A stretch of DNA of 64,000 nt from Methylophilaceae bacterium 11 (lineage in GTDB: Bacteria > Pseudomonadota > Gammaproteobacteria > Burkholderiales > Methylophilaceae): positions 1,922,001 to 1,986,000 of the forward strand of contig JCKJ01000001.1 in assembly GCA_000525025.1 (NCBI GenBank), written 5' to 3'. Each line of letters begins with the position of its first letter. Positions within the stretch are counted from its first letter, which is position 1. The translations under genes were made by a program, and so were the position numbers. Below the pieces are notes generated by a model, which was not told the origin of the DNA, searched no databases, and saw only the letters and a list, made by a program, of their open reading frames with translations. This document shows positions 1 to 64,000 of this stretch, in pieces.

Positions 1-41
1 CGGGTAAACGCCCCAATCTTTTTAAATAAGCCCTCACTCAT
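1..41 (-). CDS. 5' end of the gene after the type I secretion ATPase, probably the membrane fusion protein (partial)
   Basis: An ATG at 41 on the minus strand opens a frame that runs out of the window after 13 codons (MSEGLFKKIGAFT). A GAGG ribosome-binding site lies just upstream and overlaps the end of the ATPase gene, so the two are probably co-transcribed and coupled. In type I secretion operons the gene after an ATPase of this class is usually a HlyD/LapC-type membrane fusion protein. That identity is inferred from position only; 13 residues cannot prove it. Confidence 0.45.
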   Translation of the reverse strand, partial: MSEGLFKKIGAFT

Positions 42-53
42 CTCAACTCCTCA

Positions 54-2225
54 TCAATGGGCTTTACCCACTTTGCCTGCGCGTAACGCTTCGATGACAT
101 CTTGTTTCTTGCCATCTGCCACTACGCGGCCAGCATCAATCACAATGAGACGCGTGACCAAATCAAATAATCCCGAACGATGGCTAATCAACACCATCGT
201 GTGCTGGTGGGTAGCCTCAGCCAGTCGTTTTTTCACTGCATCTTCGCCAGAATGGTCCATCGCGCTGGTTGGTTCATCTAACAACACAATCGAAGGCCGT
301 GTAATAAACGCCCGGGCAATGCCTACGCCTTGTTTTTGGCCACCGGAGAGTGTCTCGCCACGCTCACCTACCAACAAATCAAAACCTTTGGGGTGTGCAT
401 TGGCAAACTCATCGATGCCGCCCACATGCGCTGCCGCCAGTACAGCAGCATCATTGCTATGTGGCGCACGCATGGCAATGTTGTCGCGCAATGAGCCATA
501 AAACAAATGTGTATCTTGTTGTACGTATCCTATACTGCGGCGCAACTCGGCCGGGTCTATTTGTCTAGAATCAATACCATCAATCAAAATCGCGCCTTCT
601 GTAGGTTTATACAGACCCAAAATCAGCTTATTGATGGTACTTTTGCCTGAGCCCATGCGCCCCAATAAAGCCACATGTTCACCGGCTTTAATTTTGAAAG
701 ACACTTTAGTCAACGCAAGCTCTTCTGCGCCCGGATATTGAAAACTGACTTCTCTAAACTCAATATCGCCACGGAACGATGGACGCGACAAAAAGTTAGC
801 ATTAGCAGGACGCTCCACTGATTTATGCATGATCTCGTCTAACGATTGCAAGGAGGTAGATGCTGTGTGATATTGACTCAACAAGCCAGCTGTTTGCGCA
901 ATGGGTGCCAATGCCCGAGAAGCCAGCATCGTAGTTGCGATCAAGCCCCCCATCGTCAAATCACCACTCGTGACCATATAGACGCCTAGCAACACCAGTA
1001 CCACAGTCAATATCTGTTGAATGGCATTAGAGCCGTTATTAATGGAAGAAGCCAGTAAGCGCAATTTACTACCCACCTCAGTGAGATAGCGTGCACTATG
1101 CTCCCACTTGCGTTGCATATTGCCTTCAATACCTAAGGATTTAATAGTTTCTAAGCCCACCAAGCTTTCTATCAGCGTGGCATTACGAATAGCACCAGCG
1201 CGGTACATGGTTTCTGATAGCTCATGCATCTTGGTCTGCACACTCAAGGCATATACCAGCATGATGATGGCGCCGATCACAACGGGCAAGACCATGACCC
1301 AATTAATCCAGGCAATGACGACAATAAAAATAATGCCGAACGGCAAGTCAATTAAAGCCGTGATGGTGGCAGAGGTAATAAAGTCTCTGACACTCTCAAA
1401 GGAACGGAGATTAGAGGCAAAAGAGCCTACAGAGTTTGGCCGCTGATCCAAATGTAGTCCTAGCACTTGCTCCATGATGCGCGCACTGAGCTTGACATCA
1501 ATCCGTGCACTGGCCCAATCTAGGAAAAAAGCGCGCATGGTACGTAAAATCAAATCACCCACCACAATGATGAGTACACCCAAGCCCATGACCCACATGG
1601 TTTCAATCGCGCGATTTGGCACAATTCTGTCGTATACGTTCATCGTAAATAAAGGCATGGCCAGCGCAAATATATTGACCAGAAGAGCGGCCAACATCAC
1701 ATCACGGTAAATGCGCTTATTCTCTGCCAACGTACCCCAGAACCAATGTCTCAAGCGCACCTTACCTACCTCTGGCGCGCGTTGATCAAACATATACTTG
1801 GGCTTGACTGTAATGAAATAGCCGGCATATTTGGCTTCTAATTCAGCCAAAGGCAAATGCGTTTCAGCATCGCCCAATTCAGGAAAAATCACATAGGCGG
1901 TATTGGTGGCGTAATCAATGCGGGCAAGCTTACATGCCTCATCATTATGTAGCAGTAGTGTGACGGGTAAGAATTCTTTACGAATAGACTGTAGCGGCTT
2001 TTTAAGCACGGTGACCGAAAGTCCCAGCCGCTCAGCTGCGCGTTTAAAAATCGCTGGCGTCATTTTGCCATTAGGCAATGGCAAGCCAGCAATCACCGCA
2101 TCTTTAGTAGTCGTAATATGATGGGTTCGGCAGGCCAGCATCAAACAGCCTAAGAGTGAATCAAAACTTGCATCTTGCTGATCTGCCAGATCTTCTAAGT
2201 GCATTTGACTGTTTTCCAAATTCAT
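54..2225 (-). CDS. Type I secretion ABC transporter permease/ATPase (LapB/LssB-like)
   Basis: This is the inner-membrane motor of a type I secretion system, which exports large adhesins or RTX proteins straight through both membranes together with a membrane fusion protein and a TolC-type channel. Residues 20-145 form a C39-peptidase-like domain without the usual cysteine-protease context, as in LapB-type exporters that read C-terminal signals and do not cleave a leader. Residues 175-460 are the six-helix transmembrane region. The nucleotide-binding domain has Walker A GRMGSGKS (522-529), LSGGQ (626-630) and Walker B IVLLDEP (646-652). The length of 723 aa is normal. The ATG at 2225 is the natural start. 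The next gene begins about 12 bases after the stop. The secreted substrate is not in the window. Confidence 0.9.
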   Translation of the reverse strand: MNLENSQMHLEDLADQQDASFDSLLGCLMLACRTHHITTTKDAVIAGLPLPNGKMTPAIFKRAAERLGLSVTVLKKPLQSIRKEFLPVTLLLHNDEACKLARIDYATNTAYVIFPELGDAETHLPLAELEAKYAGYFITVKPKYMFDQRAPEVGKVRLRHWFWGTLAENKRIYRDVMLAALLVNIFALAMPLFTMNVYDRIVPNRAIETMWVMGLGVLIIVVGDLILRTMRAFFLDWASARIDVKLSARIMEQVLGLHLDQRPNSVGSFASNLRSFESVRDFITSATITALIDLPFGIIFIVVIAWINWVMVLPVVIGAIIMLVYALSVQTKMHELSETMYRAGAIRNATLIESLVGLETIKSLGIEGNMQRKWEHSARYLTEVGSKLRLLASSINNGSNAIQQILTVVLVLLGVYMVTSGDLTMGGLIATTMLASRALAPIAQTAGLLSQYHTASTSLQSLDEIMHKSVERPANANFLSRPSFRGDIEFREVSFQYPGAEELALTKVSFKIKAGEHVALLGRMGSGKSTINKLILGLYKPTEGAILIDGIDSRQIDPAELRRSIGYVQQDTHLFYGSLRDNIAMRAPHSNDAAVLAAAHVGGIDEFANAHPKGFDLLVGERGETLSGGQKQGVGIARAFITRPSIVLLDEPTSAMDHSGEDAVKKRLAEATHQHTMVLISHRSGLFDLVTRLIVIDAGRVVADGKKQDVIEALRAGKVGKAH

Positions 2226-2398
2226 TCAAGTAACCTGTTTAGTACGAAAATTCGCGTTGTTATTCTTAAACACGCACTAATGTAACAACATTTCTGGGGG
2301 ACTGCCAGTAAATTACTATTGCGTAGGAGACAGGATACATAAACTGGCGCAACACCAAAGCATTGAATAACGAGGTATTTACTACGGACTTAGGTATT

Positions 2399-2472
2399 TG
2401 GAGGCGCGAGCCGGAGTCGAACCGGCCTAAACGGCTTTGCAGGCCGCGGCATAACCGCTTTGCTATCGCGCC
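2399..2472 (-). tRNA. cysT: tRNA-Cys (GCA)
   Basis: On the minus strand a 74-nt cloverleaf runs from GGCGCGATAGC to a genomically encoded CCA. The acceptor arms GGCGCGA and TCGCGCC pair fully. The anticodon loop reads CTGCAAA (anticodon GCA) and the T arm holds GGTTCGACTCC. It lies downstream of pgsA and tRNA-Gly, the same order as E. coli uvrC-pgsA-glyW-cysT. The third tRNA of the E. coli cluster (leuZ) is absent here. Confidence 0.96.
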
Positions 2473-2505
2473 GTGTCTTTCAAACAAAGCTGAAAGATTT
2501 AAGCT

Positions 2506-2541
2506 AAAAAGGGAAAGCTACTTGTTGTGCTTTCCCTTTTT
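2506..2541. terminator. Perfect 13-bp inverted repeat between tRNA-Gly and tRNA-Cys
   Basis: AAAAAGGGAAAGC (2506-2518) is exactly complementary to GCTTTCCCTTTTT (2529-2541) around a 10-nt loop. Each strand therefore shows a stem followed by a T run, the form of a bidirectional intrinsic terminator. It lies between two tRNAs expected to share one precursor. It could partly end transcription after tRNA-Gly, or be a processing structure in the spacer. Confidence 0.6.
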
Positions 2542-2547
2542 AATATT

Positions 2548-2623
2548 TGGAGCGGGAAACGAGTCTCGAACTCGCGACCTCAACCTTGGCAAGGTTGCGC
2601 TCTACCAACTGAGCTATTCCCGC
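2548..2623 (-). tRNA. glyW: tRNA-Gly (GCC)
   Basis: On the minus strand a 76-nt cloverleaf starts GCGGGAATAGCTCAGTTGG and ends with an encoded CCA. The acceptor arms GCGGGAA and TTCCCGC pair. The anticodon stem-loop CCTTGCCAAGG gives anticodon GCC, and the T arm holds GTTCGAGAC. It is the first tRNA after pgsA on this strand. Confidence 0.97.
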
Positions 2624-2740
2624 ATGAATCATTACGTCGTGTGCCGTAAAGAAGCGAGCATTTTAGCGATTTTAAATTTAGTGTCAAGGCGCATTTGCAG
2701 GTTTTATGACAATATCCTGCGAATTATTTGTCTTGACAAT

Positions 2741-3340
2741 TTATTTCATCGAATCTTTCATCACCGGCCATGCCGCTTTTAAATAATAAGCCATTGATAC
2801 CAATGTTAAAATTGCTGCGATGATAATCAGCACTTGCCCAACGAACTTGGTGTTGAAGTGTCCAATATTGTCGTAATAAAGTAGTAATAAAATCGCTAGC
2901 ATCTGTGCAGCGGTCTTCACTTTACCAATCATCGCCACTGCCACGTTGCTACTTTTGCCAATATTGGCCATCCATTCGCGCAAGGCACTAATGGCAATCT
3001 CCCGCCCAATGATAATTAATGCAATCACTGCGCCTATACGCTCAAACTCCACCAACACAATCAAGGCAGCAGCCACCATCAATTTATCGGCCACCGGATC
3101 TAAAAAAGCACCAAAGCCGGACATTTGATTAAACCTACGTGCCCAGTAGCCATCAAGCCAATCGGTAACGGCGGCCAACGCAAATACGATAGTAGCAGTG
3201 AAGTTTACCCAGTGCGCTGGAAACGCAGCCAGCGTCATGGCATCTTTAGGTAGATAAAAAATTCCTACGAATACAGGAATCAAGGCAATCCGCAACACCG
3301 TTAAAATATTTGGCACATTCCACAACATAGTTTTAATCAC
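2741..3340 (-). CDS. pgsA: CDP-diacylglycerol--glycerol-3-phosphate 3-phosphatidyltransferase
   Basis: This inner-membrane enzyme makes phosphatidylglycerol phosphate from CDP-diacylglycerol and glycerol-3-phosphate, the committed step to phosphatidylglycerol and cardiolipin. The CDP-alcohol phosphatidyltransferase signature is complete: D60-x2-D63-G64-x2-A67-R68-x8-G77-x3-D81-x3-D85. Several hydrophobic helices follow. The frame opens with a GTG directly after the uvrC stop, but an ATG four codons later (at 3328, MLWNVPNILT) resembles the usual family N-terminus, and neither start has a clear ribosome-binding site. Synteny with uvrC upstream and tRNA-Gly/tRNA-Cys downstream is conserved across many proteobacteria. 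Confidence 0.93.
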   Translation of the reverse strand: MIKTMLWNVPNILTVLRIALIPVFVGIFYLPKDAMTLAAFPAHWVNFTATIVFALAAVTDWLDGYWARRFNQMSGFGAFLDPVADKLMVAAALIVLVEFERIGAVIALIIIGREIAISALREWMANIGKSSNVAVAMIGKVKTAAQMLAILLLLYYDNIGHFNTKFVGQVLIIIAAILTLVSMAYYLKAAWPVMKDSMK

Positions 3341-5158
3341 TTAATGAAATTGATCATAGATTTTTTCTGCAAGAGACTGGCTCACACCATCTACTTTTGC
3401 AAGTTCATCTATGCTAGCATTTTTTACGCCGTCTAAACCACCAAAACGGGTGAGTAGCGCTTTGCGGCGTTTAGCACCAACGCCTTCAATGTCTTCCAAA
3501 CTAGAAGTGATCCGCGCTTTGCCACGTTTGGCACGGTGCCCTGTAATGGCAAAACGGTGTGCCTCGTCACGGATACGTTGTAATAGATGCAAACCTTGAT
3601 TGTCCTTTTCCAAGTTGAGCATTTCGCCGGTATCCGAGAAGATCATGGTTTCCAAGCCCGGCTTGCGCTCCTCGCCCTTGGCAATCCCCACCAGCAAAAT
3701 ATCGTCCAACCCAACCTCTTGCATGACCTCAATTGCAATGCCTAATTGCCCTTTACCACCATCAATAAACACCAAATCCGGGCGCTTACCTTCACCAGCA
3801 GCCACTTTCTTATAGCGTCGTGTCAGCACATCGCGCATCGCAGCATAATCATCCCCCGGTGTGATGCCTGTGATGTTGTAACGGCGATATTCGCTGTTTT
3901 GCATATCACCTTTATCAAACACCACACAGCTGCCTACGGTCGCCTCACCCATGGTATGGCTAATATCAAAGCATTCAATGCGCTCTACGGTTTCGGATAA
4001 GTTTAATGCTTCACGCAAGGCAATCAATTTGGCTGCTTGATTAGCAGAGGAAGCAGCACGTTGCGATAACGCCAGTTCCGCATTGGTATCTGCCATTTTT
4101 AACCAGACACGTTTATCGCCAATGGGATTGGTAATAATCTTAATTTTGCGCTGCGCTTGCTCGCTTAACACCTCTTCAAAATCTCTGGCTGCAATCTCTA
4201 CACCACAGACAATCATGGGGGGGGTATTTTGTGCGGTGTAATGCTGGGTAATAAACGCTTCTATCGTTTCACTCAGTTCAGCATCCTGACTATTTTTTGG
4301 GAAAAAGCTTTTATCCCCCAAGTGACGGCCACCACGAATCATCACCAAGTTAATGCAATGCTGCCCCTCCAATGCCTGGCAGGCAATGACATCAGCGTCA
4401 GATACTGTGAAATCGCTCACAAACTGCTTGGCCTGCACTTGCCGTAAGGCTTGCATACGGTCACGAAACACCGCAGCAGCTTCGTACTCCTGATTGGCGG
4501 CGGCCGTGTTCATTTTATCGCCTAGCACATCCATCACCTCACTGGTTTTACCTTCCAGAAACAACGCCGCATGGTGCACATCTTGTGCATAGTTTTCTTG
4601 ATTGATGTAACCCACACAGGGCGCGGTACAGCGCTCGATTTGGTATTGCAGGCAAGGACGTGACCGGTTAGCAAATACCGTATTTTCGCAAGTCCGTAAC
4701 TTAAACACTTTTTGTAGCAGCTGTATGCTCTCACGCACCGCCACTGAGTTAGGGAAAGGGCCAAAGTATTGACTGCGCCCTGTAGACTTGGTGGCTTGGC
4801 GTTGCGTCCCACGATGAAATGCCAGCCTTGGAAAAGCATCACCTGTCAGTGCAATATAAGGGTACGATTTATCGTCCCGGAACAGGACGTTATAGCGCGG
4901 CATTAAGCCTTTGATCAGATTATTTTCCAGCAACAACGCTTCGGCTTCAGACCGCGTCACCGTGGTTTCAATCTTGGCGATTTGCGACACCATCATACGT
5001 GTACGCGGGCTAGGCAGATTTTTATTAAAATAGCTGGAAACGCGCTTTTTAATGTCTTTTGCTTTGCCTACATAAATCACCACTTCTTCCGCATTCATCA
5101 TGCGGTATACCCCAGGCAGATTGGGCAGGTTTTTTAAAATAGGTTTAGGATCAAACAT
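3341..5158 (-). CDS. uvrC: Excinuclease ABC subunit C
   Basis: UvrC makes the two incisions around bulky DNA lesions in nucleotide excision repair, acting on the UvrB-DNA complex. The N-terminal GIY-YIG nuclease (GVYRMM...VIYVGKA, residues about 16-33) makes the 3' cut. A UVR (UvrB-binding) segment lies near residues 205-240. The RNase H-like endonuclease region holds ECFDISH and VFIDGGKGQL, and a tandem helix-hairpin-helix ends the protein. The length of 605 aa is normal. The stop codon directly abuts the pgsA frame, so the two are almost certainly co-transcribed. Confidence 0.97.
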   Translation of the reverse strand: MFDPKPILKNLPNLPGVYRMMNAEEVVIYVGKAKDIKKRVSSYFNKNLPSPRTRMMVSQIAKIETTVTRSEAEALLLENNLIKGLMPRYNVLFRDDKSYPYIALTGDAFPRLAFHRGTQRQATKSTGRSQYFGPFPNSVAVRESIQLLQKVFKLRTCENTVFANRSRPCLQYQIERCTAPCVGYINQENYAQDVHHAALFLEGKTSEVMDVLGDKMNTAAANQEYEAAAVFRDRMQALRQVQAKQFVSDFTVSDADVIACQALEGQHCINLVMIRGGRHLGDKSFFPKNSQDAELSETIEAFITQHYTAQNTPPMIVCGVEIAARDFEEVLSEQAQRKIKIITNPIGDKRVWLKMADTNAELALSQRAASSANQAAKLIALREALNLSETVERIECFDISHTMGEATVGSCVVFDKGDMQNSEYRRYNITGITPGDDYAAMRDVLTRRYKKVAAGEGKRPDLVFIDGGKGQLGIAIEVMQEVGLDDILLVGIAKGEERKPGLETMIFSDTGEMLNLEKDNQGLHLLQRIRDEAHRFAITGHRAKRGKARITSSLEDIEGVGAKRRKALLTRFGGLDGVKNASIDELAKVDGVSQSLAEKIYDQFH

Positions 5159-5226
5159 CCTTACATTTTAGCATTGGCTTGCCGAGTTAAGCGAAATCGG
5201 CGTAACGACTATTCAACGTAACATGC

Positions 5227-5409
5227 CTACTCGTCCAGCAGCTTGCCACCTATCGCCCAGTCTTCGTATTCCACTTCTTCAAAGGTAATGTAAGTGTAAT
5301 TAGCGGGTTTATGCGCTACGCGCGCCAAGGTTTCGGTGATTTCTTTGGCAATCTCCGCTTTTTGTTCGCGGGTGACAGCGCCTGCAAGTTTAATATTGAC
5401 GTATGGCAT
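5227..5409 (-). CDS. 4-oxalocrotonate tautomerase family protein
   Basis: A 60-residue protein beginning Met-Pro-Tyr. After Met removal, the amino-terminal proline is the catalytic base of the tautomerase superfamily. Length and the beta-alpha-beta pattern (PYVNIKLAG, then a helix, then YTYITFEEV) fit the small 4-OT subunits that assemble as hexamers. A strong AAGGAG site sits just before the ATG. No catabolic genes lie nearby, so the substrate cannot be named; many such chromosomal copies are of unknown role. It stands alone between uvrC and the CDF exporter. Confidence 0.85.
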   Translation of the reverse strand: MPYVNIKLAGAVTREQKAEIAKEITETLARVAHKPANYTYITFEEVEYEDWAIGGKLLDE

Positions 5410-5479
5410 GGTTAACTCCTTGTGGTTTACTCAACGGTATTACTGCGACCTAATAGATAAGCAACACTGATAGTAGCCA

Positions 5480-6196
5480 TCAATGATGGTGTTCATGGCT
5501 GTTGTGTTGGCTTTCGCCACGAATATCTAGCCAAATATCTTTGATTAAACTCATGGTCACCAACAACAAGAGCACAGAAATCACCAAAGAAAGTAATGGA
5601 TCAATCGCCAGCCAACCAGTGTAATAGATCACAACACCAGCCATCAGTGCCGCCACCGAGCCCAACACATCGCCCATCACATGCAACAAAGCCGCGCGAT
5701 GATTGAGATTATCCTTACCGCCATGATGATGGGCGTGATGGTGCAAACGCTGGGCGACGATTAAATTAATCACCAGCCCAAAAAATGCGATCAGCATCAC
5801 GTAGCCACCGGCCACCACATACGGGTGCTGCAAGCGATCAAACGCCTCAATCACAATCCATACTACCACTATCACCATGAGCGCCGCATTTAAGATAGAA
5901 GCGATGATTTCAGCACGACTATGCTTGGCCTCGCGACGCGCCTTGGCTGTACGATGGGAGGCATACATGGCTAAGCCCAGCGCGAACACATCGGAAAACA
6001 TATGCCAGGCATCGCCTAGCAAAGCCAGCGACCTTGTCCATATCCCACCGGAAAATTCGATGACTGCAAACACGGCAATTAGAATAAAGGGTATTAAAAA
6101 CGGGTTAGCATGCTGGTGGTCTTCTGCATGTGTATTGTCTTGTGGATGTGCATGCGTGTGATGCATGTCGGCGTCATGGTTGTGCGGTGTAGTCAT
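5480..6196 (-). CDS. Short cation diffusion facilitator (probable zinc exporter) without the C-terminal domain
   Basis: This is an inner-membrane metal/proton antiporter of the CDF family, likely exporting zinc or a similar divalent ion. The metal-site pairs are visible in helix 2 (H65-x3-D69 in GDAWHMFSD) and helix 5 (H172-x3-D176 in HVMGD). The N-terminus (residues 5-29) is histidine-rich, an intracellular loop has HHHAHHH (152-158), and the tail ends HNSHEHHH. At 238 aa it stops right after helix 6 and lacks the roughly 80-residue cytoplasmic dimerisation domain of usual CDF proteins. The sequence after the stop shows no displaced domain, so this is not a frameshift. Metal specificity is inferred from the histidine-rich loop. 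Confidence 0.87.
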   Translation of the reverse strand: MTTPHNHDADMHHTHAHPQDNTHAEDHQHANPFLIPFILIAVFAVIEFSGGIWTRSLALLGDAWHMFSDVFALGLAMYASHRTAKARREAKHSRAEIIASILNAALMVIVVVWIVIEAFDRLQHPYVVAGGYVMLIAFFGLVINLIVAQRLHHHAHHHGGKDNLNHRAALLHVMGDVLGSVAALMAGVVIYYTGWLAIDPLLSLVISVLLLLVTMSLIKDIWLDIRGESQHNSHEHHH

Positions 6197-6231
6197 GCCA
6201 ATATGCTACCCCATGGCCAGCAAAGTGCCAA

Positions 6232-6261
6232 TAAAAAAGCAGCTTTTTTAAGAAGCTGCTT
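6232..6261 (-). terminator. Intrinsic terminator of the EF-hand gene
   Basis: On the minus strand AAGCAGCTT (from 6261) pairs with AAGCTGCTT (to 6237) around a 7-nt loop and is followed by TTTTTTAT. It lies about 30 bases past the stop of the EF-hand protein, in the right orientation to end its transcript. Confidence 0.8.
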
Positions 6262-6291
6262 GATTCAAAACCTTACGTGATTTAGATGAGG

Positions 6292-6606
6292 TTAACGTGC
6301 TTTTTGCGCACATTTATCGTGTGCAGCTTGGCGATGTGCACGCCATTTTTCTTTCATCGCATTACGCTCTACATCATCAATAAAGCCATCGTTATTCGTA
6401 TCCTGACGTTTAAAGCGTTCTTGCAAATGCTGATCGCGTACAGATTTAAACTCATCAAAGCTGATTTTTCCATCTTTGTTAATATCGGCTTTTAATGCAT
6501 CTAGCGCTGTCTTTTGCTCGCCACCTTCTTGATGATTTGCGTAAATGCTCATGGTGGTGAATGCAAACCCGGCTGCCGCTGCAAGTATTAATAATGTCTT
6601 TTTCAT
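6292..6606 (-). CDS. Periplasmic EF-hand calcium-binding protein
   Basis: A 104-residue secreted protein with a clear signal peptide (MKKTLLILAAAAGFAFTTMSIYA) and two EF-hand loops: DINKDGKISFDE and DTNNDGFIDDVE, each with acidic or polar ligands at 1, 3, 5, 9 and Glu at 12. A basic, His-rich tail follows (KEKWRAHRQAAHDK). The start at 6606 is chosen because AAAGG lies 6 bases upstream; the frame is open further up to a weaker start. It is divergent from rlmJ and has its own terminator. The metal is presumably calcium. Role unknown, possibly metal buffering or sensing in the periplasm. Confidence 0.85.
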   Translation of the reverse strand: MKKTLLILAAAAGFAFTTMSIYANHQEGGEQKTALDALKADINKDGKISFDEFKSVRDQHLQERFKRQDTNNDGFIDDVERNAMKEKWRAHRQAAHDKCAQKAR

Positions 6607-6704
6607 GTTCATCCTTTGTGTATAAAAAGAAGCCCTACAGCTAACAAAACGCAACCGTGCATTATTTGTCGACAATCTCACGTAGAGATAACGGTTTAGT
6701 CTTT

Positions 6705-6710
6705 TATAAT
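6705..6710 (+). promoter_or_regulatory. Possible -10 element for rlmJ
   Basis: A perfect TATAAT lies 28 bases before the rlmJ ATG. No good -35 element is seen 16-18 bases upstream, so the assignment rests on the -10 hexamer and its position alone. Confidence 0.35.
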
Positions 6711-6737
6711 AGCCATCATTTAATCGTTGAATTTTTT

Positions 6738-7583
6738 ATGCTGAGTTACCGACACGCATTTCATGCAGGCAATCACGCCGATGTTCTTAAACACTATGTG
6801 TTGAGCTTAGTGCTAGGCTATTTCAATCAAAAAGAAAAGCCTTATTGGGTCATCGATACGCACGCAGGCGCTGGTATGTATGCGCTTACAGATGGTTTTG
6901 CGCAAAAAAATAGAGAGTTTGAAACGGGCGTTGCCCGCTTAATGGCTTCAGACGCTTTACCTGAATTAGTGCAGCGCTACTTAGAAGCGGTAAACGCAGT
7001 CAATACAGAAGGTTCGCTTCAGCTTTATCCTGGATCACCACAGATTTCTGCGCATTTTTTGCGCGACCATGACAAGCTGCGTTTATTTGAGTTGCACCCA
7101 AATGACTTTAAGCTGTTGCAGCAGCATTTTGCGGGTAAGCATCGTCAAATTAAAGCCGAGATGGTCGATGGATTTCATGGTCTTAAAGCCTGTTTACCGC
7201 CACCCATCAAACGCGCCGTGGTATTGATTGACCCGCCTTACGAGCTGAAAGAAGACTATCAGCGTGTCGTGAGTAGCCTGCAAGATAGCCTCAAGCGATT
7301 TGCAACTGGCACGTATTTGGTTTGGTATCCGTTACTGCAACGCCCGGAACCCGGCGCGATGGTGCAGGCACTGCAACAACTGAACACGCAAAATTGGTTG
7401 GACATACGTTTACAAGTAGAACAACCGCATGAAGATGGTTTTGGCATGTACGGGAGTGGTATGTTTGTCATTAACCCACCTTGGCAACTACCGGAAATAC
7501 TCAACAGCAGCATGCCCAGCATTACTGAGCTATTGGGTTTGGACGCATCGGCACAGTTTAATCTCGAGTATGCCATCACATAG
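6738..7583 (+). CDS. rlmJ: 23S rRNA (adenine(2030)-N6)-methyltransferase
   Basis: RlmJ methylates A2030 of 23S rRNA using S-adenosylmethionine. The N-terminus MLSYRHAFHAGNHADVLKH is the family hallmark. The motif VVLIDPPYE (around residue 180) is the (D/N)PPY catalytic motif of adenine-N6 methyltransferases. Starting at the ATG at 6738 gives 281 aa, matching the E. coli protein; the frame stays open upstream, but that would add 27 residues unlike the family. It is a single gene with a divergent EF-hand neighbour. Confidence 0.95.
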   Translation: MLSYRHAFHAGNHADVLKHYVLSLVLGYFNQKEKPYWVIDTHAGAGMYALTDGFAQKNREFETGVARLMASDALPELVQRYLEAVNAVNTEGSLQLYPGSPQISAHFLRDHDKLRLFELHPNDFKLLQQHFAGKHRQIKAEMVDGFHGLKACLPPPIKRAVVLIDPPYELKEDYQRVVSSLQDSLKRFATGTYLVWYPLLQRPEPGAMVQALQQLNTQNWLDIRLQVEQPHEDGFGMYGSGMFVINPPWQLPEILNSSMPSITELLGLDASAQFNLEYAIT

Positions 7584-7632
7584 TCATACACTTCAGGTAA
7601 AATCCAACTTTTGATTTCGAGTACATCGCACC

Positions 7633-8178
7633 ATGCAAGAAAACACCAACATTAGCCCAAGCCAATACAAACAAAGCAACATCATGACCAATATTTTGTT
7701 TGGTAGCCGCTGGTTACAACTGCCTCTTTACTTAGGCTTGATCATTGCACAAGCCGTATATGTTTACTTTTTTGCAGTAGAACTTGTGCATTTGGTGGGC
7801 AAAACTGCCACCATCAGCGAAGCCGATATCATGTTGATTGTGTTAGGCTTAATTGATGTAGTGATGATCTCAAACCTACTGATCATGGTCATTGTGGGTG
7901 GGTATGAAACCTTCGTATCGCGCTTAAACTTAAAAGGCCACCCGGATGAGCCAGACTGGTTATCTCACGTGAATGCCAACTTGCTTAAAGTCAAACTGGC
8001 TACCGCGATTATCGGCATTTCATCGATTCATCTGCTCAAAACCTTTATTAATGCTGCAAATTTGAGCAACGATGTCATGATGTGGCAAACCATTATCCAC
8101 ATGACGTTTGTGGCTTCAGCGGTTTCGATTGCTTATATCGATAAGCTGATGACACACGCGGATGATAATAAGCACTAA
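7633..8178 (+). CDS. UPF0114 (YqhA) family membrane protein
   Basis: An inner-membrane protein of 181 aa with four predicted helices. The family motif FGSRWLQLPLYLGLIIAQ appears near the N-terminus and the block around VGGYETFVSRLNL in the middle; both are typical of the YqhA family, whose function is unknown. A second ATG at 7684 (MTNILFGSRWL) would match the common family start better, and neither start has a strong ribosome-binding site. It ends 4 bases inside the convergent DUF2914 gene. Confidence 0.85.
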   Translation: MQENTNISPSQYKQSNIMTNILFGSRWLQLPLYLGLIIAQAVYVYFFAVELVHLVGKTATISEADIMLIVLGLIDVVMISNLLIMVIVGGYETFVSRLNLKGHPDEPDWLSHVNANLLKVKLATAIIGISSIHLLKTFINAANLSNDVMMWQTIIHMTFVASAVSIAYIDKLMTHADDNKH

Positions 8179-9245
8179 TACTTATAGCGAATATGGCGAG
8201 GAGTTCCCGTCTCCTCGCTCACAGTAAATGATTGAACGGCAATGGTTTTTTCATTCTCCGTTTCAATCCTCACCCGCCACTCCCCTAGCGATATATTTTG
8301 CTTGTAGGTATAGCCGCGATAACCATTGTTACGCCCACCGTTTAAATCAAAGCCAATGCGCGATTGCGTCTGCCAACCGTTTTTCTTTGAATACAATTGC
8401 CAGCGATGATACAAACGCACCTCTAGCCCTGCTGGTGCAAATATGGGGGAAAAGCAATATAGCCGTTGTCCGGGCACTACTTTCAGGTGGTTACTTGTCT
8501 TGCGCCAAAACTGCCATATCGGGCCACGCTGCTGGATAATAAAGTAGTTGCCGTCTTCTTTTTTCACGTCATACGCAATGGCAACGTCACGTGTCACCAA
8601 TGGCACCGGAGGAATCATATCCGCCGCATAGGCCAGCATGAGCACTCCGGCAATCAGCCACACCGGCAGAATGCTACCCAGATTCTGCGGAGTCTTGGAA
8701 TACAGATAAATCACCAAACTCGCACCCAAAATCGTACTGAGATAAAACCAAATCGGATGCACGCTCCCGAATAGAAACGGCAACAGAAAGTTAAACAGTA
8801 AAATCGCGCACAAGCCAAACAGCGCCCAGCTTAAAGTAAATCGACGATATGCATTTTCTAAAAACTCATTGGCAATGAGTAAAACGCCAAGAAGAATGGA
8901 GGTGAGGAAAGCCAATGCATGATTAGCGCTTTTAAAATACAAAATAAACAGCGCACTCAACAAGCTACCATACAAAAACTGAAGCGCTAGATAAGGCCAA
9001 CCTGTTGTAAAAAACCAGTGCAAACGCTTGGGTATCGTTGTCTCATCTACCAAAATAAAACTTGGACGGCTCATGATATACAGCAACATGCCCGCCGCAA
9101 ATAAATACCCGGTAAAAATCAGCAAGTCAGATGTGGCTACGCTACGGCCAATGGTGAGTGCATCCCATATAAAGCCTGAAAAAAAGAAGATAACAGGCAA
9201 AAAACCCGCGAGTTTACTGACTCGCTGGTACATTTTAGTTTGCAT
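8175..9245 (-). CDS. Membrane protein with C-terminal DUF2914 domain
   Basis: A 356-aa protein. The first ~220 residues are mostly hydrophobic, with about seven predicted helices. The last ~130 residues (from about VTRDVAIAYDVKK) form a soluble, Trp- and Tyr-rich domain matching DUF2914 (WRVRIETENEKTIAVQSF near the end). Family function is unknown; the domain probably faces the periplasm. It may be one transcription unit with the methyltransferase 33 bases upstream. Confidence 0.75.
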   Translation of the reverse strand: MQTKMYQRVSKLAGFLPVIFFFSGFIWDALTIGRSVATSDLLIFTGYLFAAGMLLYIMSRPSFILVDETTIPKRLHWFFTTGWPYLALQFLYGSLLSALFILYFKSANHALAFLTSILLGVLLIANEFLENAYRRFTLSWALFGLCAILLFNFLLPFLFGSVHPIWFYLSTILGASLVIYLYSKTPQNLGSILPVWLIAGVLMLAYAADMIPPVPLVTRDVAIAYDVKKEDGNYFIIQQRGPIWQFWRKTSNHLKVVPGQRLYCFSPIFAPAGLEVRLYHRWQLYSKKNGWQTQSRIGFDLNGGRNNGYRGYTYKQNISLGEWRVRIETENEKTIAVQSFTVSEETGTPRHIRYKY

Positions 9246-9278
9246 ATGCTTACTAGAAAGAATTTTTGAAATTACCGA

Positions 9279-10154
9279 CTACGGCTTGAAAGCTCTGATA
9301 GGTTTAGCGCGCTTTAATGAAGCTTGATAAACATCCCAATAACCACTCTCAAAGCAATCAATTGCACTGGCAAAATAAATTCGATAATGATCGTAAAGCT
9401 CAGCACCATATTTCGCGATTATGGTGTCACGATGCATCTGCAATCTCCTGTCCCACTCAATCAAAGTTGGTACATAATCCAGCCCTATTGTTGTCGCCTC
9501 TACAATTTGATATTTATCAATAATACCTGCTTGAATATCACTAATGGAGGATAACGCTGATCCAGGAAAGACCTTATCTTTTAGATATTTCGCCCCCCTT
9601 AACTCTTTGAGGTTTTCTGCATGTCTTGTAATGATAATCGACTGCAAACCAATATATGCATCATCTGTAGTGACGCTCAAGCACCAATCAAAAAACTTTT
9701 TATAAACGTCTCTTTGTAGCCCTGCCTCGCTCTCTTCAAATGTTGCAAAATGCTCTAAAGCACAAACACTTACAATAGCATCATATTTTTTTTCAGGTAC
9801 TGCAACGTCTTCCCAAGAGATAGGGCTTGCAGATACGTTCTGTTTAACCAAGCTATTGATATAAGCAGCTTGATTTGAGCTAAGTGTTACTCCATATGCG
9901 TTCGTATCTAAATATTCATCAGCAATGTATGACAATAATCCGCCCCAACCACAACCGACATCAATAATATTTTGACCTTTTTGTATATGCGCATACTGGC
10001 AAAGTCTTTTAAATTTATTGACCTGTGCCTGGACTAGATCTTCGGTACCATCCCATACTGCACAAGTATAAGTACGATATTTTTCATCTAAAAATAGAGC
10101 AAAAAAATCATTATCCACATCATAGTGACTCTCAATGTCGTCTTGTGTTGCCAT
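9279..10154 (-). CDS. Cyclopropane-fatty-acid-synthase-like SAM methyltransferase
   Basis: A 291-aa class I SAM-dependent methyltransferase. The start region (YDVDNDFFALFLDEKYRTYTCAVW) and the SAM motif IIDVGCGWGGLLSYIA match cyclopropane/mycolic acid synthases, which add a methylene to unsaturated acyl chains. It lacks the N-terminal extension of E. coli Cfa (382 aa), so the substrate may be another small lipid or a specialised metabolite. The ATG at 10154 is preferred over an upstream TTG because GAGG lies 6 bases before it. Base composition looks clearly more AT-rich than the neighbouring housekeeping genes, a possible sign of transfer. Confidence 0.75.
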   Translation of the reverse strand: MATQDDIESHYDVDNDFFALFLDEKYRTYTCAVWDGTEDLVQAQVNKFKRLCQYAHIQKGQNIIDVGCGWGGLLSYIADEYLDTNAYGVTLSSNQAAYINSLVKQNVSASPISWEDVAVPEKKYDAIVSVCALEHFATFEESEAGLQRDVYKKFFDWCLSVTTDDAYIGLQSIIITRHAENLKELRGAKYLKDKVFPGSALSSISDIQAGIIDKYQIVEATTIGLDYVPTLIEWDRRLQMHRDTIIAKYGAELYDHYRIYFASAIDCFESGYWDVYQASLKRAKPIRAFKP

Positions 10155-10471
10155 CGCATTCCTCAACAGTATTAAATTAATTTAGATATACAGGAAATTT
10201 GACACCCGTACCTGCTACAAATCAGGCTTGATATTACACCAAACAAATAATAAGCGATTAAAACAAGCAATAAATTATCTAAGCAAAATAAACAACTAAT
10301 CATCACTGATTAAATTCTGTCGAACATGATGAATTATGAATATTTAACCCCTCATCAATTAGCACATCAAATAAATAACACATTGTTTTTAAATGTAAAA
10401 TTTAAAATAAAAGCAATGGCATAAACATTGCTTTTTCTTATTAAAATATAATTTTCTAGAGGAGAAGCTTG
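10155..10471. other. 317-bp AT-rich intergenic region between methyltransferase and RpfC-like kinase
   Basis: This stretch separates two divergently read genes and must hold both promoters. It is very AT-rich, which makes -10-like words common and uninformative; I could not assign a -35/-10 pair with confidence. The only clear element is the GAGGAGAAG ribosome-binding site just before the kinase start at 10472. No open frame or RNA gene is supported. Confidence 0.5.
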
Positions 10472-12682
10472 ATGTCCCAAACAAGTAATACACTTCTAGC
10501 TGACTTTAAGATTAAAAATAACATCAAAAACAATCTAAAAAGCATGTTCAGTTTCATAGGCTTTAATAAACACGGAGAAGAATATCAGCAAGCTATTCTT
10601 CGTGTCATTATTATTGGGCTGACCATATTTTTTATGCACTTCTCTTATGCAAGCATCAGAGTAGAAACCTCCATACTAATGTATGCGTTTGCATTCAGCT
10701 CATTAGCCATCCTGCTACATACACGTCTTAACTCAAATCCGAATAAAAAAAGACTGTTGCTAGTGATGCTTTTGGACGTGTTAGGTTCATCACTTTCCGT
10801 TTACTTCACCAATGACATCGGAGCAGTTTTTATTGGTGTATATCTCTGGTTAATTATCGGCTACGGTTTTAGATTCGGACGCCAGTTACTGATTGCAACC
10901 TACATTGCCAGCCTGACTGGCTTTGTCATTGCCAGCCTCAACAGCCCATACTGGCAATCGAACATGACAGGCTTCTATGGCTTGTTATTCACGCTTGTAT
11001 CTATCCCCATGTATGCATTGGCTTTACTCAACCGATTAAAAGAGGCCACTTACAAGGCAGAGGCTGCCAGCCGTGCAAAAAGTGAGTTCCTTTCACATAT
11101 CAGCCACGAGATCCGCACTCCGCTTAACGGGATTGTGGGTGCATGCAGCTTGTTAGAGGCCTCTAACCTAGATAAAAACAATGCAACGCTCTTTAACGTG
11201 ATGAAAAACTCATCTAATGTATTGCTTGAACTTGTAAATAACGTGTTGGATTTATCAAAAATCGAGAGTGGCAAAGCCGTTGAGCACAAAGAGGATTTTT
11301 ACTTACAAAACCTGATTCTGACTACTGTCAACTTATTCGAGACGCAAGCCAATCATAAAGGCATTGTCATTGACTATGACATTGCGCAGGACACCCCATT
11401 AAAATTGCACGGCAATTTATTGCATACCAAACAAGTGCTGATTAACTTAGTGGGTAATGCCGTTAAGTTTACCGAACAGGGCTCTGTCTACGTAAGGGTG
11501 ACCGCTGCTAAACATTCACAAGGTAAAGTGATTGTCCGTTTTGAGGTCAAAGATACCGGTATCGGTATTTCAAAAGAATCCTTACCACATATTTTTGAGA
11601 GCTTTACGCAAGCCGAAGAATCTATTAAATACAAATTTGGCGGTACTGGTTTAGGCACCACTATCTCTAAAAAGCTGGTGGAATTAATGGATGGTGAAAT
11701 CGGGATTGAGAGTGAGTTGGGTCAAGGCTCTACTTTCTGGTTTGAGATTCCACTAGACGTTGTCACCAATGAGGACACTGAAGGTCAGGTTTCATCTGAA
11801 ATCATTTCCTTCAAAAAAGCCATGCAAGCCAGCAAGAGAAAACCTTGCCGCATTTTGGTGGCAGAAGACAACGAGACCAATATTCTTATCTTGTCACAAA
11901 TGTTGGCACTAGGTCAGCATCAGTTTGATGTTGTTAAAAACGGCCAACAAGCGCTGGATAAACTCGAAGAGACTACTTACGACTTAATGATTTTAGACTA
12001 TAACATGCCGGTAATGGGCGGTTTAGAGGCGTTACGTATTTACCAAGCCATTAATGTTGGCTTGCCACAAATACCTTCCATTATTTTGAGCGCCGATGCC
12101 ACACATAACACCATTGCCGAATTCGATGAGTTGGGCGTTGCCGCTTACCTCACAAAACCTATCCAAATTGATGCATTGAATCTTGCCATTGAAGAAGTGG
12201 TTGCAAAATCCAAACAAAAATCTTACCGCGATGCCGCACCTGTGGTCTCATTTGCCGCCAGCAAAGAGCAAGTGCTCAGCGAAGAACCAAGTGCAATCAT
12301 TGCATCCTACACTGGCAATACCGCACTTAACTTGGCACGTTTGGCAGAGTTAGCTTCTATTAGTAAAAATGCAGGGTTTGTTGAAAGCTTGATTCTAGGC
12401 TTTATTGAAGATACCGATAGAAACTTGAGCGACTTGAAAGTGTATGTGCAAGCGCTAGATTTTGCGAATATTCATGACACGGCGCATGCGATTGCAGGGA
12501 GTGCGACCAACATTGGCGCTGAGGAACTCAGCCAGATTTGTGTAGAGTTAGATGACATTACACCAAATGAGATTTACAAGGTGCCTACATTGTTTGCGCA
12601 AGCTAACCATGCATACCAAAACACCAAGCTAGCGTTTGCAGATTACCTTGCGACGCATGCGCAGCAAGCTTCAGCAAATTAG
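10472..12682 (+). CDS. rpfC: RpfC-like hybrid sensor kinase (DSF receptor type) with REC and HPt domains
   Basis: A 736-aa inner-membrane hybrid kinase. Five or six hydrophobic helices fill residues about 40-195. The HisKA box SHISHEIRTPLNG follows (phospho-His at about 212), then a HATPase with GTGLGTTIS, a receiver domain (CRILVAEDNETN, phospho-Asp about 509 in ILDYNMP) and a C-terminal HPt domain (HAIAGSATNIGA, His about 672). The order 5TM-HK-REC-HPt and the sensor motif GYGFRFGRQ are those of RpfC, the receptor for diffusible signal factor. Its convergent neighbour is an RpfF-like synthase, which strongly supports this reading. ATG at 10472 has a good GAGGAG site. No rpfG gene is adjacent, unlike in Xanthomonas. 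Confidence 0.82.
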   Translation: MSQTSNTLLADFKIKNNIKNNLKSMFSFIGFNKHGEEYQQAILRVIIIGLTIFFMHFSYASIRVETSILMYAFAFSSLAILLHTRLNSNPNKKRLLLVMLLDVLGSSLSVYFTNDIGAVFIGVYLWLIIGYGFRFGRQLLIATYIASLTGFVIASLNSPYWQSNMTGFYGLLFTLVSIPMYALALLNRLKEATYKAEAASRAKSEFLSHISHEIRTPLNGIVGACSLLEASNLDKNNATLFNVMKNSSNVLLELVNNVLDLSKIESGKAVEHKEDFYLQNLILTTVNLFETQANHKGIVIDYDIAQDTPLKLHGNLLHTKQVLINLVGNAVKFTEQGSVYVRVTAAKHSQGKVIVRFEVKDTGIGISKESLPHIFESFTQAEESIKYKFGGTGLGTTISKKLVELMDGEIGIESELGQGSTFWFEIPLDVVTNEDTEGQVSSEIISFKKAMQASKRKPCRILVAEDNETNILILSQMLALGQHQFDVVKNGQQALDKLEETTYDLMILDYNMPVMGGLEALRIYQAINVGLPQIPSIILSADATHNTIAEFDELGVAAYLTKPIQIDALNLAIEEVVAKSKQKSYRDAAPVVSFAASKEQVLSEEPSAIIASYTGNTALNLARLAELASISKNAGFVESLILGFIEDTDRNLSDLKVYVQALDFANIHDTAHAIAGSATNIGAEELSQICVELDDITPNEIYKVPTLFAQANHAYQNTKLAFADYLATHAQQASAN

Positions 12683-12712
12683 TAGTGCAGAAAAACGAAA
12701 ACGATCAATGAG

Positions 12713-13642
12713 TTATGAAGCTGCGCGTTTGATAGAAACAACATTGTCCGCCACTGGCGAAGTATGTGGCATCGGTGCAGTTAAGTATTGCTTTTCTTGG
12801 CTGTAGATAAAGCGATCCATGATGCTAAATTCACGCTCGCCTAGTTTTAAAGCGGTATCTACCCAAATTTTGGTGATATCCAACAGCTCATCATAAGTAA
12901 TAGGATTGACTCTATTTTTGGCACGTTGCGCAGCCAAGTAACCGTTAAAGTAGCGCTTATTTTTTTCAATCCATTCATACACCGCTTTTTCACCTTGACC
13001 GTCATCGACCAGCACATCAACCAAACCAAGCTCAAATGCTTGTTCGGCTGTATATTGTTTGCCTTTGAGGATCATTTCGTCAGCGACTTTCATGCCTGCT
13101 TTACGTGCAACTAAGCTATATCCGCCCATACCAGGGAACATGTTGAACAAAATCTCAGGAAAGCCAAAATAGCTTTTGCGTTCAGCAATGATGACATCGC
13201 TGGCCAACGCTCCTTCCAAACCGCCGCCCAAAGCCAAGCCCTGAACCAAAGTGATGTTGACGATAGAGGAGTTATTGAACCGTGACAGCCTGCTATGCAG
13301 AATATCAATGCCTTTAATTGCGTAATAAAGTAAAGCGTCTTTGTTTTTATTTAAGGCTAATTCACGAATCAAGGCAAGATGTCCGCCTAGGTTGAATACA
13401 TTGGGTGTGAGCGATGCTGCAACAGAATACTTCACTTGAAAAACACGGTCATTGGAGTACAACACGCCCGCAGCTTTTTCAAGCTCTTGCTGGTGTTGGG
13501 TTAACTCGTGAATAATTTCATGGTTGGCACAAGGAATGATATTTTTCTGATTAAAGTAGGTCCATAAAACCTCATGGCTTTCATCATATTTTAACGATAA
13601 CTGCTTAAAATGATTACTTAAACCAAATTCAGAAATATTCAT
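12713..13642 (-). CDS. rpfF: RpfF-like DSF synthase (crotonase fold)
   Basis: A 309-aa crotonase-superfamily enzyme of the kind that dehydrates 3-hydroxyacyl-ACP and releases the free cis-2-unsaturated fatty acid used as diffusible signal factor. The two glutamates essential in RpfF are present with the right spacing: Glu143 in ALGGGLEGAL and Glu163 in GFPEILFNMFPGMGGY, 20 residues apart as for E141/E161 of Xanthomonas RpfF. The long N-terminal extension before the crotonase core also fits RpfF and not ordinary enoyl-CoA hydratases. The gene is convergent with the RpfC-like kinase (30-bp gap) and divergent from an ACP gene. Acyl chain length of the product cannot be read from the sequence. 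Confidence 0.83.
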   Translation of the reverse strand: MNISEFGLSNHFKQLSLKYDESHEVLWTYFNQKNIIPCANHEIIHELTQHQQELEKAAGVLYSNDRVFQVKYSVAASLTPNVFNLGGHLALIRELALNKNKDALLYYAIKGIDILHSRLSRFNNSSIVNITLVQGLALGGGLEGALASDVIIAERKSYFGFPEILFNMFPGMGGYSLVARKAGMKVADEMILKGKQYTAEQAFELGLVDVLVDDGQGEKAVYEWIEKNKRYFNGYLAAQRAKNRVNPITYDELLDITKIWVDTALKLGEREFSIMDRFIYSQEKQYLTAPMPHTSPVADNVVSIKRAAS

Positions 13643-13675
13643 TAAAATCTCGCACTTTAAACAAAGCTTTATGGC

Positions 13676-13681
13676 ATTATA
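13676..13681 (-). promoter_or_regulatory. Probable -10 element for rpfF
   Basis: On the minus strand a perfect TATAAT lies 34 bases before the rpfF ATG, inside the 98-bp region shared with the divergent ACP gene. The matching -35 region is weak, which might indicate activator dependence or simply low basal expression. Confidence 0.4.
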
Positions 13682-13740
13682 TTCTAGTTATTTAAAAATA
13701 ATATAGCCGAAAAGGCGAATTGTGATAAGGATACCGTTGA

Positions 13741-14001
13741 ATGAGCAAAGAAGTTGTCAATAAAGACGAAATTAAAACGTTTTTAACTGAAATATTTACC
13801 AAAGAAAAAAATATCCCCGCAGAAAAGTTAACCGCAGAACAAGCTTTAAAGGATTTAGACATTGATTCTTTCGGCTTTCTTGAAGTGATTTTTAGTATTG
13901 AGCACCAATACAACATTTCTTTCCCTAAAAATTATGAGCATATTGTGACGGTACAAGATTTAGTCAACGTCACACATGACTTAATTGCAGCAAAAAACTA
14001 A
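13741..14001 (+). CDS. Acyl carrier protein (dedicated, next to DSF synthase)
   Basis: An 86-aa acidic carrier protein. The phosphopantetheine attachment serine is Ser43 in DLDIDSFGFLE, where the usual DSL reads DSF; helices before and after fit the ACP fold. It is not the housekeeping AcpP (normally beside fabF/fabG with DSLDxVE). AAGGATA lies about 9 bases before the ATG. It sits 9 bases before the ketoacyl synthase gene, so the two form an operon, and it is divergent from rpfF, whose enzyme family uses acyl-ACP substrates. Confidence 0.88.
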   Translation: MSKEVVNKDEIKTFLTEIFTKEKNIPAEKLTAEQALKDLDIDSFGFLEVIFSIEHQYNISFPKNYEHIVTVQDLVNVTHDLIAAKN

Positions 14002-14010
14002 GTTTTTAGT

Positions 14011-15261
14011 ATGAAACACCAACGTCGCGTAGTGGTAACGGGCTTTGGTCTGGTGTCCCCTTTGGGCAACACCATCGAAGATTTATCCGCAAATGTATTT
14101 TCCGGAAAATCTGGTATTCAACAATTTGTCGGCCCATATTTAGATAAACTCTCCTGCAAAGTGGCTGCACAGGCGGACTTTGACCCTACCCAATACTTTG
14201 AGAAAAAAAGTGACTATTCCATTCTCGACAGAAATGGGCAAATGGCGCTACATGCCAGCAAAGAAGCGGTTAAACACGCACAACTTGATACTGATAGGCT
14301 GAACAAATTACGCACTGGCGTGTATGTAGGTACTGGCATGGGGGGTATCCATTCGGTAGAAGATGGTTACCAGACGCTATTTGTGGAAGGTGAAAACCGC
14401 TTAAAACCATACACCGTATTGATGTGCATGTACAACAGCGCAGCGGCAGCTATTGCTACCCATTTTTCCATTTCTGGTCCTAACCTTACTTTCTCAACAG
14501 CATGTTCATCTTCGGCCGTGGCCATTGGCCAAGCCATGAAAGATATACGCTACGGTGAAATTGATGTGGCATTGGCTGGTGGTACCGATGCGATTTTGGC
14601 CTACGCCAGTATTAAATCGTGGGAAGCGATTCGCACGCTGGCCGAAGAAGACAAAGAAGATATCAGTAAATCCTGCAAACCATTTTCCGCCAACCGTACT
14701 GGCTTGGTGATTGGCGAAGGTGCAGCGACGGTGATTCTAGAAGAGTTATCCCACGCACAAGCCAGAGGTGCGCATATTTATGCAGAGATTGTGGGGTATG
14801 GCGCAGCCAATGATTTTAAACATATTGCCGTGCCGTCGGTCGAGGGTCAGGCCGCAGCCATGCAAAAGGCTTTGGATGATTCCGGATTAAATCCTCAATC
14901 AATTCAATACATTAACGCACATGGCACCGGCACAAAATTCAACGACGAAACCGAGACCAACGCCATCAAGCAAATTTTTGGTGATCACGCTTACCAATTA
15001 GCAGTCAGCTCAACTAAATCCATGCATGGTCATTTGATGGGCGCAGCGGGTGTGCTAGAAAGCATCATCACTTTACTAGCTATGCAGCGTAACGAGTTAC
15101 CGCCTACTATTAATTTGCAACAAGCAGACCCTAAGTGCGATTTGAATTACGTACCAAATCAATCACAACAGGTCGATGATTTAGAGTACGCTATGTCGAA
15201 CTCATTTGCGTTTGGCGGCACTGGGGCAACACTGATTTTTAAGAAATCAGTGTCCGGATAG
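14011..15261 (+). CDS. Beta-ketoacyl-ACP synthase II-type enzyme
   Basis: A 416-aa condensing enzyme of the FabF type that elongates acyl-ACP with malonyl-ACP. The Cys-His-His triad is complete: Cys165 in STACSSSAVAIG, His304 in NAHGTGT and His341 in KSMHGHLMGAAG. It follows the ACP gene by 9 bases and lacks a FabF housekeeping context (no acpP, fabG or fabD). It therefore looks like a specialised KAS working with its own ACP, possibly to supply the 3-hydroxyacyl precursor for the DSF synthase; a reductase would have to come from elsewhere. Its last 15 bases overlap the convergent membrane-protein gene. Confidence 0.88.
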   Translation: MKHQRRVVVTGFGLVSPLGNTIEDLSANVFSGKSGIQQFVGPYLDKLSCKVAAQADFDPTQYFEKKSDYSILDRNGQMALHASKEAVKHAQLDTDRLNKLRTGVYVGTGMGGIHSVEDGYQTLFVEGENRLKPYTVLMCMYNSAAAAIATHFSISGPNLTFSTACSSSAVAIGQAMKDIRYGEIDVALAGGTDAILAYASIKSWEAIRTLAEEDKEDISKSCKPFSANRTGLVIGEGAATVILEELSHAQARGAHIYAEIVGYGAANDFKHIAVPSVEGQAAAMQKALDDSGLNPQSIQYINAHGTGTKFNDETETNAIKQIFGDHAYQLAVSSTKSMHGHLMGAAGVLESIITLLAMQRNELPPTINLQQADPKCDLNYVPNQSQQVDDLEYAMSNSFAFGGTGATLIFKKSVSG

Positions 15262-15672
15262 CATACTCCCGAGTACAAACCCAATCACAATGCCGATAAT
15301 CAGTGCGATGGTGAGTCCGCGGTAGGTTAAGACATCTTGGCTGTAACCACGGCGGATGGCAACATAGGACACAATATAGCCAAGTGCATTGAGCAACCAG
15401 ATAACCGAGAGGCTAAGCACTTTGACGACCAGCGGGCCAATGATCGGCACTAGTCCGACCATTCCTACCAGCCAAGCAAATACACCCGAGATAAGGCCAA
15501 TCACCACTGCCCCACCAGCAATGATTTTATAATCAATGTGGTAGTGGTTACCCAAATAAATCAGGACGGCAAGTAATAGTAAGACTGGCAACATCATACG
15601 CCAGTCTTTCCATCTAAATTTGCCGAAGAGGTTACTTTCTTGTTGTTTCAAATGATTACTTTCCAAAGCCAC
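15247..15672 (-). CDS. Small membrane protein downstream of acnB, function unknown
   Basis: A 141-aa protein with a polar 30-residue N-terminus and four hydrophobic helices (about 28-45, 50-70, 75-103, 118-138), one rich in Gly and Val (ALIIGIVIGFVLG). I do not recognise a family. Its ATG immediately follows the acnB stop, so it is probably translated by coupling from the acnB message. It overlaps the KAS gene tail to tail by 15 bases. Confidence 0.7.
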   Translation of the reverse strand: MALESNHLKQQESNLFGKFRWKDWRMMLPVLLLLAVLIYLGNHYHIDYKIIAGGAVVIGLISGVFAWLVGMVGLVPIIGPLVVKVLSLSVIWLLNALGYIVSYVAIRRGYSQDVLTYRGLTIALIIGIVIGFVLGSMLSGH

Positions 15673-18255
15673 TTATTCAACAGCAGCAGCGATTGCAATC
15701 ACTTTTTTACCTGAGCTCAAGGTATCTAACGCCGCTTTATACTCTGTCATTTGGTGGAAATTCAAATACTTATAAATTTCTGCCGTATTGGCCAATTTAT
15801 TACCGACCGTTTCCAAGTATTCAGCGTGGGTAGGCATGCGGCCCAACTTAGCACACACAGCTGCCAATTCTGCCGAGCCCAAGTAGACACGCGCATCTTT
15901 ACCCATACGGTTATCAAAGTTACGTGTACTGGTAGAGAATACTGTGGCTTTATCTGCCACGCGCGCTTGGTTACCCATACAGAGTGAACAGCCAGGCACC
16001 TCGGTACGCGCACCTGCAATACCAAAAGTGGAATACACACCTTCATCACGCAATTGCGCTTCATCCATACGCGTTGGCGGCGCAATCCATAAACGAGTTG
16101 GAATACCACCGGCGCCATCCAGCACTTTGGCTGCTGCACGGTAGTGGCCGATATTGGTCATGCAGCTACCAATAAATACTTCATCAATTTTGTCGCCCAC
16201 CACAGCCGTCAATGGCTTGATGTCGTCAGGATCGTTCGGGCAAGCTACTAAAGGCTCTTTGATTTCATTCAGATCAATTTCAATGACGTGCGCATATTCT
16301 GCATCTGCGTCCGGTTGTAGTAGTTCTGGTTTAGCTAACCATGCCTGCATATTCTCAATCCGGCGTTGCAGCGTACGCGCATCTTGGTAACCATTTTCGA
16401 TCATGTTTTGCATGAGCACGATATTGGAATTCAAAAATTCAATCACCGGCTCTTTATTCAACAATACGGTACAGCCATTGGCAGAGCGCTCTGCAGAGGC
16501 ATCTGCAAACTCAAACGCTTGCTCCACCTTTAAATCTGGCAAGCCTTCGATTTCTAAAATTCGGCCGTTGAATACGTTTTTCTTACCTTGCTTGCCAACC
16601 GTCAATGTACCTTCTTGAATCGCCGCATAAGGAATCGCATTCACCAAATCACGTAGCGTAATACCAGGCTGCATGGTGCCTTTAAAGCGCACTAGCACTG
16701 ACTCTGGCATATCTAACGGCATGGCACCGGTTGCGGCCGCAAACGCCACCAAACCAGAACCCGCTGGGAAGGAAATGCCAATTGGGAAACGCGTATGGGA
16801 ATCGCCACCTGTACCTACGGTATCTGGCAAAATCAGGCGGTTAAGCCATGAGTGAATGACGCCATCGCCCGGTTTTAAACTCACACCACCGCGGCTGGAC
16901 ATAAACTCGGGCAACGAATGTTGTAATTTAATATCGACTGGCTTTGGATAGGCAGCGGTATGACAGAAACTTTGCATGACTAAATCGCTACTAAAGCCCA
17001 AGCACGCCAGCTCTTTCAGCTCGTCACGCGTCATGCCGCCAGTCGTATCTTGCGAACCAACTGTGGTGGCTTTTGGCTCACAATAAGTGCCGGGACGCAC
17101 ACCCGCCACACCACACGCTTTACCCACCATTTTTTGGGCCAGCGTGTAACCTTTGCCAGTGTCTTTGGCCGGGATTGCTGTAATAAACGTAGTTGGTAAG
17201 GGCAAGCCCAGTGATTTGCGCGCATTGGTGGTCAACCCACGGCCAATAATCAATGGAATACGGCCGCCGGCACGCACTTCATCCGGCAAAGTAATCGGAT
17301 TCATTTCAAATGTTGCAATCACTTCACCAGACTCAGACAACACTTTGCCTTCATACGGTTGAATAACAATCACATCGCCCGTTTTCATTTTGCTGACGTC
17401 GCATTGAATTGGCAATGCGCCAGAGTCTTCAGCGGTATTAAAGAAAATAGGGGCAATCTTGCTGCCTATCACTACACCACCAGTACGTTTATTGGGGATG
17501 TTGGGAATATCGTTACCCATAAACCATTGGACTGAGTTAATTGCAGATTTGCGTGAAGAACCTGTACCCACAACATCGCCCACATAGGCAAGCGGCAGGC
17601 CTTTCTGCTTAAGGGCTTCAATGGTGTTTAAGCCGTCTGGCATTTTGTTCACCAGCATGGCTTTGGCATGCAATGGAATATCCGGACGGCTCCAAGCCTC
17701 TTGTGCTGGGCTTAAGTCATCAGTATTGGTTTCGCCATCGACTTTAAACACGACGACTTTGATTGCATTGGCCAGCACCGGCTTGCTGGTGAACCATTCT
17801 GCATTGGCCCAAGAGGTAATCAGTGTTTTTGCGTGGGTATTCCCTGCCTTCATCTTGGCTTCCACGTCATGAAAAGCGTCAAACATGAGGATGGTATTAG
17901 AAAGCGCTTTGACGACCTGTGCCGCCATATTGCTATCCAACAACTCTACTAAAGCTTGCACGTTATAGCCGCCCAACATGGTACCTAGTAACTCTACCGC
18001 TTTATCTGCAGATACCAAGGGTGAGCTGGCTTTGCCTTTTGCGATGTCAGCCAAGAAAGCTGCTTTGACATAGGCCGCTTGGTCTACGCCTGCAGGAATG
18101 CGATTGGCTAGTAACTCAAGCAGCAAAGCATCTTGCCCAGCTGGGGGTGACTTGAGTAAATCAACCAACGCGGCCACTTGTTCTGCATTCAGGGGTAATG
18201 GGGGTAATTGTTGTGCAGCACGTTCCTGCACGTGGGCTTCATACGCTTTTAACAT
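15673..18255 (-). CDS. acnB: Aconitate hydratase B / 2-methylisocitrate dehydratase
   Basis: AcnB interconverts citrate and isocitrate through a [4Fe-4S] cluster and also hydrates 2-methyl-cis-aconitate to methylisocitrate in the methylcitrate cycle. The 860-aa length and domain order (N-terminal HEAT-like domain, swivelling domain, three catalytic domains) match AcnB. The cluster cysteine pair CSLCMGNQA is near residue 770, and another cluster cysteine lies in [10 protein letters not shown]. With PrpD, PrpB and PrpC in the same block and no acnD gene, AcnB is the likely enzyme for the methylaconitate step. Confidence 0.96.
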
Positions 18256-18361
18256 GTGTGTAGACTCGTTTCTTAATGGATGAAATCATTATAAACCAGC
18301 CTAATCTTGCAAGCCGTTTCACATTTGTAAAAACGCTTAAATTTAGGTAGCTAAAATAAGG

Positions 18362-18682
18362 CTAGTTTGTTGTGTTCTGGTAAGTTTTATCTGAGTACAA
18401 CTCTTTGGCAAATGGGGTACTACAACTCTTGCCACTGGCAGAAGACTCCCATTTATCCAACAATTCTTTTTGGTAGCCAACGCCATGCTGCTTTTCCAAA
18501 TAGGCACGCACTTCAAACACGTCTGCAAATCCGTTGTGGTCTTTATCCATCAACGCCACCTGATCCTCTACCGAAGGACCAATATATTTGCCATTGGCAT
18601 CGGTCAGGTAATCCAGCATGCTCTCTGCCTGCACATTGGCAGAAGCGAGTAGCACGCCCAAAAAGTATAAACGTTTTAACAT
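18362..18682 (-). CDS. Small secreted protein with one EF-hand, between fumarase and acnB
   Basis: A 106-aa protein with a signal peptide (MLKRLYFLGVLLASANVQA) and one canonical EF-hand loop DKDHNGFADVFE (ligands at 1, 3, 5, 9 and 12). Two cysteines flank the rest, one in GKSCSTPF. The start at 18682 is chosen because it places a basic N-terminus before the hydrophobic core; an in-frame ATG at 18700 is possible. It sits between fumarase and acnB with gaps of about 93 and 106 bases, so it may be in the same long transcript. Function unknown. Confidence 0.65.
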   Translation of the reverse strand: MLKRLYFLGVLLASANVQAESMLDYLTDANGKYIGPSVEDQVALMDKDHNGFADVFEVRAYLEKQHGVGYQKELLDKWESSASGKSCSTPFAKELYSDKTYQNTTN

Positions 18683-18775
18683 GAGTTTCTTATCCGTCAT
18701 TTTACTTATAAGACCCATATTAAAACAAATCGTGCGGGCAAGCTATGTGACTTTTAACACATTAAAAATCATGGT

Positions 18776-20293
18776 TTACACTGCACGGATTGCTATTTTT
18801 TGCTGCCACTGCGCAGGGCCAGTTTTGTGTACCGATTCACCTTGTGCGCTGACTGCCACGGTGACTGGCATATCGACCACTTCAAATTCGTATATGGCTT
18901 CCATACCCAAATCTGCAAATGCGACTACGCGTGATTTTTTAATGGCCTTACTCACTAAATAAGCAGCCCCACCCACCGCCATCAAATACACGGATTGGTA
19001 GCGTGCCATCACCGCAAGCGCCTCATCTCCACGCTCTGCTTTGCCGATTGAGCCTAACAATCCAGTGTTCAGCATCATCTCAGTATAATCGTCCATACGG
19101 GTTGCGGTCGTCGGGCCAGCCGGACCAACCGCCTCATCACGCACCGCATCTACCGGGCCTACGTAATAAATAAAACGATTAGTGAAATCCACTGGCAATG
19201 CCTCACCGTTAGCCAGCATATTGGCAATGCGTTTATGCGCTGCATCACGCCCTGTTAGTATTTTACCTGTGAGCAATAGCGTCTCGCCCGCTTGCCAAGT
19301 CAGCGTATCTTCCTTGCTGATCGTGTCTACATTGACACGCCTTGCCTGCGCGCTCGGCTGCCAGTGTACATCGGGATAGATATCTAAATTGGGCGGTGCT
19401 AACTCTGCCACACCGGTACCATCCAACGTAAAGTGCACATGACGGGTGGCTGCGCAATTAGGGATAATCGCCACAGGCAAACTAGCGGCATGCGTTGGGT
19501 AATCCAAAATTTTTACATCCAGCACTGTCGTTAATCCGCCCAAGCCCTGTGCACCAATCCCTAGCGCATTCACCTTTTCATACAACTCCAAGCGCAACTC
19601 TTCGATACGAGACAGCTTTTCATTTTGCGCACCTTTGGCTTTTAACGCATGCATATCAATGGGTTGCATGAGCGATTCTTTGGCCAGTAACATGGCTTTT
19701 TCTGCACTGCCGCCTATGCCTATACCCAACATGCCAGGCGGACACCAGCCGGCCCCCATGGTAGGCACCACTTCCAGCACCCAATCGACAATACTGTCGT
19801 TAGGGTTCAACATCGCTAACTTAGCTTTATTTTCACTGCCACCACCTTTAGCGGCCACAGTGACCTCGACGGTATTGCCTTGCACCAACTCCACATGGGT
19901 AATGGCTGGGGTATTGTCTTTGGTATTTTTACGTCCACCAGCAGGGTCGTTCACAATACTGGCGCGCAACGTGTTATCCGGGTGTAAATAGGCGCGGCGC
20001 ACACCCTCATTCACCATGTCTTCTAGATTCAAATCAGTTTCAAACTGCACCTGCATGCCCACTTTAACAAACACCACCACAATGCCGGTATCCTGGCACA
20101 GTGGACGTTTGCCCTCTGCACACATGCGTGAGTTGGTTAAAATTTGGGCGATGGCATCTTTGGCGGCTGGCGACTCTTCAATCGCATAGGCATCACCCAA
20201 GGCTTGGATGTAGTCCTCTGGGTGATAGTAGGAAATATATTGCAACGCATCGGCGATGCTTTGAATAAAATCTTCTTGCTTAACGATAGTCAT
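18776..20293 (-). CDS. fumA: Class I fumarate hydratase
   Basis: A 505-aa iron-sulfur fumarase that interconverts fumarate and malate. The class I fold is shown by RPLCQDTGIVVVF (cluster cysteine), KGGGSENKAKLAML and the C-terminal beta domain (GPAGPTTATRMD). It is not the class II FumC type (no GSSIMPGKVN). Its ATG overlaps the stop of the acyl-CoA synthetase gene by four bases (ATGA), so the two are translationally coupled. In this block it links succinate dehydrogenase to malic enzyme. Confidence 0.94.
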   Translation of the reverse strand: MTIVKQEDFIQSIADALQYISYYHPEDYIQALGDAYAIEESPAAKDAIAQILTNSRMCAEGKRPLCQDTGIVVVFVKVGMQVQFETDLNLEDMVNEGVRRAYLHPDNTLRASIVNDPAGGRKNTKDNTPAITHVELVQGNTVEVTVAAKGGGSENKAKLAMLNPNDSIVDWVLEVVPTMGAGWCPPGMLGIGIGGSAEKAMLLAKESLMQPIDMHALKAKGAQNEKLSRIEELRLELYEKVNALGIGAQGLGGLTTVLDVKILDYPTHAASLPVAIIPNCAATRHVHFTLDGTGVAELAPPNLDIYPDVHWQPSAQARRVNVDTISKEDTLTWQAGETLLLTGKILTGRDAAHKRIANMLANGEALPVDFTNRFIYYVGPVDAVRDEAVGPAGPTTATRMDDYTEMMLNTGLLGSIGKAERGDEALAVMARYQSVYLMAVGGAAYLVSKAIKKSRVVAFADLGMEAIYEFEVVDMPVTVAVSAQGESVHKTGPAQWQQKIAIRAV

Positions 20294-21939
20294 CTTGAGC
20301 TTTTGCTGGTTGCAATATTCGGGCTAATATCTTTACGTAAAATTTTACCATTTTTTGTGCGTGGAAAATCTTTTGCCAAATACACCGTTTTGGGTGATTT
20401 ATAGGCTGCCAAGTGTTGTTTGCCATAGGTAAGCAAGTCATCCGGGGTCACTGCTGCATCTGGTTTAGGGATCACGTAAATCACCACTAGTAACTTGTCT
20501 TTTTCAAGCTCTTCACCTACTGCTGCACAATCCGCTACTGCAGGGTGCCCTTTGTAGACTCGCTCGATCTCATAAGGGGAGACGCGGTAACCAAAGCTTT
20601 TGATGATGTCATCCTTACGACCTAAAAACCAAATGTAACCATCTGTATCGTATTTGGCATAATCTCCGGTGAAAAAGTAGCCATCATGCTTGTATTTTGC
20701 AGTTTCTTCTTCTAAATTCCAGTAACTGAGAAATAAGCCTGGGTCATGATCTTTCACGCAAATCATGCCCTCTTCCCCCACAGCCACTGGTTGCATGGTT
20801 TCTGGATTCAGCAAATGAACCTCATGCCCTGGCTGCGGAAACCCCGCTGAACCCGGGCGAATTGGACGATATTTGCTTTGAGAAAGATAGTAAGAGAATT
20901 CACTCATGCCTACTGCTTCATAGATATCCAAGCCAAAACGATCACGCCACTGCGCAAGCACTTCATCGGAGAGGTGCTCCCCTGCGCTCATGTAGTGCCG
21001 CAAACTCGGGATATCGGCTTGTGTTGCACTTGTTTTTTGAATGAGCTGACGGTAAATAGTAGGCACGCCAATAAAAATGGTGGCTTGATGCTTTTGAATC
21101 AAATCCAGCCATTTCTGCGCATCATTCTTACCTTCATGCACGATGACCGTTTTACCTAAATAGAGCGGATCCATCAAACCGGTGCCCAGCACATATGTCC
21201 AGTTAAATTTGCCGGAATGCATGATACGGTCTTGTATCTGCTCGCTATAGTTAAACCAAAATTTTGCCGCTGGCTGACGCCCCAGCAAAGCACGGTGTGC
21301 ATGCAGCACCCCTTTGGGGTAACCCGTGGTGCCAGAGGTATACACCAAATAAGCCGGATCATCGGCTTTGGTCGTATGCGCTGGTGCTATCTTATCAATC
21401 GCCAGCATGCAATCTTCCAAGCGCTGCACGTTAAGTGCCGCCGCTTTCACCTCTGTCACGTTTTCTAGCTGCGTGACCAGCACATGGTTAAGGTTGGCAA
21501 TATCTGCCGCATTTTGTGTAATCTGCCCTGCCATCACATTCCAAGCAGCGGCATCTGTTACCAGCACTGTTGCGCCAGAATCTTTTGCCAGATACGCGAC
21601 TTCTTCTGCGGTAAGCAAAGTGGAGGTAGGCACAGAAATCGCCCCCATCTTCATGGCACCTAAAAAGGCAATCGGATAATCCAAACTATTAGGTAGACGA
21701 ATCAACACGCGATCGCCCACCTTAACCCCTAAGTTACGCAGCACTTGTGCAAACTGATCAGTACGCAGCGCCAGCTCTGTAAACGTAATGCTAGACGTGC
21801 CCAAGGTATCATCTTCTACAATCATTGCCACGGTTTCAGCGCGTGCCGTATTCAGGTGCGTATCGGTACAAGCCACGCCAATATTGAAGTAGCCTGGAAT
21901 GTTCCAAATCCATGGTGGAAAATCAGTGAATTTATGCAT
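20290..21939 (-). CDS. AMP-forming acyl-CoA synthetase
   Basis: A 549-aa adenylate-forming ligase that would activate a carboxylic acid to its CoA thioester with ATP. The P-loop-like motif is YTSGTTGYPKG, a middle block reads FFTGDYAKYDTDGY, and the C-terminal catalytic lysine lies in TKNGKILRKD. It is shorter than acetyl- or propionyl-CoA synthetase (about 630-650 aa) and closer in size to benzoate- or medium-chain-type ligases. The substrate is unknown; position suggests a short acid feeding the methylcitrate or mesaconate steps. The ATG at 21939 has a GGGG-type site 6 bases upstream and is preferred over a TTG four codons earlier. Confidence 0.85.
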   Translation of the reverse strand: MHKFTDFPPWIWNIPGYFNIGVACTDTHLNTARAETVAMIVEDDTLGTSSITFTELALRTDQFAQVLRNLGVKVGDRVLIRLPNSLDYPIAFLGAMKMGAISVPTSTLLTAEEVAYLAKDSGATVLVTDAAAWNVMAGQITQNAADIANLNHVLVTQLENVTEVKAAALNVQRLEDCMLAIDKIAPAHTTKADDPAYLVYTSGTTGYPKGVLHAHRALLGRQPAAKFWFNYSEQIQDRIMHSGKFNWTYVLGTGLMDPLYLGKTVIVHEGKNDAQKWLDLIQKHQATIFIGVPTIYRQLIQKTSATQADIPSLRHYMSAGEHLSDEVLAQWRDRFGLDIYEAVGMSEFSYYLSQSKYRPIRPGSAGFPQPGHEVHLLNPETMQPVAVGEEGMICVKDHDPGLFLSYWNLEEETAKYKHDGYFFTGDYAKYDTDGYIWFLGRKDDIIKSFGYRVSPYEIERVYKGHPAVADCAAVGEELEKDKLLVVIYVIPKPDAAVTPDDLLTYGKQHLAAYKSPKTVYLAKDFPRTKNGKILRKDISPNIATSKSSR

Positions 21940-22027
21940 GTATGACCCCAAAGTATCTTTTACTTATTTTTTCCCTAGTGCAAACAATCTACGTATTGGC
22001 GTTAACCCGCATCCCAAAAATTCAGAA

Positions 22028-22127
22028 TTTACCGATGAAGCGCAAGGCGCACAGCGCTCAGAAAGCGGGATGTACATGTAGTACATGAGCATTTTGAGCT
22101 CTGCGCAACATAGCGATTCGCGGTAAA
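22028..22127 (+). repeat. GTAC-apex intergenic hairpin, copy A
   Basis: Between the CoA-ester lyase and acyl-CoA synthetase genes. Outer arms TTTACCG (22028-22034) and CGGTAAA (22121-22127) are complementary. Inside are GCGCAAGGCGC, then a stem formed by CTCAGAAA and TTTTGAG, with apex GTACATGTAGTAC (22072-22084). It shares its inner words and layout with copies B, C, D and E. Orientation is assigned from GCAAGGC preceding the apex. Confidence 0.75.
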
Positions 22128-22136
22128 AATGCATTT

Positions 22137-23267
22137 TTATAAAAGCACGCCATAAGGCCAGTTCTGACGTACTACTTGTGCTGGCAATAATTGCAAGACA
22201 TGTAGGGCAAATTCCATATCGCTGGTTTTAAGTGCGCGCAACGCATGCGCACGTAGCAGCGTTTGCAAGGCTTTACCAAACATAGGCGGATCCAGCATCT
22301 CCCCTTCAAATTTAATGGCACCGCCTAGTAGCGCATCTGCCTCAATCGCTGCTTTTAAAATACTGACTTTCTGTGTGATATCCGTCGGTGATGGGGTATA
22401 AGCGGTTTTACACAAATGAATATGGCCTGGATGAATCACTTGTTTGCCTGTGAGCCCCATTGCAGCTTCTTTACACGCATGCTTGTACACCACACGTGAT
22501 TCGTTATCGCCATGCAAATCCAGCCAACGGCGGACATCATGTGGCTCTAAAAACTTCTCTGGCATGATGTTACTGCCAATGAGGGTTTCCACTCCGCCAA
22601 TCACGCCCTTACCTGCAATCCGTGCTTCAAATAGCAATTGGTTGATGAAGTAAAACAGCTCTTCAATCCAGTTTTCTGGGGTAATGTGTATCCCCATCGC
22701 TTTGGAGAAGTCATGGATACCAAACACCACATGTTTGACGGTGTTGTATTGCATTAAATCTGGTGCAATTTTGAGCGACTTTGGGTGCTCGATAATCGGC
22801 TGAATGGTGATGTTGGGATTAATGCTAATTAGAAAGCTGGATAAATCACGTACCTCTGCTGCACCATACGCTTCGCCTGCTTTCGCAAGCATCACCACAT
22901 CAATATATTCACCCATATCACGCACCAGCTTCATGTCTTCCTCGTACTCATCGGTACGGAAAGAGTTGGCACGAATGGCAATCGTCACGCGTTCATTGAT
23001 TTTTCTGAGCTGTGGCAGTTCTTTGCGCAGTAACTCGCGGCTCATTTCCTTTTGGCGGCAACCATCTTCCAAGTCAAAAATCAGCGTGTGCGCGTTGGTA
23101 AAATGCGCATGCTTTTTCATACGTGCAGAGGCTTGTTCCATGTCTTCATAAATACCCAAACTTGGGGCATATTTCACTGGCGGGTAATACAGTTGTATGC
23201 CAGGCCAGTAATCCCCCAAAGCGCGCGCATCCAGTGCTATAGGCTCTTCACCAATGTGCTGTATCAT
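22137..23267 (-). CDS. HpcH/HpaI-type CoA-ester lyase, long form
   Basis: A 376-aa member of the citrate-lyase-beta/malyl-CoA lyase superfamily, whose enzymes reversibly split CoA-linked hydroxy-diacids. The metal and CoA region is visible in LIFDLEDGCR, with IIEHPKSL for the conserved Glu block and GIHDFSKAMG for the Asp. It is longer than the usual 290-330 aa, with extra sequence at both ends (YYPPVKYAPSLG near the N-terminus). AGGAGG lies right before the ATG, which overlaps the sdhE stop by four bases. It is the first of three such lyases in this block; its substrate is unassigned. Confidence 0.82.
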   Translation of the reverse strand: MIQHIGEEPIALDARALGDYWPGIQLYYPPVKYAPSLGIYEDMEQASARMKKHAHFTNAHTLIFDLEDGCRQKEMSRELLRKELPQLRKINERVTIAIRANSFRTDEYEEDMKLVRDMGEYIDVVMLAKAGEAYGAAEVRDLSSFLISINPNITIQPIIEHPKSLKIAPDLMQYNTVKHVVFGIHDFSKAMGIHITPENWIEELFYFINQLLFEARIAGKGVIGGVETLIGSNIMPEKFLEPHDVRRWLDLHGDNESRVVYKHACKEAAMGLTGKQVIHPGHIHLCKTAYTPSPTDITQKVSILKAAIEADALLGGAIKFEGEMLDPPMFGKALQTLLRAHALRALKTSDMEFALHVLQLLPAQVVRQNWPYGVLL

Positions 23268-23551
23268 GCTTCCTCCTGTTGTTTTTGCGCACTGGCTAAG
23301 CTTAGTTTTTGCAATACACCTTCCAGTGCCGCCTCATGATTTACCCGTCCAACGCTTTGAATCATGGCCCAAAAATCGCCATCCGGCAGTTCCAGCATCT
23401 CATCAAACACTTCCATTTCTGCCAGTGTGAGACCGCCAAATTGCTCTTTTATAAAACGCTGCAAGACAATATCCAGCTCTAACATGCCACGCCTGCAACG
23501 CCAAGCTAAGCGCCTTTGTTCTGCATCTTGCATAATTTCTGCATTTAACAT
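23264..23551 (-). CDS. sdhE: FAD assembly factor SdhE (succinate dehydrogenase flavinylation)
   Basis: A 95-aa protein that helps attach FAD covalently to SdhA. The family signature RRLAWRCRRGMLELD is complete, including the RGMLELD motif needed for flavinylation. The ATG at 23551 is preceded by a GGGGGTGG site; the frame is open further upstream into sdhB, but that part is basic and unlike the family. It lies 37 bases after sdhB and overlaps the next gene by four bases, inside the sdh operon. Confidence 0.92.
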   Translation of the reverse strand: MLNAEIMQDAEQRRLAWRCRRGMLELDIVLQRFIKEQFGGLTLAEMEVFDEMLELPDGDFWAMIQSVGRVNHEAALEGVLQKLSLASAQKQQEEA

Positions 23552-23588
23552 CGTATCCACCCCCAACACATGACGCCTATATTTTTCT

Positions 23589-24341
23589 CTATAAGACTTT
23601 GATACCAAAAATCTTTTTACCGGTTTTAGACTTGGCTTCTTTGTTTTCTTTGGCACGCTCGATTTTTAAATCTTTAATTTTTGCAATGGCCGCATTTGGA
23701 TTCAGCTTTTTCGGGCACACATCCACACAGTTCATGATGTTGTGGCAACGATACAAACGATACGGATCTTCCAGATTTTCCAAACGCTCTTCTTCTGCTT
23801 GGTCGCGCGAGTCTGCAATAAAACGATAGGCCTGCATCAATCCTGCTGGTCCAACAAACTTATCAGGGTTCCACCAAAAACTTGGGCAAGATGTTGTGCA
23901 AGCACCACACAAAATACATTCGTACAAGCCATCTAATTTCGCACGGTCTTCTGGGCTTTGCAGACGCTCGGTTTCCGGCAGTGGATCGTTATTTTCCAAA
24001 TAAGGTTTAACGGAGTTGTAATGATCAAAAAACTGCGTCATGTCCACCACCAAATCGCGAATCACTGGCAAGCCCGGCATAGGGCGCAACACAATGGGCT
24101 GCTCTAAATCCGCTAACTTGGTAATACACGCCAAACCATTTTTGCCATTGATATTCATCGAGTCACTGCCACACACCCCTTCGCGGCAAGATTTACGCAA
24201 ACTTAAGGTGTCGTCTACTTGTTTGATACGCACCAACGCATCCAGTAACATTTGGTCGCTGTCTTCCAATGCAATATCGTAGTCCTGCATATAAGGCTTT
24301 TTATCGACATCGGGGTTGTAGCGATAGATGGAGAATTTCAT
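23589..24341 (-). CDS. sdhB: Succinate dehydrogenase iron-sulfur subunit
   Basis: A 250-aa subunit that carries electrons from the flavin to quinone in complex II. All three cluster regions are present: CREGVCGSD...C for [2Fe-2S], CILCGACTTSCP for [4Fe-4S] and CHNIMNCVDVCP for [3Fe-4S]. The ATG at 24341 lies one base after the sdhA stop, so translation is coupled. An in-frame upstream extension of 12 residues is rejected because it would overlap sdhA and is not family-like. Confidence 0.97.
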   Translation of the reverse strand: MKFSIYRYNPDVDKKPYMQDYDIALEDSDQMLLDALVRIKQVDDTLSLRKSCREGVCGSDSMNINGKNGLACITKLADLEQPIVLRPMPGLPVIRDLVVDMTQFFDHYNSVKPYLENNDPLPETERLQSPEDRAKLDGLYECILCGACTTSCPSFWWNPDKFVGPAGLMQAYRFIADSRDQAEEERLENLEDPYRLYRCHNIMNCVDVCPKKLNPNAAIAKIKDLKIERAKENKEAKSKTGKKIFGIKVL

Positions 24342-24342
24342 A

Positions 24343-26103
24343 CTAATACACCCTTTTCTTCGGCTCAAACGATTCAACAGTCAGCGGCTTTAATCGCACT
24401 GGCTTGTATACCAAGCGATTGCCTTCCTTGTAATGCAATGAATGTGTGAGCCAGTTTGCATCGTCTCGCTCTGCAAAGTCTTCACGCGCATGTGCACCGC
24501 GACTCTCCTTGCGATGTTCAGCCGCATGCATGGTGGCCACAGCCGCTTCCATCAAGTTATCTAGCTCCAAAGCCTCGATACGTGCGGTATTGAATACTTT
24601 ACTTTTATCTTTGATTTGCAAATGCGGGATGCGCTTGGCTACCGCATCAATTGCGCTGACACCTGTTGTTAGCAGTTCAGGGAATCTAAATACGCCACAG
24701 TGTTTTTGCATGGTTTTGCGCATATCGGCACCCACTTCGGCCACGCTCTCGCCATTCTGTTGACTTTCCAGACGCGCAATGCGTGCAAGGGTTTTGTCTG
24801 TGGCGTCACTGGGCAATGGTTTGTGCGCTTTGTTCTCACGAATTTCGCTCAACATTTTATCGCCAGCCGCTTTGCCAAACACCACTAAATCCAACAGTGA
24901 ATTGGAACCCAAGCGATTAGCGCCATGCACGGACACGCATGCACACTCACCTACTGCATACAACCCATTGACGATTTGCTCTGACTGTCCATCATGCAAG
25001 ACCACTTGGCCATCTAAATTGGTGGGAATACCGCCCATCATGTAATGCGCAGTCGGTACGACCGGAATTGGATCTTTAATAGGGTCTACATTGGCAAAGG
25101 TTTTCGCGATTTCGCGAATACCCGGCAGACGTTTGTTGATAACCTCTTCACCCAAGTGGTCTAGTTTTAGATATACGGCATCTTTGTATTTACCTACACC
25201 ACGGCCTTCTTTGATTTCTGTCGCAGTTGCGCGCGAAATCACATCGCGACTGGCTAAATCTTTGGCGTTTGGTGCATAACGCTCCATAAAGCGCTCACCT
25301 TCAGAATTCACCAAATAGCCACCTTCGCCACGTACGCCTTCCGTAATCAACACACCTGCATTGAGTACGCCTGTAGGGTGAAATTGCCAAAATTCCATGT
25401 CCTGCAACGGCAAGCCTGCACGTGCCGCCATGCCCAAACCATCGCCGGTATTAATAAACGCATTGGTGCTGGCCTGAAAAATACGACCTGCGCCACCGGT
25501 AGCAAGTAAAGTGGATTTGGCGTGAATTAGATGCAAATCGCCAGTTTCGATTTCCAGCGCAATTACCCCTAATACATCGCCATCGGTATCGCGAATCAAA
25601 TCTAGCGCAAACCATTCAATCAAAAATTGCGTATTGGCGCGCACATTGCGTTGATAGAGGGTATGCAACATGGCGTGGCCAGTTCTATCTGCCACCGCAC
25701 AAGTGCGAGAGATCGGTTTTTCACCAAAGTTTTGTGTCATGCCGCCAAATGGACGCTGAAAAATCCGCCCATTGTCTAAACGGTCAAATGGCATGCCAAA
25801 ATGCTCTAACTCAATAATCGCTTTGGCCGCATTTCTACACATAAACTCAATCGCATCTTGGTCACCCAGGTAGTCGGAGCCCTTGATGGTGTCATACATA
25901 TGCCACAGCCATTTATCCTCGGCCACATTGCCTAATGCTGCAGCAATGCCGCCTTGCGCTGCCACAGTATGAGAGCGCGTTGGGAATACTTTGGATAGCA
26001 CCGCCACCTTGGCACCAGCCTCAGCCAACTGTAGCGAGGCGCGTAAACCTGCGCCACCCCCGCCAATAATGACTGCATCAAATGTATGTTGTTGGATTGT
26101 CAT
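24343..26103 (-). CDS. sdhA: Succinate dehydrogenase flavoprotein subunit
   Basis: A 586-aa catalytic subunit oxidising succinate to fumarate. The FAD dinucleotide motif is [15 protein letters not shown] near the N-terminus, the covalent FAD histidine is in [11 protein letters not shown], and the substrate site is in HPTGV. The start MTIQQHTF at 26103 lies 5 bases after the sdhD stop; an upstream in-frame start would overlap sdhD. It belongs to the order sdhC-sdhD-sdhA-sdhB-sdhE. Confidence 0.97.
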
Positions 26104-26108
26104 CGCCA

Positions 26109-26459
26109 CTAATTCATCTTTATCAAAATCGTTACCATCCAAATCAAATCTACGATCAGTGCTAGCTCTACCAGCAACTGCATATAAGACCTGACGACCA
26201 CATTGAACACATAATCTTTCAGCACATCACGCACACCTAGCCAAGCATGCATGGTCAAACAAATCCAAAACAACAAGGTTGCCAACCGCCACCACCAAGG
26301 GCTAAAAAAAGCATGCCATTCTGCATAGTTGGCAGGCTGTTGAATCGCCACCAGCAACACAAGCACCAAGGTGTATATCGCCATCGCCACTGCGGACAAG
26401 CGCTGTGTCAACCACTGACGCATGCCCGGATAGCGATCGGTAAGCAACTCAATCAACAT
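26109..26459 (-). CDS. sdhD: Succinate dehydrogenase membrane anchor subunit D
   Basis: A 116-aa inner-membrane anchor with three hydrophobic helices and the motif [15 protein letters not shown], whose histidine and Asp-Tyr pair belong to the heme b and quinone site. It follows sdhC by 6 bases and precedes sdhA by 5. Confidence 0.93.
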
Positions 26460-26465
26460 AAGCTG

Positions 26466-26855
26466 CTACCAGATGCACCAAGCAAATACCAACACGGCCA
26501 CACCGACCAAGCCCAATACCACACGGCTTGAAAAACGCGCTTTCTGCAAACTCGTCATCCAATGTACATCCATGGCCAAGTGACGGATTCCCGCAAAGAA
26601 ATGATGAAAAAACGCCCAAGCCAAACCAATTAATATTAGTTTGAACGCCCAATGCTGTAAGCCGCTTGCAATCGTCAGGTATTGCGCTTCACTTGCCAGC
26701 GATTGTTGCAACACCCATAACACTGCAGGCAGCATTAAAAACAGCATCACCCCACTTGCGCGATGCATGATGGAAACCACAGCATTGATCGGCAAACGAA
26801 TCGTCAACAGATTCAGATTTTTAGGCCGCTTTTTGATCGGCTTGTTTGCAATCAT
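26466..26855 (-). CDS. sdhC: Succinate dehydrogenase cytochrome b subunit
   Basis: A 129-aa membrane anchor with three helices. SIMHRASG near residue 30 is the SdhC signature, and HHFFAGIRHLAMD holds the heme b histidine. Its ATG overlaps the malic enzyme stop by four bases (ATGA), so malic enzyme and sdhC are expressed together. Confidence 0.94.
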   Translation of the reverse strand: MIANKPIKKRPKNLNLLTIRLPINAVVSIMHRASGVMLFLMLPAVLWVLQQSLASEAQYLTIASGLQHWAFKLILIGLAWAFFHHFFAGIRHLAMDVHWMTSLQKARFSSRVVLGLVGVAVLVFAWCIW

Positions 26856-28045
26856 TCTGCCGCCTCTGCTACTGCCGTGGAGACATACTTCATCAATCGT
26901 GGGTCAAACGGTTTGGGAATAATGTAATCCTTGCCAAAACTCAATGCGCTTAGCTGGTAGGCTTTTAACACTTCTTCCGGTACCGGCTCACGTGCCAACG
27001 CACTCAAAGCTTTTGCTGCGGCAATCTTCATGTTCTCTGTGATTTTTTTTGCTTTAGCGTCTAAGGCACCCCGGAACAAATAGGGAAAGCACAGCGCATT
27101 ATTCACTTGGTTAGGAAAATCACTGCGGCCAGTCGCCATGATCAAATCATCGCGCACTGCGTGGGCTAAACTAGGCAACACTTCAGGGTCTGGATTTGCC
27201 AAAGCAAATACAATGGGATTGCTGGCCATGCCCTTAATCAACGCAGGATCCAGCGCATTTTTGGCAGATACCCCGATAAACACATCCGCATCGGGCATCA
27301 CATCGGCTAACACTTTATTGTTAGAAGGCACTACGGCCAACTCACGATTGTTGTCGTGTAAATCTGGACGATTGGAATCCAATACACCACTTCTATCTAC
27401 CATGGTGATATTGGTCGCACCCATTAACTTGAGCAGTTTTGCACAGGAACAACCCGCCGCACCCGCGCCTAAAAACACAATCTTGGCGCGGGCTAGCGTT
27501 TTGCCTTGGAGCTCTAAAGCATTGAGCAGTGCAGCAGCTACAATGACTGCCGTGCCATGCTGATCATCATGAAATACCGGAATATCCAGCCGTTTTTTTA
27601 GTTCGTTTTCAATATAAAAACAGTGCGGCGCTGCAATATCTTCTAAATTAATACCGCCAAATGTAGGCGCAATATTCACCACGGTTTGAATAAACTCGTC
27701 TGGCGTTTTCGCATTGACTTCAATATCAAATACATCAATACCGGCGAATCGTTTGAACAACACCGCCTTGCCTTCCATCACCGGCTTACTGGCTAAGGCA
27801 CCCATATCGCCCAAACCTAGTACCGCAGTACCGTCGGTAATCACCGCCACCAAATTACCTTTGTTGGTATATTTGTAGGCATTGGCAGGGTCAGCATGAA
27901 TTTCACGTACAGGCTCTGCTACGCCTGGAGTATAGGCTAAAGACAAATCATCCTGCGTGGCACATGGCTTGCTGGAGTCCACGCTTAGTTTTCCCGGTGT
28001 CGGAAATTGGTGATAGTCCAAAGCGCGCTTTTTTAAATCGTCCAT
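26852..28045 (-). CDS. NAD(P)-dependent malic enzyme, short form
   Basis: A 397-aa enzyme that oxidatively decarboxylates malate to pyruvate and CO2. The N-terminal half ([37 protein letters not shown]) matches the MaeB class, and the Rossmann motif is [15 protein letters not shown]. It lacks the C-terminal phosphotransacetylase-like domain of E. coli MaeB (759 aa). Cofactor choice is not readable with confidence. It heads the sdh operon after a 144-base gap from gntR, and would close a path from succinate to pyruvate through SDH and fumarase. Confidence 0.93.
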
Positions 28046-28189
28046 TGCTTATTCCAATTGGTAGATATTTTAATTTTCAACTATTCGACAATCAGTGCTT
28101 TTCAAAATTTACTGCAGCTAGGCGGGTGAGTGCAGACAGTGCAACTGGCACGGCAAGCGAACTCAACAATGCTGATGAAGATTTTTCAA

Positions 28190-28924
28190 TTACTCCAACT
28201 CACTCATGTAGTGATGATCATCGGTGAGGCATAATCCTAACCGCCACTCCATTGGCTTATCGCCATAAGTAAAAGACACTCGCTCTATACTTAATAACGG
28301 GTAGCCATCCTGCAAACCTAGCGCCTTAGCCACTTCTTTATCAGCACCCACTGCTTTCAAACGCTCTTCTGCGCGAATCATGCGAATACCAAATTGCGAT
28401 TCGTACATGCTGTACATGGAGCCATTGCTTTCTTCCACTTTGGCGCTATTTAAGCCTTTAAATGGTGCAGCCGGCACAATAATGTGATCATAAATAAGCG
28501 GCCTACCGGAGAAAGTCAGCAAACGCTTGACTTCAATCGTTGCCGCCCCTGCTTTAATATCGAGCACTTTTGAAATATGTGCACTGGCTTTGGTCTTTTC
28601 ACAAGATAAAAACTCATTTTGTAGTATTTCTTTTTGACCATTCTCTGCGGTCAGACGTAAAAATCGCAGTTTAATGTCATCTTCTTTGTGTGTAGCAACA
28701 AACGTGCCCTTGCCTTGACGGCGAATCAAAATGTTTTCGGTAGCCAGACTATCAATTGCCTTACGCACCGTGCCTTGACTCACTTTATAGCGCTGCGCTA
28801 AATCCACCTCACTGGGAATCATTTCACCTGGGCGCCATTCGCCACCTATTAGGCTTTGTGTAATGAGCACTTTAATTTGATCGTATAGCGGCCTATAGCT
28901 AGGGGAGTTAAATTGCTTATCCAT
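28190..28924 (-). CDS. GntR-family (HutC/UTRA-type) transcriptional regulator
   Basis: A 244-aa regulator with an N-terminal winged helix (YRPLYDQIKVLI, then MIPSEVDLAQRYKVSQGTVRKAID) and a C-terminal UTRA effector domain (LIYDHIIVP, ERVSFTYGDKPMEWRLGL). The start at 28924 is chosen for AGGAC 7-8 bases upstream. It sits at the divide between the two metabolic arms: sdh/fum/acnB on its own strand and lyase/mch/prp on the other. It probably controls one or both, with a short-chain acid or CoA ester as effector; that is inference from position. Confidence 0.9.
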   Translation of the reverse strand: MDKQFNSPSYRPLYDQIKVLITQSLIGGEWRPGEMIPSEVDLAQRYKVSQGTVRKAIDSLATENILIRRQGKGTFVATHKEDDIKLRFLRLTAENGQKEILQNEFLSCEKTKASAHISKVLDIKAGAATIEVKRLLTFSGRPLIYDHIIVPAAPFKGLNSAKVEESNGSMYSMYESQFGIRMIRAEERLKAVGADKEVAKALGLQDGYPLLSIERVSFTYGDKPMEWRLGLCLTDDHHYMSELE

Positions 28925-29079
28925 ATTAATCGTCCTGTGCATTAAATTTTCGTGACCCATATTCTTTAATTAACACCTTCATTTGCAATTCAAATTAACC
29001 ACTTGCAACACCGCTCAAAACTGCACACCGCTGCTTAAGCGTATTTATATCACGCACAATGTCCGCTGTCTACTGTTTT

Positions 29080-29137
29080 ATATCTTATATAAGACATAAG
29101 ATATATGTTGACACATTTGGAATTAACTCTATATAAT
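29080..29137 (+). promoter_or_regulatory. Consensus sigma-70 promoter with overlapping palindromes (probable GntR operator)
   Basis: TTGACA (29108-29113) and TATAAT (29132-29137) are perfect hexamers 18 bases apart, about 45 bases before the first gene of the plus arm. Just upstream, ATATCTTAT (29080-29088) and ATAAGATAT (29096-29104) form an inverted repeat, overlapped by the perfect 12-bp palindrome TCTTATATAAGA (29083-29094). The palindromes end 4 bases before the -35 hexamer, a good place for a regulator to block or recruit polymerase. The adjacent GntR protein is the obvious candidate. Confidence 0.75.
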
Positions 29138-29181
29138 CAATTTCAATTAACAACTCACCTGTAACCTACTACTGGATAAAC

Positions 29182-30066
29182 ATGATGGAATACTGCCTAC
29201 GCCCCAGACGTTCTATGCTGTATGTACCTGGTTGCAACACGCACTATTTAGAACGTGCACGAACACTGGCTGCTGATTCTGTGATCTTGGATTTAGGCGA
29301 TCCCATCTTAATCGACGCAAAAATCCAATCTCGCGAAAATGTAGTGGCGGCCGTAAAAAAAGGTGGCTACGGCAAACGCGAGGTCGTCGTCCGTGTCAAT
29401 GATTTGGATTCGATTTGGGGTGCCGATGACATTAAAGCAGTGGCCAATATTGGCGCCGATGCCATCTTGTTCCCCAATATAGAATCACGTGAAGATGTAT
29501 TAAGGGCGCAGCAGGCTTTGGATGATGCAGGTGGCAGTCATATGCCTATCATGGTGATGATTGAAAGCCCGATTGCGGTGTTGAATGCAAAAGAAATTGC
29601 TTCTGCTTCAGATCGTATTATCTGTATTGTGATGGCCACTTCCGATTTAATCTCTCAGTTGCACGCACACGTGACACATGAGCGCTCAGCCATACTAACC
29701 TCACTATCGTTAGTGATTCTAGCTGCACGCGCTTACGGGCGATGCGTGATTGATGGCATCACCAGCGATTTTAAAAACATGCATTCTTTTGAGTATGCCT
29801 GCCGTTTAGGCAGAGACATGGGCTTAGATGGCAAATCGTTAGTGCATCCGGCACAAATCGCCTACTGTAATGATGCATATACGCCAAAAGCCACAGAAGT
29901 CGCGCATGCGCGCGAAATCATTAAAGCGTTAAAAGAAGCAAACGCTTCTGGTCAAGGTACGGTGGTGGTCAATGATAAATTGGTGGAACACCATCACATC
30001 AAGGCTGCGCAGCGTTTAATTCAGTTGCATGAGTCAATAGCCGAATTAGAAGAGGAGTTCATCTGA
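29182..30066 (+). CDS. CitE/malyl-CoA-lyase-like CoA-ester lyase with altered DLED motif
   Basis: A 294-aa protein of the citrate-lyase-beta/malyl-CoA lyase family, first gene of the plus arm. Seen: RRSMLYVPGCN (CoA site), IMVMIESPIAVLN (metal Glu), ATSDLISQL (metal Asp region) and DGKSLVHPAQI. Where the family has DLED, this protein has DLGD (VILDLGDPIL), so one conserved acid is lost. Either the substrate differs or activity is weakened. It overlaps the hydratase gene by one base (TGATG). A cleavage of beta-methylmalyl-CoA to glyoxylate and propionyl-CoA would fit the neighbours, but citramalyl-CoA or malyl-CoA cannot be excluded. Confidence 0.8.
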   Translation: MMEYCLRPRRSMLYVPGCNTHYLERARTLAADSVILDLGDPILIDAKIQSRENVVAAVKKGGYGKREVVVRVNDLDSIWGADDIKAVANIGADAILFPNIESREDVLRAQQALDDAGGSHMPIMVMIESPIAVLNAKEIASASDRIICIVMATSDLISQLHAHVTHERSAILTSLSLVILAARAYGRCVIDGITSDFKNMHSFEYACRLGRDMGLDGKSLVHPAQIAYCNDAYTPKATEVAHAREIIKALKEANASGQGTVVVNDKLVEHHHIKAAQRLIQLHESIAELEEEFI

Positions 30067-31133
30067 TGACACACTCTAGCAAAATACATCACGGGCGATA
30101 TTTTGAAGACTTCACACTGAATGAAGTCATTCAGCACGCCACACCACGCACCATTACCCAAGGTGATACCGCTTTATATATTGCACTGACGGGTGAGCGT
30201 AACCCATTGTATTGCAGCGAGCCATTTGCACAGTCACTGGGTTACAAAACAATGCCAGTGGATGACTTGCTCGCATTTCATATTGCCTTTGGCAAAACGG
30301 TGCCAGATATATCTGTGAATGCAGTGGCCAATTTAGGCTATGCCGATGTGCGCTTTTTGCAACCCGTATTTGTCGGCGACACGTTAAGCACTTCTAGCCA
30401 AGTCATTGGTTTAAAACAAAACTCCAATGGCAATAGTGGCGTGGTCTGGGTACGTTCTACCAGTGTAAATCAAAACAACATGCCGGTAATAAGCTGGGTG
30501 CGCTGGGTGATGGTGCACAAAAAAAACGAACACGCACCGGCACCAGATACTGTGATACCAACGCTACCTGAATATGTGCCAGCAGACCAATTAAGCATAC
30601 CTAATGACTTTTGTGTACATAATGAAATCAGCGTCGCCACAGGCGGCCAATACTTTTGGGAAGATTATCAAATAGGCGAACGCATCCATCACCCTTCTGG
30701 ATTAACGATTAACGAAAGTGACCACACCCTGGCCACGCACTTATATCAGAACAATGCGCGCTTGCATTTTGATGCACATATGATGAAAGACTCCGTCATG
30801 GGTAAGCGATTGGTATATGGCGGTATCGTCATTTCGGCTTGTCGCGCCATGAGTTACGAAGGCCTAGAAAACGTATTAAGTGTGCTGGCCATTAACGGCG
30901 GCACGCATGCCAACCCATGCTTTGCTGGCGACACCATCTACACACTGACCGAAGTGCTCGACGCATGGGCGTTACCCAATCGTAGCGATGTCGGCGCTTT
31001 ACGTTTACGCATGGTGGGCCTTAAAAACTGTGGCCCAGTCAGCTTTGAATACATCAAAAAAGACACTGGCTATCACACGCATGTGTTGTTAGACCTTGAT
31101 TACACAGTGTTAATACCACGGAGAGAGCAATAA
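30066..31133 (+). CDS. Mesaconyl-CoA hydratase-like protein (double MaoC/hot-dog)
   Basis: A 355-aa protein with two MaoC-type hot-dog halves (about 1-155 and 190-350). The C-terminal half has NNARLHFDAHMM followed by KRLVYGGIVISACRAMSYEGL, which closely resembles mesaconyl-CoA hydratase (Mch, beta-methylmalyl-CoA dehydratase). The N-terminal half has LTGERNPLY where single-domain hydratases have the catalytic GDxNPLH, so the active site is probably in the C-terminal half. It is coupled to lyase genes on both sides, as expected for an Mch-lyase pair joining mesaconyl-CoA, methylmalyl-CoA, glyoxylate and propionyl-CoA. Itaconyl-CoA hydratase is a possible alternative role. Confidence 0.78.
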   Translation: MTHSSKIHHGRYFEDFTLNEVIQHATPRTITQGDTALYIALTGERNPLYCSEPFAQSLGYKTMPVDDLLAFHIAFGKTVPDISVNAVANLGYADVRFLQPVFVGDTLSTSSQVIGLKQNSNGNSGVVWVRSTSVNQNNMPVISWVRWVMVHKKNEHAPAPDTVIPTLPEYVPADQLSIPNDFCVHNEISVATGGQYFWEDYQIGERIHHPSGLTINESDHTLATHLYQNNARLHFDAHMMKDSVMGKRLVYGGIVISACRAMSYEGLENVLSVLAINGGTHANPCFAGDTIYTLTEVLDAWALPNRSDVGALRLRMVGLKNCGPVSFEYIKKDTGYHTHVLLDLDYTVLIPRREQ

Positions 31134-31134
31134 C

Positions 31135-32133
31135 ATGAGCAACTCAACCAAACCACATCCCAGCGAGGCTTTATTTGGTGGAGAAAAGCCATTTCCTTTA
31201 ATACCCGCTTGCGAGCATTTTGCTGGTAGCGAGAAACTCATCCTCAAGGCGCTTAGTCTGCAAGAGAGCATCGGCCAAGTGTTTGATATTACTTGTGATT
31301 GTGAAGATGGCGCTGCCAGTGGACAAGAGCGAGATCATGCAGAAATGATTGTGCGCGTGCTGAATTCCGAAGCCAACAAATACCACATGGCGGGTGCGCG
31401 TATTCACGATTACACCCACCCCGCTTGGAAACAAGACATTGACATTCTAGTGGGCGGTGCGGGCAAGGTCTTAAGCTACATCACCATTCCCAAATGTACC
31501 GATATCAGCCAAGCCAAAGAGATGATTGCCTATTTACAAAAAATGGCCACCTTTCACGGCATTGAGCGTGTGATCCCTGTGCATATTTTGATTGAAACGC
31601 ATGGCGCGCTCAACCAAGTACATGAGATTGCCAAATTACCTTGGCTACAAGTATTGGATTTTGGCTTAATGGATTTTGTCAGTGCGCATCATGGGGCTAT
31701 CCCGGCCAGTGCAATGCGCAGCCCCGGCCAGTTTGACCACCGCTTGCTGGCACGTGCCAAAACAGAAGTGGTTTCAGCGGCACTCGCCAATGGTGTGGTG
31801 CCTGCCCATAACGTTACGCTAGATTTAAAGAATGTAGAAACCACCTATAGCGACGCATCCCGTGCACGCAACGAATTTGGCTTTATGCGCATGTGGAGCA
31901 TTTACCCAACGCAGATTCAAGCCATTGTGGATGCGATGAAACCCAAGTTTGATGAAGTGGCCGATGCCGCCAATATTTTACTGACGGCACAAGCCGCCGA
32001 TTGGGGTCCTATCCAATACGCCGGTGAACTGCATGACAGAGCCACTTATCGCTATTTCTGGGAAGTCTTGCAAAAAGCAAAATTGACCAATGTGGCGATT
32101 TCTGAAGAAGCCAATGTCGCATTTTTTAATTAA
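31135..32133 (+). CDS. HpcH/HpaI-type CoA-ester lyase, third copy in the block
   Basis: A 332-aa aldolase/citrate-lyase superfamily protein. Seen: ITCDCEDGAASG (the DxED site), HILIETHGALNQ (metal Glu), LDFGLMDFVSAHHG (metal Asp) and MWSIYPTQIQAI (CoA/substrate end motif). It is only distantly similar to the other two lyases, so the three are not recent duplicates. It begins one base after the hydratase stop and is followed 37 bases later by prpB. Substrate unassigned. Confidence 0.8.
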   Translation: MSNSTKPHPSEALFGGEKPFPLIPACEHFAGSEKLILKALSLQESIGQVFDITCDCEDGAASGQERDHAEMIVRVLNSEANKYHMAGARIHDYTHPAWKQDIDILVGGAGKVLSYITIPKCTDISQAKEMIAYLQKMATFHGIERVIPVHILIETHGALNQVHEIAKLPWLQVLDFGLMDFVSAHHGAIPASAMRSPGQFDHRLLARAKTEVVSAALANGVVPAHNVTLDLKNVETTYSDASRARNEFGFMRMWSIYPTQIQAIVDAMKPKFDEVADAANILLTAQAADWGPIQYAGELHDRATYRYFWEVLQKAKLTNVAISEEANVAFFN

Positions 32134-32170
32134 TCGTGTTTCTATTTAAGTACAGGTTGAGTTAACCATC

Positions 32171-33049
32171 ATGACACCAACACTCTCTGCTGGCGCCCGT
32201 TTTAGAGCAGCACTGGCCGCCGAAAAACCGCTACAAATCATCGGCGCCATCAATGCCTATCACGCCATGCTTGCGACGCAATCTGGATTTAAGGCTATTT
32301 ATTTATCTGGCGGTGGCGTGGCAGCAGGCTCTCTTGGCTTACCCGATTTAGGCATTTCTAGCCTTGAAGATGTGCTGGTCGATGTGCGCCGCATTACCGA
32401 TGCAGTGGATACGCCCTTGCTTGTCGATATTGATACCGGCTTCGGCGGTGCGTTTAATATTGCCCGTACCATCAAAAGCGTGGCCAAAGCAGGTGCAGCC
32501 GCGGTGCATATTGAGGACCAAGTGACTGCCAAACGGTGTGGCCACCGCCCCAACAAAGCCATTGTGAGCTTGGATGAAATGGTAGACCGCGTAAAAGCAG
32601 CTGTGGATGCCAGAACAGATGCTGATTTTGTCATCATGGCACGCACCGATGCATTAGCAGTTGAAGGTTTGCAATCTGCCATCGACCGCGCCTGTGCTTG
32701 CGTTGAGGCCGGTGCCGATATGATTTTTCCAGAAGCCATGACAGAACTGGGCATGTATAAGCAGTTTGTAGATGCCGTGAAAGTACCCGTGCTCGCCAAT
32801 ATTACCGAATTTGGCGCTACGCCACTGTTTACGGTAGATGAGCTGGCTGGCGCGGACGTAAGCATGGTGCTGTACCCGTTGTCTGCATTCCGTGCTATGA
32901 ACCAAGCTGCGCTGAATGTATACCAAGCCGTGAAAAAAGACGGTACGCAAAAGCATGTATTAGACACCATGCAAACACGCATGGACTTGTACGACCACTT
33001 GGGCTATCACGCCTTTGAACAAAAACTCGACGCTTTATATAAAAAGTAG
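32171..33049 (+). CDS. prpB: 2-methylisocitrate lyase
   Basis: A 292-aa ICL/PEPM-family enzyme that splits 2-methylisocitrate into pyruvate and succinate. The catalytic cysteine is in KRCGHRPNK, where PrpB has KRCGHR and isocitrate lyase has [22 protein letters not shown] near the N-terminus is typical of PrpB. The length is normal. It is followed 10 bases later by prpC. Confidence 0.95.
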
Positions 33050-33059
33050 GGAGACCGAG

Positions 33060-34226
33060 ATGAATACTACTACAGACCCCATCACGACAACTGATGCACC
33101 CAAAAAGAAAAAAGGCGTAGCGCTTGCTGGTGTATCCGCTGGTAGCACTGCGATTTGTACAGTGGGCCATACCGGTAACGATTTACATTACCGTGGCTAC
33201 GATATTATCGAGCTGGCACAACATGCCACGTTTGAAGAAGTCGCTTATTTGTTGATCCATGGCGAGTTGCCCAACCAGGCACAACTCACTGCGTACCATC
33301 AAAAGCTCAAAAAGCTACGCGGCCTGCCCAATGCGCTTAAAACAGTATTGGAACAGATTCCAGCCAATGCGCATCCAATGGATGTCATGCGCACCGGCTG
33401 CTCTATGCTCGGCACATTAGAACCAGAAGCGGCCGAACGGAATACAGAAGCGGCTAAAACCTTAGGTGATCGACTGATTGCCTGCTTTGGTTCTATTTTG
33501 ATTTATTGGTACCACTATAGCCATAAAGGCGTTCGTATTGAGGTGGAAACCGATGACGATTCTGTCGCCGCACATTTCCTACATTTATTACACGGCAAAA
33601 AACCATCTGCATTGCATATCAATGCCATGAATACCTCGTTAGTGCTGTATGCAGAACATGAATTCAATGCCTCTACCTTTACTGCGCGCGTCATCTCAGG
33701 CACCTTGTCCGATATGTATTCTTGCATTACGGGTGCGATTGGTGCATTGCGCGGCCCCAAACATGGTGGCGCCAATGAAGCGGCGATGGAAATCATCGAG
33801 CGCTATAAAACAGCAGATGAAGCAGAAGCCGACATCATGGCGCGTATGGCGCGCAAGGAAATCATCATTGGCTTTGGTCACCCGGTGTACACCATTGCAG
33901 ACCCGCGCAATGAATCCATCAAAGCTGTCAGCCGCGCGTTGTGTGAAGCTGCTGGCAACATGAAGTTATTTGATATTTCTGCACGCATTGAAGAAACCAT
34001 GTGGCGTGAGAAAAAAATGTTCCCCAACCTAGATTGGTACAGCGCCTCTAGTTATCACATGATGGGCATTCCCACTGGCATGTTCACGCCTATTTTTGTG
34101 ATCTCACGCACGACGGGCTGGATTGCACATGCGATTGAACAGCGCATTGATAACAAAATTATCCGCCCGAATGCGGAGTACACAGGGCCAGAAAATAGGT
34201 CATTTGTCCCACTGAATAAACGTTAA
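33060..34226 (+). CDS. prpC: 2-methylcitrate synthase
   Basis: A 388-aa citrate-synthase-family enzyme that condenses propionyl-CoA with oxaloacetate. The catalytic histidine and the substrate loop are in [15 protein letters not shown], and [12 protein letters not shown] is the first histidine block. The short length and the HYRGYDI start fit PrpC more than the housekeeping type II citrate synthase. ATG at 33060 follows GGGAGACC closely; the frame is open upstream only inside prpB. It is followed by hairpin copy B and then prpD. Confidence 0.93.
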
Positions 34227-34272
34227 TTAAATCGCGGTACTCACCAATTAAGTTGCCTTTAGCAGTCAAGGT

Positions 34273-34373
34273 TTTGAGTTATAGCGCAAGGCGATAGCCA
34301 TGCAAAAACCGAGATAGTACAAGTAGTACAGCGAGGCCTTTTAAATGACGAACAACACCGCAATACACTCAAA
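34273..34373 (+). repeat. GTAC-apex intergenic hairpin, copy B
   Basis: Between prpC and prpD. Outer arms TTTGAGT (34273-34279) and ACTCAAA (34367-34373) pair exactly. Inside are GCGCAAGGCG, CCGAGATAGTAC, the apex GTACAAGTAGTAC (34317-34329) and then AGCGAGG. The words match copy C almost exactly while the outer arms differ. Confidence 0.78.
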
Positions 34374-34400
34374 CAATTATTGATAAAGGTAACTAGCATT

Positions 34401-35864
34401 ATGTCAGCGCATATCTCTAACGTCCGTCCCGCTCCCGATCAAGTGATTGTGGATATTGCCAACTATGTAGCGGATTACGAAATCAACAGTGATGAAGCCT
34501 TTGATACCGCCCGCAACTGCTTGATGGACACACTGGGCTGTGGATTTGAAGCATTAGACTACCCTGCTTGCACCAAATTATTAGGCCCTGTGATTGCAGG
34601 TACCGTAGTGCCGAGTGGCGCAAAAGTACCGGGCACCAGCTACCAGCTTGACCCTATTTTAGCGGCCTTCAATATTGGCGCGATGATACGCTGGTTAGAC
34701 TTTAACGATACTTGGCTGGCGGCCGAATGGGGCCACCCTTCTGATAACTTAGGCGGCATTTTAGCTGTGGCTGACTATATATCACGCAAAAACATTGCTG
34801 AGGGCAAAGCACCACTCACCATTAAAGATGTGCTGACTGCCATGATTAAAGCGCATGAGATTCAAGGTATATTGGCATTAGAAAATAGCTTTAATCGCGT
34901 AGGTTTAGACCATGTGATTTTGGTAAAAATCGCCTCTACTGCTGTCGTCACCAAGTTACTGGGCGGCAATAAAGAAGATATTATCAACGCCGTATCTAAC
35001 GCGTTTGTGGATGGCCAAAGCTTACGCACTTATCGTCACAGCCCCAATACTGGCTCACGTAAATCTTGGGCAGCGGGCGATGCCACCTCACGCGCAGTGC
35101 GTTTGGCTTGGATGACACTACAAGGTGAAATGGGCTACCCCTCTGCACTCACCGCTAAAACTTGGGGCTTTTATGATGTGTTATTTAAAGGCAATGCCTT
35201 TAAATTCCAACGCCCTTATGGCTCTTATGTGATGGAACAAGTACTCTTTAAAATCTCGTTCCCGGCCGAATTCCATGCACAAACCGCAGTGGAGTGTGCG
35301 TTCCAACTGAATGCAGAAGTCGGTAATAAACTGCAAACATTAGAACAAATCGCACAGATAGACAAAATTGTAATTACCACACATGAATCTGCCATTCGCA
35401 TTATTGATAAAACCGGCCCATTAGACAACCCAGCTGACCGTGACCACTGTATTCAATACATGGCAGCAGTAGGTTTGTTAAAAGGCAGCCTCACTGCGCA
35501 AGATTACGAAGATGCTGCGGCTGCAGATCCACGTATTGATGCAGTGCGTGCCAAAATGGCCTGTGTGGAAAAAACAGAATACACGGCCGACTACCATAAC
35601 CCGGAAAAACGCTCGATTGCCAATGCCATTCAAATCTTCTTTAAAGATGGCACCAGTTCCAGCAATATCGCCGTGGAGTATCCAATTGGTCACCGCCGCC
35701 GCCGTGGTGAAGGTATTCCAGAGTTGGTGAAAAAATTCAAAGTGAATTTAGCACGTCGTTTTGATGCTAAAAAGCAGGCTGACGTATTAGCGCTATGCCT
35801 AGACCAACACAAACTGGAGCGTACGCCAGTGAATCAGTTTGTTGATATGATGTGGTTAGGTTAA
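34401..35864 (+). CDS. prpD: 2-methylcitrate dehydratase (MmgE/PrpD family)
   Basis: A 487-aa cluster-free dehydratase that converts 2-methylcitrate to 2-methyl-cis-aconitate. Family blocks seen: [44 protein letters not shown] and [25 protein letters not shown]. The start at 34401 is the first family-like ATG; AAAGG lies 11 bases upstream, a rather long spacing. It is separated from prpC by hairpin copy B but is probably in the same unit, ending at the terminator at 35896. Confidence 0.95.
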
Positions 35865-35895
35865 CGTACGCATTTTCTATACTTGTATCTCTTAA

Positions 35896-35930
35896 CAAAA
35901 AATAGCGTTTGATAAAAGCGCTATTTTTTT
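35896..35930 (+). terminator. Intrinsic terminator after prpD
   Basis: AAAAATAGCG pairs with CGCTATTTTT across a short loop, followed by a run of T. It lies about 30 bases past the prpD stop and ends the lyase-mch-prp operon. Confidence 0.85.
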
Positions 35931-36120
35931 GAGTGAATCATGCAACCAAACATTATGTATCCAAATAGTCACAGCAAAGTGCAGAACCACACACTTCAAT
36001 CTATCTAAAAAATTAGCCTAGAAATAGCCTTTTAATACGCCAATCAATTTGCGCACGCATCCTCTACCCTACTAGCTTCCCACAAAATCGTTGGGCGTTT
36101 GCAAGTAAACAGGTAGATTG

Positions 36121-39100
36121 ATGATAGAGATTCAACATTTTATTTATCGCGATGGCGATCCCACTCCGCTGCTTTATGGCACTTATGACCCTTGGTTGGT
36201 TGCGTTATCCGTGACCATTGCCATCGGCACATCGGTGCTAGGCATGCAGTTGGCGCGCGTTGCGCGCAAGCAAACTTCGCTATTGCTCAAACAGGCCTCT
36301 ATCATTGCGGGCTCTATATCACTGGGTGCCGGCATTTGGGCCATGCATTTTATTGGCATGATGGCACTCAACCTTTGCACGCGTGTCGATTACGATACGT
36401 TCACCACCATACTTTCCATGGCGCCTGCGGTAGTGGCTTCTTGGTACGCACTATATTTACTCTCGGGCGACAAACTCACTTACCAACGCTTATGGTTAGG
36501 TGGCACGTTGGTAGGCGCTGGCATTGGTGCGATGCACTACACCGGCATGCTGGCCATGCAAATGGCGCCTGTTTTAAAGTTTGATATCCAATGGGTACTT
36601 GTTTCTGTTGTAGTAGCCGTAGTACTAGCCACCAGTGCGCTGTGGACAGGCTTACACCTCAATCAACAAAAACGCCTGTCTTCTCTCTACTCGCTAGTGT
36701 TAAGTGGCAGCCTGATGGGCATTGCCATTGCCGCTATGCACTACACTGGCATGGCTTCTGCGCGTATTCTGGGCACTGCCGATCAGCAATATAACGCGCT
36801 CAACAACCACTCATCTTCATTATCGCTGGGCATCTTTCTGGTCACAACGCTCATTGCAATTCTGGCTGCGGCCATCAATGCGCTGATTCACTACAAACAA
36901 ATGCTGCATTCGCTGCAATATAACCAATCGCGTTTACGCACTATTTTAGAGACGGCGGTAGATGGCATCATTACGATCGATATGAACGGGCGTATCCTGT
37001 CATTCAACCATGCCGCGGAGCAGTTGTTTGGCTGGAAAAATGAAGAAATGCTGGGTAAAGACACAACTATCCTGATGCCCAAAGCATACAGTGTGCGCCA
37101 TAACCATTTTTTAAAAAATTTTGGTAAGAATGGACAAGCCAAAATCTTAGGGGTTGGACGCGAGGTTACCGGGGTACGCAAAGACGGTTCAACTTTCCCC
37201 ATGCGCTTAGCAATTGGCAAAGCTGATATTCCTGGTGAAACGGTGATTGTTGGATTCATCACCGACTTAACACAACGTAATGCCATGAAAACCGCAGTGC
37301 GGGAACGTGACGAACAATTACGTTCATTGATGTCAAATATTCCCGGCGTTACCTTCCGCTGCCTGTATAACCAAGACTGGAAAATGCTGCTGATTAGCGA
37401 GTCAGTGAAAGATCTTACCGGTTGGACGGCTGAAGATTTCTTGAAAAACAAGCTGTCATTCAGCTCATTTACCCATTCTGATGATTCCACACGCATCGCC
37501 ACAGAAGTAGAGGAAGCACTAGCCAAAGGCGAGCACTATGCCATCGAATATCGCATTCGTCACCGAGATGGCCGTGAAAAGTGGGTCTCTGAAGTGGGTT
37601 GTGCGATTCGTGATAAAACGGGTGCAGTGCAAATGCTGGATGGCGTGATTTTGGATGTGACCGAAAACAAACTCAAAAATGCAGAGTTTGAAAGTATCGC
37701 GCGCGCCATCAATCAATCAACCAGCGTCGCCGAATTTACGATGGATGGCATGATTCTAGACGCTAATCCTACGTTCTTAACGCTTTTAGGCTACGAAAAA
37801 CACGAGATCATAGGCCGACACCACTCCATTTTTTGCTCTGCGCAAGATGCAGCGTCTGAACGCTATCGTAATAAATGGCAAGCGCTGAACAGAGGTGAAT
37901 TTGTACAAGGCGAATTCAAACGCCTCGGTAAAAATGGCTCCGAGCTTTGGATTCATGCTTCCTACAGCCCAATTTTAAATGCGGATGGTAAGCCCAGCAA
38001 AGTATTGATGTTCATGATTGATATCAGTGCGCGTATCCGTATGGAAAACGACCTAAAAGAGGCCAAATACAAAGCCGAGCAAGCTGCTAGCGCCAAGGCC
38101 ACTTTTCTAGCCAACATGAGCCATGAGATTCGCACCCCCATGAATGCAGTTATCGGTTTCAGCGAAATCATGATGGACACCAACATGCAAGATGAGCAAC
38201 GACGGTACATGCATACCATTAACAGCTCGGCAAAATCATTGCTGCATTTACTCAACGATATTCTGGACAGTGCGAAGCTGGAAAAAGGCAAACTGGAGCT
38301 GGAAATCGTAGATTTCTCCCTACATGAGTTGCTCGATAGCATTATTTCTACGCTGTGGGTGCAAGCCCGACGTAAACATTTAGAGCTACAACTCGAGTTG
38401 GCCCCTAACGTTGCTCCATATTATGTGGGTGCCCCCGATCGTATCCGCCAGGTATTGATGAACCTGCTTGGCAATGCGATCAAGTTTACCGAACAAGGCC
38501 ATGTTAAGCTGGTCGTCACCCAATTGGATCACCAGCAAGTATCGTTTTCCGTCATGGATAGCGGCATTGGCATTCCTCAAGATCGCTTAGATGTGATTTT
38601 TGAACCATTCACACAAGCAGACTCATCCATGAGCCGTAAATTTGGTGGCACAGGATTAGGGACCACCATCAGCAAACAGCTAGTGGAACTGATGGGCGGG
38701 CACTTAGTGGCAAAAAGCGAGATTGGCTCTGGCAGCTGTTTTACCATGATTCTGCCGTTGCAACTTGGCACAGTCCAAATAGAAAAAACAAAGCATCAAG
38801 CCTATGCATTGCCTGCCCTACGTATCCTTGTGGCGGACGACATTCGCCAAAACCTGGATTTGATCAGCATTTTGCTGGGCAGAGATGGTCATCACATTAC
38901 AACCGCTAGCAATGGGATTGAAGCGGTGCAGTACTTTAATCAGCAACCATTCGATTTGATTCTGATGGATGTGCAAATGCCTCAGTTAGATGGCTTGGGT
39001 GCTGCAACACAGATCCGAACCATTGAAACGGCGCAGCAGCTTGCACGCACACCCATCATTGCACTGACAGCCAGCGTGTTGCAAGAAGACCGCACTGCCG

Positions 39101-39828
39101 CTTACAAGGCTGGCATGGATGGCTTTGCAAGCAAACCTGTTGATATTGATGCGCTTACCCGTGAGATGATACGCGTACTCAACGGACATACTTCCACTGG
39201 CGCGGATACTCCGCCAAGCCTACAACTGCATACAAAAAATGACACCATAGACTTGGAAAAAGGGCTGGCTTTATGGGGCAATAAACCGCTTTATTTTCAA
39301 GAGTTAGCGCGCATCGTCGCCGACATTCCACTGCAAATGGCGCGTTTAGATAGCACGCTTGAGCAGCAGAACCCTCAGCAACTTGCTGGCTTGGCGCATG
39401 CAAGCAAAGGTATTTGCGGCAATCTGGCACTGCCCGCACTGTATGCACATTTCGCCATACTAGAAAAACAAGCCATGGCCGGAGATTTGGTCAGCGCAAC
39501 CGATACGTTGCATCACATTTCTACAGCTTGGCACACATTGCGCACATGGCTAGCGGCACAACCAGCAACAACTCCTGCAAGCATGATGCAAGCAGATGCA
39601 GCAGCCTATGATATCCCTATGCTGCAGACACAATTAACAGCGCTGGCACAAGCGGCTCAACTCGCTGAATTAGATGACAAACGCATGCAAGCAGTCTCCA
39701 CAATGGCGCCGGCTATATACCAACCTACTATCCAACTTATTTTGAATGCCTTTAACGACTTTGAATTTGAACTGGCGGCAACACATATCGTGCAGTTGCA
39801 ATCGCAAATTCAAAGCGGAGCACACTGA
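36121..39828 (+). CDS. MHYT-PAS hybrid sensor histidine kinase with REC and HPt domains
   Basis: A 1235-aa sensor kinase. The N-terminal MHYT membrane domain shows three repeats, WAMHFIGMMAL, GAMHYTGMLAM and AAMHYTGMASA, thought to bind metal or sense a diatomic gas. Three PAS domains follow (about 280-395, 400-520, 530-640). Next come HisKA (ANMSHEIRTPMNAV, His about 668), HATPase (GTGLGTTIS), a receiver (LRILVADD, Asp about 950 in LMDVQMP) and an HPt domain (HASKGICGNLAL, His about 1093). ATG at 36121 with AGGT upstream. Its stop overlaps the start of the HD-GYP regulator by one base, marking that protein as its likely partner. Confidence 0.92.
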   Translation: MIEIQHFIYRDGDPTPLLYGTYDPWLVALSVTIAIGTSVLGMQLARVARKQTSLLLKQASIIAGSISLGAGIWAMHFIGMMALNLCTRVDYDTFTTILSMAPAVVASWYALYLLSGDKLTYQRLWLGGTLVGAGIGAMHYTGMLAMQMAPVLKFDIQWVLVSVVVAVVLATSALWTGLHLNQQKRLSSLYSLVLSGSLMGIAIAAMHYTGMASARILGTADQQYNALNNHSSSLSLGIFLVTTLIAILAAAINALIHYKQMLHSLQYNQSRLRTILETAVDGIITIDMNGRILSFNHAAEQLFGWKNEEMLGKDTTILMPKAYSVRHNHFLKNFGKNGQAKILGVGREVTGVRKDGSTFPMRLAIGKADIPGETVIVGFITDLTQRNAMKTAVRERDEQLRSLMSNIPGVTFRCLYNQDWKMLLISESVKDLTGWTAEDFLKNKLSFSSFTHSDDSTRIATEVEEALAKGEHYAIEYRIRHRDGREKWVSEVGCAIRDKTGAVQMLDGVILDVTENKLKNAEFESIARAINQSTSVAEFTMDGMILDANPTFLTLLGYEKHEIIGRHHSIFCSAQDAASERYRNKWQALNRGEFVQGEFKRLGKNGSELWIHASYSPILNADGKPSKVLMFMIDISARIRMENDLKEAKYKAEQAASAKATFLANMSHEIRTPMNAVIGFSEIMMDTNMQDEQRRYMHTINSSAKSLLHLLNDILDSAKLEKGKLELEIVDFSLHELLDSIISTLWVQARRKHLELQLELAPNVAPYYVGAPDRIRQVLMNLLGNAIKFTEQGHVKLVVTQLDHQQVSFSVMDSGIGIPQDRLDVIFEPFTQADSSMSRKFGGTGLGTTISKQLVELMGGHLVAKSEIGSGSCFTMILPLQLGTVQIEKTKHQAYALPALRILVADDIRQNLDLISILLGRDGHHITTASNGIEAVQYFNQQPFDLILMDVQMPQLDGLGAATQIRTIETAQQLARTPIIALTASVLQEDRTAAYKAGMDGFASKPVDIDALTREMIRVLNGHTSTGADTPPSLQLHTKNDTIDLEKGLALWGNKPLYFQELARIVADIPLQMARLDSTLEQQNPQQLAGLAHASKGICGNLALPALYAHFAILEKQAMAGDLVSATDTLHHISTAWHTLRTWLAAQPATTPASMMQADAAAYDIPMLQTQLTALAQAAQLAELDDKRMQAVSTMAPAIYQPTIQLILNAFNDFEFELAATHIVQLQSQIQSGAH

Positions 39829-40823
39829 TGACACATCCTGCAATACTCCAACCAAGAGTGCTGATCGTTGACGATGAGCCCACTAATCTCAAAGTACTGA
39901 AACAAGTATTACAGCAAGACTATCGCCTGAGTTTTGCCAAAAATGGTGCCGATGCACTTGAGCTTGCCGCGCGTGAATTGCCTGACCTGATTTTGCTAGA
40001 TGTCATGATGCCGGAAATAACCGGGTATGAGGTCTGCCAACAACTGAAGTTAACCGCTAGCACCCAATCTATTCCAGTGATTTTTGTCACCGCACTGAAA
40101 GACGAAGTAGACGAAACCAAAGGCTTTGCGTGTGGTGCTGTGGATTACATTACCAAACCTATTACACCGGCTATTGTGAAGGCACGCGTGCGCACCCATC
40201 TTTCGCTAGTGCGTGCCGAGGAGCTGAAAAAGACACATCTGCAGCTCATTCAAAGGCTAGGCCGTGCAGCCGAATATAAAGACAACGAAACCGGTATGCA
40301 TGTAATGCGTATGAGCCACATATCAAAAATACTGGCACTGGCATTAGGCTTTAATGAAGACTTTGCCGATAAGTTATTACAAGCCGCACCCATGCATGAC
40401 ATTGGCAAAATCGGCATCCCCGACCATATCTTACTCAAGCCAGGTCGCTTAGATGACGAGGAGATGCGCATCATGCAGCAACACCCACTGATTGGCGCTG
40501 AAATTTTGGCGAATACAAACTCAGAGCTCATCAAACTCGCACATTCTGTCGCGTTGCATCACCATGAAAAATGGGATGGCACTGGCTACCCAGCCGGCAT
40601 CAAAGGTGAAGCAATTCCTATCGAAGGCCGTATTGTGGCGGTGGCTGATGTGTTTGACGCACTAACCAACAAGCGCCCCTATAAAGAAGCGTGGCCTGTG
40701 GACAAAACCATGGATTTTTTCAAAGAACAGCGTGGCAAACATTTTGACCCAAGCATAGTAGATGCCTTGGTGCGCGAGCTAGACCACATTTTGCAGACTG
40801 TCTCACAATGGCAGGATACCTAG
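39828..40823 (+). CDS. REC-HD-GYP response regulator (RpfG-type c-di-GMP phosphodiesterase)
   Basis: A 331-aa response regulator. The receiver domain spans 10-125 (VLIVDDEPTNLKVL, phospho-Asp in LILLDVMMP), followed by an HD-GYP domain with His190-Asp191 in MHDIGKIG, HHEKWDGTGYPAG (Gly253-Tyr254-Pro255) and VADVFDALTN. Such proteins degrade cyclic di-GMP when phosphorylated. Domain order matches RpfG. It is translationally coupled to the MHYT kinase, but could also serve the RpfC-like kinase 27 kb away, which has no adjacent partner. Confidence 0.93.
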   Translation: MTHPAILQPRVLIVDDEPTNLKVLKQVLQQDYRLSFAKNGADALELAARELPDLILLDVMMPEITGYEVCQQLKLTASTQSIPVIFVTALKDEVDETKGFACGAVDYITKPITPAIVKARVRTHLSLVRAEELKKTHLQLIQRLGRAAEYKDNETGMHVMRMSHISKILALALGFNEDFADKLLQAAPMHDIGKIGIPDHILLKPGRLDDEEMRIMQQHPLIGAEILANTNSELIKLAHSVALHHHEKWDGTGYPAGIKGEAIPIEGRIVAVADVFDALTNKRPYKEAWPVDKTMDFFKEQRGKHFDPSIVDALVRELDHILQTVSQWQDT

Positions 40824-40885
40824 CTAGCGAACACTAGACAGAGCAAAAGCTGCCCAGCCCGGTATCCACCACTACAATCTAACCC

Positions 40886-41626
40886 TTACCACGGCAAGCC
40901 TTCACCTTGGTGAAAGAAGCCACCTGTTGGGCCATCTGCTGCCAGCAATGCCAAGGCAACACTGGTTTTGTAACTGTCTTCGACTTCCATCGGTGCACTA
41001 TCGCCACCCAGTTCTGTTTTTACCCAACCTGGATGCGCTGAATTGACTTTAATAGCCGTTCCTTTTAATGCGTGTGCCAAATGTACAGTATAAGCATTGA
41101 GCGCTGTTTTAGAGGCGTTGTATGCGAATGATTTAGCGGGATCAATTGGAGAGTTTTCCATGCTATGCAGAGTGAGTGAGCCTAAAATGCTGGATAAGTT
41201 AACAATACGGCCGGCGGCTGAGCGCTGTATCAATGGCAACAGTTTTTGCGTTAACGCAATCACCGCAAACAAATTCACATGAAAAGTATGCTGCAATACT
41301 TCCAGGCTAACTTTGCTACTGTTGTTATCGCCCATTAGTTGCTCTTCACTAATACCCGCGTTATTCACCAAAATATCTAACTTGCCATAATGCTGTTGCA
41401 GATAGTCATGTACCGTATCAATGGTATGCGCCTGATCTGCATCATACTGCACCGCAGTTGCTTCGTACCCCAGCGCTTGTAATTGCTTTGCAGCAGCCAG
41501 CCCTTTTTCTACATCACGCGCACCCAACACTACTGTTACGCCAGATGCCGCCAAATTTTTAGCGGTTTCAAACCCAATGCCACGGTTAGCGCCAGAGATA
41601 AATGCTACTTTTTTTGTGTTTTCCAT
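40886..41626 (-). CDS. Short-chain dehydrogenase/reductase
   Basis: A 246-aa NAD(P)-dependent SDR. The cofactor motif is ISGANRGIG near residue 12, NNAGIS marks the mid fold, and the catalytic Ser-Tyr-Lys is in VNLSSILGS and AYNASKTALN. The start at 41626 is preferred because AGGAT sits 7 bases upstream. The closest known group are plant-like carbonyl reductase SDRs. It is divergent from a TetR regulator with palindromic operators between them, so it is probably induced by that regulator's ligand. Substrate unknown. Confidence 0.88.
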   Translation of the reverse strand: MENTKKVAFISGANRGIGFETAKNLAASGVTVVLGARDVEKGLAAAKQLQALGYEATAVQYDADQAHTIDTVHDYLQQHYGKLDILVNNAGISEEQLMGDNNSSKVSLEVLQHTFHVNLFAVIALTQKLLPLIQRSAAGRIVNLSSILGSLTLHSMENSPIDPAKSFAYNASKTALNAYTVHLAHALKGTAIKVNSAHPGWVKTELGGDSAPMEVEDSYKTSVALALLAADGPTGGFFHQGEGLPW

Positions 41627-41642
41627 GTTCATATCCTATATT

Positions 41643-41713
41643 ATTTACCAATTGGTAAATAAATAATGAATGAATTTCATTCGGGCGTCAACAAATATTT
41701 TTACCAAGTGGTA
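41643..41713. promoter_or_regulatory. Two operator-like palindromes between SDR and TetR genes
   Basis: Site 1 is the perfect 18-bp palindrome ATTTACCAATTGGTAAAT (41643-41660), 17 bases from the SDR start. Site 2, TACCAAGTGGTA (41702-41713), repeats the TACCA/TGGTA half-sites with the same two-base centre. The centres are 56 bp apart. They are best read as binding sites for the adjacent TetR protein, repressing both its own gene and the SDR gene. Confidence 0.8.
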
Positions 41714-41748
41714 CAATATAATAAATATGACAGTGGATATCCATTCAA

Positions 41749-42369
41749 TTGAGCGATCAAACACAAGATAAAGTAAGCAAACCGCGCGGACGCCCGAGTG
41801 AGTTTAATCACGAGATGGCCCTAGAAGCAGCATTGAATGTGTTCTGGGCGCAAGGGTATGAAGGCACTTCGATGGCCGACCTGACAATAGCGCTTGGCAT
41901 TAACAAGCCGAGCATCTACGCAGCGTTTGGCAATAAAGAGACTCTGTTTAAAAAGGCATTAGGCAAATATGCGCAACAGCATGTGCGTGTATTGCCAGAA
42001 GCGTTAAATGCCCCAACTGCCAAACAAACCGTTGAAGCGTTCTTGACACATGCTGCCAGACTATTGACCAATCCAGATACACCTAAAGGCTGCTTGATCG
42101 TACAAGGCGCGCTGGCGTGTAGCGAAGATGCGAATACAATCCACGCACTGTTAGCCGACCATAGAAAAAATTTAGAAGCCGCCTTTGCCAAACGCTTTGA
42201 TTTAGCCAAAGTGCAAGGCGATCTCAACATGCGTACAGACAGTACGGCGCTTGCTAAGTTGGTGACCACCGTACAACAAGGCATGTCGGTACAAGCCAAG
42301 AGCGGCACGAGCAAAGACGAGCTGCTAGCGGTAGCTAAGCTGCTATTGCAATCCAATGTGTTTGGGTAA
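41749..42369 (+). CDS. TetR-family transcriptional regulator
   Basis: A 206-aa repressor. The helix-turn-helix is MADLTIALGINKPSIYAAFGNKETLFKKAL (written here by its ends MADLTIALG and NKETLFKKAL) after the basic leader KPRGRPSEF. The C-terminal ligand domain fits the YbiH/AcrR-like TetR_C group. The frame opens at TTG; no ATG or GTG in frame lies nearby upstream, and a GGAT lies about 10 bases before, so TTG is the probable start. It is divergent from the SDR gene. Confidence 0.88.
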   Translation: MSDQTQDKVSKPRGRPSEFNHEMALEAALNVFWAQGYEGTSMADLTIALGINKPSIYAAFGNKETLFKKALGKYAQQHVRVLPEALNAPTAKQTVEAFLTHAARLLTNPDTPKGCLIVQGALACSEDANTIHALLADHRKNLEAAFAKRFDLAKVQGDLNMRTDSTALAKLVTTVQQGMSVQAKSGTSKDELLAVAKLLLQSNVFG

Positions 42370-42448
42370 TCCAGCGCGCAAGCATTTCTCTCATCCGACA
42401 TGTTCAGTGGCAAATTCATGTAAAATAACGGTTTTCCGAAATCGTTAG

Positions 42449-43827
<1,379 letters not shown>

Positions 43828-43828
<1 letters not shown>

Positions 43829-44556
43829 TGGCAATCATCACTGAAGCAAATGCTACGCTTGCTGTCCTTATTGATGCAGACAATGCACAAGCATCTATTA
43901 TTGAGGGTTTGCTTTCAGAGATTGCAAAGTTTGGTGTTGCAAGCGTCAAGAGAATTTACGGGGATTGGACAACGCCGAATTTAGGTCAGTGGAAAACTGT
44001 TTTACTCAATCACTCTATCCAACCAATACAGCAGTTTAGGTACACAACAGGCAAAAATGCTACGGATAGTGCCATGATTATAGATGCCATGGATTTGTTG
44101 TACACCGAAAAGTTTGATGGCTTCTGTATTGTATCAAGCGACAGTGACTTTACACGTTTAGGGTCTCGCATTCGCGAATCAGGGAAGCGAGTGTACGGAT
44201 TTGGCGAGAAGAAAACACCCATGCCATTCGTGGCTGCCTGCGATCGCTTCATCTACACAGAAGTGTTCTCGATTGCAGAAAGTGCGGAAAAAGAATCCAC
44301 TAAAATACCTAGTCATAAATTACGTCAAGACCCTAAGCTGATTAGCCTGTTCCAAGTTGCAATAGATGCGGCTTCAAACGAAGATGGATGGGCGAATCTT
44401 GGTGGGGTCGGCAGTAACATCATCAAAAATGCCCCGGATTTTGACCCACGCAATTATGGCTATGCAAAGCTGGCTGATTTAGCAAAAGCCATTGAACTGT
44501 TTGATATAGAAAAGCACCAAACCCATTTGCTGCTTAGAAATAAACAGAAAAAATAA
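43828..44556 (+). CDS. NYN-domain (PIN-like) ribonuclease-type protein with C-terminal LOTUS/OST-HTH domain
   Basis: A 242-aa protein. The N-terminal NYN domain keeps the acidic residues of a PIN-like nuclease: LIDADNAQ (about 14-21), ATDSAMIIDAMDLL and CIVSSDSDFTRL. The C-terminal ~75 residues (from PKLISLFQVAID to LAKAIELF) resemble an OST-HTH/LOTUS domain, an RNA-binding winged helix. Together this is the LabA/MARF1-like layout associated with RNA handling. It is coupled to purB by a one-base overlap, a link of unknown meaning. Confidence 0.85.
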
Positions 44557-44589
44557 TCTGTTTCATAACTTCCTAATTGTTTTTAAGGT

Positions 44590-46446
44590 GTGAAGCCTAT
44601 CGTTTTAATCACGCACATTCAGTATTTAAAGCATCGTTGGGCGCTATTACGTGCTGGCGTGCGATTACTGTTGTGCGTATTTTGCTTATGCAGCACATCC
44701 GTCAGCCTTGCTGACACCAGCACACTGCTGCACATCAAAAAAAACTCACCATACGCAACCACCTTCAAAATCTCACTGGCGCCTGACCAAACAATAGATA
44801 CAGACGCCCTGCAAGACTTGCTCAAAACGCATTTGACGATTCATGAGGCATTAGAAAACACACGGTTAAATCAGGCGGAATGGCTGCGACTTGTGCAAGA
44901 AGCGCCTAAAGAGATCAAAGAGTTACTGGAAACAGAGGGATATTTTTCAGCAGAGGTAAACATCGAATCCTCGCCAACGCAAGATACGAATGAAGCGGTT
45001 TTTGTGATTACCCCCAACCCAAGAACACAGGTGCAAGAGGTTAGCCTGATATTCAAAGGTGAAATTGCGCATGCGCCGGCAGATCAATCCCCATCATCCA
45101 CCACATTAACGCAAGGCTGGCGGCTGCCCAAAGGCACGCCATTCACACAGCAAGGTTGGTCAGAAGCCAAGCGCGCATTACTGACTGCCATGCTGGGAGA
45201 GCGCTACCCCAATGCCAAGATTGAATCTAGCCAAGCCATCATCGACCCAGAAACGCATCAAGCCAAACTCAATTTAACTGTCGATAGCGGTATTGGTATA
45301 CGTTTGGGTGATTTGGTCATTGAAGGTCTTCACCATTATCCGGAATCGCTGGTGCGTAATCTCAATCCCATTGAGTCGGGCATGCCATATAGTCAAAGTA
45401 CACTGCTCAAACTTCAAAACACCTTACAAGAAACCGGTAAGTTTAATCGGGTGACTGTCAGCGCAACCACTCAGAAGCCTAACCAAGATGGGTTAGCCGA
45501 TGTGGTGGTGAATGTGCAAGAGCGCGAACAACAAAGTGTGAGCATTGGCGTGGGTGCAAGCACTAACACCGGTGCACGCGTGGTTTTAAACTACACAGAC
45601 CGTAACTTATTTGAGCGCGGCTTATTGTGGGATACCTCATTGCGGCTTGAACAGCGGCTGCAAGCAGCCACTTCCAGCATCAAGCTCATGACGGATGCCA
45701 GTGGCTACCGCGACAGCATTAACAACAGCTTGGTACGTACCAATGTAGAAGGCCAAATCACAACGGCCGTTAATAATGGCGTCAAGCGTAGCTGGGGCGA
45801 TCGTAACTTTGAGCAGTTTATCGGTGCCAACTTGCTGTACGAATTTCTGTCTATTGATGGTGAGTCTACAGAGTTTAACAAAGCCGCTACGTTTGCTTAT
45901 GGCTTAAGCCTGCGGCGTTTAGACCATGACCTGATTCCGACCAAAGGGGTGATTTTTAGCTCGCAGTTTCAGGTGGCGCCAATCGAACGCTTATCTGATG
46001 GGCGATTCTTACAATCACAAGCCAAGTTACAAGGCTTTTATCCGCTGGGCCAAAATACACAGTTTTTAGGTCGGTTAGAGGTTGGCGTGGTCACAGGTTC
46101 TGACAGCGTACCTGCGACTTATTTGTTTCGTGCTGGTGGCGATCAATCCGTACGTGGCTATGCGTTCCAGGCATTGGGCGTAAAAGATGGTGATGCCATA
46201 CTGGGCGGGCGCGTACTGCTTACCGGCAGCACCGAGCTAGTGCAGTGGTTTACCTCATCCTGGGGCGCCGCAGCGTTTGTGGATTTTGGTAATGCAGCCA
46301 ACTCTTGGCACGATTACAGACCTGCGTATGGTTATGGCTTAGGGGTGCGCTGGAAAAGTCCGGTGGGCCCGGTGGGTGCCGATATCGCCTATGGTGAAGA
46401 AACCAAAGACTATCGTCTGCACTTTAATTTAGGTGTGAGTTTTTAA
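44590..46446 (+). CDS. tamA: Outer-membrane translocation/assembly protein TamA
   Basis: A 618-aa Omp85-family protein. A signal peptide (LLLCVFCLCSTSVSLA) is followed by POTRA domains (about 95-330) and a C-terminal 16-strand barrel with the Omp85 motif VRGY (GGDQSVRGYAFQALG). With TamB it forms the TAM complex spanning the envelope, involved in autotransporter assembly and lipid transport. The start is uncertain: the frame opens at GTG 44590, with AAGG almost touching it, and no later ATG precedes the signal core. tamB begins 3 bases after the stop. Confidence 0.9.
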   Translation: MKPIVLITHIQYLKHRWALLRAGVRLLLCVFCLCSTSVSLADTSTLLHIKKNSPYATTFKISLAPDQTIDTDALQDLLKTHLTIHEALENTRLNQAEWLRLVQEAPKEIKELLETEGYFSAEVNIESSPTQDTNEAVFVITPNPRTQVQEVSLIFKGEIAHAPADQSPSSTTLTQGWRLPKGTPFTQQGWSEAKRALLTAMLGERYPNAKIESSQAIIDPETHQAKLNLTVDSGIGIRLGDLVIEGLHHYPESLVRNLNPIESGMPYSQSTLLKLQNTLQETGKFNRVTVSATTQKPNQDGLADVVVNVQEREQQSVSIGVGASTNTGARVVLNYTDRNLFERGLLWDTSLRLEQRLQAATSSIKLMTDASGYRDSINNSLVRTNVEGQITTAVNNGVKRSWGDRNFEQFIGANLLYEFLSIDGESTEFNKAATFAYGLSLRRLDHDLIPTKGVIFSSQFQVAPIERLSDGRFLQSQAKLQGFYPLGQNTQFLGRLEVGVVTGSDSVPATYLFRAGGDQSVRGYAFQALGVKDGDAILGGRVLLTGSTELVQWFTSSWGAAAFVDFGNAANSWHDYRPAYGYGLGVRWKSPVGPVGADIAYGEETKDYRLHFNLGVSF

Positions 46447-46449
46447 TAG

Positions 46450-49400
46450 ATGAATTTACGTATACCACACTTGCAATCGCGTTCGCGCTGGCCGCTTATG
46501 CTTTACGCGTTGTTGCGCACATGCAGCGTATTTGCGCTGTGCCTGTCGCTCATCATCACGCCACAAATGGTACTGGCAGCCAACTTACTGGTGTATTCAA
46601 ACCTCAGTGCGCTTGAAATGGATTTGGGCAACGCTATTCTGCGAGTCGATCGTATCGACTCCAATCTATCAATCAGCTTAAACACTGCTGGCGAGCTCAC
46701 GGTCTCGCGGTTTCATGCCAAACGCGCCAGTCTGACGTTTAAGCCATCACCTAAAGCAGCCAATCCATCAACCTCCAATACACTTCCTGCCAATATTGCA
46801 TTGCCCTTACCTATTCAATTGCAACAGGGGCTGATCGATGAGTTGACGATTGTACAAGCGGACGAATCGCAAACACTCAAGCAGATTCAATTCAATCTAC
46901 ACGCTAACGACCAAACGCTTGCGCTTGAGTTACAAGTCTCAGAAAGCCCATGGGGGCAATTACATACCGCAGTAGACATGGTGAATAAAAAGCCGTTTGC
47001 ACTCAATGGCTGGCTGAGTGCGCAGAACACACAAGCCAGCACGCCTTATCAGCTCAAAGCCAATATCAGCGGAGACTTAGCGCAAATTCACGTCACTGCA
47101 CACCATCTTTACCAGCCCGAAAACAGTGGTTTTGCCATCGTTCCGGCCGACCTCAATCTGCATCATGACAATCTCATCAAACTGACTGCAGACATTAGCT
47201 TGCAGGATCAGATGCCAGCGCATTTAGAGGTTGCATTGCAAGCATTAAATGCCGCGCATATCCACCCGCAACTGAATGGCCAACTCAATCTTTCACTCAC
47301 TGCGGATGGCATGTTGAGTGGTCAACAACCACTCAAAGTGTTATTGCAAGCACATGACAGCCAATTACAGCAGCATCCGCTCATCCTGAATGCAGAAGCG
47401 ACGCTCGTGGATTTTGTACTTTCATCACTCAATCTTGATGCACAATTAGCCAGTAACACCCTGCATGTAGAAGGTGGTTTGAATGCCAATGACCCATCGC
47501 ATAACACGCTGCGTTGGCAAGCCAACTGGCCGAGTCTCAGCCAAGTTATGACGGGTCTCTCCGGAAAAATCAGCAGTCAAGGCGAACTCACACACAGTGG
47601 TGATGACTATCAAACGCATTACCAGTTGCAGGCTGAAAAACTTCGTCTTCCAGATGCAATACAGATTGGCAGTATGCAAGCGCAAGGTCAGTTCTCTACC
47701 GCAGCGCAGGCGCCTTTAGACAACAAAATTACCATCACTGGGCTACACAAAGGCGCCTCAGCAGATGCAACAACCCATGCTATTAACGCGCAGATAACAC
47801 TGAATGGCAGCTTGGCCAAACATACGCTAACACTCTCCACAGAGAATACAGACACGCAGCAAGCAACATTTGGTTTAGATAGCGTGATCGAAGGCGGAAT
47901 ATCAGCACAAGGTTGGCAAGGCACGTTAAGCAAGCTCACTAGTCGTGACCAAACCTCCATACGTCTAGCGCAGCCTGCGCCTATGCGTTATAGCGCAGAG
48001 ACCGGCTTTGCAATGCAGCAAATGCAACTCAAAGTGCAAGAAGGCACGATACAGCTTGATGCTCTGCACTACCTTTCGGCGCAGACGGCAACAGCCAACA
48101 GTCCTGCCCTAAAAGCGCGCTTCAATACGCAGGGCCGCATTGAGCAACTGCCAGTCAAAGCATTACAAGATTACCTTGGGTTGACCAATCCCAATGTAGA
48201 ACAAAGTCTGACGCTTAACGGGGCATGGAACGTTGATATTGCCGAACAAATCAACGCAGAAATGACGCTTACACGTGCAGATGGCGACATTACATTGCAT
48301 GATGTAATTCAAAAAACCAAACAAAATTTAGGGTTGAGTACCATCCACCTACAATCCAAGATTGTGAACAATCAGCTCAATGCCAGCGCCACAATAGAAT
48401 CACAGCATGCCGGGAACATTCAGGCCAGTGCCGCCACAACCTTCACTAGCACTGCACATGGCTTTGCACTCAACCGAAATGCACCATTGGCATTGCATGT
48501 AGAGGCAAACTTACAGCACCTGAATTGGCTAGCCTTGCATGATGCGAGCACCACCTTGGATGGGCAGTTGAATTTGAAACTGGATGGCCATGGCACGTTA
48601 GCTGCGCCAGAATTAGACGGCTATTTGCGTGGCGAGCATTTAGCTGTACAAATCCCTAGCCAAGGGGTGTTACTTAACAACGGCACACTCAGTGCAAGCT
48701 TTGCCAAGGAAACACTCACCATCACCCAACTGGATTTCGAAGGTAAATCAGGCACATTACACGCGCAGGGGCAAGCCAATCTGTTCAAAAATCCAGCGCA
48801 GCTCAATCTGCAGGTTGAGGCCAATCGCTTTACTGCGTTATCACGCACAGATCGCTTTATCGTGCTGAGTGGTGAAGGCGATATGCAATTGGCAAGTGGG
48901 CGTGCGCTGATTAGCGGGCAATTTAAAGTGCACAACGGGCTATTTGAATTGCCCAAAGCAGGCAAGCCTATCTTGGATGACGATATCATCATTTTAGGCA
49001 AACAAACCGAAGAGAATCCGACCAATATTGCACTTGTATTGGATGCGCTAAACATTGATTTTGGGCGTAAGCCAACTGCGCCCTACGATGAAGCACATCA
49101 CTTTTTACTGCGGGGACAAGGGCTTAACGGCGCACTCAGCGGACAAGTGAAGCTCTCAGGCAATCTACAGCAATTACAGGCGTTTGGTGCGCTTGAAGTC
49201 AATGGCACCTACTTGGCTTACGGGCAATTATTAGACATTGAAACCGGGCAAATCAACTTCAGCGGCCCTATTTCCAACGCGGGCCTAAACATTGTAGCGA
49301 TGCGCAATTTAGAGCCGACCAAAGTAGGCGTGAAGCTCACAGGCGATATCCAGTCTCCAGAACTGAAATTAGTCTCGGACCCGGAGACCAGTAGCGATGA

Positions 49401-49761
49401 CAAACTTTCACTCTTAGTGCTTGGCCGCCCCATGTCAGAAGCAGGCAGTAGCGAACTCGCGTTGCTTTCAGTGGCCGCAGGTGCACTCTTATCGCAAGGA
49501 GACTCAGTACCGTTACAATCCAAGATTGCAGGTATCGTTGGATTTGACAGCTTGGATGTCAAAGGCACCAACGCCACCAACTACAGTGTTAACATCGGTA
49601 AGCGCATTAATCGTAAATTAGTAATTGGTTATGAAAAGAGTTTGTTTGGCTTACTGAATGTGGCTAAACTCACTTATCAGCTGACGCGCAGAGTGGCCAT
49701 AGAAACCAAAGCCGGCTCTGAAAACGCACTGGATGTTGTGTATAGTTTCGACTTTGACTAA
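46450..49761 (+). CDS. tamB: Inner-membrane translocation/assembly protein TamB
   Basis: A 1103-aa AsmA/TamB-family protein, anchored by one N-terminal helix (about 15-43) and otherwise made of long beta-rich repeats that form a hydrophobic groove across the periplasm. The C-terminal DUF490/TamB region is clear: LLVLGRPMSEAGSSELALL and YSVNIGKRINRKLVIGYEKS. It is somewhat shorter than E. coli TamB (1259 aa). It is adjacent to tamA and surely co-expressed with it. Confidence 0.92.
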   Translation: MNLRIPHLQSRSRWPLMLYALLRTCSVFALCLSLIITPQMVLAANLLVYSNLSALEMDLGNAILRVDRIDSNLSISLNTAGELTVSRFHAKRASLTFKPSPKAANPSTSNTLPANIALPLPIQLQQGLIDELTIVQADESQTLKQIQFNLHANDQTLALELQVSESPWGQLHTAVDMVNKKPFALNGWLSAQNTQASTPYQLKANISGDLAQIHVTAHHLYQPENSGFAIVPADLNLHHDNLIKLTADISLQDQMPAHLEVALQALNAAHIHPQLNGQLNLSLTADGMLSGQQPLKVLLQAHDSQLQQHPLILNAEATLVDFVLSSLNLDAQLASNTLHVEGGLNANDPSHNTLRWQANWPSLSQVMTGLSGKISSQGELTHSGDDYQTHYQLQAEKLRLPDAIQIGSMQAQGQFSTAAQAPLDNKITITGLHKGASADATTHAINAQITLNGSLAKHTLTLSTENTDTQQATFGLDSVIEGGISAQGWQGTLSKLTSRDQTSIRLAQPAPMRYSAETGFAMQQMQLKVQEGTIQLDALHYLSAQTATANSPALKARFNTQGRIEQLPVKALQDYLGLTNPNVEQSLTLNGAWNVDIAEQINAEMTLTRADGDITLHDVIQKTKQNLGLSTIHLQSKIVNNQLNASATIESQHAGNIQASAATTFTSTAHGFALNRNAPLALHVEANLQHLNWLALHDASTTLDGQLNLKLDGHGTLAAPELDGYLRGEHLAVQIPSQGVLLNNGTLSASFAKETLTITQLDFEGKSGTLHAQGQANLFKNPAQLNLQVEANRFTALSRTDRFIVLSGEGDMQLASGRALISGQFKVHNGLFELPKAGKPILDDDIIILGKQTEENPTNIALVLDALNIDFGRKPTAPYDEAHHFLLRGQGLNGALSGQVKLSGNLQQLQAFGALEVNGTYLAYGQLLDIETGQINFSGPISNAGLNIVAMRNLEPTKVGVKLTGDIQSPELKLVSDPETSSDDKLSLLVLGRPMSEAGSSELALLSVAAGALLSQGDSVPLQSKIAGIVGFDSLDVKGTNATNYSVNIGKRINRKLVIGYEKSLFGLLNVAKLTYQLTRRVAIETKAGSENALDVVYSFDFD

Positions 49762-49797
49762 CGCAATCCAAAAGTATCATAGAAAAAAGCATGATAG

Positions 49798-50400
<603 letters not shown>

Positions 50401-50407
50401 CCTATAT

Positions 50408-51115
50408 ATGTCACTCACCCTAGAAGCGCAGCGGTTTTTATTTAGCACCCACTCCGGCATTCTCTCTACGCATTCTGCCAAGTTTACAGGTTACCCTTTT
50501 GGCTCTGTTGCGCCATTTGTGCTCAATCACCAAGGCATGCCGACTATTTTGATTAGCAGTATTGCCGAGCACACCAAAAATATCTCGCACAATGCGCATG
50601 TTTCTTTGTTGGTATTTGCCGGCGCCGAAGACTTGCAAGCCAATGCACGCCTAACATTATTGGCCAAGGCCGAGCAAACCGATAAACAGAACCCACTGAT
50701 GCGTGAACGTTATTTACGCTATCTGCCGCAAGCTGAACAGTATTTTGATATGCATGACTTTACGTTTTATACGCTGTACATCACGCAAGCGCGCTATATT
50801 GCCGGCTTTGGCAAAATGGGCTGGATGCATGGAACTGACATGCAATTACCCACGCATCCACTGATGATTGAAGAACCGAGCATTATTGAACACATGAACC
50901 ACGACCACGCACACAACCTATTGGCCTATTGCCAGCACTACCATGGTGTTCACGCCAATGCAGCAGAGATGATTGGTATAGACACCTTTGGCTTTGATGT
51001 GCGGGCGCATACCAAAACCGCACAACGTTTACGCTTTGATTTTGAAACACCTATCACCCATGCAGAAGAAGCAAGAGCTGCGCTGGTGACCATGGCTAAA
51101 GCGTGCCGCACATGA
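50408..51115 (+). CDS. HugZ-like pyridoxamine-oxidase-fold protein with DUF2470 domain
   Basis: A 235-aa protein. Residues 1-150 form a split-barrel FMN/heme-binding fold (STHSGILSTHS, GYPFGSVAPFVLNHQG), and the last ~80 residues match DUF2470 (EHMNHDHAHNLLAYCQHY). This layout occurs in HugZ-type proteins linked to heme use and in general stress flavoproteins. No heme-uptake genes lie near. It begins 7 bases after wrbA and its stop overlaps the DUF2069 gene (ATGA). Confidence 0.82.
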   Translation: MSLTLEAQRFLFSTHSGILSTHSAKFTGYPFGSVAPFVLNHQGMPTILISSIAEHTKNISHNAHVSLLVFAGAEDLQANARLTLLAKAEQTDKQNPLMRERYLRYLPQAEQYFDMHDFTFYTLYITQARYIAGFGKMGWMHGTDMQLPTHPLMIEEPSIIEHMNHDHAHNLLAYCQHYHGVHANAAEMIGIDTFGFDVRAHTKTAQRLRFDFETPITHAEEARAALVTMAKACRT

Positions 51116-51477
51116 TACGCGCACTTCATTTGGGGGCGAGCGTCAGCTTAATCGCCCTAATTATGCTGTGTGTGGCTTGGGAGCTTTGGCTAGCGCCGCT
51201 AAAAACAGGCGGCAGCATGCTTGTGCTTAAAGTGCTGCCGCTCCTAGTACCTTTGTTTGGCATTTTGAGAGGCAAGCGCTATACCTTTCAATGGGCCAGC
51301 ATGCTCATTTTGCTTTACTTTACCGAAGGCACCGTCAGAGCATGGTCAGAGCATGGGTTATCGGCAAAGCTGGCTGGTTTGGAGATCATTCTGAGCCTTG
51401 CTTTTTTTGGATGCGCTATTTTCTATGCAAAATGGATAAAAAACCATTCAAACAAAAGCTTAGGAAGCAAGAAATAA
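51112..51477 (+). CDS. DUF2069 membrane protein
   Basis: A 121-aa protein with four predicted helices and the DUF2069 core (LLVPLFGILRGKRYTFQWASML, then YFTEGTVRAW; quoted in two parts). Function unknown. ATG at 51112 overlaps the preceding stop. Its last codons are part of the perfect 16-bp outer arm of hairpin copy C, so the repeat includes the 3' end of the gene. Confidence 0.82.
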   Translation: MIRALHLGASVSLIALIMLCVAWELWLAPLKTGGSMLVLKVLPLLVPLFGILRGKRYTFQWASMLILLYFTEGTVRAWSEHGLSAKLAGLEIILSLAFFGCAIFYAKWIKNHSNKSLGSKK

Positions 51478-51604
51478 CCGGCGAGCGGGGAAAGTGCAAG
51501 GCGCACGGAACGCAGAAACCGAGATAGTATGCAGTATACAGCGAGGTTGCGAGTAGCGTGCAACGCAGCAATTTACCCGCGCAGCCACTTATTTCTTGCT
51601 TCCT
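51462..51604 (+). repeat. GTAC-apex intergenic hairpin, copy C
   Basis: Outer arms AGGAAGCAAGAAATAA (51462-51477) and TTATTTCTTGCTTCCT (51589-51604) are perfectly complementary over 16 bp; the left arm contains the stop codon of the DUF2069 gene. Inside are GTGCAAGGCGCACGGAACGC, CCGAGATAG, apex GTATGCAGTATAC (51527-51539), AGCGAGG and GCAACGC. The whole 143-nt element should fold as one long hairpin. Confidence 0.82.
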
Positions 51605-51619
51605 TAAGTGATTTGCCCG

Positions 51620-51647
51620 CTGACAAGCTGCTTAAAACCATTATAAT
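51620..51647 (+). promoter_or_regulatory. Predicted surE promoter, suggesting a leaderless message
   Basis: CTGACA (51620-51625) and a perfect TATAAT (51642-51647) are 16 bases apart. Transcription would begin 6-8 bases after the -10, at 51653-51655, which is the surE ATG itself (51654). No ribosome-binding site precedes that ATG. Confidence 0.55.
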
Positions 51648-51653
51648 TAATGC

Positions 51654-52397
51654 ATGCGAATTTTAATTTCTAATGACGACGGCTACTTTGCGCCTGGCCT
51701 TAGCGTCCTTGCTTCACACCTAGCCAAGATTGCCGACATTACCGTAGTGGCTCCCGAGCGTAACCGCAGTGGTGCCAGCAATTCGCTGACCTTAGATCGC
51801 CCACTGAGCGTTCGCAAAACCAGTCATAATTTTTACTACGTCAATGGCACCCCTACCGACTGTGTGCACATTGCCTTAACCGGCTTGATGGATGAGATGC
51901 CGGATATGGTCATCAGCGGCATCAATGATGGCGCCAATATGGGGGACGACACGATTTACTCCGGTACCGTCGCAGCCGCCATGGAAGGCTATTTGCTGGG
52001 CATTCCTTCTTTTGCCATTTCGATGTCGCAGCATAACGCTATCCACTTTGAAACAGCTGCACGCATTACAGTAGAACTGGTGCAGCATTATGCCAAGACA
52101 CCACTGACTTCACCCACATTGCTTAACATCAATGTGCCGGATCTGCCTTATGATGAGATTAAAGGGCGTGTAATCACTCGCCTAGGCAAGCGCCATAAGG
52201 CTGAGCCAGTAATACAACTTAAAACACCACGTGGGGAAACTGTCTATTGGGTAGGCGCTGCCGGACAACCCAATGATGGTGGTGAAGGTACGGATTTTCA
52301 CGCTATTGCACATCAGCAAGTGTCTATTTCGCCTATTCAAGTAGATTTAACCAAACATACGCAACTTGCAGCACTCAACGATTGGATACAGAAGTAA
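51654..52397 (+). CDS. surE: 5'/3'-nucleotidase SurE
   Basis: A 247-aa metal-dependent nucleoside monophosphate phosphatase. The signature [16 protein letters not shown] at the start holds the metal aspartates, with [10 protein letters not shown] and [13 protein letters not shown] following. It is the first gene of surE-pcm-nlpD, conserved in many proteobacteria and linked to stationary-phase survival and repair. Confidence 0.96.
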
Positions 52398-52402
52398 TTA
52401 CC

Positions 52403-53074
52403 ATGGCATTACTCAGGCCTACAACTAAATCTGGCATTGGCATGACCTCATTGCGAACACGTGATCGCATGCTGACTCGCCTGCGTGAGCAAGGCATTAA
52501 AGATGAAGTCGTACTCTCGGCCATTGGTGAGATTCCAAGACATATTTTTGTGGATGAAGCCTTGTCTATCCGTGCGTATGAAGATGTTTCCTTGCCGATT
52601 GGTTTTGGTCAAACCATTTCACAACCTTATATTGTGGCGCGCATGACAGAGGTGCTACGCAATGGCGGGCCACTCAATAAAGTATTAGAGATTGGTACCG
52701 GATGTGGCTATCAAACTGCAGTGCTGTCAAAAGTATCCAATGAGGTATTTTCGCTGGAGCGTATTCGCCCATTGGTGATGAAAGCACGCAGTCATTTACG
52801 CACGCTCAAATGCACCAATGTCAAACTGGATCACGCGGACGGTAGTATCGGCCTCACTGACTATGCGCCATTCAATGGCATCATTGTCACCGCCGCCGCT
52901 AGCCATATTCCTGAAGAGTTATTGGCACAACTCGCCATGGGCGGCCGCTTGGTTATTCCTGTTGGCACCACCACGCAAACCCTTTACCTGATTGAACGCA
53001 CCCCTACCGAATTTAAACAAACCAAACTAGAAGCGGTCAAATTTGTTCCCCTTCTAGGTGGTACAAGTACATAA
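52403..53074 (+). CDS. pcm: Protein-L-isoaspartate O-methyltransferase
   Basis: A 223-aa SAM-dependent repair enzyme that methylates isoaspartate in aged proteins. Motif I is [16 protein letters not shown], preceded by [18 protein letters not shown] typical of Pcm, with GRLVIPVG near the end. ATG at 52403 lies 5 bases after the surE stop; an upstream in-frame TTG would overlap surE. Confidence 0.95.
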
Positions 53075-53080
53075 AGTCTC

Positions 53081-54004
53081 ATGCTACAAAAATCTCTACT
53101 CGTTATACTCACACTGACTTTAATCGCTTGTGCAGGCATTCCACCCGCACCCGTCATCGACCGTGACACCTCTGCCAATAAACCAAGCGCGCCCGTTGCA
53201 AAAGAGCCTGCCAGTAGTGATTGGCGCCCAAACAGTTACACTGTAAAAAAAGGCGACACCCTATATGCGATTGGGTTGGAGTTTGGTTACGACTATAAAG
53301 ACATTGCCAGCGCCAATAATTTGACACCACCTTACCCTATTAGAGTCGGTCAAAAATTGATCTTGCCGAGCAACGGCAATGCAGAGAAAAATGTGAGTAC
53401 GACTGAAAATGGTGTAGTGGTCACCCCCATTAAAACTGAGCCGGTTGCCGAAACCAAACCAACAGCACCAGCGGTGACGCCTATCCTTAACCAACCCAAG
53501 GCGATGCGTGAACCGTATAGCATAGAAGCGCTTAATCGCGCCTCACCCAAAGGTACAGAGCCTGCGCCAGCTGTAAAACCCAGTGCCACTGACACAGCTG
53601 CAACCAAGCCTACCGAGAGCAAAGTAACGGGCGACGATGCAGTGACCTGGTCTTGGCCAACCAACGGCAAAGTGATAGCAAGTTTTAACGAAGCCTCTAA
53701 TAAGGGCATTGATATTGCCGGTACTGCAGGCCAAGCCATTGTGGCAGCCAGCGGCGGCAAAGTGATTTATAGCGGCTCTGATTTACGCGGCTATGGCAAA
53801 CTCATCATCATCAAACATAATAAAACCTTTTTATCGGTCTACGCGCATAATAACAAGCTGTTGGTAAAAGAAGGTCAGCAGGTGACCGCAGGCCAAAAAA
53901 TTGCAGAAATGGGCAATACCGACAGTAATACGGTGAAGTTACACTTTGAAATTAGACAGCAGGGTAAATCCGTTGATCCTGCTAAGTATTTGGCACAAAA
54001 TTAA
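53081..54004 (+). CDS. nlpD: Murein hydrolase activator NlpD (lipoprotein)
   Basis: A 307-aa lipoprotein with lipobox LIAC (Cys about 17), a LysM domain (SYTVKKGDTLYAIGLEF, about 52-95), a low-complexity Thr/Ala/Pro linker and a C-terminal LytM/M23 domain. The LytM site is degenerate as in NlpD: NKGIDIAG replaces the HxGxD zinc motif and KLHFEIR replaces HLHFEIR. It should therefore activate an amidase (AmiC type) and not cut peptidoglycan itself. In many relatives rpoS follows directly; here it does not. Confidence 0.93.
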   Translation: MLQKSLLVILTLTLIACAGIPPAPVIDRDTSANKPSAPVAKEPASSDWRPNSYTVKKGDTLYAIGLEFGYDYKDIASANNLTPPYPIRVGQKLILPSNGNAEKNVSTTENGVVVTPIKTEPVAETKPTAPAVTPILNQPKAMREPYSIEALNRASPKGTEPAPAVKPSATDTAATKPTESKVTGDDAVTWSWPTNGKVIASFNEASNKGIDIAGTAGQAIVAASGGKVIYSGSDLRGYGKLIIIKHNKTFLSVYAHNNKLLVKEGQQVTAGQKIAEMGNTDSNTVKLHFEIRQQGKSVDPAKYLAQN

Positions 54005-54029
54005 CGTAAGACTTTGCTGAGGCACATCT

Positions 54030-54377
54030 ATGGATCCGAACAAGTACGCTAAAAACGCCAAAATAAACCCGAATAGCAAAGTCGGCACAGCAGGTTCCAT
54101 CATCTCATTTCTACTGATGGTGATTGGGCTGATAGGTCTTGGTATTGAGCTATTTAAAGATGGTAGTGTCGTCAAATCTTGGATCGGCAGCCTGTTTGAG
54201 TCAACCGTAGGCTTGTTGATGATCCCTGTGATTATTGCGGCAGCTTGGCTCTTTAATCGCTGGACTTCTTCTCCGTCTAAAACTGAAAAAACAAAAGCAG
54301 GCGACATTCCCATGTATATCATGATGGCGATTGGCGCTTTTTATGTGTTTCGCATCATCACAACTGGCGGATTCTAG
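54030..54377 (+). CDS. Small membrane protein in the usual rpoS position, function unknown
   Basis: A 115-aa protein with a basic N-terminus (MDPNKYAKNAKINPNSK) and three hydrophobic helices (about 23-42, 57-77, 92-110). I do not recognise a family. It starts 25 bases after nlpD and ends 13 bases before an intrinsic terminator, so it closes the surE operon. Confidence 0.7.
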   Translation: MDPNKYAKNAKINPNSKVGTAGSIISFLLMVIGLIGLGIELFKDGSVVKSWIGSLFESTVGLLMIPVIIAAAWLFNRWTSSPSKTEKTKAGDIPMYIMMAIGAFYVFRIITTGGF

Positions 54378-54390
54378 TTGTTGATATAAG

Positions 54391-54421
54391 AAAAAAGCCA
54401 CGGCAGTTGCGTGGCTTTTTT
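54391..54421. terminator. Bidirectional intrinsic terminator
   Basis: AAAAAAGCCACG (54391-54402) and CGTGGCTTTTTT (54410-54421) pair perfectly over 12 bp around a 7-nt loop. The T run on each strand allows it to end both the surE-pcm-nlpD unit and the convergent thioredoxin gene. Confidence 0.93.
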
Positions 54422-54440
54422 ATTCACATGTATCAGTAGA

Positions 54441-54803
54441 TTATTTTTGATTGGCCGCGTAATACTCACGTACCGGCGTCATGTCAAACTCACGTGCCCA
54501 CTTGATAATTTCATCAAAAGCTGGCGCACCAATTTCACCTACTTGGGCATGAATGCCAGCTTGCTCACGAATTACTAAAATGCCTGGGATTTGATTCACT
54601 TCAAAATACTCAGAAATTTCAGGGTCAGTCTCAGTGTTTACCATACCAAAGACAATATCAGGGTTTTTCTCTGCAGCGGCTTCAAACGTTGGGGTAAAAG
54701 CCACACATGGATCACACCATGGTGCCCAGAAATCGACAATCACAAACGGATTGTTTTCGATGGTTGATTTAAAGTTTGCTTTATTGAGTGTGAGCACAGC
54801 CAT
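54441..54803 (-). CDS. Thioredoxin-like protein with a WCDPC active site
   Basis: A 120-aa cytoplasmic thioredoxin-fold protein without signal peptide. The active site is FWAPWCDPCVAF (Cys30 and Cys33), with Asp in place of the usual Gly of WCGPC, and the cis-proline is in NQIPGILV. The length and fold are those of thioredoxin. The Asp would change redox potential or partner choice. It is alone on its strand between two terminator-like structures. Confidence 0.88.
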   Translation of the reverse strand: MAVLTLNKANFKSTIENNPFVIVDFWAPWCDPCVAFTPTFEAAAEKNPDIVFGMVNTETDPEISEYFEVNQIPGILVIREQAGIHAQVGEIGAPAFDEIIKWAREFDMTPVREYYAANQK

Positions 54804-54852
54804 ACCAAAAACCCCTAATATTTCTTAAAATAATTGTCTATTTTAACAGAGA

Positions 54853-54960
54853 CCTACACAGAAGTAGGCGAACGCAGCGTTGACAATGCGAAAAATGATG
54901 AAAATCGGCAGTTTATGTACTGAAAATGCAGGTTTTCAAAGTGGTTTTTTGCGCACCGTA
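54853..54960. repeat. Structured intergenic element between nitroreductase and thioredoxin genes
   Basis: In a 174-bp gap with no gene. A small hairpin CCTAC-N6-GTAGG (54853-54868) is followed by GGCGAACGCAGCG and then a larger imperfect hairpin, GAAAATC...CAGT-TTATGT-ACTG...GGTTTTC (about 54900-54937). It shares a GCGAACGCAG-like word with the GTAC-apex hairpins but its apex differs, so I do not count it as a copy. Confidence 0.45.
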
Positions 54961-54977
54961 TACACAAAAACCATCTA

Positions 54978-55577
54978 TTAGAGGATGGCTTTATCCCATG
55001 CCCCATTAAAAAATAACTCACCTAATGGGCGACGCTCTCTTGGTGCCAATTCACGTTCACGCAAATCTTCAGGCAAGCTATCTGCAGACCCTGCATATCC
55101 AATCGTGACCATAGACATCAGCGTAAATTGTTCTGGTACCGCAAAAGCCGTTTGCGCTTTCGCAACATCAAATCCACCCATCTGATGCGCAGCTAAGCCA
55201 AGTGCGGTTGCTTGTAGGCATAGATTTTCTGTTGCCGCACCTGTGTCATAAGGCGCCCAGCGATTGGGTTTTTGGTTGTGTCCAAACAAGGTATTTGCAC
55301 AAATCAGCAGCAATACTGGTGCGTGTTGTGCCCATGTTTGATTACCTGGCACCAAGCAATCAAGTGCCTTTTCCCAAGCGTCTGGGTTGGTGGTTTTATC
55401 GCACACCACAAAGCGCCAAGGTTGATCTCCAAAACAAGAAGGCGCCCAACGTGCAGCTTCTAACAAGCTAATAATTTGTGTTTGGGAAACTGGCTTATTG
55501 GCATCATATGCACGTGGACTCCAACGGTTAGCAAGCACATCGTGAATCGTCGTTTGTGTAATGGCTGGTTTATGCAT
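54978..55577 (-). CDS. Nitroreductase family protein
   Basis: A 199-aa FMN-dependent NAD(P)H oxidoreductase. RWSPRAYDANKPVS and EAARWAPSCFGDQPWRFVV form the FMN site at the N-terminus, LGLAAHQMGGFD the middle, and ITIGYAG-like VTIGYAGSADSLP the end. Substrate unknown. It starts 11 bases after mutS and may share its transcript. Confidence 0.88.
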   Translation of the reverse strand: MHKPAITQTTIHDVLANRWSPRAYDANKPVSQTQIISLLEAARWAPSCFGDQPWRFVVCDKTTNPDAWEKALDCLVPGNQTWAQHAPVLLLICANTLFGHNQKPNRWAPYDTGAATENLCLQATALGLAAHQMGGFDVAKAQTAFAVPEQFTLMSMVTIGYAGSADSLPEDLRERELAPRERRPLGELFFNGAWDKAIL

Positions 55578-55588
55578 GGCAGTCCTTT

Positions 55589-58192
55589 TTAATGTAATGA
55601 TTTTTTGAGTTGATACAGCAATTCTAATGCTTGTTTAGGCGTCAGGTCATCTGGTTGTAGCGCCTCAATTTCCGCCACAATTGGATGCATAGCCGCAGGC
55701 ATCGGTTCCTCAATGGCCGTAAACATATCGGGTTGATGCGCATTTTGTGCAATTTGATTATTCTCTAATTGTAAAAGTTTACGCTTCGCTAGCTGCACAA
55801 CACTTTTAGGAATACCCGCTAACTGCGCTACTTGAATACCATAGCTTTGATTCGCAGCGCCCTCTTCTACCTTATGTAAGAACACAATGCCTTGACCATG
55901 CTCCACCGCATCCAGATGCACATTGGCCGCATGTTTAGCATCATCCACAATGCGGGTCAGCTCAAAATAATGCGTAGCAAACAAGGTGAGTGATTTATTT
56001 TTATCCAACAATTGTTTTGCCACTGCCCATGCCAAACTTAATCCATCAAACGTACTGGTACCGCGCCCAATCTCATCTAAGAGCACGAGGCTTTTTTCAG
56101 TAGCATTGTGCAGAATATTCGCCGTCTCGGTCATTTCCACCATAAAAGTAGAACGCCCGCCAGCGAGATCATCCGAAGCGCCAATACGGGTGAAAATACG
56201 ATCAATCTCACCGATATTGGCAACACTGGCCGGTACAAAGCAGCCGCAATACGCCATCAATACAATCAACGCTGTTTGGCGCATAAATGTCGATTTACCG
56301 CCCATGTTCGGCCCGGTAATCAGCAACAACTGTCGATATGGATTCAGCGTTACATCGTTGGACACATAAGGCTGTGAGATGCTCTCGACCACAGGATGTC
56401 GCCCTGAGACGATGGACAAGCCAGCCTCTTGCGTAAACATAGGCTGCACATAGTGCAATGCTTGCGCGCGTTCGGCAAAGCAGCACAATACATCCAAACT
56501 GGCCACCGCACCTGCATTCATATGTAGCGCGCGAATATGCGGCACCAAGGATTCCAGCACTTGCTCATATAGCATTTTTTCGCGTGCCAATGCTCTATCG
56601 TTGGCGCTCAATACTTTGTCTTCAAACGTTTTGAGCTCAGGGGTAATAAAACGCTCTACATTTTTGAGCGTTTGGCGCCTACGGTATTCCGGGGGCGCAT
56701 TCTCAGCTTGTGCACGGCTAATTTCAATATAAAAACCATGCACACTATTAAACTCAACCTTTAGATTTTGTAACCCGGTACGTGCCTTTTCTGCGGCCTC
56801 GTACTGGAGTAAAAAATCGCCATGGTTGGTTTGAAGATTGCGCAACTCATCTAGTTCAGCATCGTAGCCATCTGCAATCACTCCGCCCTCGCGTAACACT
56901 ACGGAAGGCGCTTCACGGATGGCATTTTTTAAAGTATCCACCACCGCGCTGGGTGCCTGCAAGCTTGCGCCCAAGGTTTGGAGCAACGTACATTGCAAAT
57001 TAGCGAGTGCAGTTTGCAACATGGGCAACTGCAATAAGCTCTCACGTAAGCCGGACAAATCGCGTGGCCTTGCCGTCTTCAGCGCGATGCGCGCAGTAAT
57101 GCGCTCAATATCGCCTACTAGCTTTAAACTTGCTTGCAGCGTTTGCCACGCATACGTTTGCAATAACTCAGCAACCGCTTGGTGACGCATGTGCACATGC
57201 GTTTTGTCTCGCAACGGATGGTGTAACCAGTGGCGCAGTAATCTGGCGCCCATGGCAGTTTGTGTGGTATTGAGTAGGGAATACAACGTTGGTGAGGCTT
57301 CGCCTCGGATTGTGGTATCAATTTCTAGATTACGGCGGGTAGCGGCATCTAACTGCACATATTGACTGGTTTGCTCAATCGACAAACCAACGATATGTGG
57401 CAATGCGGTACGCTGTGTATGCTTCACATAGTCTAACAAAGCACCAGCGGCGGCAATTGCCGCGGGCATTTCATGACAACCAAATCCGGCTAGATCCAAG
57501 GTATTCAGTTGTTGTGTAAGTGTACGTTGTGCGGCATCCAAATCAAATTGCCAAGGCGCCAAACGCTTCTTAAGCGCTTTGTAGCTAGCCAATGCCGGAT
57601 GCTGAAATGTTTCCTCACATACGATTTCCGCCGGATGGATGCGCTCTAGTTCTTGCGATAACTGGCCGGTAGCAACCTCACTCAATACAAAATCGCCTGA
57701 GGCTAGGTTTAGCCTTGCCAATCCAATGACGCCATCACCCGCATAGATACTGAGTAATGGCTGATCACGCGTTTCATCCAACAAAGCGGCATCTGTCAGC
57801 GTACCCGGCGTCAGGATACGCGCAACCTCACGCGCCACCGGGCCTTTGCTGGTAGCAGGATCGCCCACTTGCTCACAAATTGCCACCGCTTCGCCCATTT
57901 TGGCAAGCTTCGCTAAATACTGCTCGGCTGCATGATAAGGCACACCTGCCATTTTAATCGGCTCGCCATTACTGCTACCACGACGGGTTAAGGTAATGCC
58001 TAATAGACGCGAAGCTTTTTCTGCGTCATCAAAAAAGAGCTCGTAAAAATCCCCCATACGATAAAACAGCAACATATCCGGATGTTGTGCTTTGAGCGCC
58101 AAATATTGGCGCATCATGGGGGTGTGTTGTGCGAGTTGCTGCGCTGGCTCTAATGGCTCAAGCGACGTTAATGGTTCAGGGGCAATCGACAC
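55589..58192 (-). CDS. mutS: DNA mismatch repair protein MutS
   Basis: An 867-aa mismatch sensor. The N-terminal mismatch-binding motif is [15 protein letters not shown] (Phe-x-Glu for base stacking), the ATPase has Walker [10 protein letters not shown] and [16 protein letters not shown]. Length normal. Confidence 0.97.
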
Positions 58193-58203
58193 AAGCGTAC
58201 GTA

Positions 58204-59016
58204 CTACTCAAGTGTAGGTGTTTTAATACGTTCTGTGAGGTGTGGTGCAATCACTTGCAACATTTGTCCAAACACTTTGGGGTTGCCGGCGACAATATTA
58301 CCAGTTCTTAACCAGCTTTCGTTGCCTTCAAAATCGCCGACAATACCACCAGCTTCTTGCACCAATAGCGCACCCGCAGCAATATCCCAAGGCGATAAGT
58401 TGATCTCAAAGAAACCATCGGTATACCCAGCAGCTACATAGGCCAAATCTAATGCAGCAGAACCTGGACGGCGCAAGCCTGCCGTTTTTTTGGCCATGTC
58501 TTTAAAGATTTCTAGATAAGTATCTAAATAACTGAAATCTTTGAATGGGAAACCTGTTGAAATTAAGCCGTCTTGCAATTTACTACGATTCGTCACACGA
58601 ATGCGCTTGTCATTTAAAAACGCGCCACGGCCTTTTGTCGCGGTAAACAAATCATTGTGGACAGGGTCATAAATCACAGCTTGTGTGAGTACGCCTCGTT
58701 CTTGCAGTGCAATCGAAACGCAATAACAAGGAAAGTTATGTAAGAAGTTAGTGGTACCGTCTAAAGGATCAATAATCCAAATACTTTCAGCATCCACATT
58801 GGTTTTACCACTTTCCTCACCATAAAAGCCGTGCGTTGGATACGCTTCTTTCAAGATGCTGATAATCGCATCTTCGGCCGAACGGTCTACTTCACTGACA
58901 AAATCGTTGTAGTCTTTGGTTTGCACTTTGAGCGCACCTACGTCTTGTGACGCGCGGTTAATAATCTTGCCTGCTTCTCTGGCCGCTTTGGTCGCAACAT
59001 TTAATATGGGATGCAT
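58204..59016 (-). CDS. suhB: Inositol-1-monophosphatase family protein SuhB
   Basis: A 270-aa Mg-dependent phosphatase. Metal motifs: [20 protein letters not shown] and [17 protein letters not shown]. In proteobacteria SuhB also binds RNA polymerase antitermination complexes. It lies 11 bases upstream of mutS, so the two are probably co-transcribed, and it is divergent from trmJ. Confidence 0.94.
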
Positions 59017-59088
59017 TATTGATGGTCTTTGCGTGATGTACTGTAAAATAGCATTTTAGCATTTAAGCCAGCTTATCCAAATATCTAG

Positions 59089-59874
59089 TTGACCAACGCC
59101 CAAGTTAACCAAAAACTTATGACTGAAGACCTATTAACTGATCGCATTTTTAATCACATACGGATTGTACTTTGCCAAACCAGCCATCCTGGCAATATCG
59201 GCTCCACCGCACGCGCCATGAAAACCATGGGCTTGAGCCGACTCTACCTAGTACGGCCTAAGCATTTTCCTGATAGTGAAGCCAATGCTTTAGCAGTGAA
59301 TGCAGCCGATTTATTGGATACGGCTGTGGTGACACAAACACTGGAAGAAGCCATTGCCGATTGCCAATTTGTGATTGGCGTCAGCGGCAAACAGCGTTCA
59401 CTCTCACAACAAGTTGTGACCGTACGTGAAGCGGCTGCCGAAGTGAAAGACATTGCAGCGCATCAAGAAGTGGCGCTGGTATTTGGTACAGAAATGAGCG
59501 GCTTATCCAATGAAGAGGCGGACCGCTGCCACATGCTGGCCACTATTCCCGCCAACCCGGAATACACTTCGCTCAATTTGGCGCAAGCCGTGCAAATTAT
59601 GTGTTACGAACTGCGCATGGCGATCACCACAGGTGATCTGCACTACCAAGAAAAGACTGCTGAACTGGCCACGCAAGACGACCTAGAGCGCTTTTATGAA
59701 CACATGCGCGAAGTGCTGGAACATATTGGCTATATTAACCCACGCGCACCTAAAAAACTCTTTGAACGTTTACGCCGCTTATACGGACGCACCCGCTTAG
59801 AAAAAGAAGAGGTCAATCTATTGCGCGGCATTCTCACCTTAAGCGTGACCCCAAAAAAACATACTAAATATTGA
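59089..59874 (+). CDS. trmJ: tRNA (cytidine/uridine-32-2'-O)-methyltransferase TrmJ
   Basis: A SPOUT-class enzyme that methylates the ribose of residue 32 in tRNA. Seen: VLCQTSHPGNIGSTARAMKTMG near the start (quoted ends VLCQTSHPGN and ARAMKTMG), LVFGTEMSGLSNEE for the knot and YTSLNLAQAVQIMCYEL. The frame opens at TTG 59089; an ATG at 59119 (MTEDLL) is an equally good start and no clear ribosome-binding site decides. Divergent from suhB. Confidence 0.93.
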   Translation: MTNAQVNQKLMTEDLLTDRIFNHIRIVLCQTSHPGNIGSTARAMKTMGLSRLYLVRPKHFPDSEANALAVNAADLLDTAVVTQTLEEAIADCQFVIGVSGKQRSLSQQVVTVREAAAEVKDIAAHQEVALVFGTEMSGLSNEEADRCHMLATIPANPEYTSLNLAQAVQIMCYELRMAITTGDLHYQEKTAELATQDDLERFYEHMREVLEHIGYINPRAPKKLFERLRRLYGRTRLEKEEVNLLRGILTLSVTPKKHTKY

Positions 59875-59952
59875 TGCCGCTAATTAACCTAGTAATTTAT
59901 TCAACTATTACTTTATGGCATAATAGCGGATTGATTTTTCAGCCGTGAACTT

Positions 59953-60696
59953 ATGTTTAATCACTTAAAAGAAGATATCTCAATTGTATTTGACCGCGAC
60001 CCGGCGGCGCGTACGCATTTCGAGATTCTTACCACCTATCCCGGTGTACATGCCTTGATTATGCACCGCATTAGTCACTGGTTCTGGACTAAACGCTTTT
60101 ACTGGCTGGGCCGCATGCTGTCTCATATTGGCAGATGGCTGACTGGCATTGAAATTCATCCCGGTGCAACCATCGGTCGCCGTGTGTTTATTGATCACGG
60201 CATGGGCGTAGTGATTGGTGAAACCGCTGTGATTGGCGATGATTGCACGCTATATCATGGCGTCACATTAGGCGGCACTTCATGGAACAAAGGCAAACGA
60301 CACCCCACGCTTGAAGCAGGCGTGGTGATTGGCGCAGGCGCCAAAGTACTGGGCCCTATTACGATCGGAAAAAATGCAAAAATCGGGTCTAATGCCGTAG
60401 TAGTAAAAGATGTCCCAGACAACGCAACTGCTGTAGGCATCCCAGCACGTATTCTAGAAGAGGAAAAGCAGAAAAAACGCGACGATACAGCGCAAAAAAT
60501 CGGCTTCAGCGCATACGCTGTCGGCAACGATGAGAACGACCCCATTACCAAAGCTATTCATAGCTTGCTAGACCACGCCAATAAGCAGGACATTGAATTG
60601 ACTGCACTCAAAGCAGAACTTGCCAAACTCAGTGATGCGCAATCTGAAACTGATGTGGGCCAGGCATTTGCTACCAAAAAGCCAAACGTTTCCTAG
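59953..60696 (+). CDS. cysE: Serine O-acetyltransferase
   Basis: A 247-aa left-handed beta-helix acetyltransferase making O-acetylserine, the carbon skeleton for cysteine. The hexapeptide repeats run from about [14 protein letters not shown] to GIPARIL, with catalytic region [15 protein letters not shown] and [15 protein letters not shown]. The short N-terminal domain is like the CysE forms found beside isc genes. It precedes the isc operon by about 110 bases, linking cysteine supply to cluster assembly. Confidence 0.94.
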
Positions 60697-60741
60697 CCTC
60701 GCAGTTTTAGCACACATTGAAGGTGTGAACTAAGCCCAATA

Positions 60742-60774
60742 ATAATTGACTAAATTAGTAGGTTATTATAAAAT
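60742..60774 (+). promoter_or_regulatory. IscR type 1 operator overlapping the iscR promoter
   Basis: The 25 bases at 60742-60766 fit the E. coli type 1 IscR site: ATA, then TTGACT, a four-base A/T centre, TAGT, GGTTAT. Only a few positions depart from the consensus. TTGACT (60746-60751) doubles as the -35 hexamer, with TAAAAT (60769-60774) as the -10 at 17-base spacing. Binding of [2Fe-2S]-IscR here would repress the operon, giving autoregulation. Confidence 0.82.
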
Positions 60775-60804
60775 AGACTCTAATTAAAACGGTATATTGA
60801 TATT

Positions 60805-61281
60805 ATGCGATTGACAACAAAAGGACGATTTGCGGTCACTGCAATGCTAGACATTGCATTGTACGAGGCGGACAAGCCAGTCACATTAGCAGGCATTAGT
60901 GAGCGTCAAAGCATTTCGCTCTCTTATTTAGAGCAATTATTTAGTCGCTTGCGCCGCCAAGGCTTGGTGACTAGTGTGCGTGGACCTGGTGGCGGTTATC
61001 GCTTAGCCAAACCACATCACGAGATTTCGGTATCTAACATTATTACCGCCGTGGATGAGTTGATTGATGCTACGCAGTGTGGCGGTAATGAAAACTGCCA
61101 CGACGAAGGCCGCTGCATGACACATGACTTGTGGACAGCGCTGAATGGCAAGATTTTAGAGTACCTGTCTGGCGTTACCCTTGCCGACATGGTGGATATG
61201 CAACGTAAAAATGGACAATGTGAAAACGCAGTGGTGTTTGCACCACGCAAATGCGCGACAACAGAGGCGCTAAACGCTTAA
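60805..61281 (+). CDS. iscR: Fe-S cluster assembly transcriptional regulator IscR
   Basis: A 158-aa Rrf2-family regulator. The N-terminus [19 protein letters not shown] and the wing [13 protein letters not shown] are typical. The [2Fe-2S] ligands Cys92, Cys98, Cys104 and His107 are at exactly the E. coli positions. Its stop overlaps the next gene by one base (TAATG). It probably represses this operon through the operator upstream. Confidence 0.97.
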
Positions 61282-62429
61282 TGAATACTGTGTATTTTGA
61301 TCACAACAGCACCACCGCACTGCATCCGCAAGTGCTGGAAGTGATGTTGCCGTTCATGACTGCACAGCATGGCAACCCGACCAGTCGTCACGTATTTGGT
61401 CGCAATGCACGCGACGCAGTCGAGCACGCAAGAACACAGATTGCTGAGACCGTGGGCGTACAAGCTTCGCAAGTGGTATTTACCGCTAGTGGTACAGAGG
61501 CCAACAATTTTGCAATTCGAGGAATCGCTGGCAATTTAGCACCAAGCCAAATGTTGTATAGCAGCATTGAGCACCCATGTGTGTCTCGCCCGGCACTGGC
61601 ATTACAAACCAATGGCTGGCAAGTAAATAAAATTAAGGTCGATCCGCATGGGCAGTTAGACCTAGAACACCTGAATGCATTATTGCAACGCCCGACAGGA
61701 TTGATTTCTGTGATGCTGGCAAACAATGAAACCGGCGCATTGCAACCACTGACTGCAGTAACAGCAGCAGCTAAACAGCACAAAGCATTTGTGCATACGG
61801 ATGCGGTACAAGCGTTAGGCAAGGTGCCTGTGGATTTTTATGACTTGGGTGTGCATGCCATGACCTTGTCCAGCCATAAAATTGGCGGCCCATTAGGCGC
61901 TGGCGCTTTAGTACTCGATAAACGTGTAGACATACAACCGTTGCTGTTGGGCGGCGGACAAGAAAAAGGGTTACGTAGCGGCACAGAAAACGTAGCTGCG
62001 ATTGTAGGGTTTGGTGCGGCATGTGCAATTGCACAGCAACAATTGGCTGACTATCAAACACACACCACGTTGTTACGCAGTCAGTTAGAAGCAGGATTAC
62101 ATCAGCTAAAAGCCACTGTATTTGGCGCAGAAAATGCGCAGCGTTTACCGAATACCAGCTTTTTTGCTTTTCACCATATTGAAGGTGAGACATTGGTCAC
62201 CGCGCTAGACAAAGCCGGGTTTGCCGTTGCGAGTGGTTCAGCCTGCTCGAGTGATAGCACAGAACCCAGCCATGTATTACTGGCGATGGGCGTAGAGGAA
62301 GAACTAGCAAGAGGCGCTGTGCGGGTGAGCTTAAGTGCGCATAACACCGTAGAACAAGTAGACGCATTTTTGGCGACCTTGGCGCAAGAAGTAAAACGAT
62401 TAAAAGCCATGACCGCGATTGCGGCGTAG
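61281..62429 (+). CDS. Second cysteine desulfurase (NifS-like), between iscR and iscS
   Basis: A 382-aa PLP enzyme that releases sulfur from cysteine. The PLP lysine is Lys200 in SSHKIGG, the PLP histidine is in SSIEHPC and the catalytic cysteine is Cys322 in ASGSACSSD, on the long mobile loop of the group I desulfurases. It is clearly divergent from the adjacent IscS, so this is not a recent tandem duplication. The ATG at 61281 overlaps the iscR stop. Confidence 0.9.
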   Translation: MNTVYFDHNSTTALHPQVLEVMLPFMTAQHGNPTSRHVFGRNARDAVEHARTQIAETVGVQASQVVFTASGTEANNFAIRGIAGNLAPSQMLYSSIEHPCVSRPALALQTNGWQVNKIKVDPHGQLDLEHLNALLQRPTGLISVMLANNETGALQPLTAVTAAAKQHKAFVHTDAVQALGKVPVDFYDLGVHAMTLSSHKIGGPLGAGALVLDKRVDIQPLLLGGGQEKGLRSGTENVAAIVGFGAACAIAQQQLADYQTHTTLLRSQLEAGLHQLKATVFGAENAQRLPNTSFFAFHHIEGETLVTALDKAGFAVASGSACSSDSTEPSHVLLAMGVEEELARGAVRVSLSAHNTVEQVDAFLATLAQEVKRLKAMTAIAA

Positions 62430-62493
62430 CTAGTTAGCATCACAGGTGATGCAATGACAAATTATTTAAATTGAAGCGATTGGAAAGTAAACA

Positions 62494-63711
62494 ATGTCAG
62501 ATAGAGCACCGATTTATTTAGACTACTCTGCCACCACGCCGGTTGATCCGCGTGTTGCAGCTAAAATGATTCCGTTTATTACGGAGCATTATGGCAACCC
62601 TGCATCACGTAGCCACCCGTATGGCTGGACTGCAGAAAAAGCGGTAGAAAACGCACGTGAAGAAGTGGCCAAACTAGTCAACGCCGACCCACGTGAGATT
62701 GTATGGACTTCAGGCGCAACTGAATCCAACAACTTGGCGATTAAAGGCGCAGCAAACTTCTATGCCGCAAGTAAAGGCAAGCACATTATTACTGTAGCTA
62801 CTGAGCACAAAGCAGTGATTGACACTGTGCGTGAGTTAGAGCGCCAAGGCTTTGAAGCCACTTATTTAGAGCCTGAGCCAAATGGCTTGGTTGATTTGGA
62901 AAAGTTTAAAGCGGCGATTCGTCCTGATACGGTATTAGCCTCTGTGATGCTAGTCAATAACGAGATTGGCGTGATTCAAGACATCACTGCAATTGGCAAC
63001 ATTTGCCGCGCCAACAATGTGATTTTTCACGTAGATGCCGCACAGGCAACTGGTAAGGTAGTGATTGATTTAGAAACGCTACCGGTGGATTTGATGAGCT
63101 TTTCTGCACACAAAACCTACGGCCCTAAAGGCATTGGTGCACTGTATGTACGCCGTAAACCGCGCATCCGCATTGAAGCGCAAATGCACGGTGGTGGCCA
63201 TGAGCGCGGCATGCGTTCTGGCACATTGGCTACGCATCAAATCGTGGGAATGGGCGAGGCGTTTAGAATCGCACATGAAGAAATGGCAGCAGAGAACGAG
63301 CGCATCCGTATGTTACGTGACCGTTTGTTGCATGGCTTGATGGAAATTGAAGAGACTTATGTGAATGGCGATTTAGATCATCGTGTACCGCACAACTTGA
63401 ACATGAGCTTTAACTTTGTAGAGGGCGAGTCACTCATCATGGCCGTCAAAGACATTGCCGTGTCATCTGGCTCTGCATGTACTTCTGCCAGTTTAGAGCC
63501 AAGCTATGTACTACGTGCATTGGGTCGTTCAGATGAATTGGCACATAGCTCAATTCGCTTTTCGATTGGCCGTTTCACGACGCAGGCCGATGTGGATTAC
63601 ACGATTGATTTGCTCAAAAGCAAGATTGGTAAGTTACGTGAGTTATCCCCATTATGGGAAATGTTTAAAGATGGGATTGATCTGTCCAAAGTGCAATGGG
63701 CAGCGCATTAA
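62494..63711 (+). CDS. iscS: Cysteine desulfurase IscS
   Basis: A 405-aa PLP enzyme that supplies sulfur to IscU and to tRNA thiolation. Lys207 in [10 protein letters not shown] binds PLP, His105 lies in ATEHKAV and Cys329 in [19 protein letters not shown] is the persulfide residue, each one off from E. coli IscS. The C-terminus [10 protein letters not shown]...W is the usual IscU-binding tail. Two hairpin repeats lie between it and iscU. Confidence 0.96.
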
Positions 63712-63713
63712 AA

Positions 63714-63798
63714 TGCTTCTCTTTTCTCGCCTAGCGGCGTTGTCGAAAAGCTTGCATAGCAATGCTATGCGGCGCTTCTCTCCGCCTTGCTAGTCAAT
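63714..63798 (-). repeat. Intergenic hairpin after iscS, copy E (minus orientation, variant apex)
   Basis: On the minus strand the order is CTAGCAAGGCGG, a 7-bp perfect stem with apex GCATAGC-ATT-GCTATGC (63754-63770 on the plus strand), then CAACGCCGCTAG. The CTAGC/GCTAG and GGCG/CGCC arms pair. The GCAAGGCG...CAACGC frame matches copies A-C although the apex is different, so it is placed in the family as a variant. Confidence 0.6.
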
Positions 63799-63842
63799 AA
63801 AATAGTGCGCATTTAGTAGTCAATAGAAGAGTTTTATAATTA

Positions 63843-63945
63843 TAAAATTGAAAAGGCAAAACAAATTCAAGGCAGCGAGGCGAAGACAGTACGACTAGTA
63901 CGGCAAGCCGAGCTAACGCAGAAGTTGTGAAGCATTTTTAATTTA
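63843..63945 (+). repeat. GTAC-apex intergenic hairpin, copy D, just before iscU
   Basis: Outer arms TAAAATTGAAAA (63843-63854) and TTTTTAATTTA (63935-63945) pair almost fully. Inside are TTCAAGGCAGCGAGGCG, apex GTACGACTAGTAC (63889-63901) and GGCAAGCCGAGCTAACGCAG. It ends directly before the iscU ribosome-binding site AAGGAG, so its folding could affect iscU translation or message stability. Confidence 0.75.
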
Positions 63946-63956
63946 AGGAGAACGGT

Positions 63957-64000
63957 ATGGCATATTCAGACAAAGTTTTAGACCACTATGAGAATCCACG
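63957..64000 (+). CDS. iscU: Fe-S cluster scaffold IscU (partial, cut by window end)
   Basis: The first 14 residues, MAYSDKVLDHYENP, are the invariant start of IscU, the scaffold on which IscS builds [2Fe-2S] clusters. AAGGAG lies 6 bases upstream of the ATG. The rest lies outside the window. Confidence 0.93.
   Translation, partial: MAYSDKVLDHYENP

Follow-up and report, generated by a model that had tools for sequence, protein, structure and literature searches.

Does a DSF locus that carries its own acyl carrier protein (ACP) and ketoacyl synthase (KAS) feed its synthase from a supply kept apart from membrane lipid synthesis? General fatty acid synthesis is the presumed source of DSF signals. 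RpfF of other species is a promiscuous acyl-ACP thioesterase; this indiscriminate cleavage is known to be costly, and some bacteria offset it by RpfB salvage, others by the RpfR FI domain. The question is raised by a window of 64,000 nucleotides, the whole stretch of DNA analysed, from Methylophilaceae bacterium 11, in which the genes for RpfC, RpfF, ACP and KAS all lie at the positions given in a preliminary description:

9279 to 10166, minus strand: short CMAS-family methyltransferase, divergent from rpfC; membership of the locus uncertain
10472 to 12682, plus strand: rpfC; hydrophobic N-terminal sensor region, HisKA, HATPase, REC and Hpt by domain profiles
12713 to 13642, minus strand: rpfF; DSF synthase, crotonase fold, 309 aa, E143/E163 conserved
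13643 to 13740, no strand: region between the divergent rpfF and ACP genes, 98 bp; aligned with five relatives, partly conserved
13741 to 14001, plus strand: specialised ACP, 86 aa, PF00550 above cut-off
14011 to 15261, plus strand: KAS; FabF-type 3-oxoacyl-ACP synthase, 416 aa, C165-H304-K336-H341

Sequence and predicted structure support the view that the window's RpfF is a true RpfF-type synthase. The two glutamates that had been singled out, E143 and E163, are present and invariant in 16 of 16 aligned rows, the window's RpfF among them, and align with the solved RpfF sequences; the catalytic glutamates of the Xanthomonas campestris enzyme are E141/E161 in the available text of PMC9040811. 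The closest solved structures by sequence are RpfF/DfsA entries (E 1.6e-45 to 9.9e-43, against 3.1e-16 for the next crotonase), and for the predicted model 5FUS, 7ZQ7, 3M6M, 6DGN and 3M6N outrank all other crotonases listed. Given that solved RpfF/DfsA proteins are nearer in both sequence and fold, an ordinary enoyl-CoA hydratase is ruled out. A quick tree separates 160 RpfF rows from two E. coli outgroup rows, PaaF and PaaG. The protein falls below the cut-off of the NCBIfam RpfF equivalog NF053515 (186.6 vs 550 bits) and passes the broader NF006452, crotonase/enoyl-CoA hydratase family protein (326.4 vs a cut-off of 177); phage families gave no match to it. rpfF is also the sole ECH_1 (PF00378) match in the genome (E 0.001), and because there is no second match, salvage by a crotonase-type beta-oxidation route looks unavailable.

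The gene convergent with rpfF across a 30-bp gap encodes, as had been proposed, an RpfC-type receptor kinase in which HisKA, HATPase, REC and Hpt domains are detected by Pfam and the phosphorelay positions H213, D510 and H673 are occupied. A TTG at 10469 opens the reading frame; the ATG at 10472, with a GGAG-like site upstream, is more likely the start. A simple scan of residues 1-190 gives six hydropathy peaks, two of them overlapping, so that five transmembrane helices are plausible. An RpfC-like kinase stands convergent with rpfF within 1 kb at 20 of 20 Methylophilaceae loci, 47 of 69 loci of the class set and 58 of 80 of another set, totals that include loci cut by contig ends. Absence of rpfG from the genome is ruled out by an RpfG relative (REC-HD-GYP) unlinked to the rpf locus (G000:C1:2466062-2467111), which shares 67% identity over 350 aa with the REC-HD-GYP gene at the rpf locus of another genome, G158.

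ACP and KAS are separated by 9 bp and form a two-gene operon (13741-15261, plus strand) divergent from rpfF. The ACP passes the PF00550 profile and its Ser43 sits in the motif D-S-F, as first described; the KAS, described as having a complete Cys-His-His set, has the full catalytic set C165, H304, K336 and H341, and C-H-K-H is intact in 15 of 15 rpf-linked KAS. The pair is distinct from the housekeeping AcpP-FabF pair, which is found separately at 1274514-1276005 of the genome, and the window KAS shares 40% identity with the FabF of this genome and lies in a separate clade. The recognition segment of the ACP is nearly neutral, with a net charge of -2 vs -11 in AcpP of the same genome, and poor exchange with AcpP partners would therefore be expected. 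At the positions of FabF Ile108 and Gly399 the window KAS has Met and Ala. These pocket residues and the mild acidity are not specific to rpf loci, because an unrelated biosynthetic cluster, lying away from rpfF and containing KAS genes about 50-66% identical to that of the window, has both: its KAS genes share Met and Ala, and two ACPs tested from it are mildly acidic (net -4).

Within the family, a KAS at least 70% identical to that of the window occurs in at least 8 of 187 Methylophilaceae genomes including the window, a count that short fragments could escape. Among the matches listed none lies away from the rpf site: seven of the eight carriers have it within the rpfF-rpfC locus, and the eighth has it at the end of a contig, on the acnB flank and with the same synteny, so that a pair found mostly away from rpfF is not what these matches show. 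dN/dS of the KAS is 0.024-0.035, similar to that of the adjacent aconitase gene acnB, with dS high at 1.6-2.7; the KAS, like acnB, is under purifying selection. Since six further Methylophilaceae genomes have ACP and KAS at rpfF-rpfC and dN/dS is low, the placement is not due to chance. In Methylophilus species L042-L045, where rpfF-rpfC also sits at this acnB site, no linked ACP was seen, and two genomes with an RpfF of the same clade (G039, G142) lack ACP-KAS at rpfF. The private ACP/KAS idea of the preliminary description gains support from the linkage to rpfF, the distinctness from AcpP-FabF and the recurrence elsewhere; its companion statement, that DSF signalling is unusual in methylotrophic betaproteobacteria, does not hold. 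RpfF matches at E 1e-40 or better in 49 of the 187 genomes, and the available part of a 2015 review reports rpfF-rpfG-rpfC in Methylobacillus and Methylophaga (PMC4504480); DSF genes are thus common in these bacteria.

Other families, too, have DSF loci with an ACP alongside, in most cases together with a KAS. In an independent class-wide sample from which the window was excluded (67 genomes, 69 rpfF loci), an ACP lies inside the rpfF locus in 10 of 67 genomes vs 0.70 expected from rounded genome sizes (Poisson P 4e-9; P 7.5e-7 when 8 GTDB families are counted once each). In the remaining 57 no linked ACP was seen, loci cut by contig ends being counted as lacking. A KAS is present in 7 of the 69 loci, and three of the ten with ACP have none (L260, L278, L288). 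Arrangements vary: at L294-L296 ACP-KAS is co-oriented with rpfC, and at L281/L286 it lies beyond rpfC. In the KAS tree the rpf-linked genes fall into three clades, each with 100/100 support, rather than a single group, and the window KAS is nested among those of the unrelated Methylophilaceae cluster. With the rows included, two of those clades (L124/L281/L286 and L246/L285/L294-296) being without non-rpf relatives, the rpf label needs only two changes. In the quick RpfF tree the presence of ACP needs six changes, of which starred branches force three, and these may be losses; that tree left out partial sequences (L040, L292, L297), rpfF split into two frames (L122, L287, L293) and loci from the same genomes as others (L052-L055, matching L033, L032, L036 and L039). 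More than one recruitment would most simply explain the recurrence, even though the KAS tree forces just two changes.

We favour, tentatively and at a little under an even chance, a DSF locus whose own ACP and KAS supply the 3-hydroxyacyl-ACP of RpfF, insulated from membrane lipid synthesis. The KAS would lengthen an acyl chain carried by the private ACP, and so choose the chain for the signal, and a housekeeping FabG, presumably, would reduce it to 3-hydroxyacyl-ACP. RpfF would dehydrate this to cis-2-enoyl-ACP and then free the cis-2-unsaturated fatty acid, which RpfC would sense, while the separate ACP would shield the membrane-lipid acyl-ACP pool from the RpfF thioesterase. Several observations weaken this reading: most loci of the class, as well as those of Methylophilus L042-L045, show no linked ACP, G039 and G142 lack ACP-KAS at rpfF, L294-L296 and L281/L286 are arranged differently and L260, L278 and L288 lack KAS. 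The position of the window KAS within the unrelated cluster's genes, the pocket residues and mild ACP acidity found there too, the two changes that suffice on the KAS tree and the chance that those on the RpfF tree are losses also count against it. In addition, Burkholderia cenocepacia RpfF was assayed with E. coli AcpP substrates, according to the available text of PMC6361424.

Are ACP and KAS, then, suppliers of the signal at all? They may instead make a different lipid, such as an altered membrane or outer-membrane lipid, as DSF-regulated output genes and not as precursor suppliers, an unlikely explanation and nevertheless one that carries real weight. In accordance with it, the tree nests the window KAS within those (the nearest 62-66% identical) of a cluster away from rpfF that contains aminotransferases, an alpha/beta hydrolase, SMR transporters and a FemAB-like protein, and a CMAS gene is close by in the window as well as in L032, L033 and L036. 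However, a Pfam scan of 7633-15672 detects no other gene of that cluster among the window's neighbours, output genes would not need distinct KAS lineages beside rpfF, and the substrate of RpfF is itself an acyl-ACP in the part of PMC6361424 available. That the pair is a spare fatty acid synthesis copy, hitchhiking beside rpfF by chance, is improbable; most rpfF loci examined do show no linked ACP, yet the linkage kept in seven of the eight listed carriers, the purifying selection on KAS, an ACP recognition segment unlike AcpP and the class-wide count (10 of 67 other genomes vs 0.70 expected) all disfavour it.

Two further readings would enlarge the pathway, and each has only a slim chance of being right. 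A KAS adjoining a cis-enoyl-forming dehydratase is reminiscent of how FabA and FabB divide their labour; RpfF would here be a FabA-like partner whose cis-2-enoyl-ACP the KAS extends before release, so that the signal would be longer or carry two double bonds (cis-4-enoyl or dienoyl chains). The pocket positions of the KAS do differ from FabF, but the same residues occur in KAS unlinked to rpfF, three loci carry ACP without KAS, the RpfF sequence shows no feature indicating thioesterase loss, and its thioesterase would as a rule free the chain before any extension (PMC6361424, available part). The other is a larger signal-tailoring module in which CMAS alters the fatty acid by a cyclopropane or a methyl branch. 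CMAS adjoins rpfC in the window and in L032, L033 and L036, separates rpfC from rpfF in L289 and follows ACP-KAS in L281/L286 (L281, PF02353 E 1.5e-27); it occurs close to rpfF in 4 of 67 other genomes, where 0.44 would be expected (P 0.001, or 0.01 if L281 and L286 are taken as one). Against this, no CMAS is found at the locus in L034 and L039 (L035 is cut off at rpfC), and near relatives of the window CMAS lie far from rpfF on the same contig in G158 and on a different contig in G039 and G142. As a core member CMAS is ruled out by these relatives away from rpf, with a weak excess near rpfF remaining.

How does this locus compare with known systems? Like Xanthomonas campestris rpfF/rpfC/rpfG, it has both glutamates, a convergent RpfC with REC and Hpt and, in the genome, a REC-HD-GYP RpfG relative; unlike X. 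campestris, that relative is not beside rpfC, an ACP-KAS pair is linked and RpfF lies below the equivalog cut-off. For X. campestris, the available part of PMC5941067 traces the DSF precursors to fatty acid biosynthesis and has a helper reductase, FabG2, whose gene stands alone. The BDSF synthase of B. cenocepacia, DfsA/BCAM0581, belongs to the same enzyme family and is the best structural match (5FUS); it differs in being paired with RpfR, not RpfC, as sensor and in having been assayed with E. coli ACP (PMC6361424, available part), and in the portions of the literature at hand no linked ACP-KAS is described for it. The rpfF-rpfG-rpfC clusters of Methylobacillus, Methylophaga, Leptospirillum and Thiobacillus likewise place DSF genes in methylotrophs and others, with no mention of ACP or KAS in the accessible part of PMC4504480; Methylobacillus glycogenes (L105) shows neither near rpfF. 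The open-access texts available to us, including parts of PMC7567580 and PMC12838280, yielded no DSF locus with a linked ACP or KAS, and none treating DSF, rpfF, acpP and fabF together. With type II FabF/AcpP the pair shares the KAS family and catalytic residues and the ACP family with its phosphopantetheine serine, and it is set apart from them by its separate KAS clade and by a far less acidic ACP.

The accessible part of PMC6361424 raises the question of how bacteria without RpfB compensate for RpfF. A dedicated ACP, if true, would be a direct third solution to the RpfF leak, and signal structure could become predictable from the gene cluster. It is possible, though doubtful, that such loci form a private-carrier type of DSF system, put together on more than one occasion, whose RpfF acts on an ACP reserved for it and not on AcpP; a KAS of its own would often accompany that ACP, and CMAS would sometimes lie nearby. 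Such a type would allow lineage-specific signals and would solve the leak by molecular insulation, not by RpfR inhibition or RpfB salvage.

We find that an acyl carrier protein (ACP) and a FabF-type 3-oxoacyl-ACP synthase (KAS) are encoded beside the DSF genes of this bacterium, whose genome is a single contig of 2.79 Mb, 99.99% complete. All four genes of the locus lie where the preliminary description had placed them:

10472-12682, plus strand, rpfC, hybrid sensor kinase with HisKA, HATPase, REC and Hpt domains
12713-13642, minus strand, rpfF, predicted DSF synthase
13741-14001, plus strand, ACP
14011-15261, plus strand, KAS

rpfC and rpfF converge across a gap of 30 bp, 98 bp separate rpfF from the divergent ACP gene, and ACP and KAS are spaced by 9 bp. 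The phosphorelay residues of RpfC are H213, D510 and H673, and a hydropathy scan of its N-terminus gives six peaks, two of them overlapping. A REC-HD-GYP protein encoded at another site of the genome is 67% identical to that of another rpf locus (genome G158), so the set of synthase, sensor and regulator is complete. A further REC-HD-GYP protein, which ranks second in the genome as an RpfG match (42%), is encoded at 36118-40823 of the window after a large hybrid kinase whose sequence reads as MHYT- and PAS-like.

By descent the window RpfF is a DSF synthase. Closest to it among solved proteins are the RpfF/DfsA entries 5FUS, 6DGN, 3M6M and 7ZQ7 (E 1.6e-45 to 9.9e-43), and the first crotonase after these four follows at E 3.1e-16. 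Likewise, the top matches of the predicted structure (built with 16 sequences, mean pLDDT 77) are 12 chains of RpfF/DfsA entries, with TM-scores by query of 0.73-0.79. E143 and E163 are invariant in all 16 aligned rows, the window included. The protein does not reach the NCBIfam RpfF equivalog cut-off, and lies above that of the broader crotonase/enoyl-CoA hydratase family model; at E 0.001 no other protein of the genome matches ECH_1. Elsewhere, rpfF of L122, L287 and L293 is seemingly split into two frames, possibly by decay or sequencing error.

DSF genes are not rare in Methylophilaceae: RpfF matches occur in 52 of 187 genomes at E <=0.001 and in 49 at <=1e-40, and the available text of a 2015 review (PMC4504480) already includes rpfF-rpfG-rpfC of Methylobacillus and Methylophaga. 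Both contradict the earlier view that DSF is unusual in methylotrophic betaproteobacteria. ACP-KAS shows linkage to rpfF within the family. Among 20 further rpfF loci from 19 genomes, both genes are in the locus at six (L032-L036 and L039, the last with KAS on the far side of rpfC); the pair is absent from L037 and L038, though their RpfF is of the same clade, and from 11 others, and L040 is cut by its contig end. A second scan of 49 loci, these 20 plus L003-L031 (29 genomes, flanks of at most 1.5 kb), finds ACPs only in the same six genomes. A KAS at least 70% identical (70-93%) is present in at least seven other genomes of the 187, among matches listed, from which short fragments may escape; those seven are the six with the linked pair and G070, whose contig ends within the KAS gene, on the acnB (aconitase) side of the same locus, and in which no rpfF match was found. 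At four loci of the window's genus (L042-L045) rpfF-rpfC stands at the same acnB site without the pair, indicating that ACP-KAS was gained or lost there. At L032 (genome G078, 4868-7375) extra ORFs lie between KAS and the 141-aa-type ORF adjoining acnB; G070 (L162) looks similar there.

Is this arrangement a peculiarity of one family? A scan of genome contigs finds ACP and KAS near rpfF in 5 of the best 80 of 534 loci. Four of the five come from Methylophilaceae genomes included above; the fifth, L124, is from a Proteobacteria MAG, and its KAS extends past the contig end. In L124 an acyltransferase-like ORF (by reading, 2895-3725) follows rpfF. An even class sample of 369 genomes held RpfF at E <=1e-40 in 68, the window's included in both counts; the test covered 69 loci from the other 67. 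Ten of these genomes (G436, G268, G287, G546, G201, G526, G266, G399, G277 and G500) have an ACP (PF00550, E <=0.001) in the rpfF locus, whereas the 211 ACP matches of the 67 genomes would predict 0.70 for the fetched stretches (Poisson P 4e-9; 7.5e-7 with each of eight families counted once). KAS is present at seven of the 69 loci (L246, L281, L285, L286, L294-L296), and at L260, L278 and L288 an ACP is in the locus with no KAS seen. The order varies: ACP-KAS is divergent from rpfF at L285, L294-L296 and L124, lies beyond rpfC at L281 and L286, and at L246 ACP-KAS-rpfF run in one direction. The rpf-linked KAS fall into three separate clades (100/100 each) that do not unite into a single group; on the sampled rows, which include no nearer non-rpf relatives for two of the three, the rpf label requires at least two changes against KAS of another Methylophilaceae cluster. 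On a quick tree of 160 RpfF rows the ACP label needs six changes, gains or losses, and starred branches force three. The simplest reading is that rpfF has more than once acquired a private ACP as its neighbour, usually together with a KAS; that the association recurs is more surprising than its presence at one locus. CMAS-family methyltransferase genes also lie near rpfF/rpfC in separate lineages, at 9279-10166 of the window and in 4 of the 67 class genomes, against 0.44 expected for the latter (L289 4661-5512, between rpfC and rpfF; L281 10522-11604; L286 10516-11586; L269 6794-7999).

The seven Methylophilaceae rpf-linked KAS form one clade (100/100) nested among KAS of that other cluster, the next nearest genes examined (about 50-66% identical), which lie away from rpfF. 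The cluster, conserved in the family (L163-L181), holds, for example at L169 4158-12031, an MtnX-like phosphatase, class III and DegT aminotransferases, an alpha/beta hydrolase, ACP and KAS, together with two SMR/ArnEF-like transporters and a FemAB-like protein. Of 20 such loci fetched, 11 also have a PmrAB-like two-component pair, which the L169 stretch lacks. The product of the cluster is perhaps an amino-lipid. FabF of the window's genome, encoded next to AcpP at 1274514-1276005, shares 40% identity with the window KAS. C-H-K-H is retained in all 15 rpf-linked KAS tested. At the position of E. coli FabF Ile108, a chain-length gate, the seven Methylophilaceae proteins have Met and the other eight Met, Cys, Leu, Ala or Phe; because other-cluster KAS also have Met, it is not specific to rpf loci. 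The recognition segment of the window ACP carries a net charge of -2, compared with -11 in AcpP of both this genome and E. coli, from which poor exchange with AcpP's partners is predicted. Other rpf-linked ACPs carry -2 to -8, and two other-cluster ACPs -4. dN/dS of KAS equals that of acnB (0.024-0.035 each) and that of ACP is 0.023-0.109 in three computable pairs, with dS high (1.6-3.2) across computed KAS and ACP pairs; synonymous sites of rpfF and rpfC are mostly saturated. Another three KS genes lie with two ACPs at 2542760-2558365 of the genome, a stretch that resembles an aryl polyene cluster.

In the likeliest scheme, RpfF dehydrates 3-hydroxyacyl-ACP and then cleaves the thioester; a separate ACP would offer it substrate outside membrane lipid synthesis, and a KAS separate from FabF could determine the chain. 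The three loci with ACP and no KAS hint that it is the carrier that matters most. The neighbours scanned (window 7633-15672) showed neither a reductase nor a second dehydratase, so reduction is assumed to fall to housekeeping enzymes. Against a private carrier, most RpfF genomes examined show no linked ACP, close relatives lack ACP-KAS at the same site, some lineages have the pair closer to rpfC than to rpfF, and the window KAS belongs to a family making something else elsewhere. The main rival explanation is that ACP-KAS makes a DSF-regulated lipid. A carrier dedicated to RpfF would differ from X. campestris, where, in the accessible text of PMC5941067, the fatty acid biosynthetic pathway supplies the DSF precursors and the gene for the helper reductase FabG2 stands alone. 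The open-access literature searched, as far as its text was available, held no description of an ACP or KAS linked in a DSF locus. Judged by its genes, the locus is of a known kind, an rpf DSF locus, in an apparently new variant with linked ACP-KAS.
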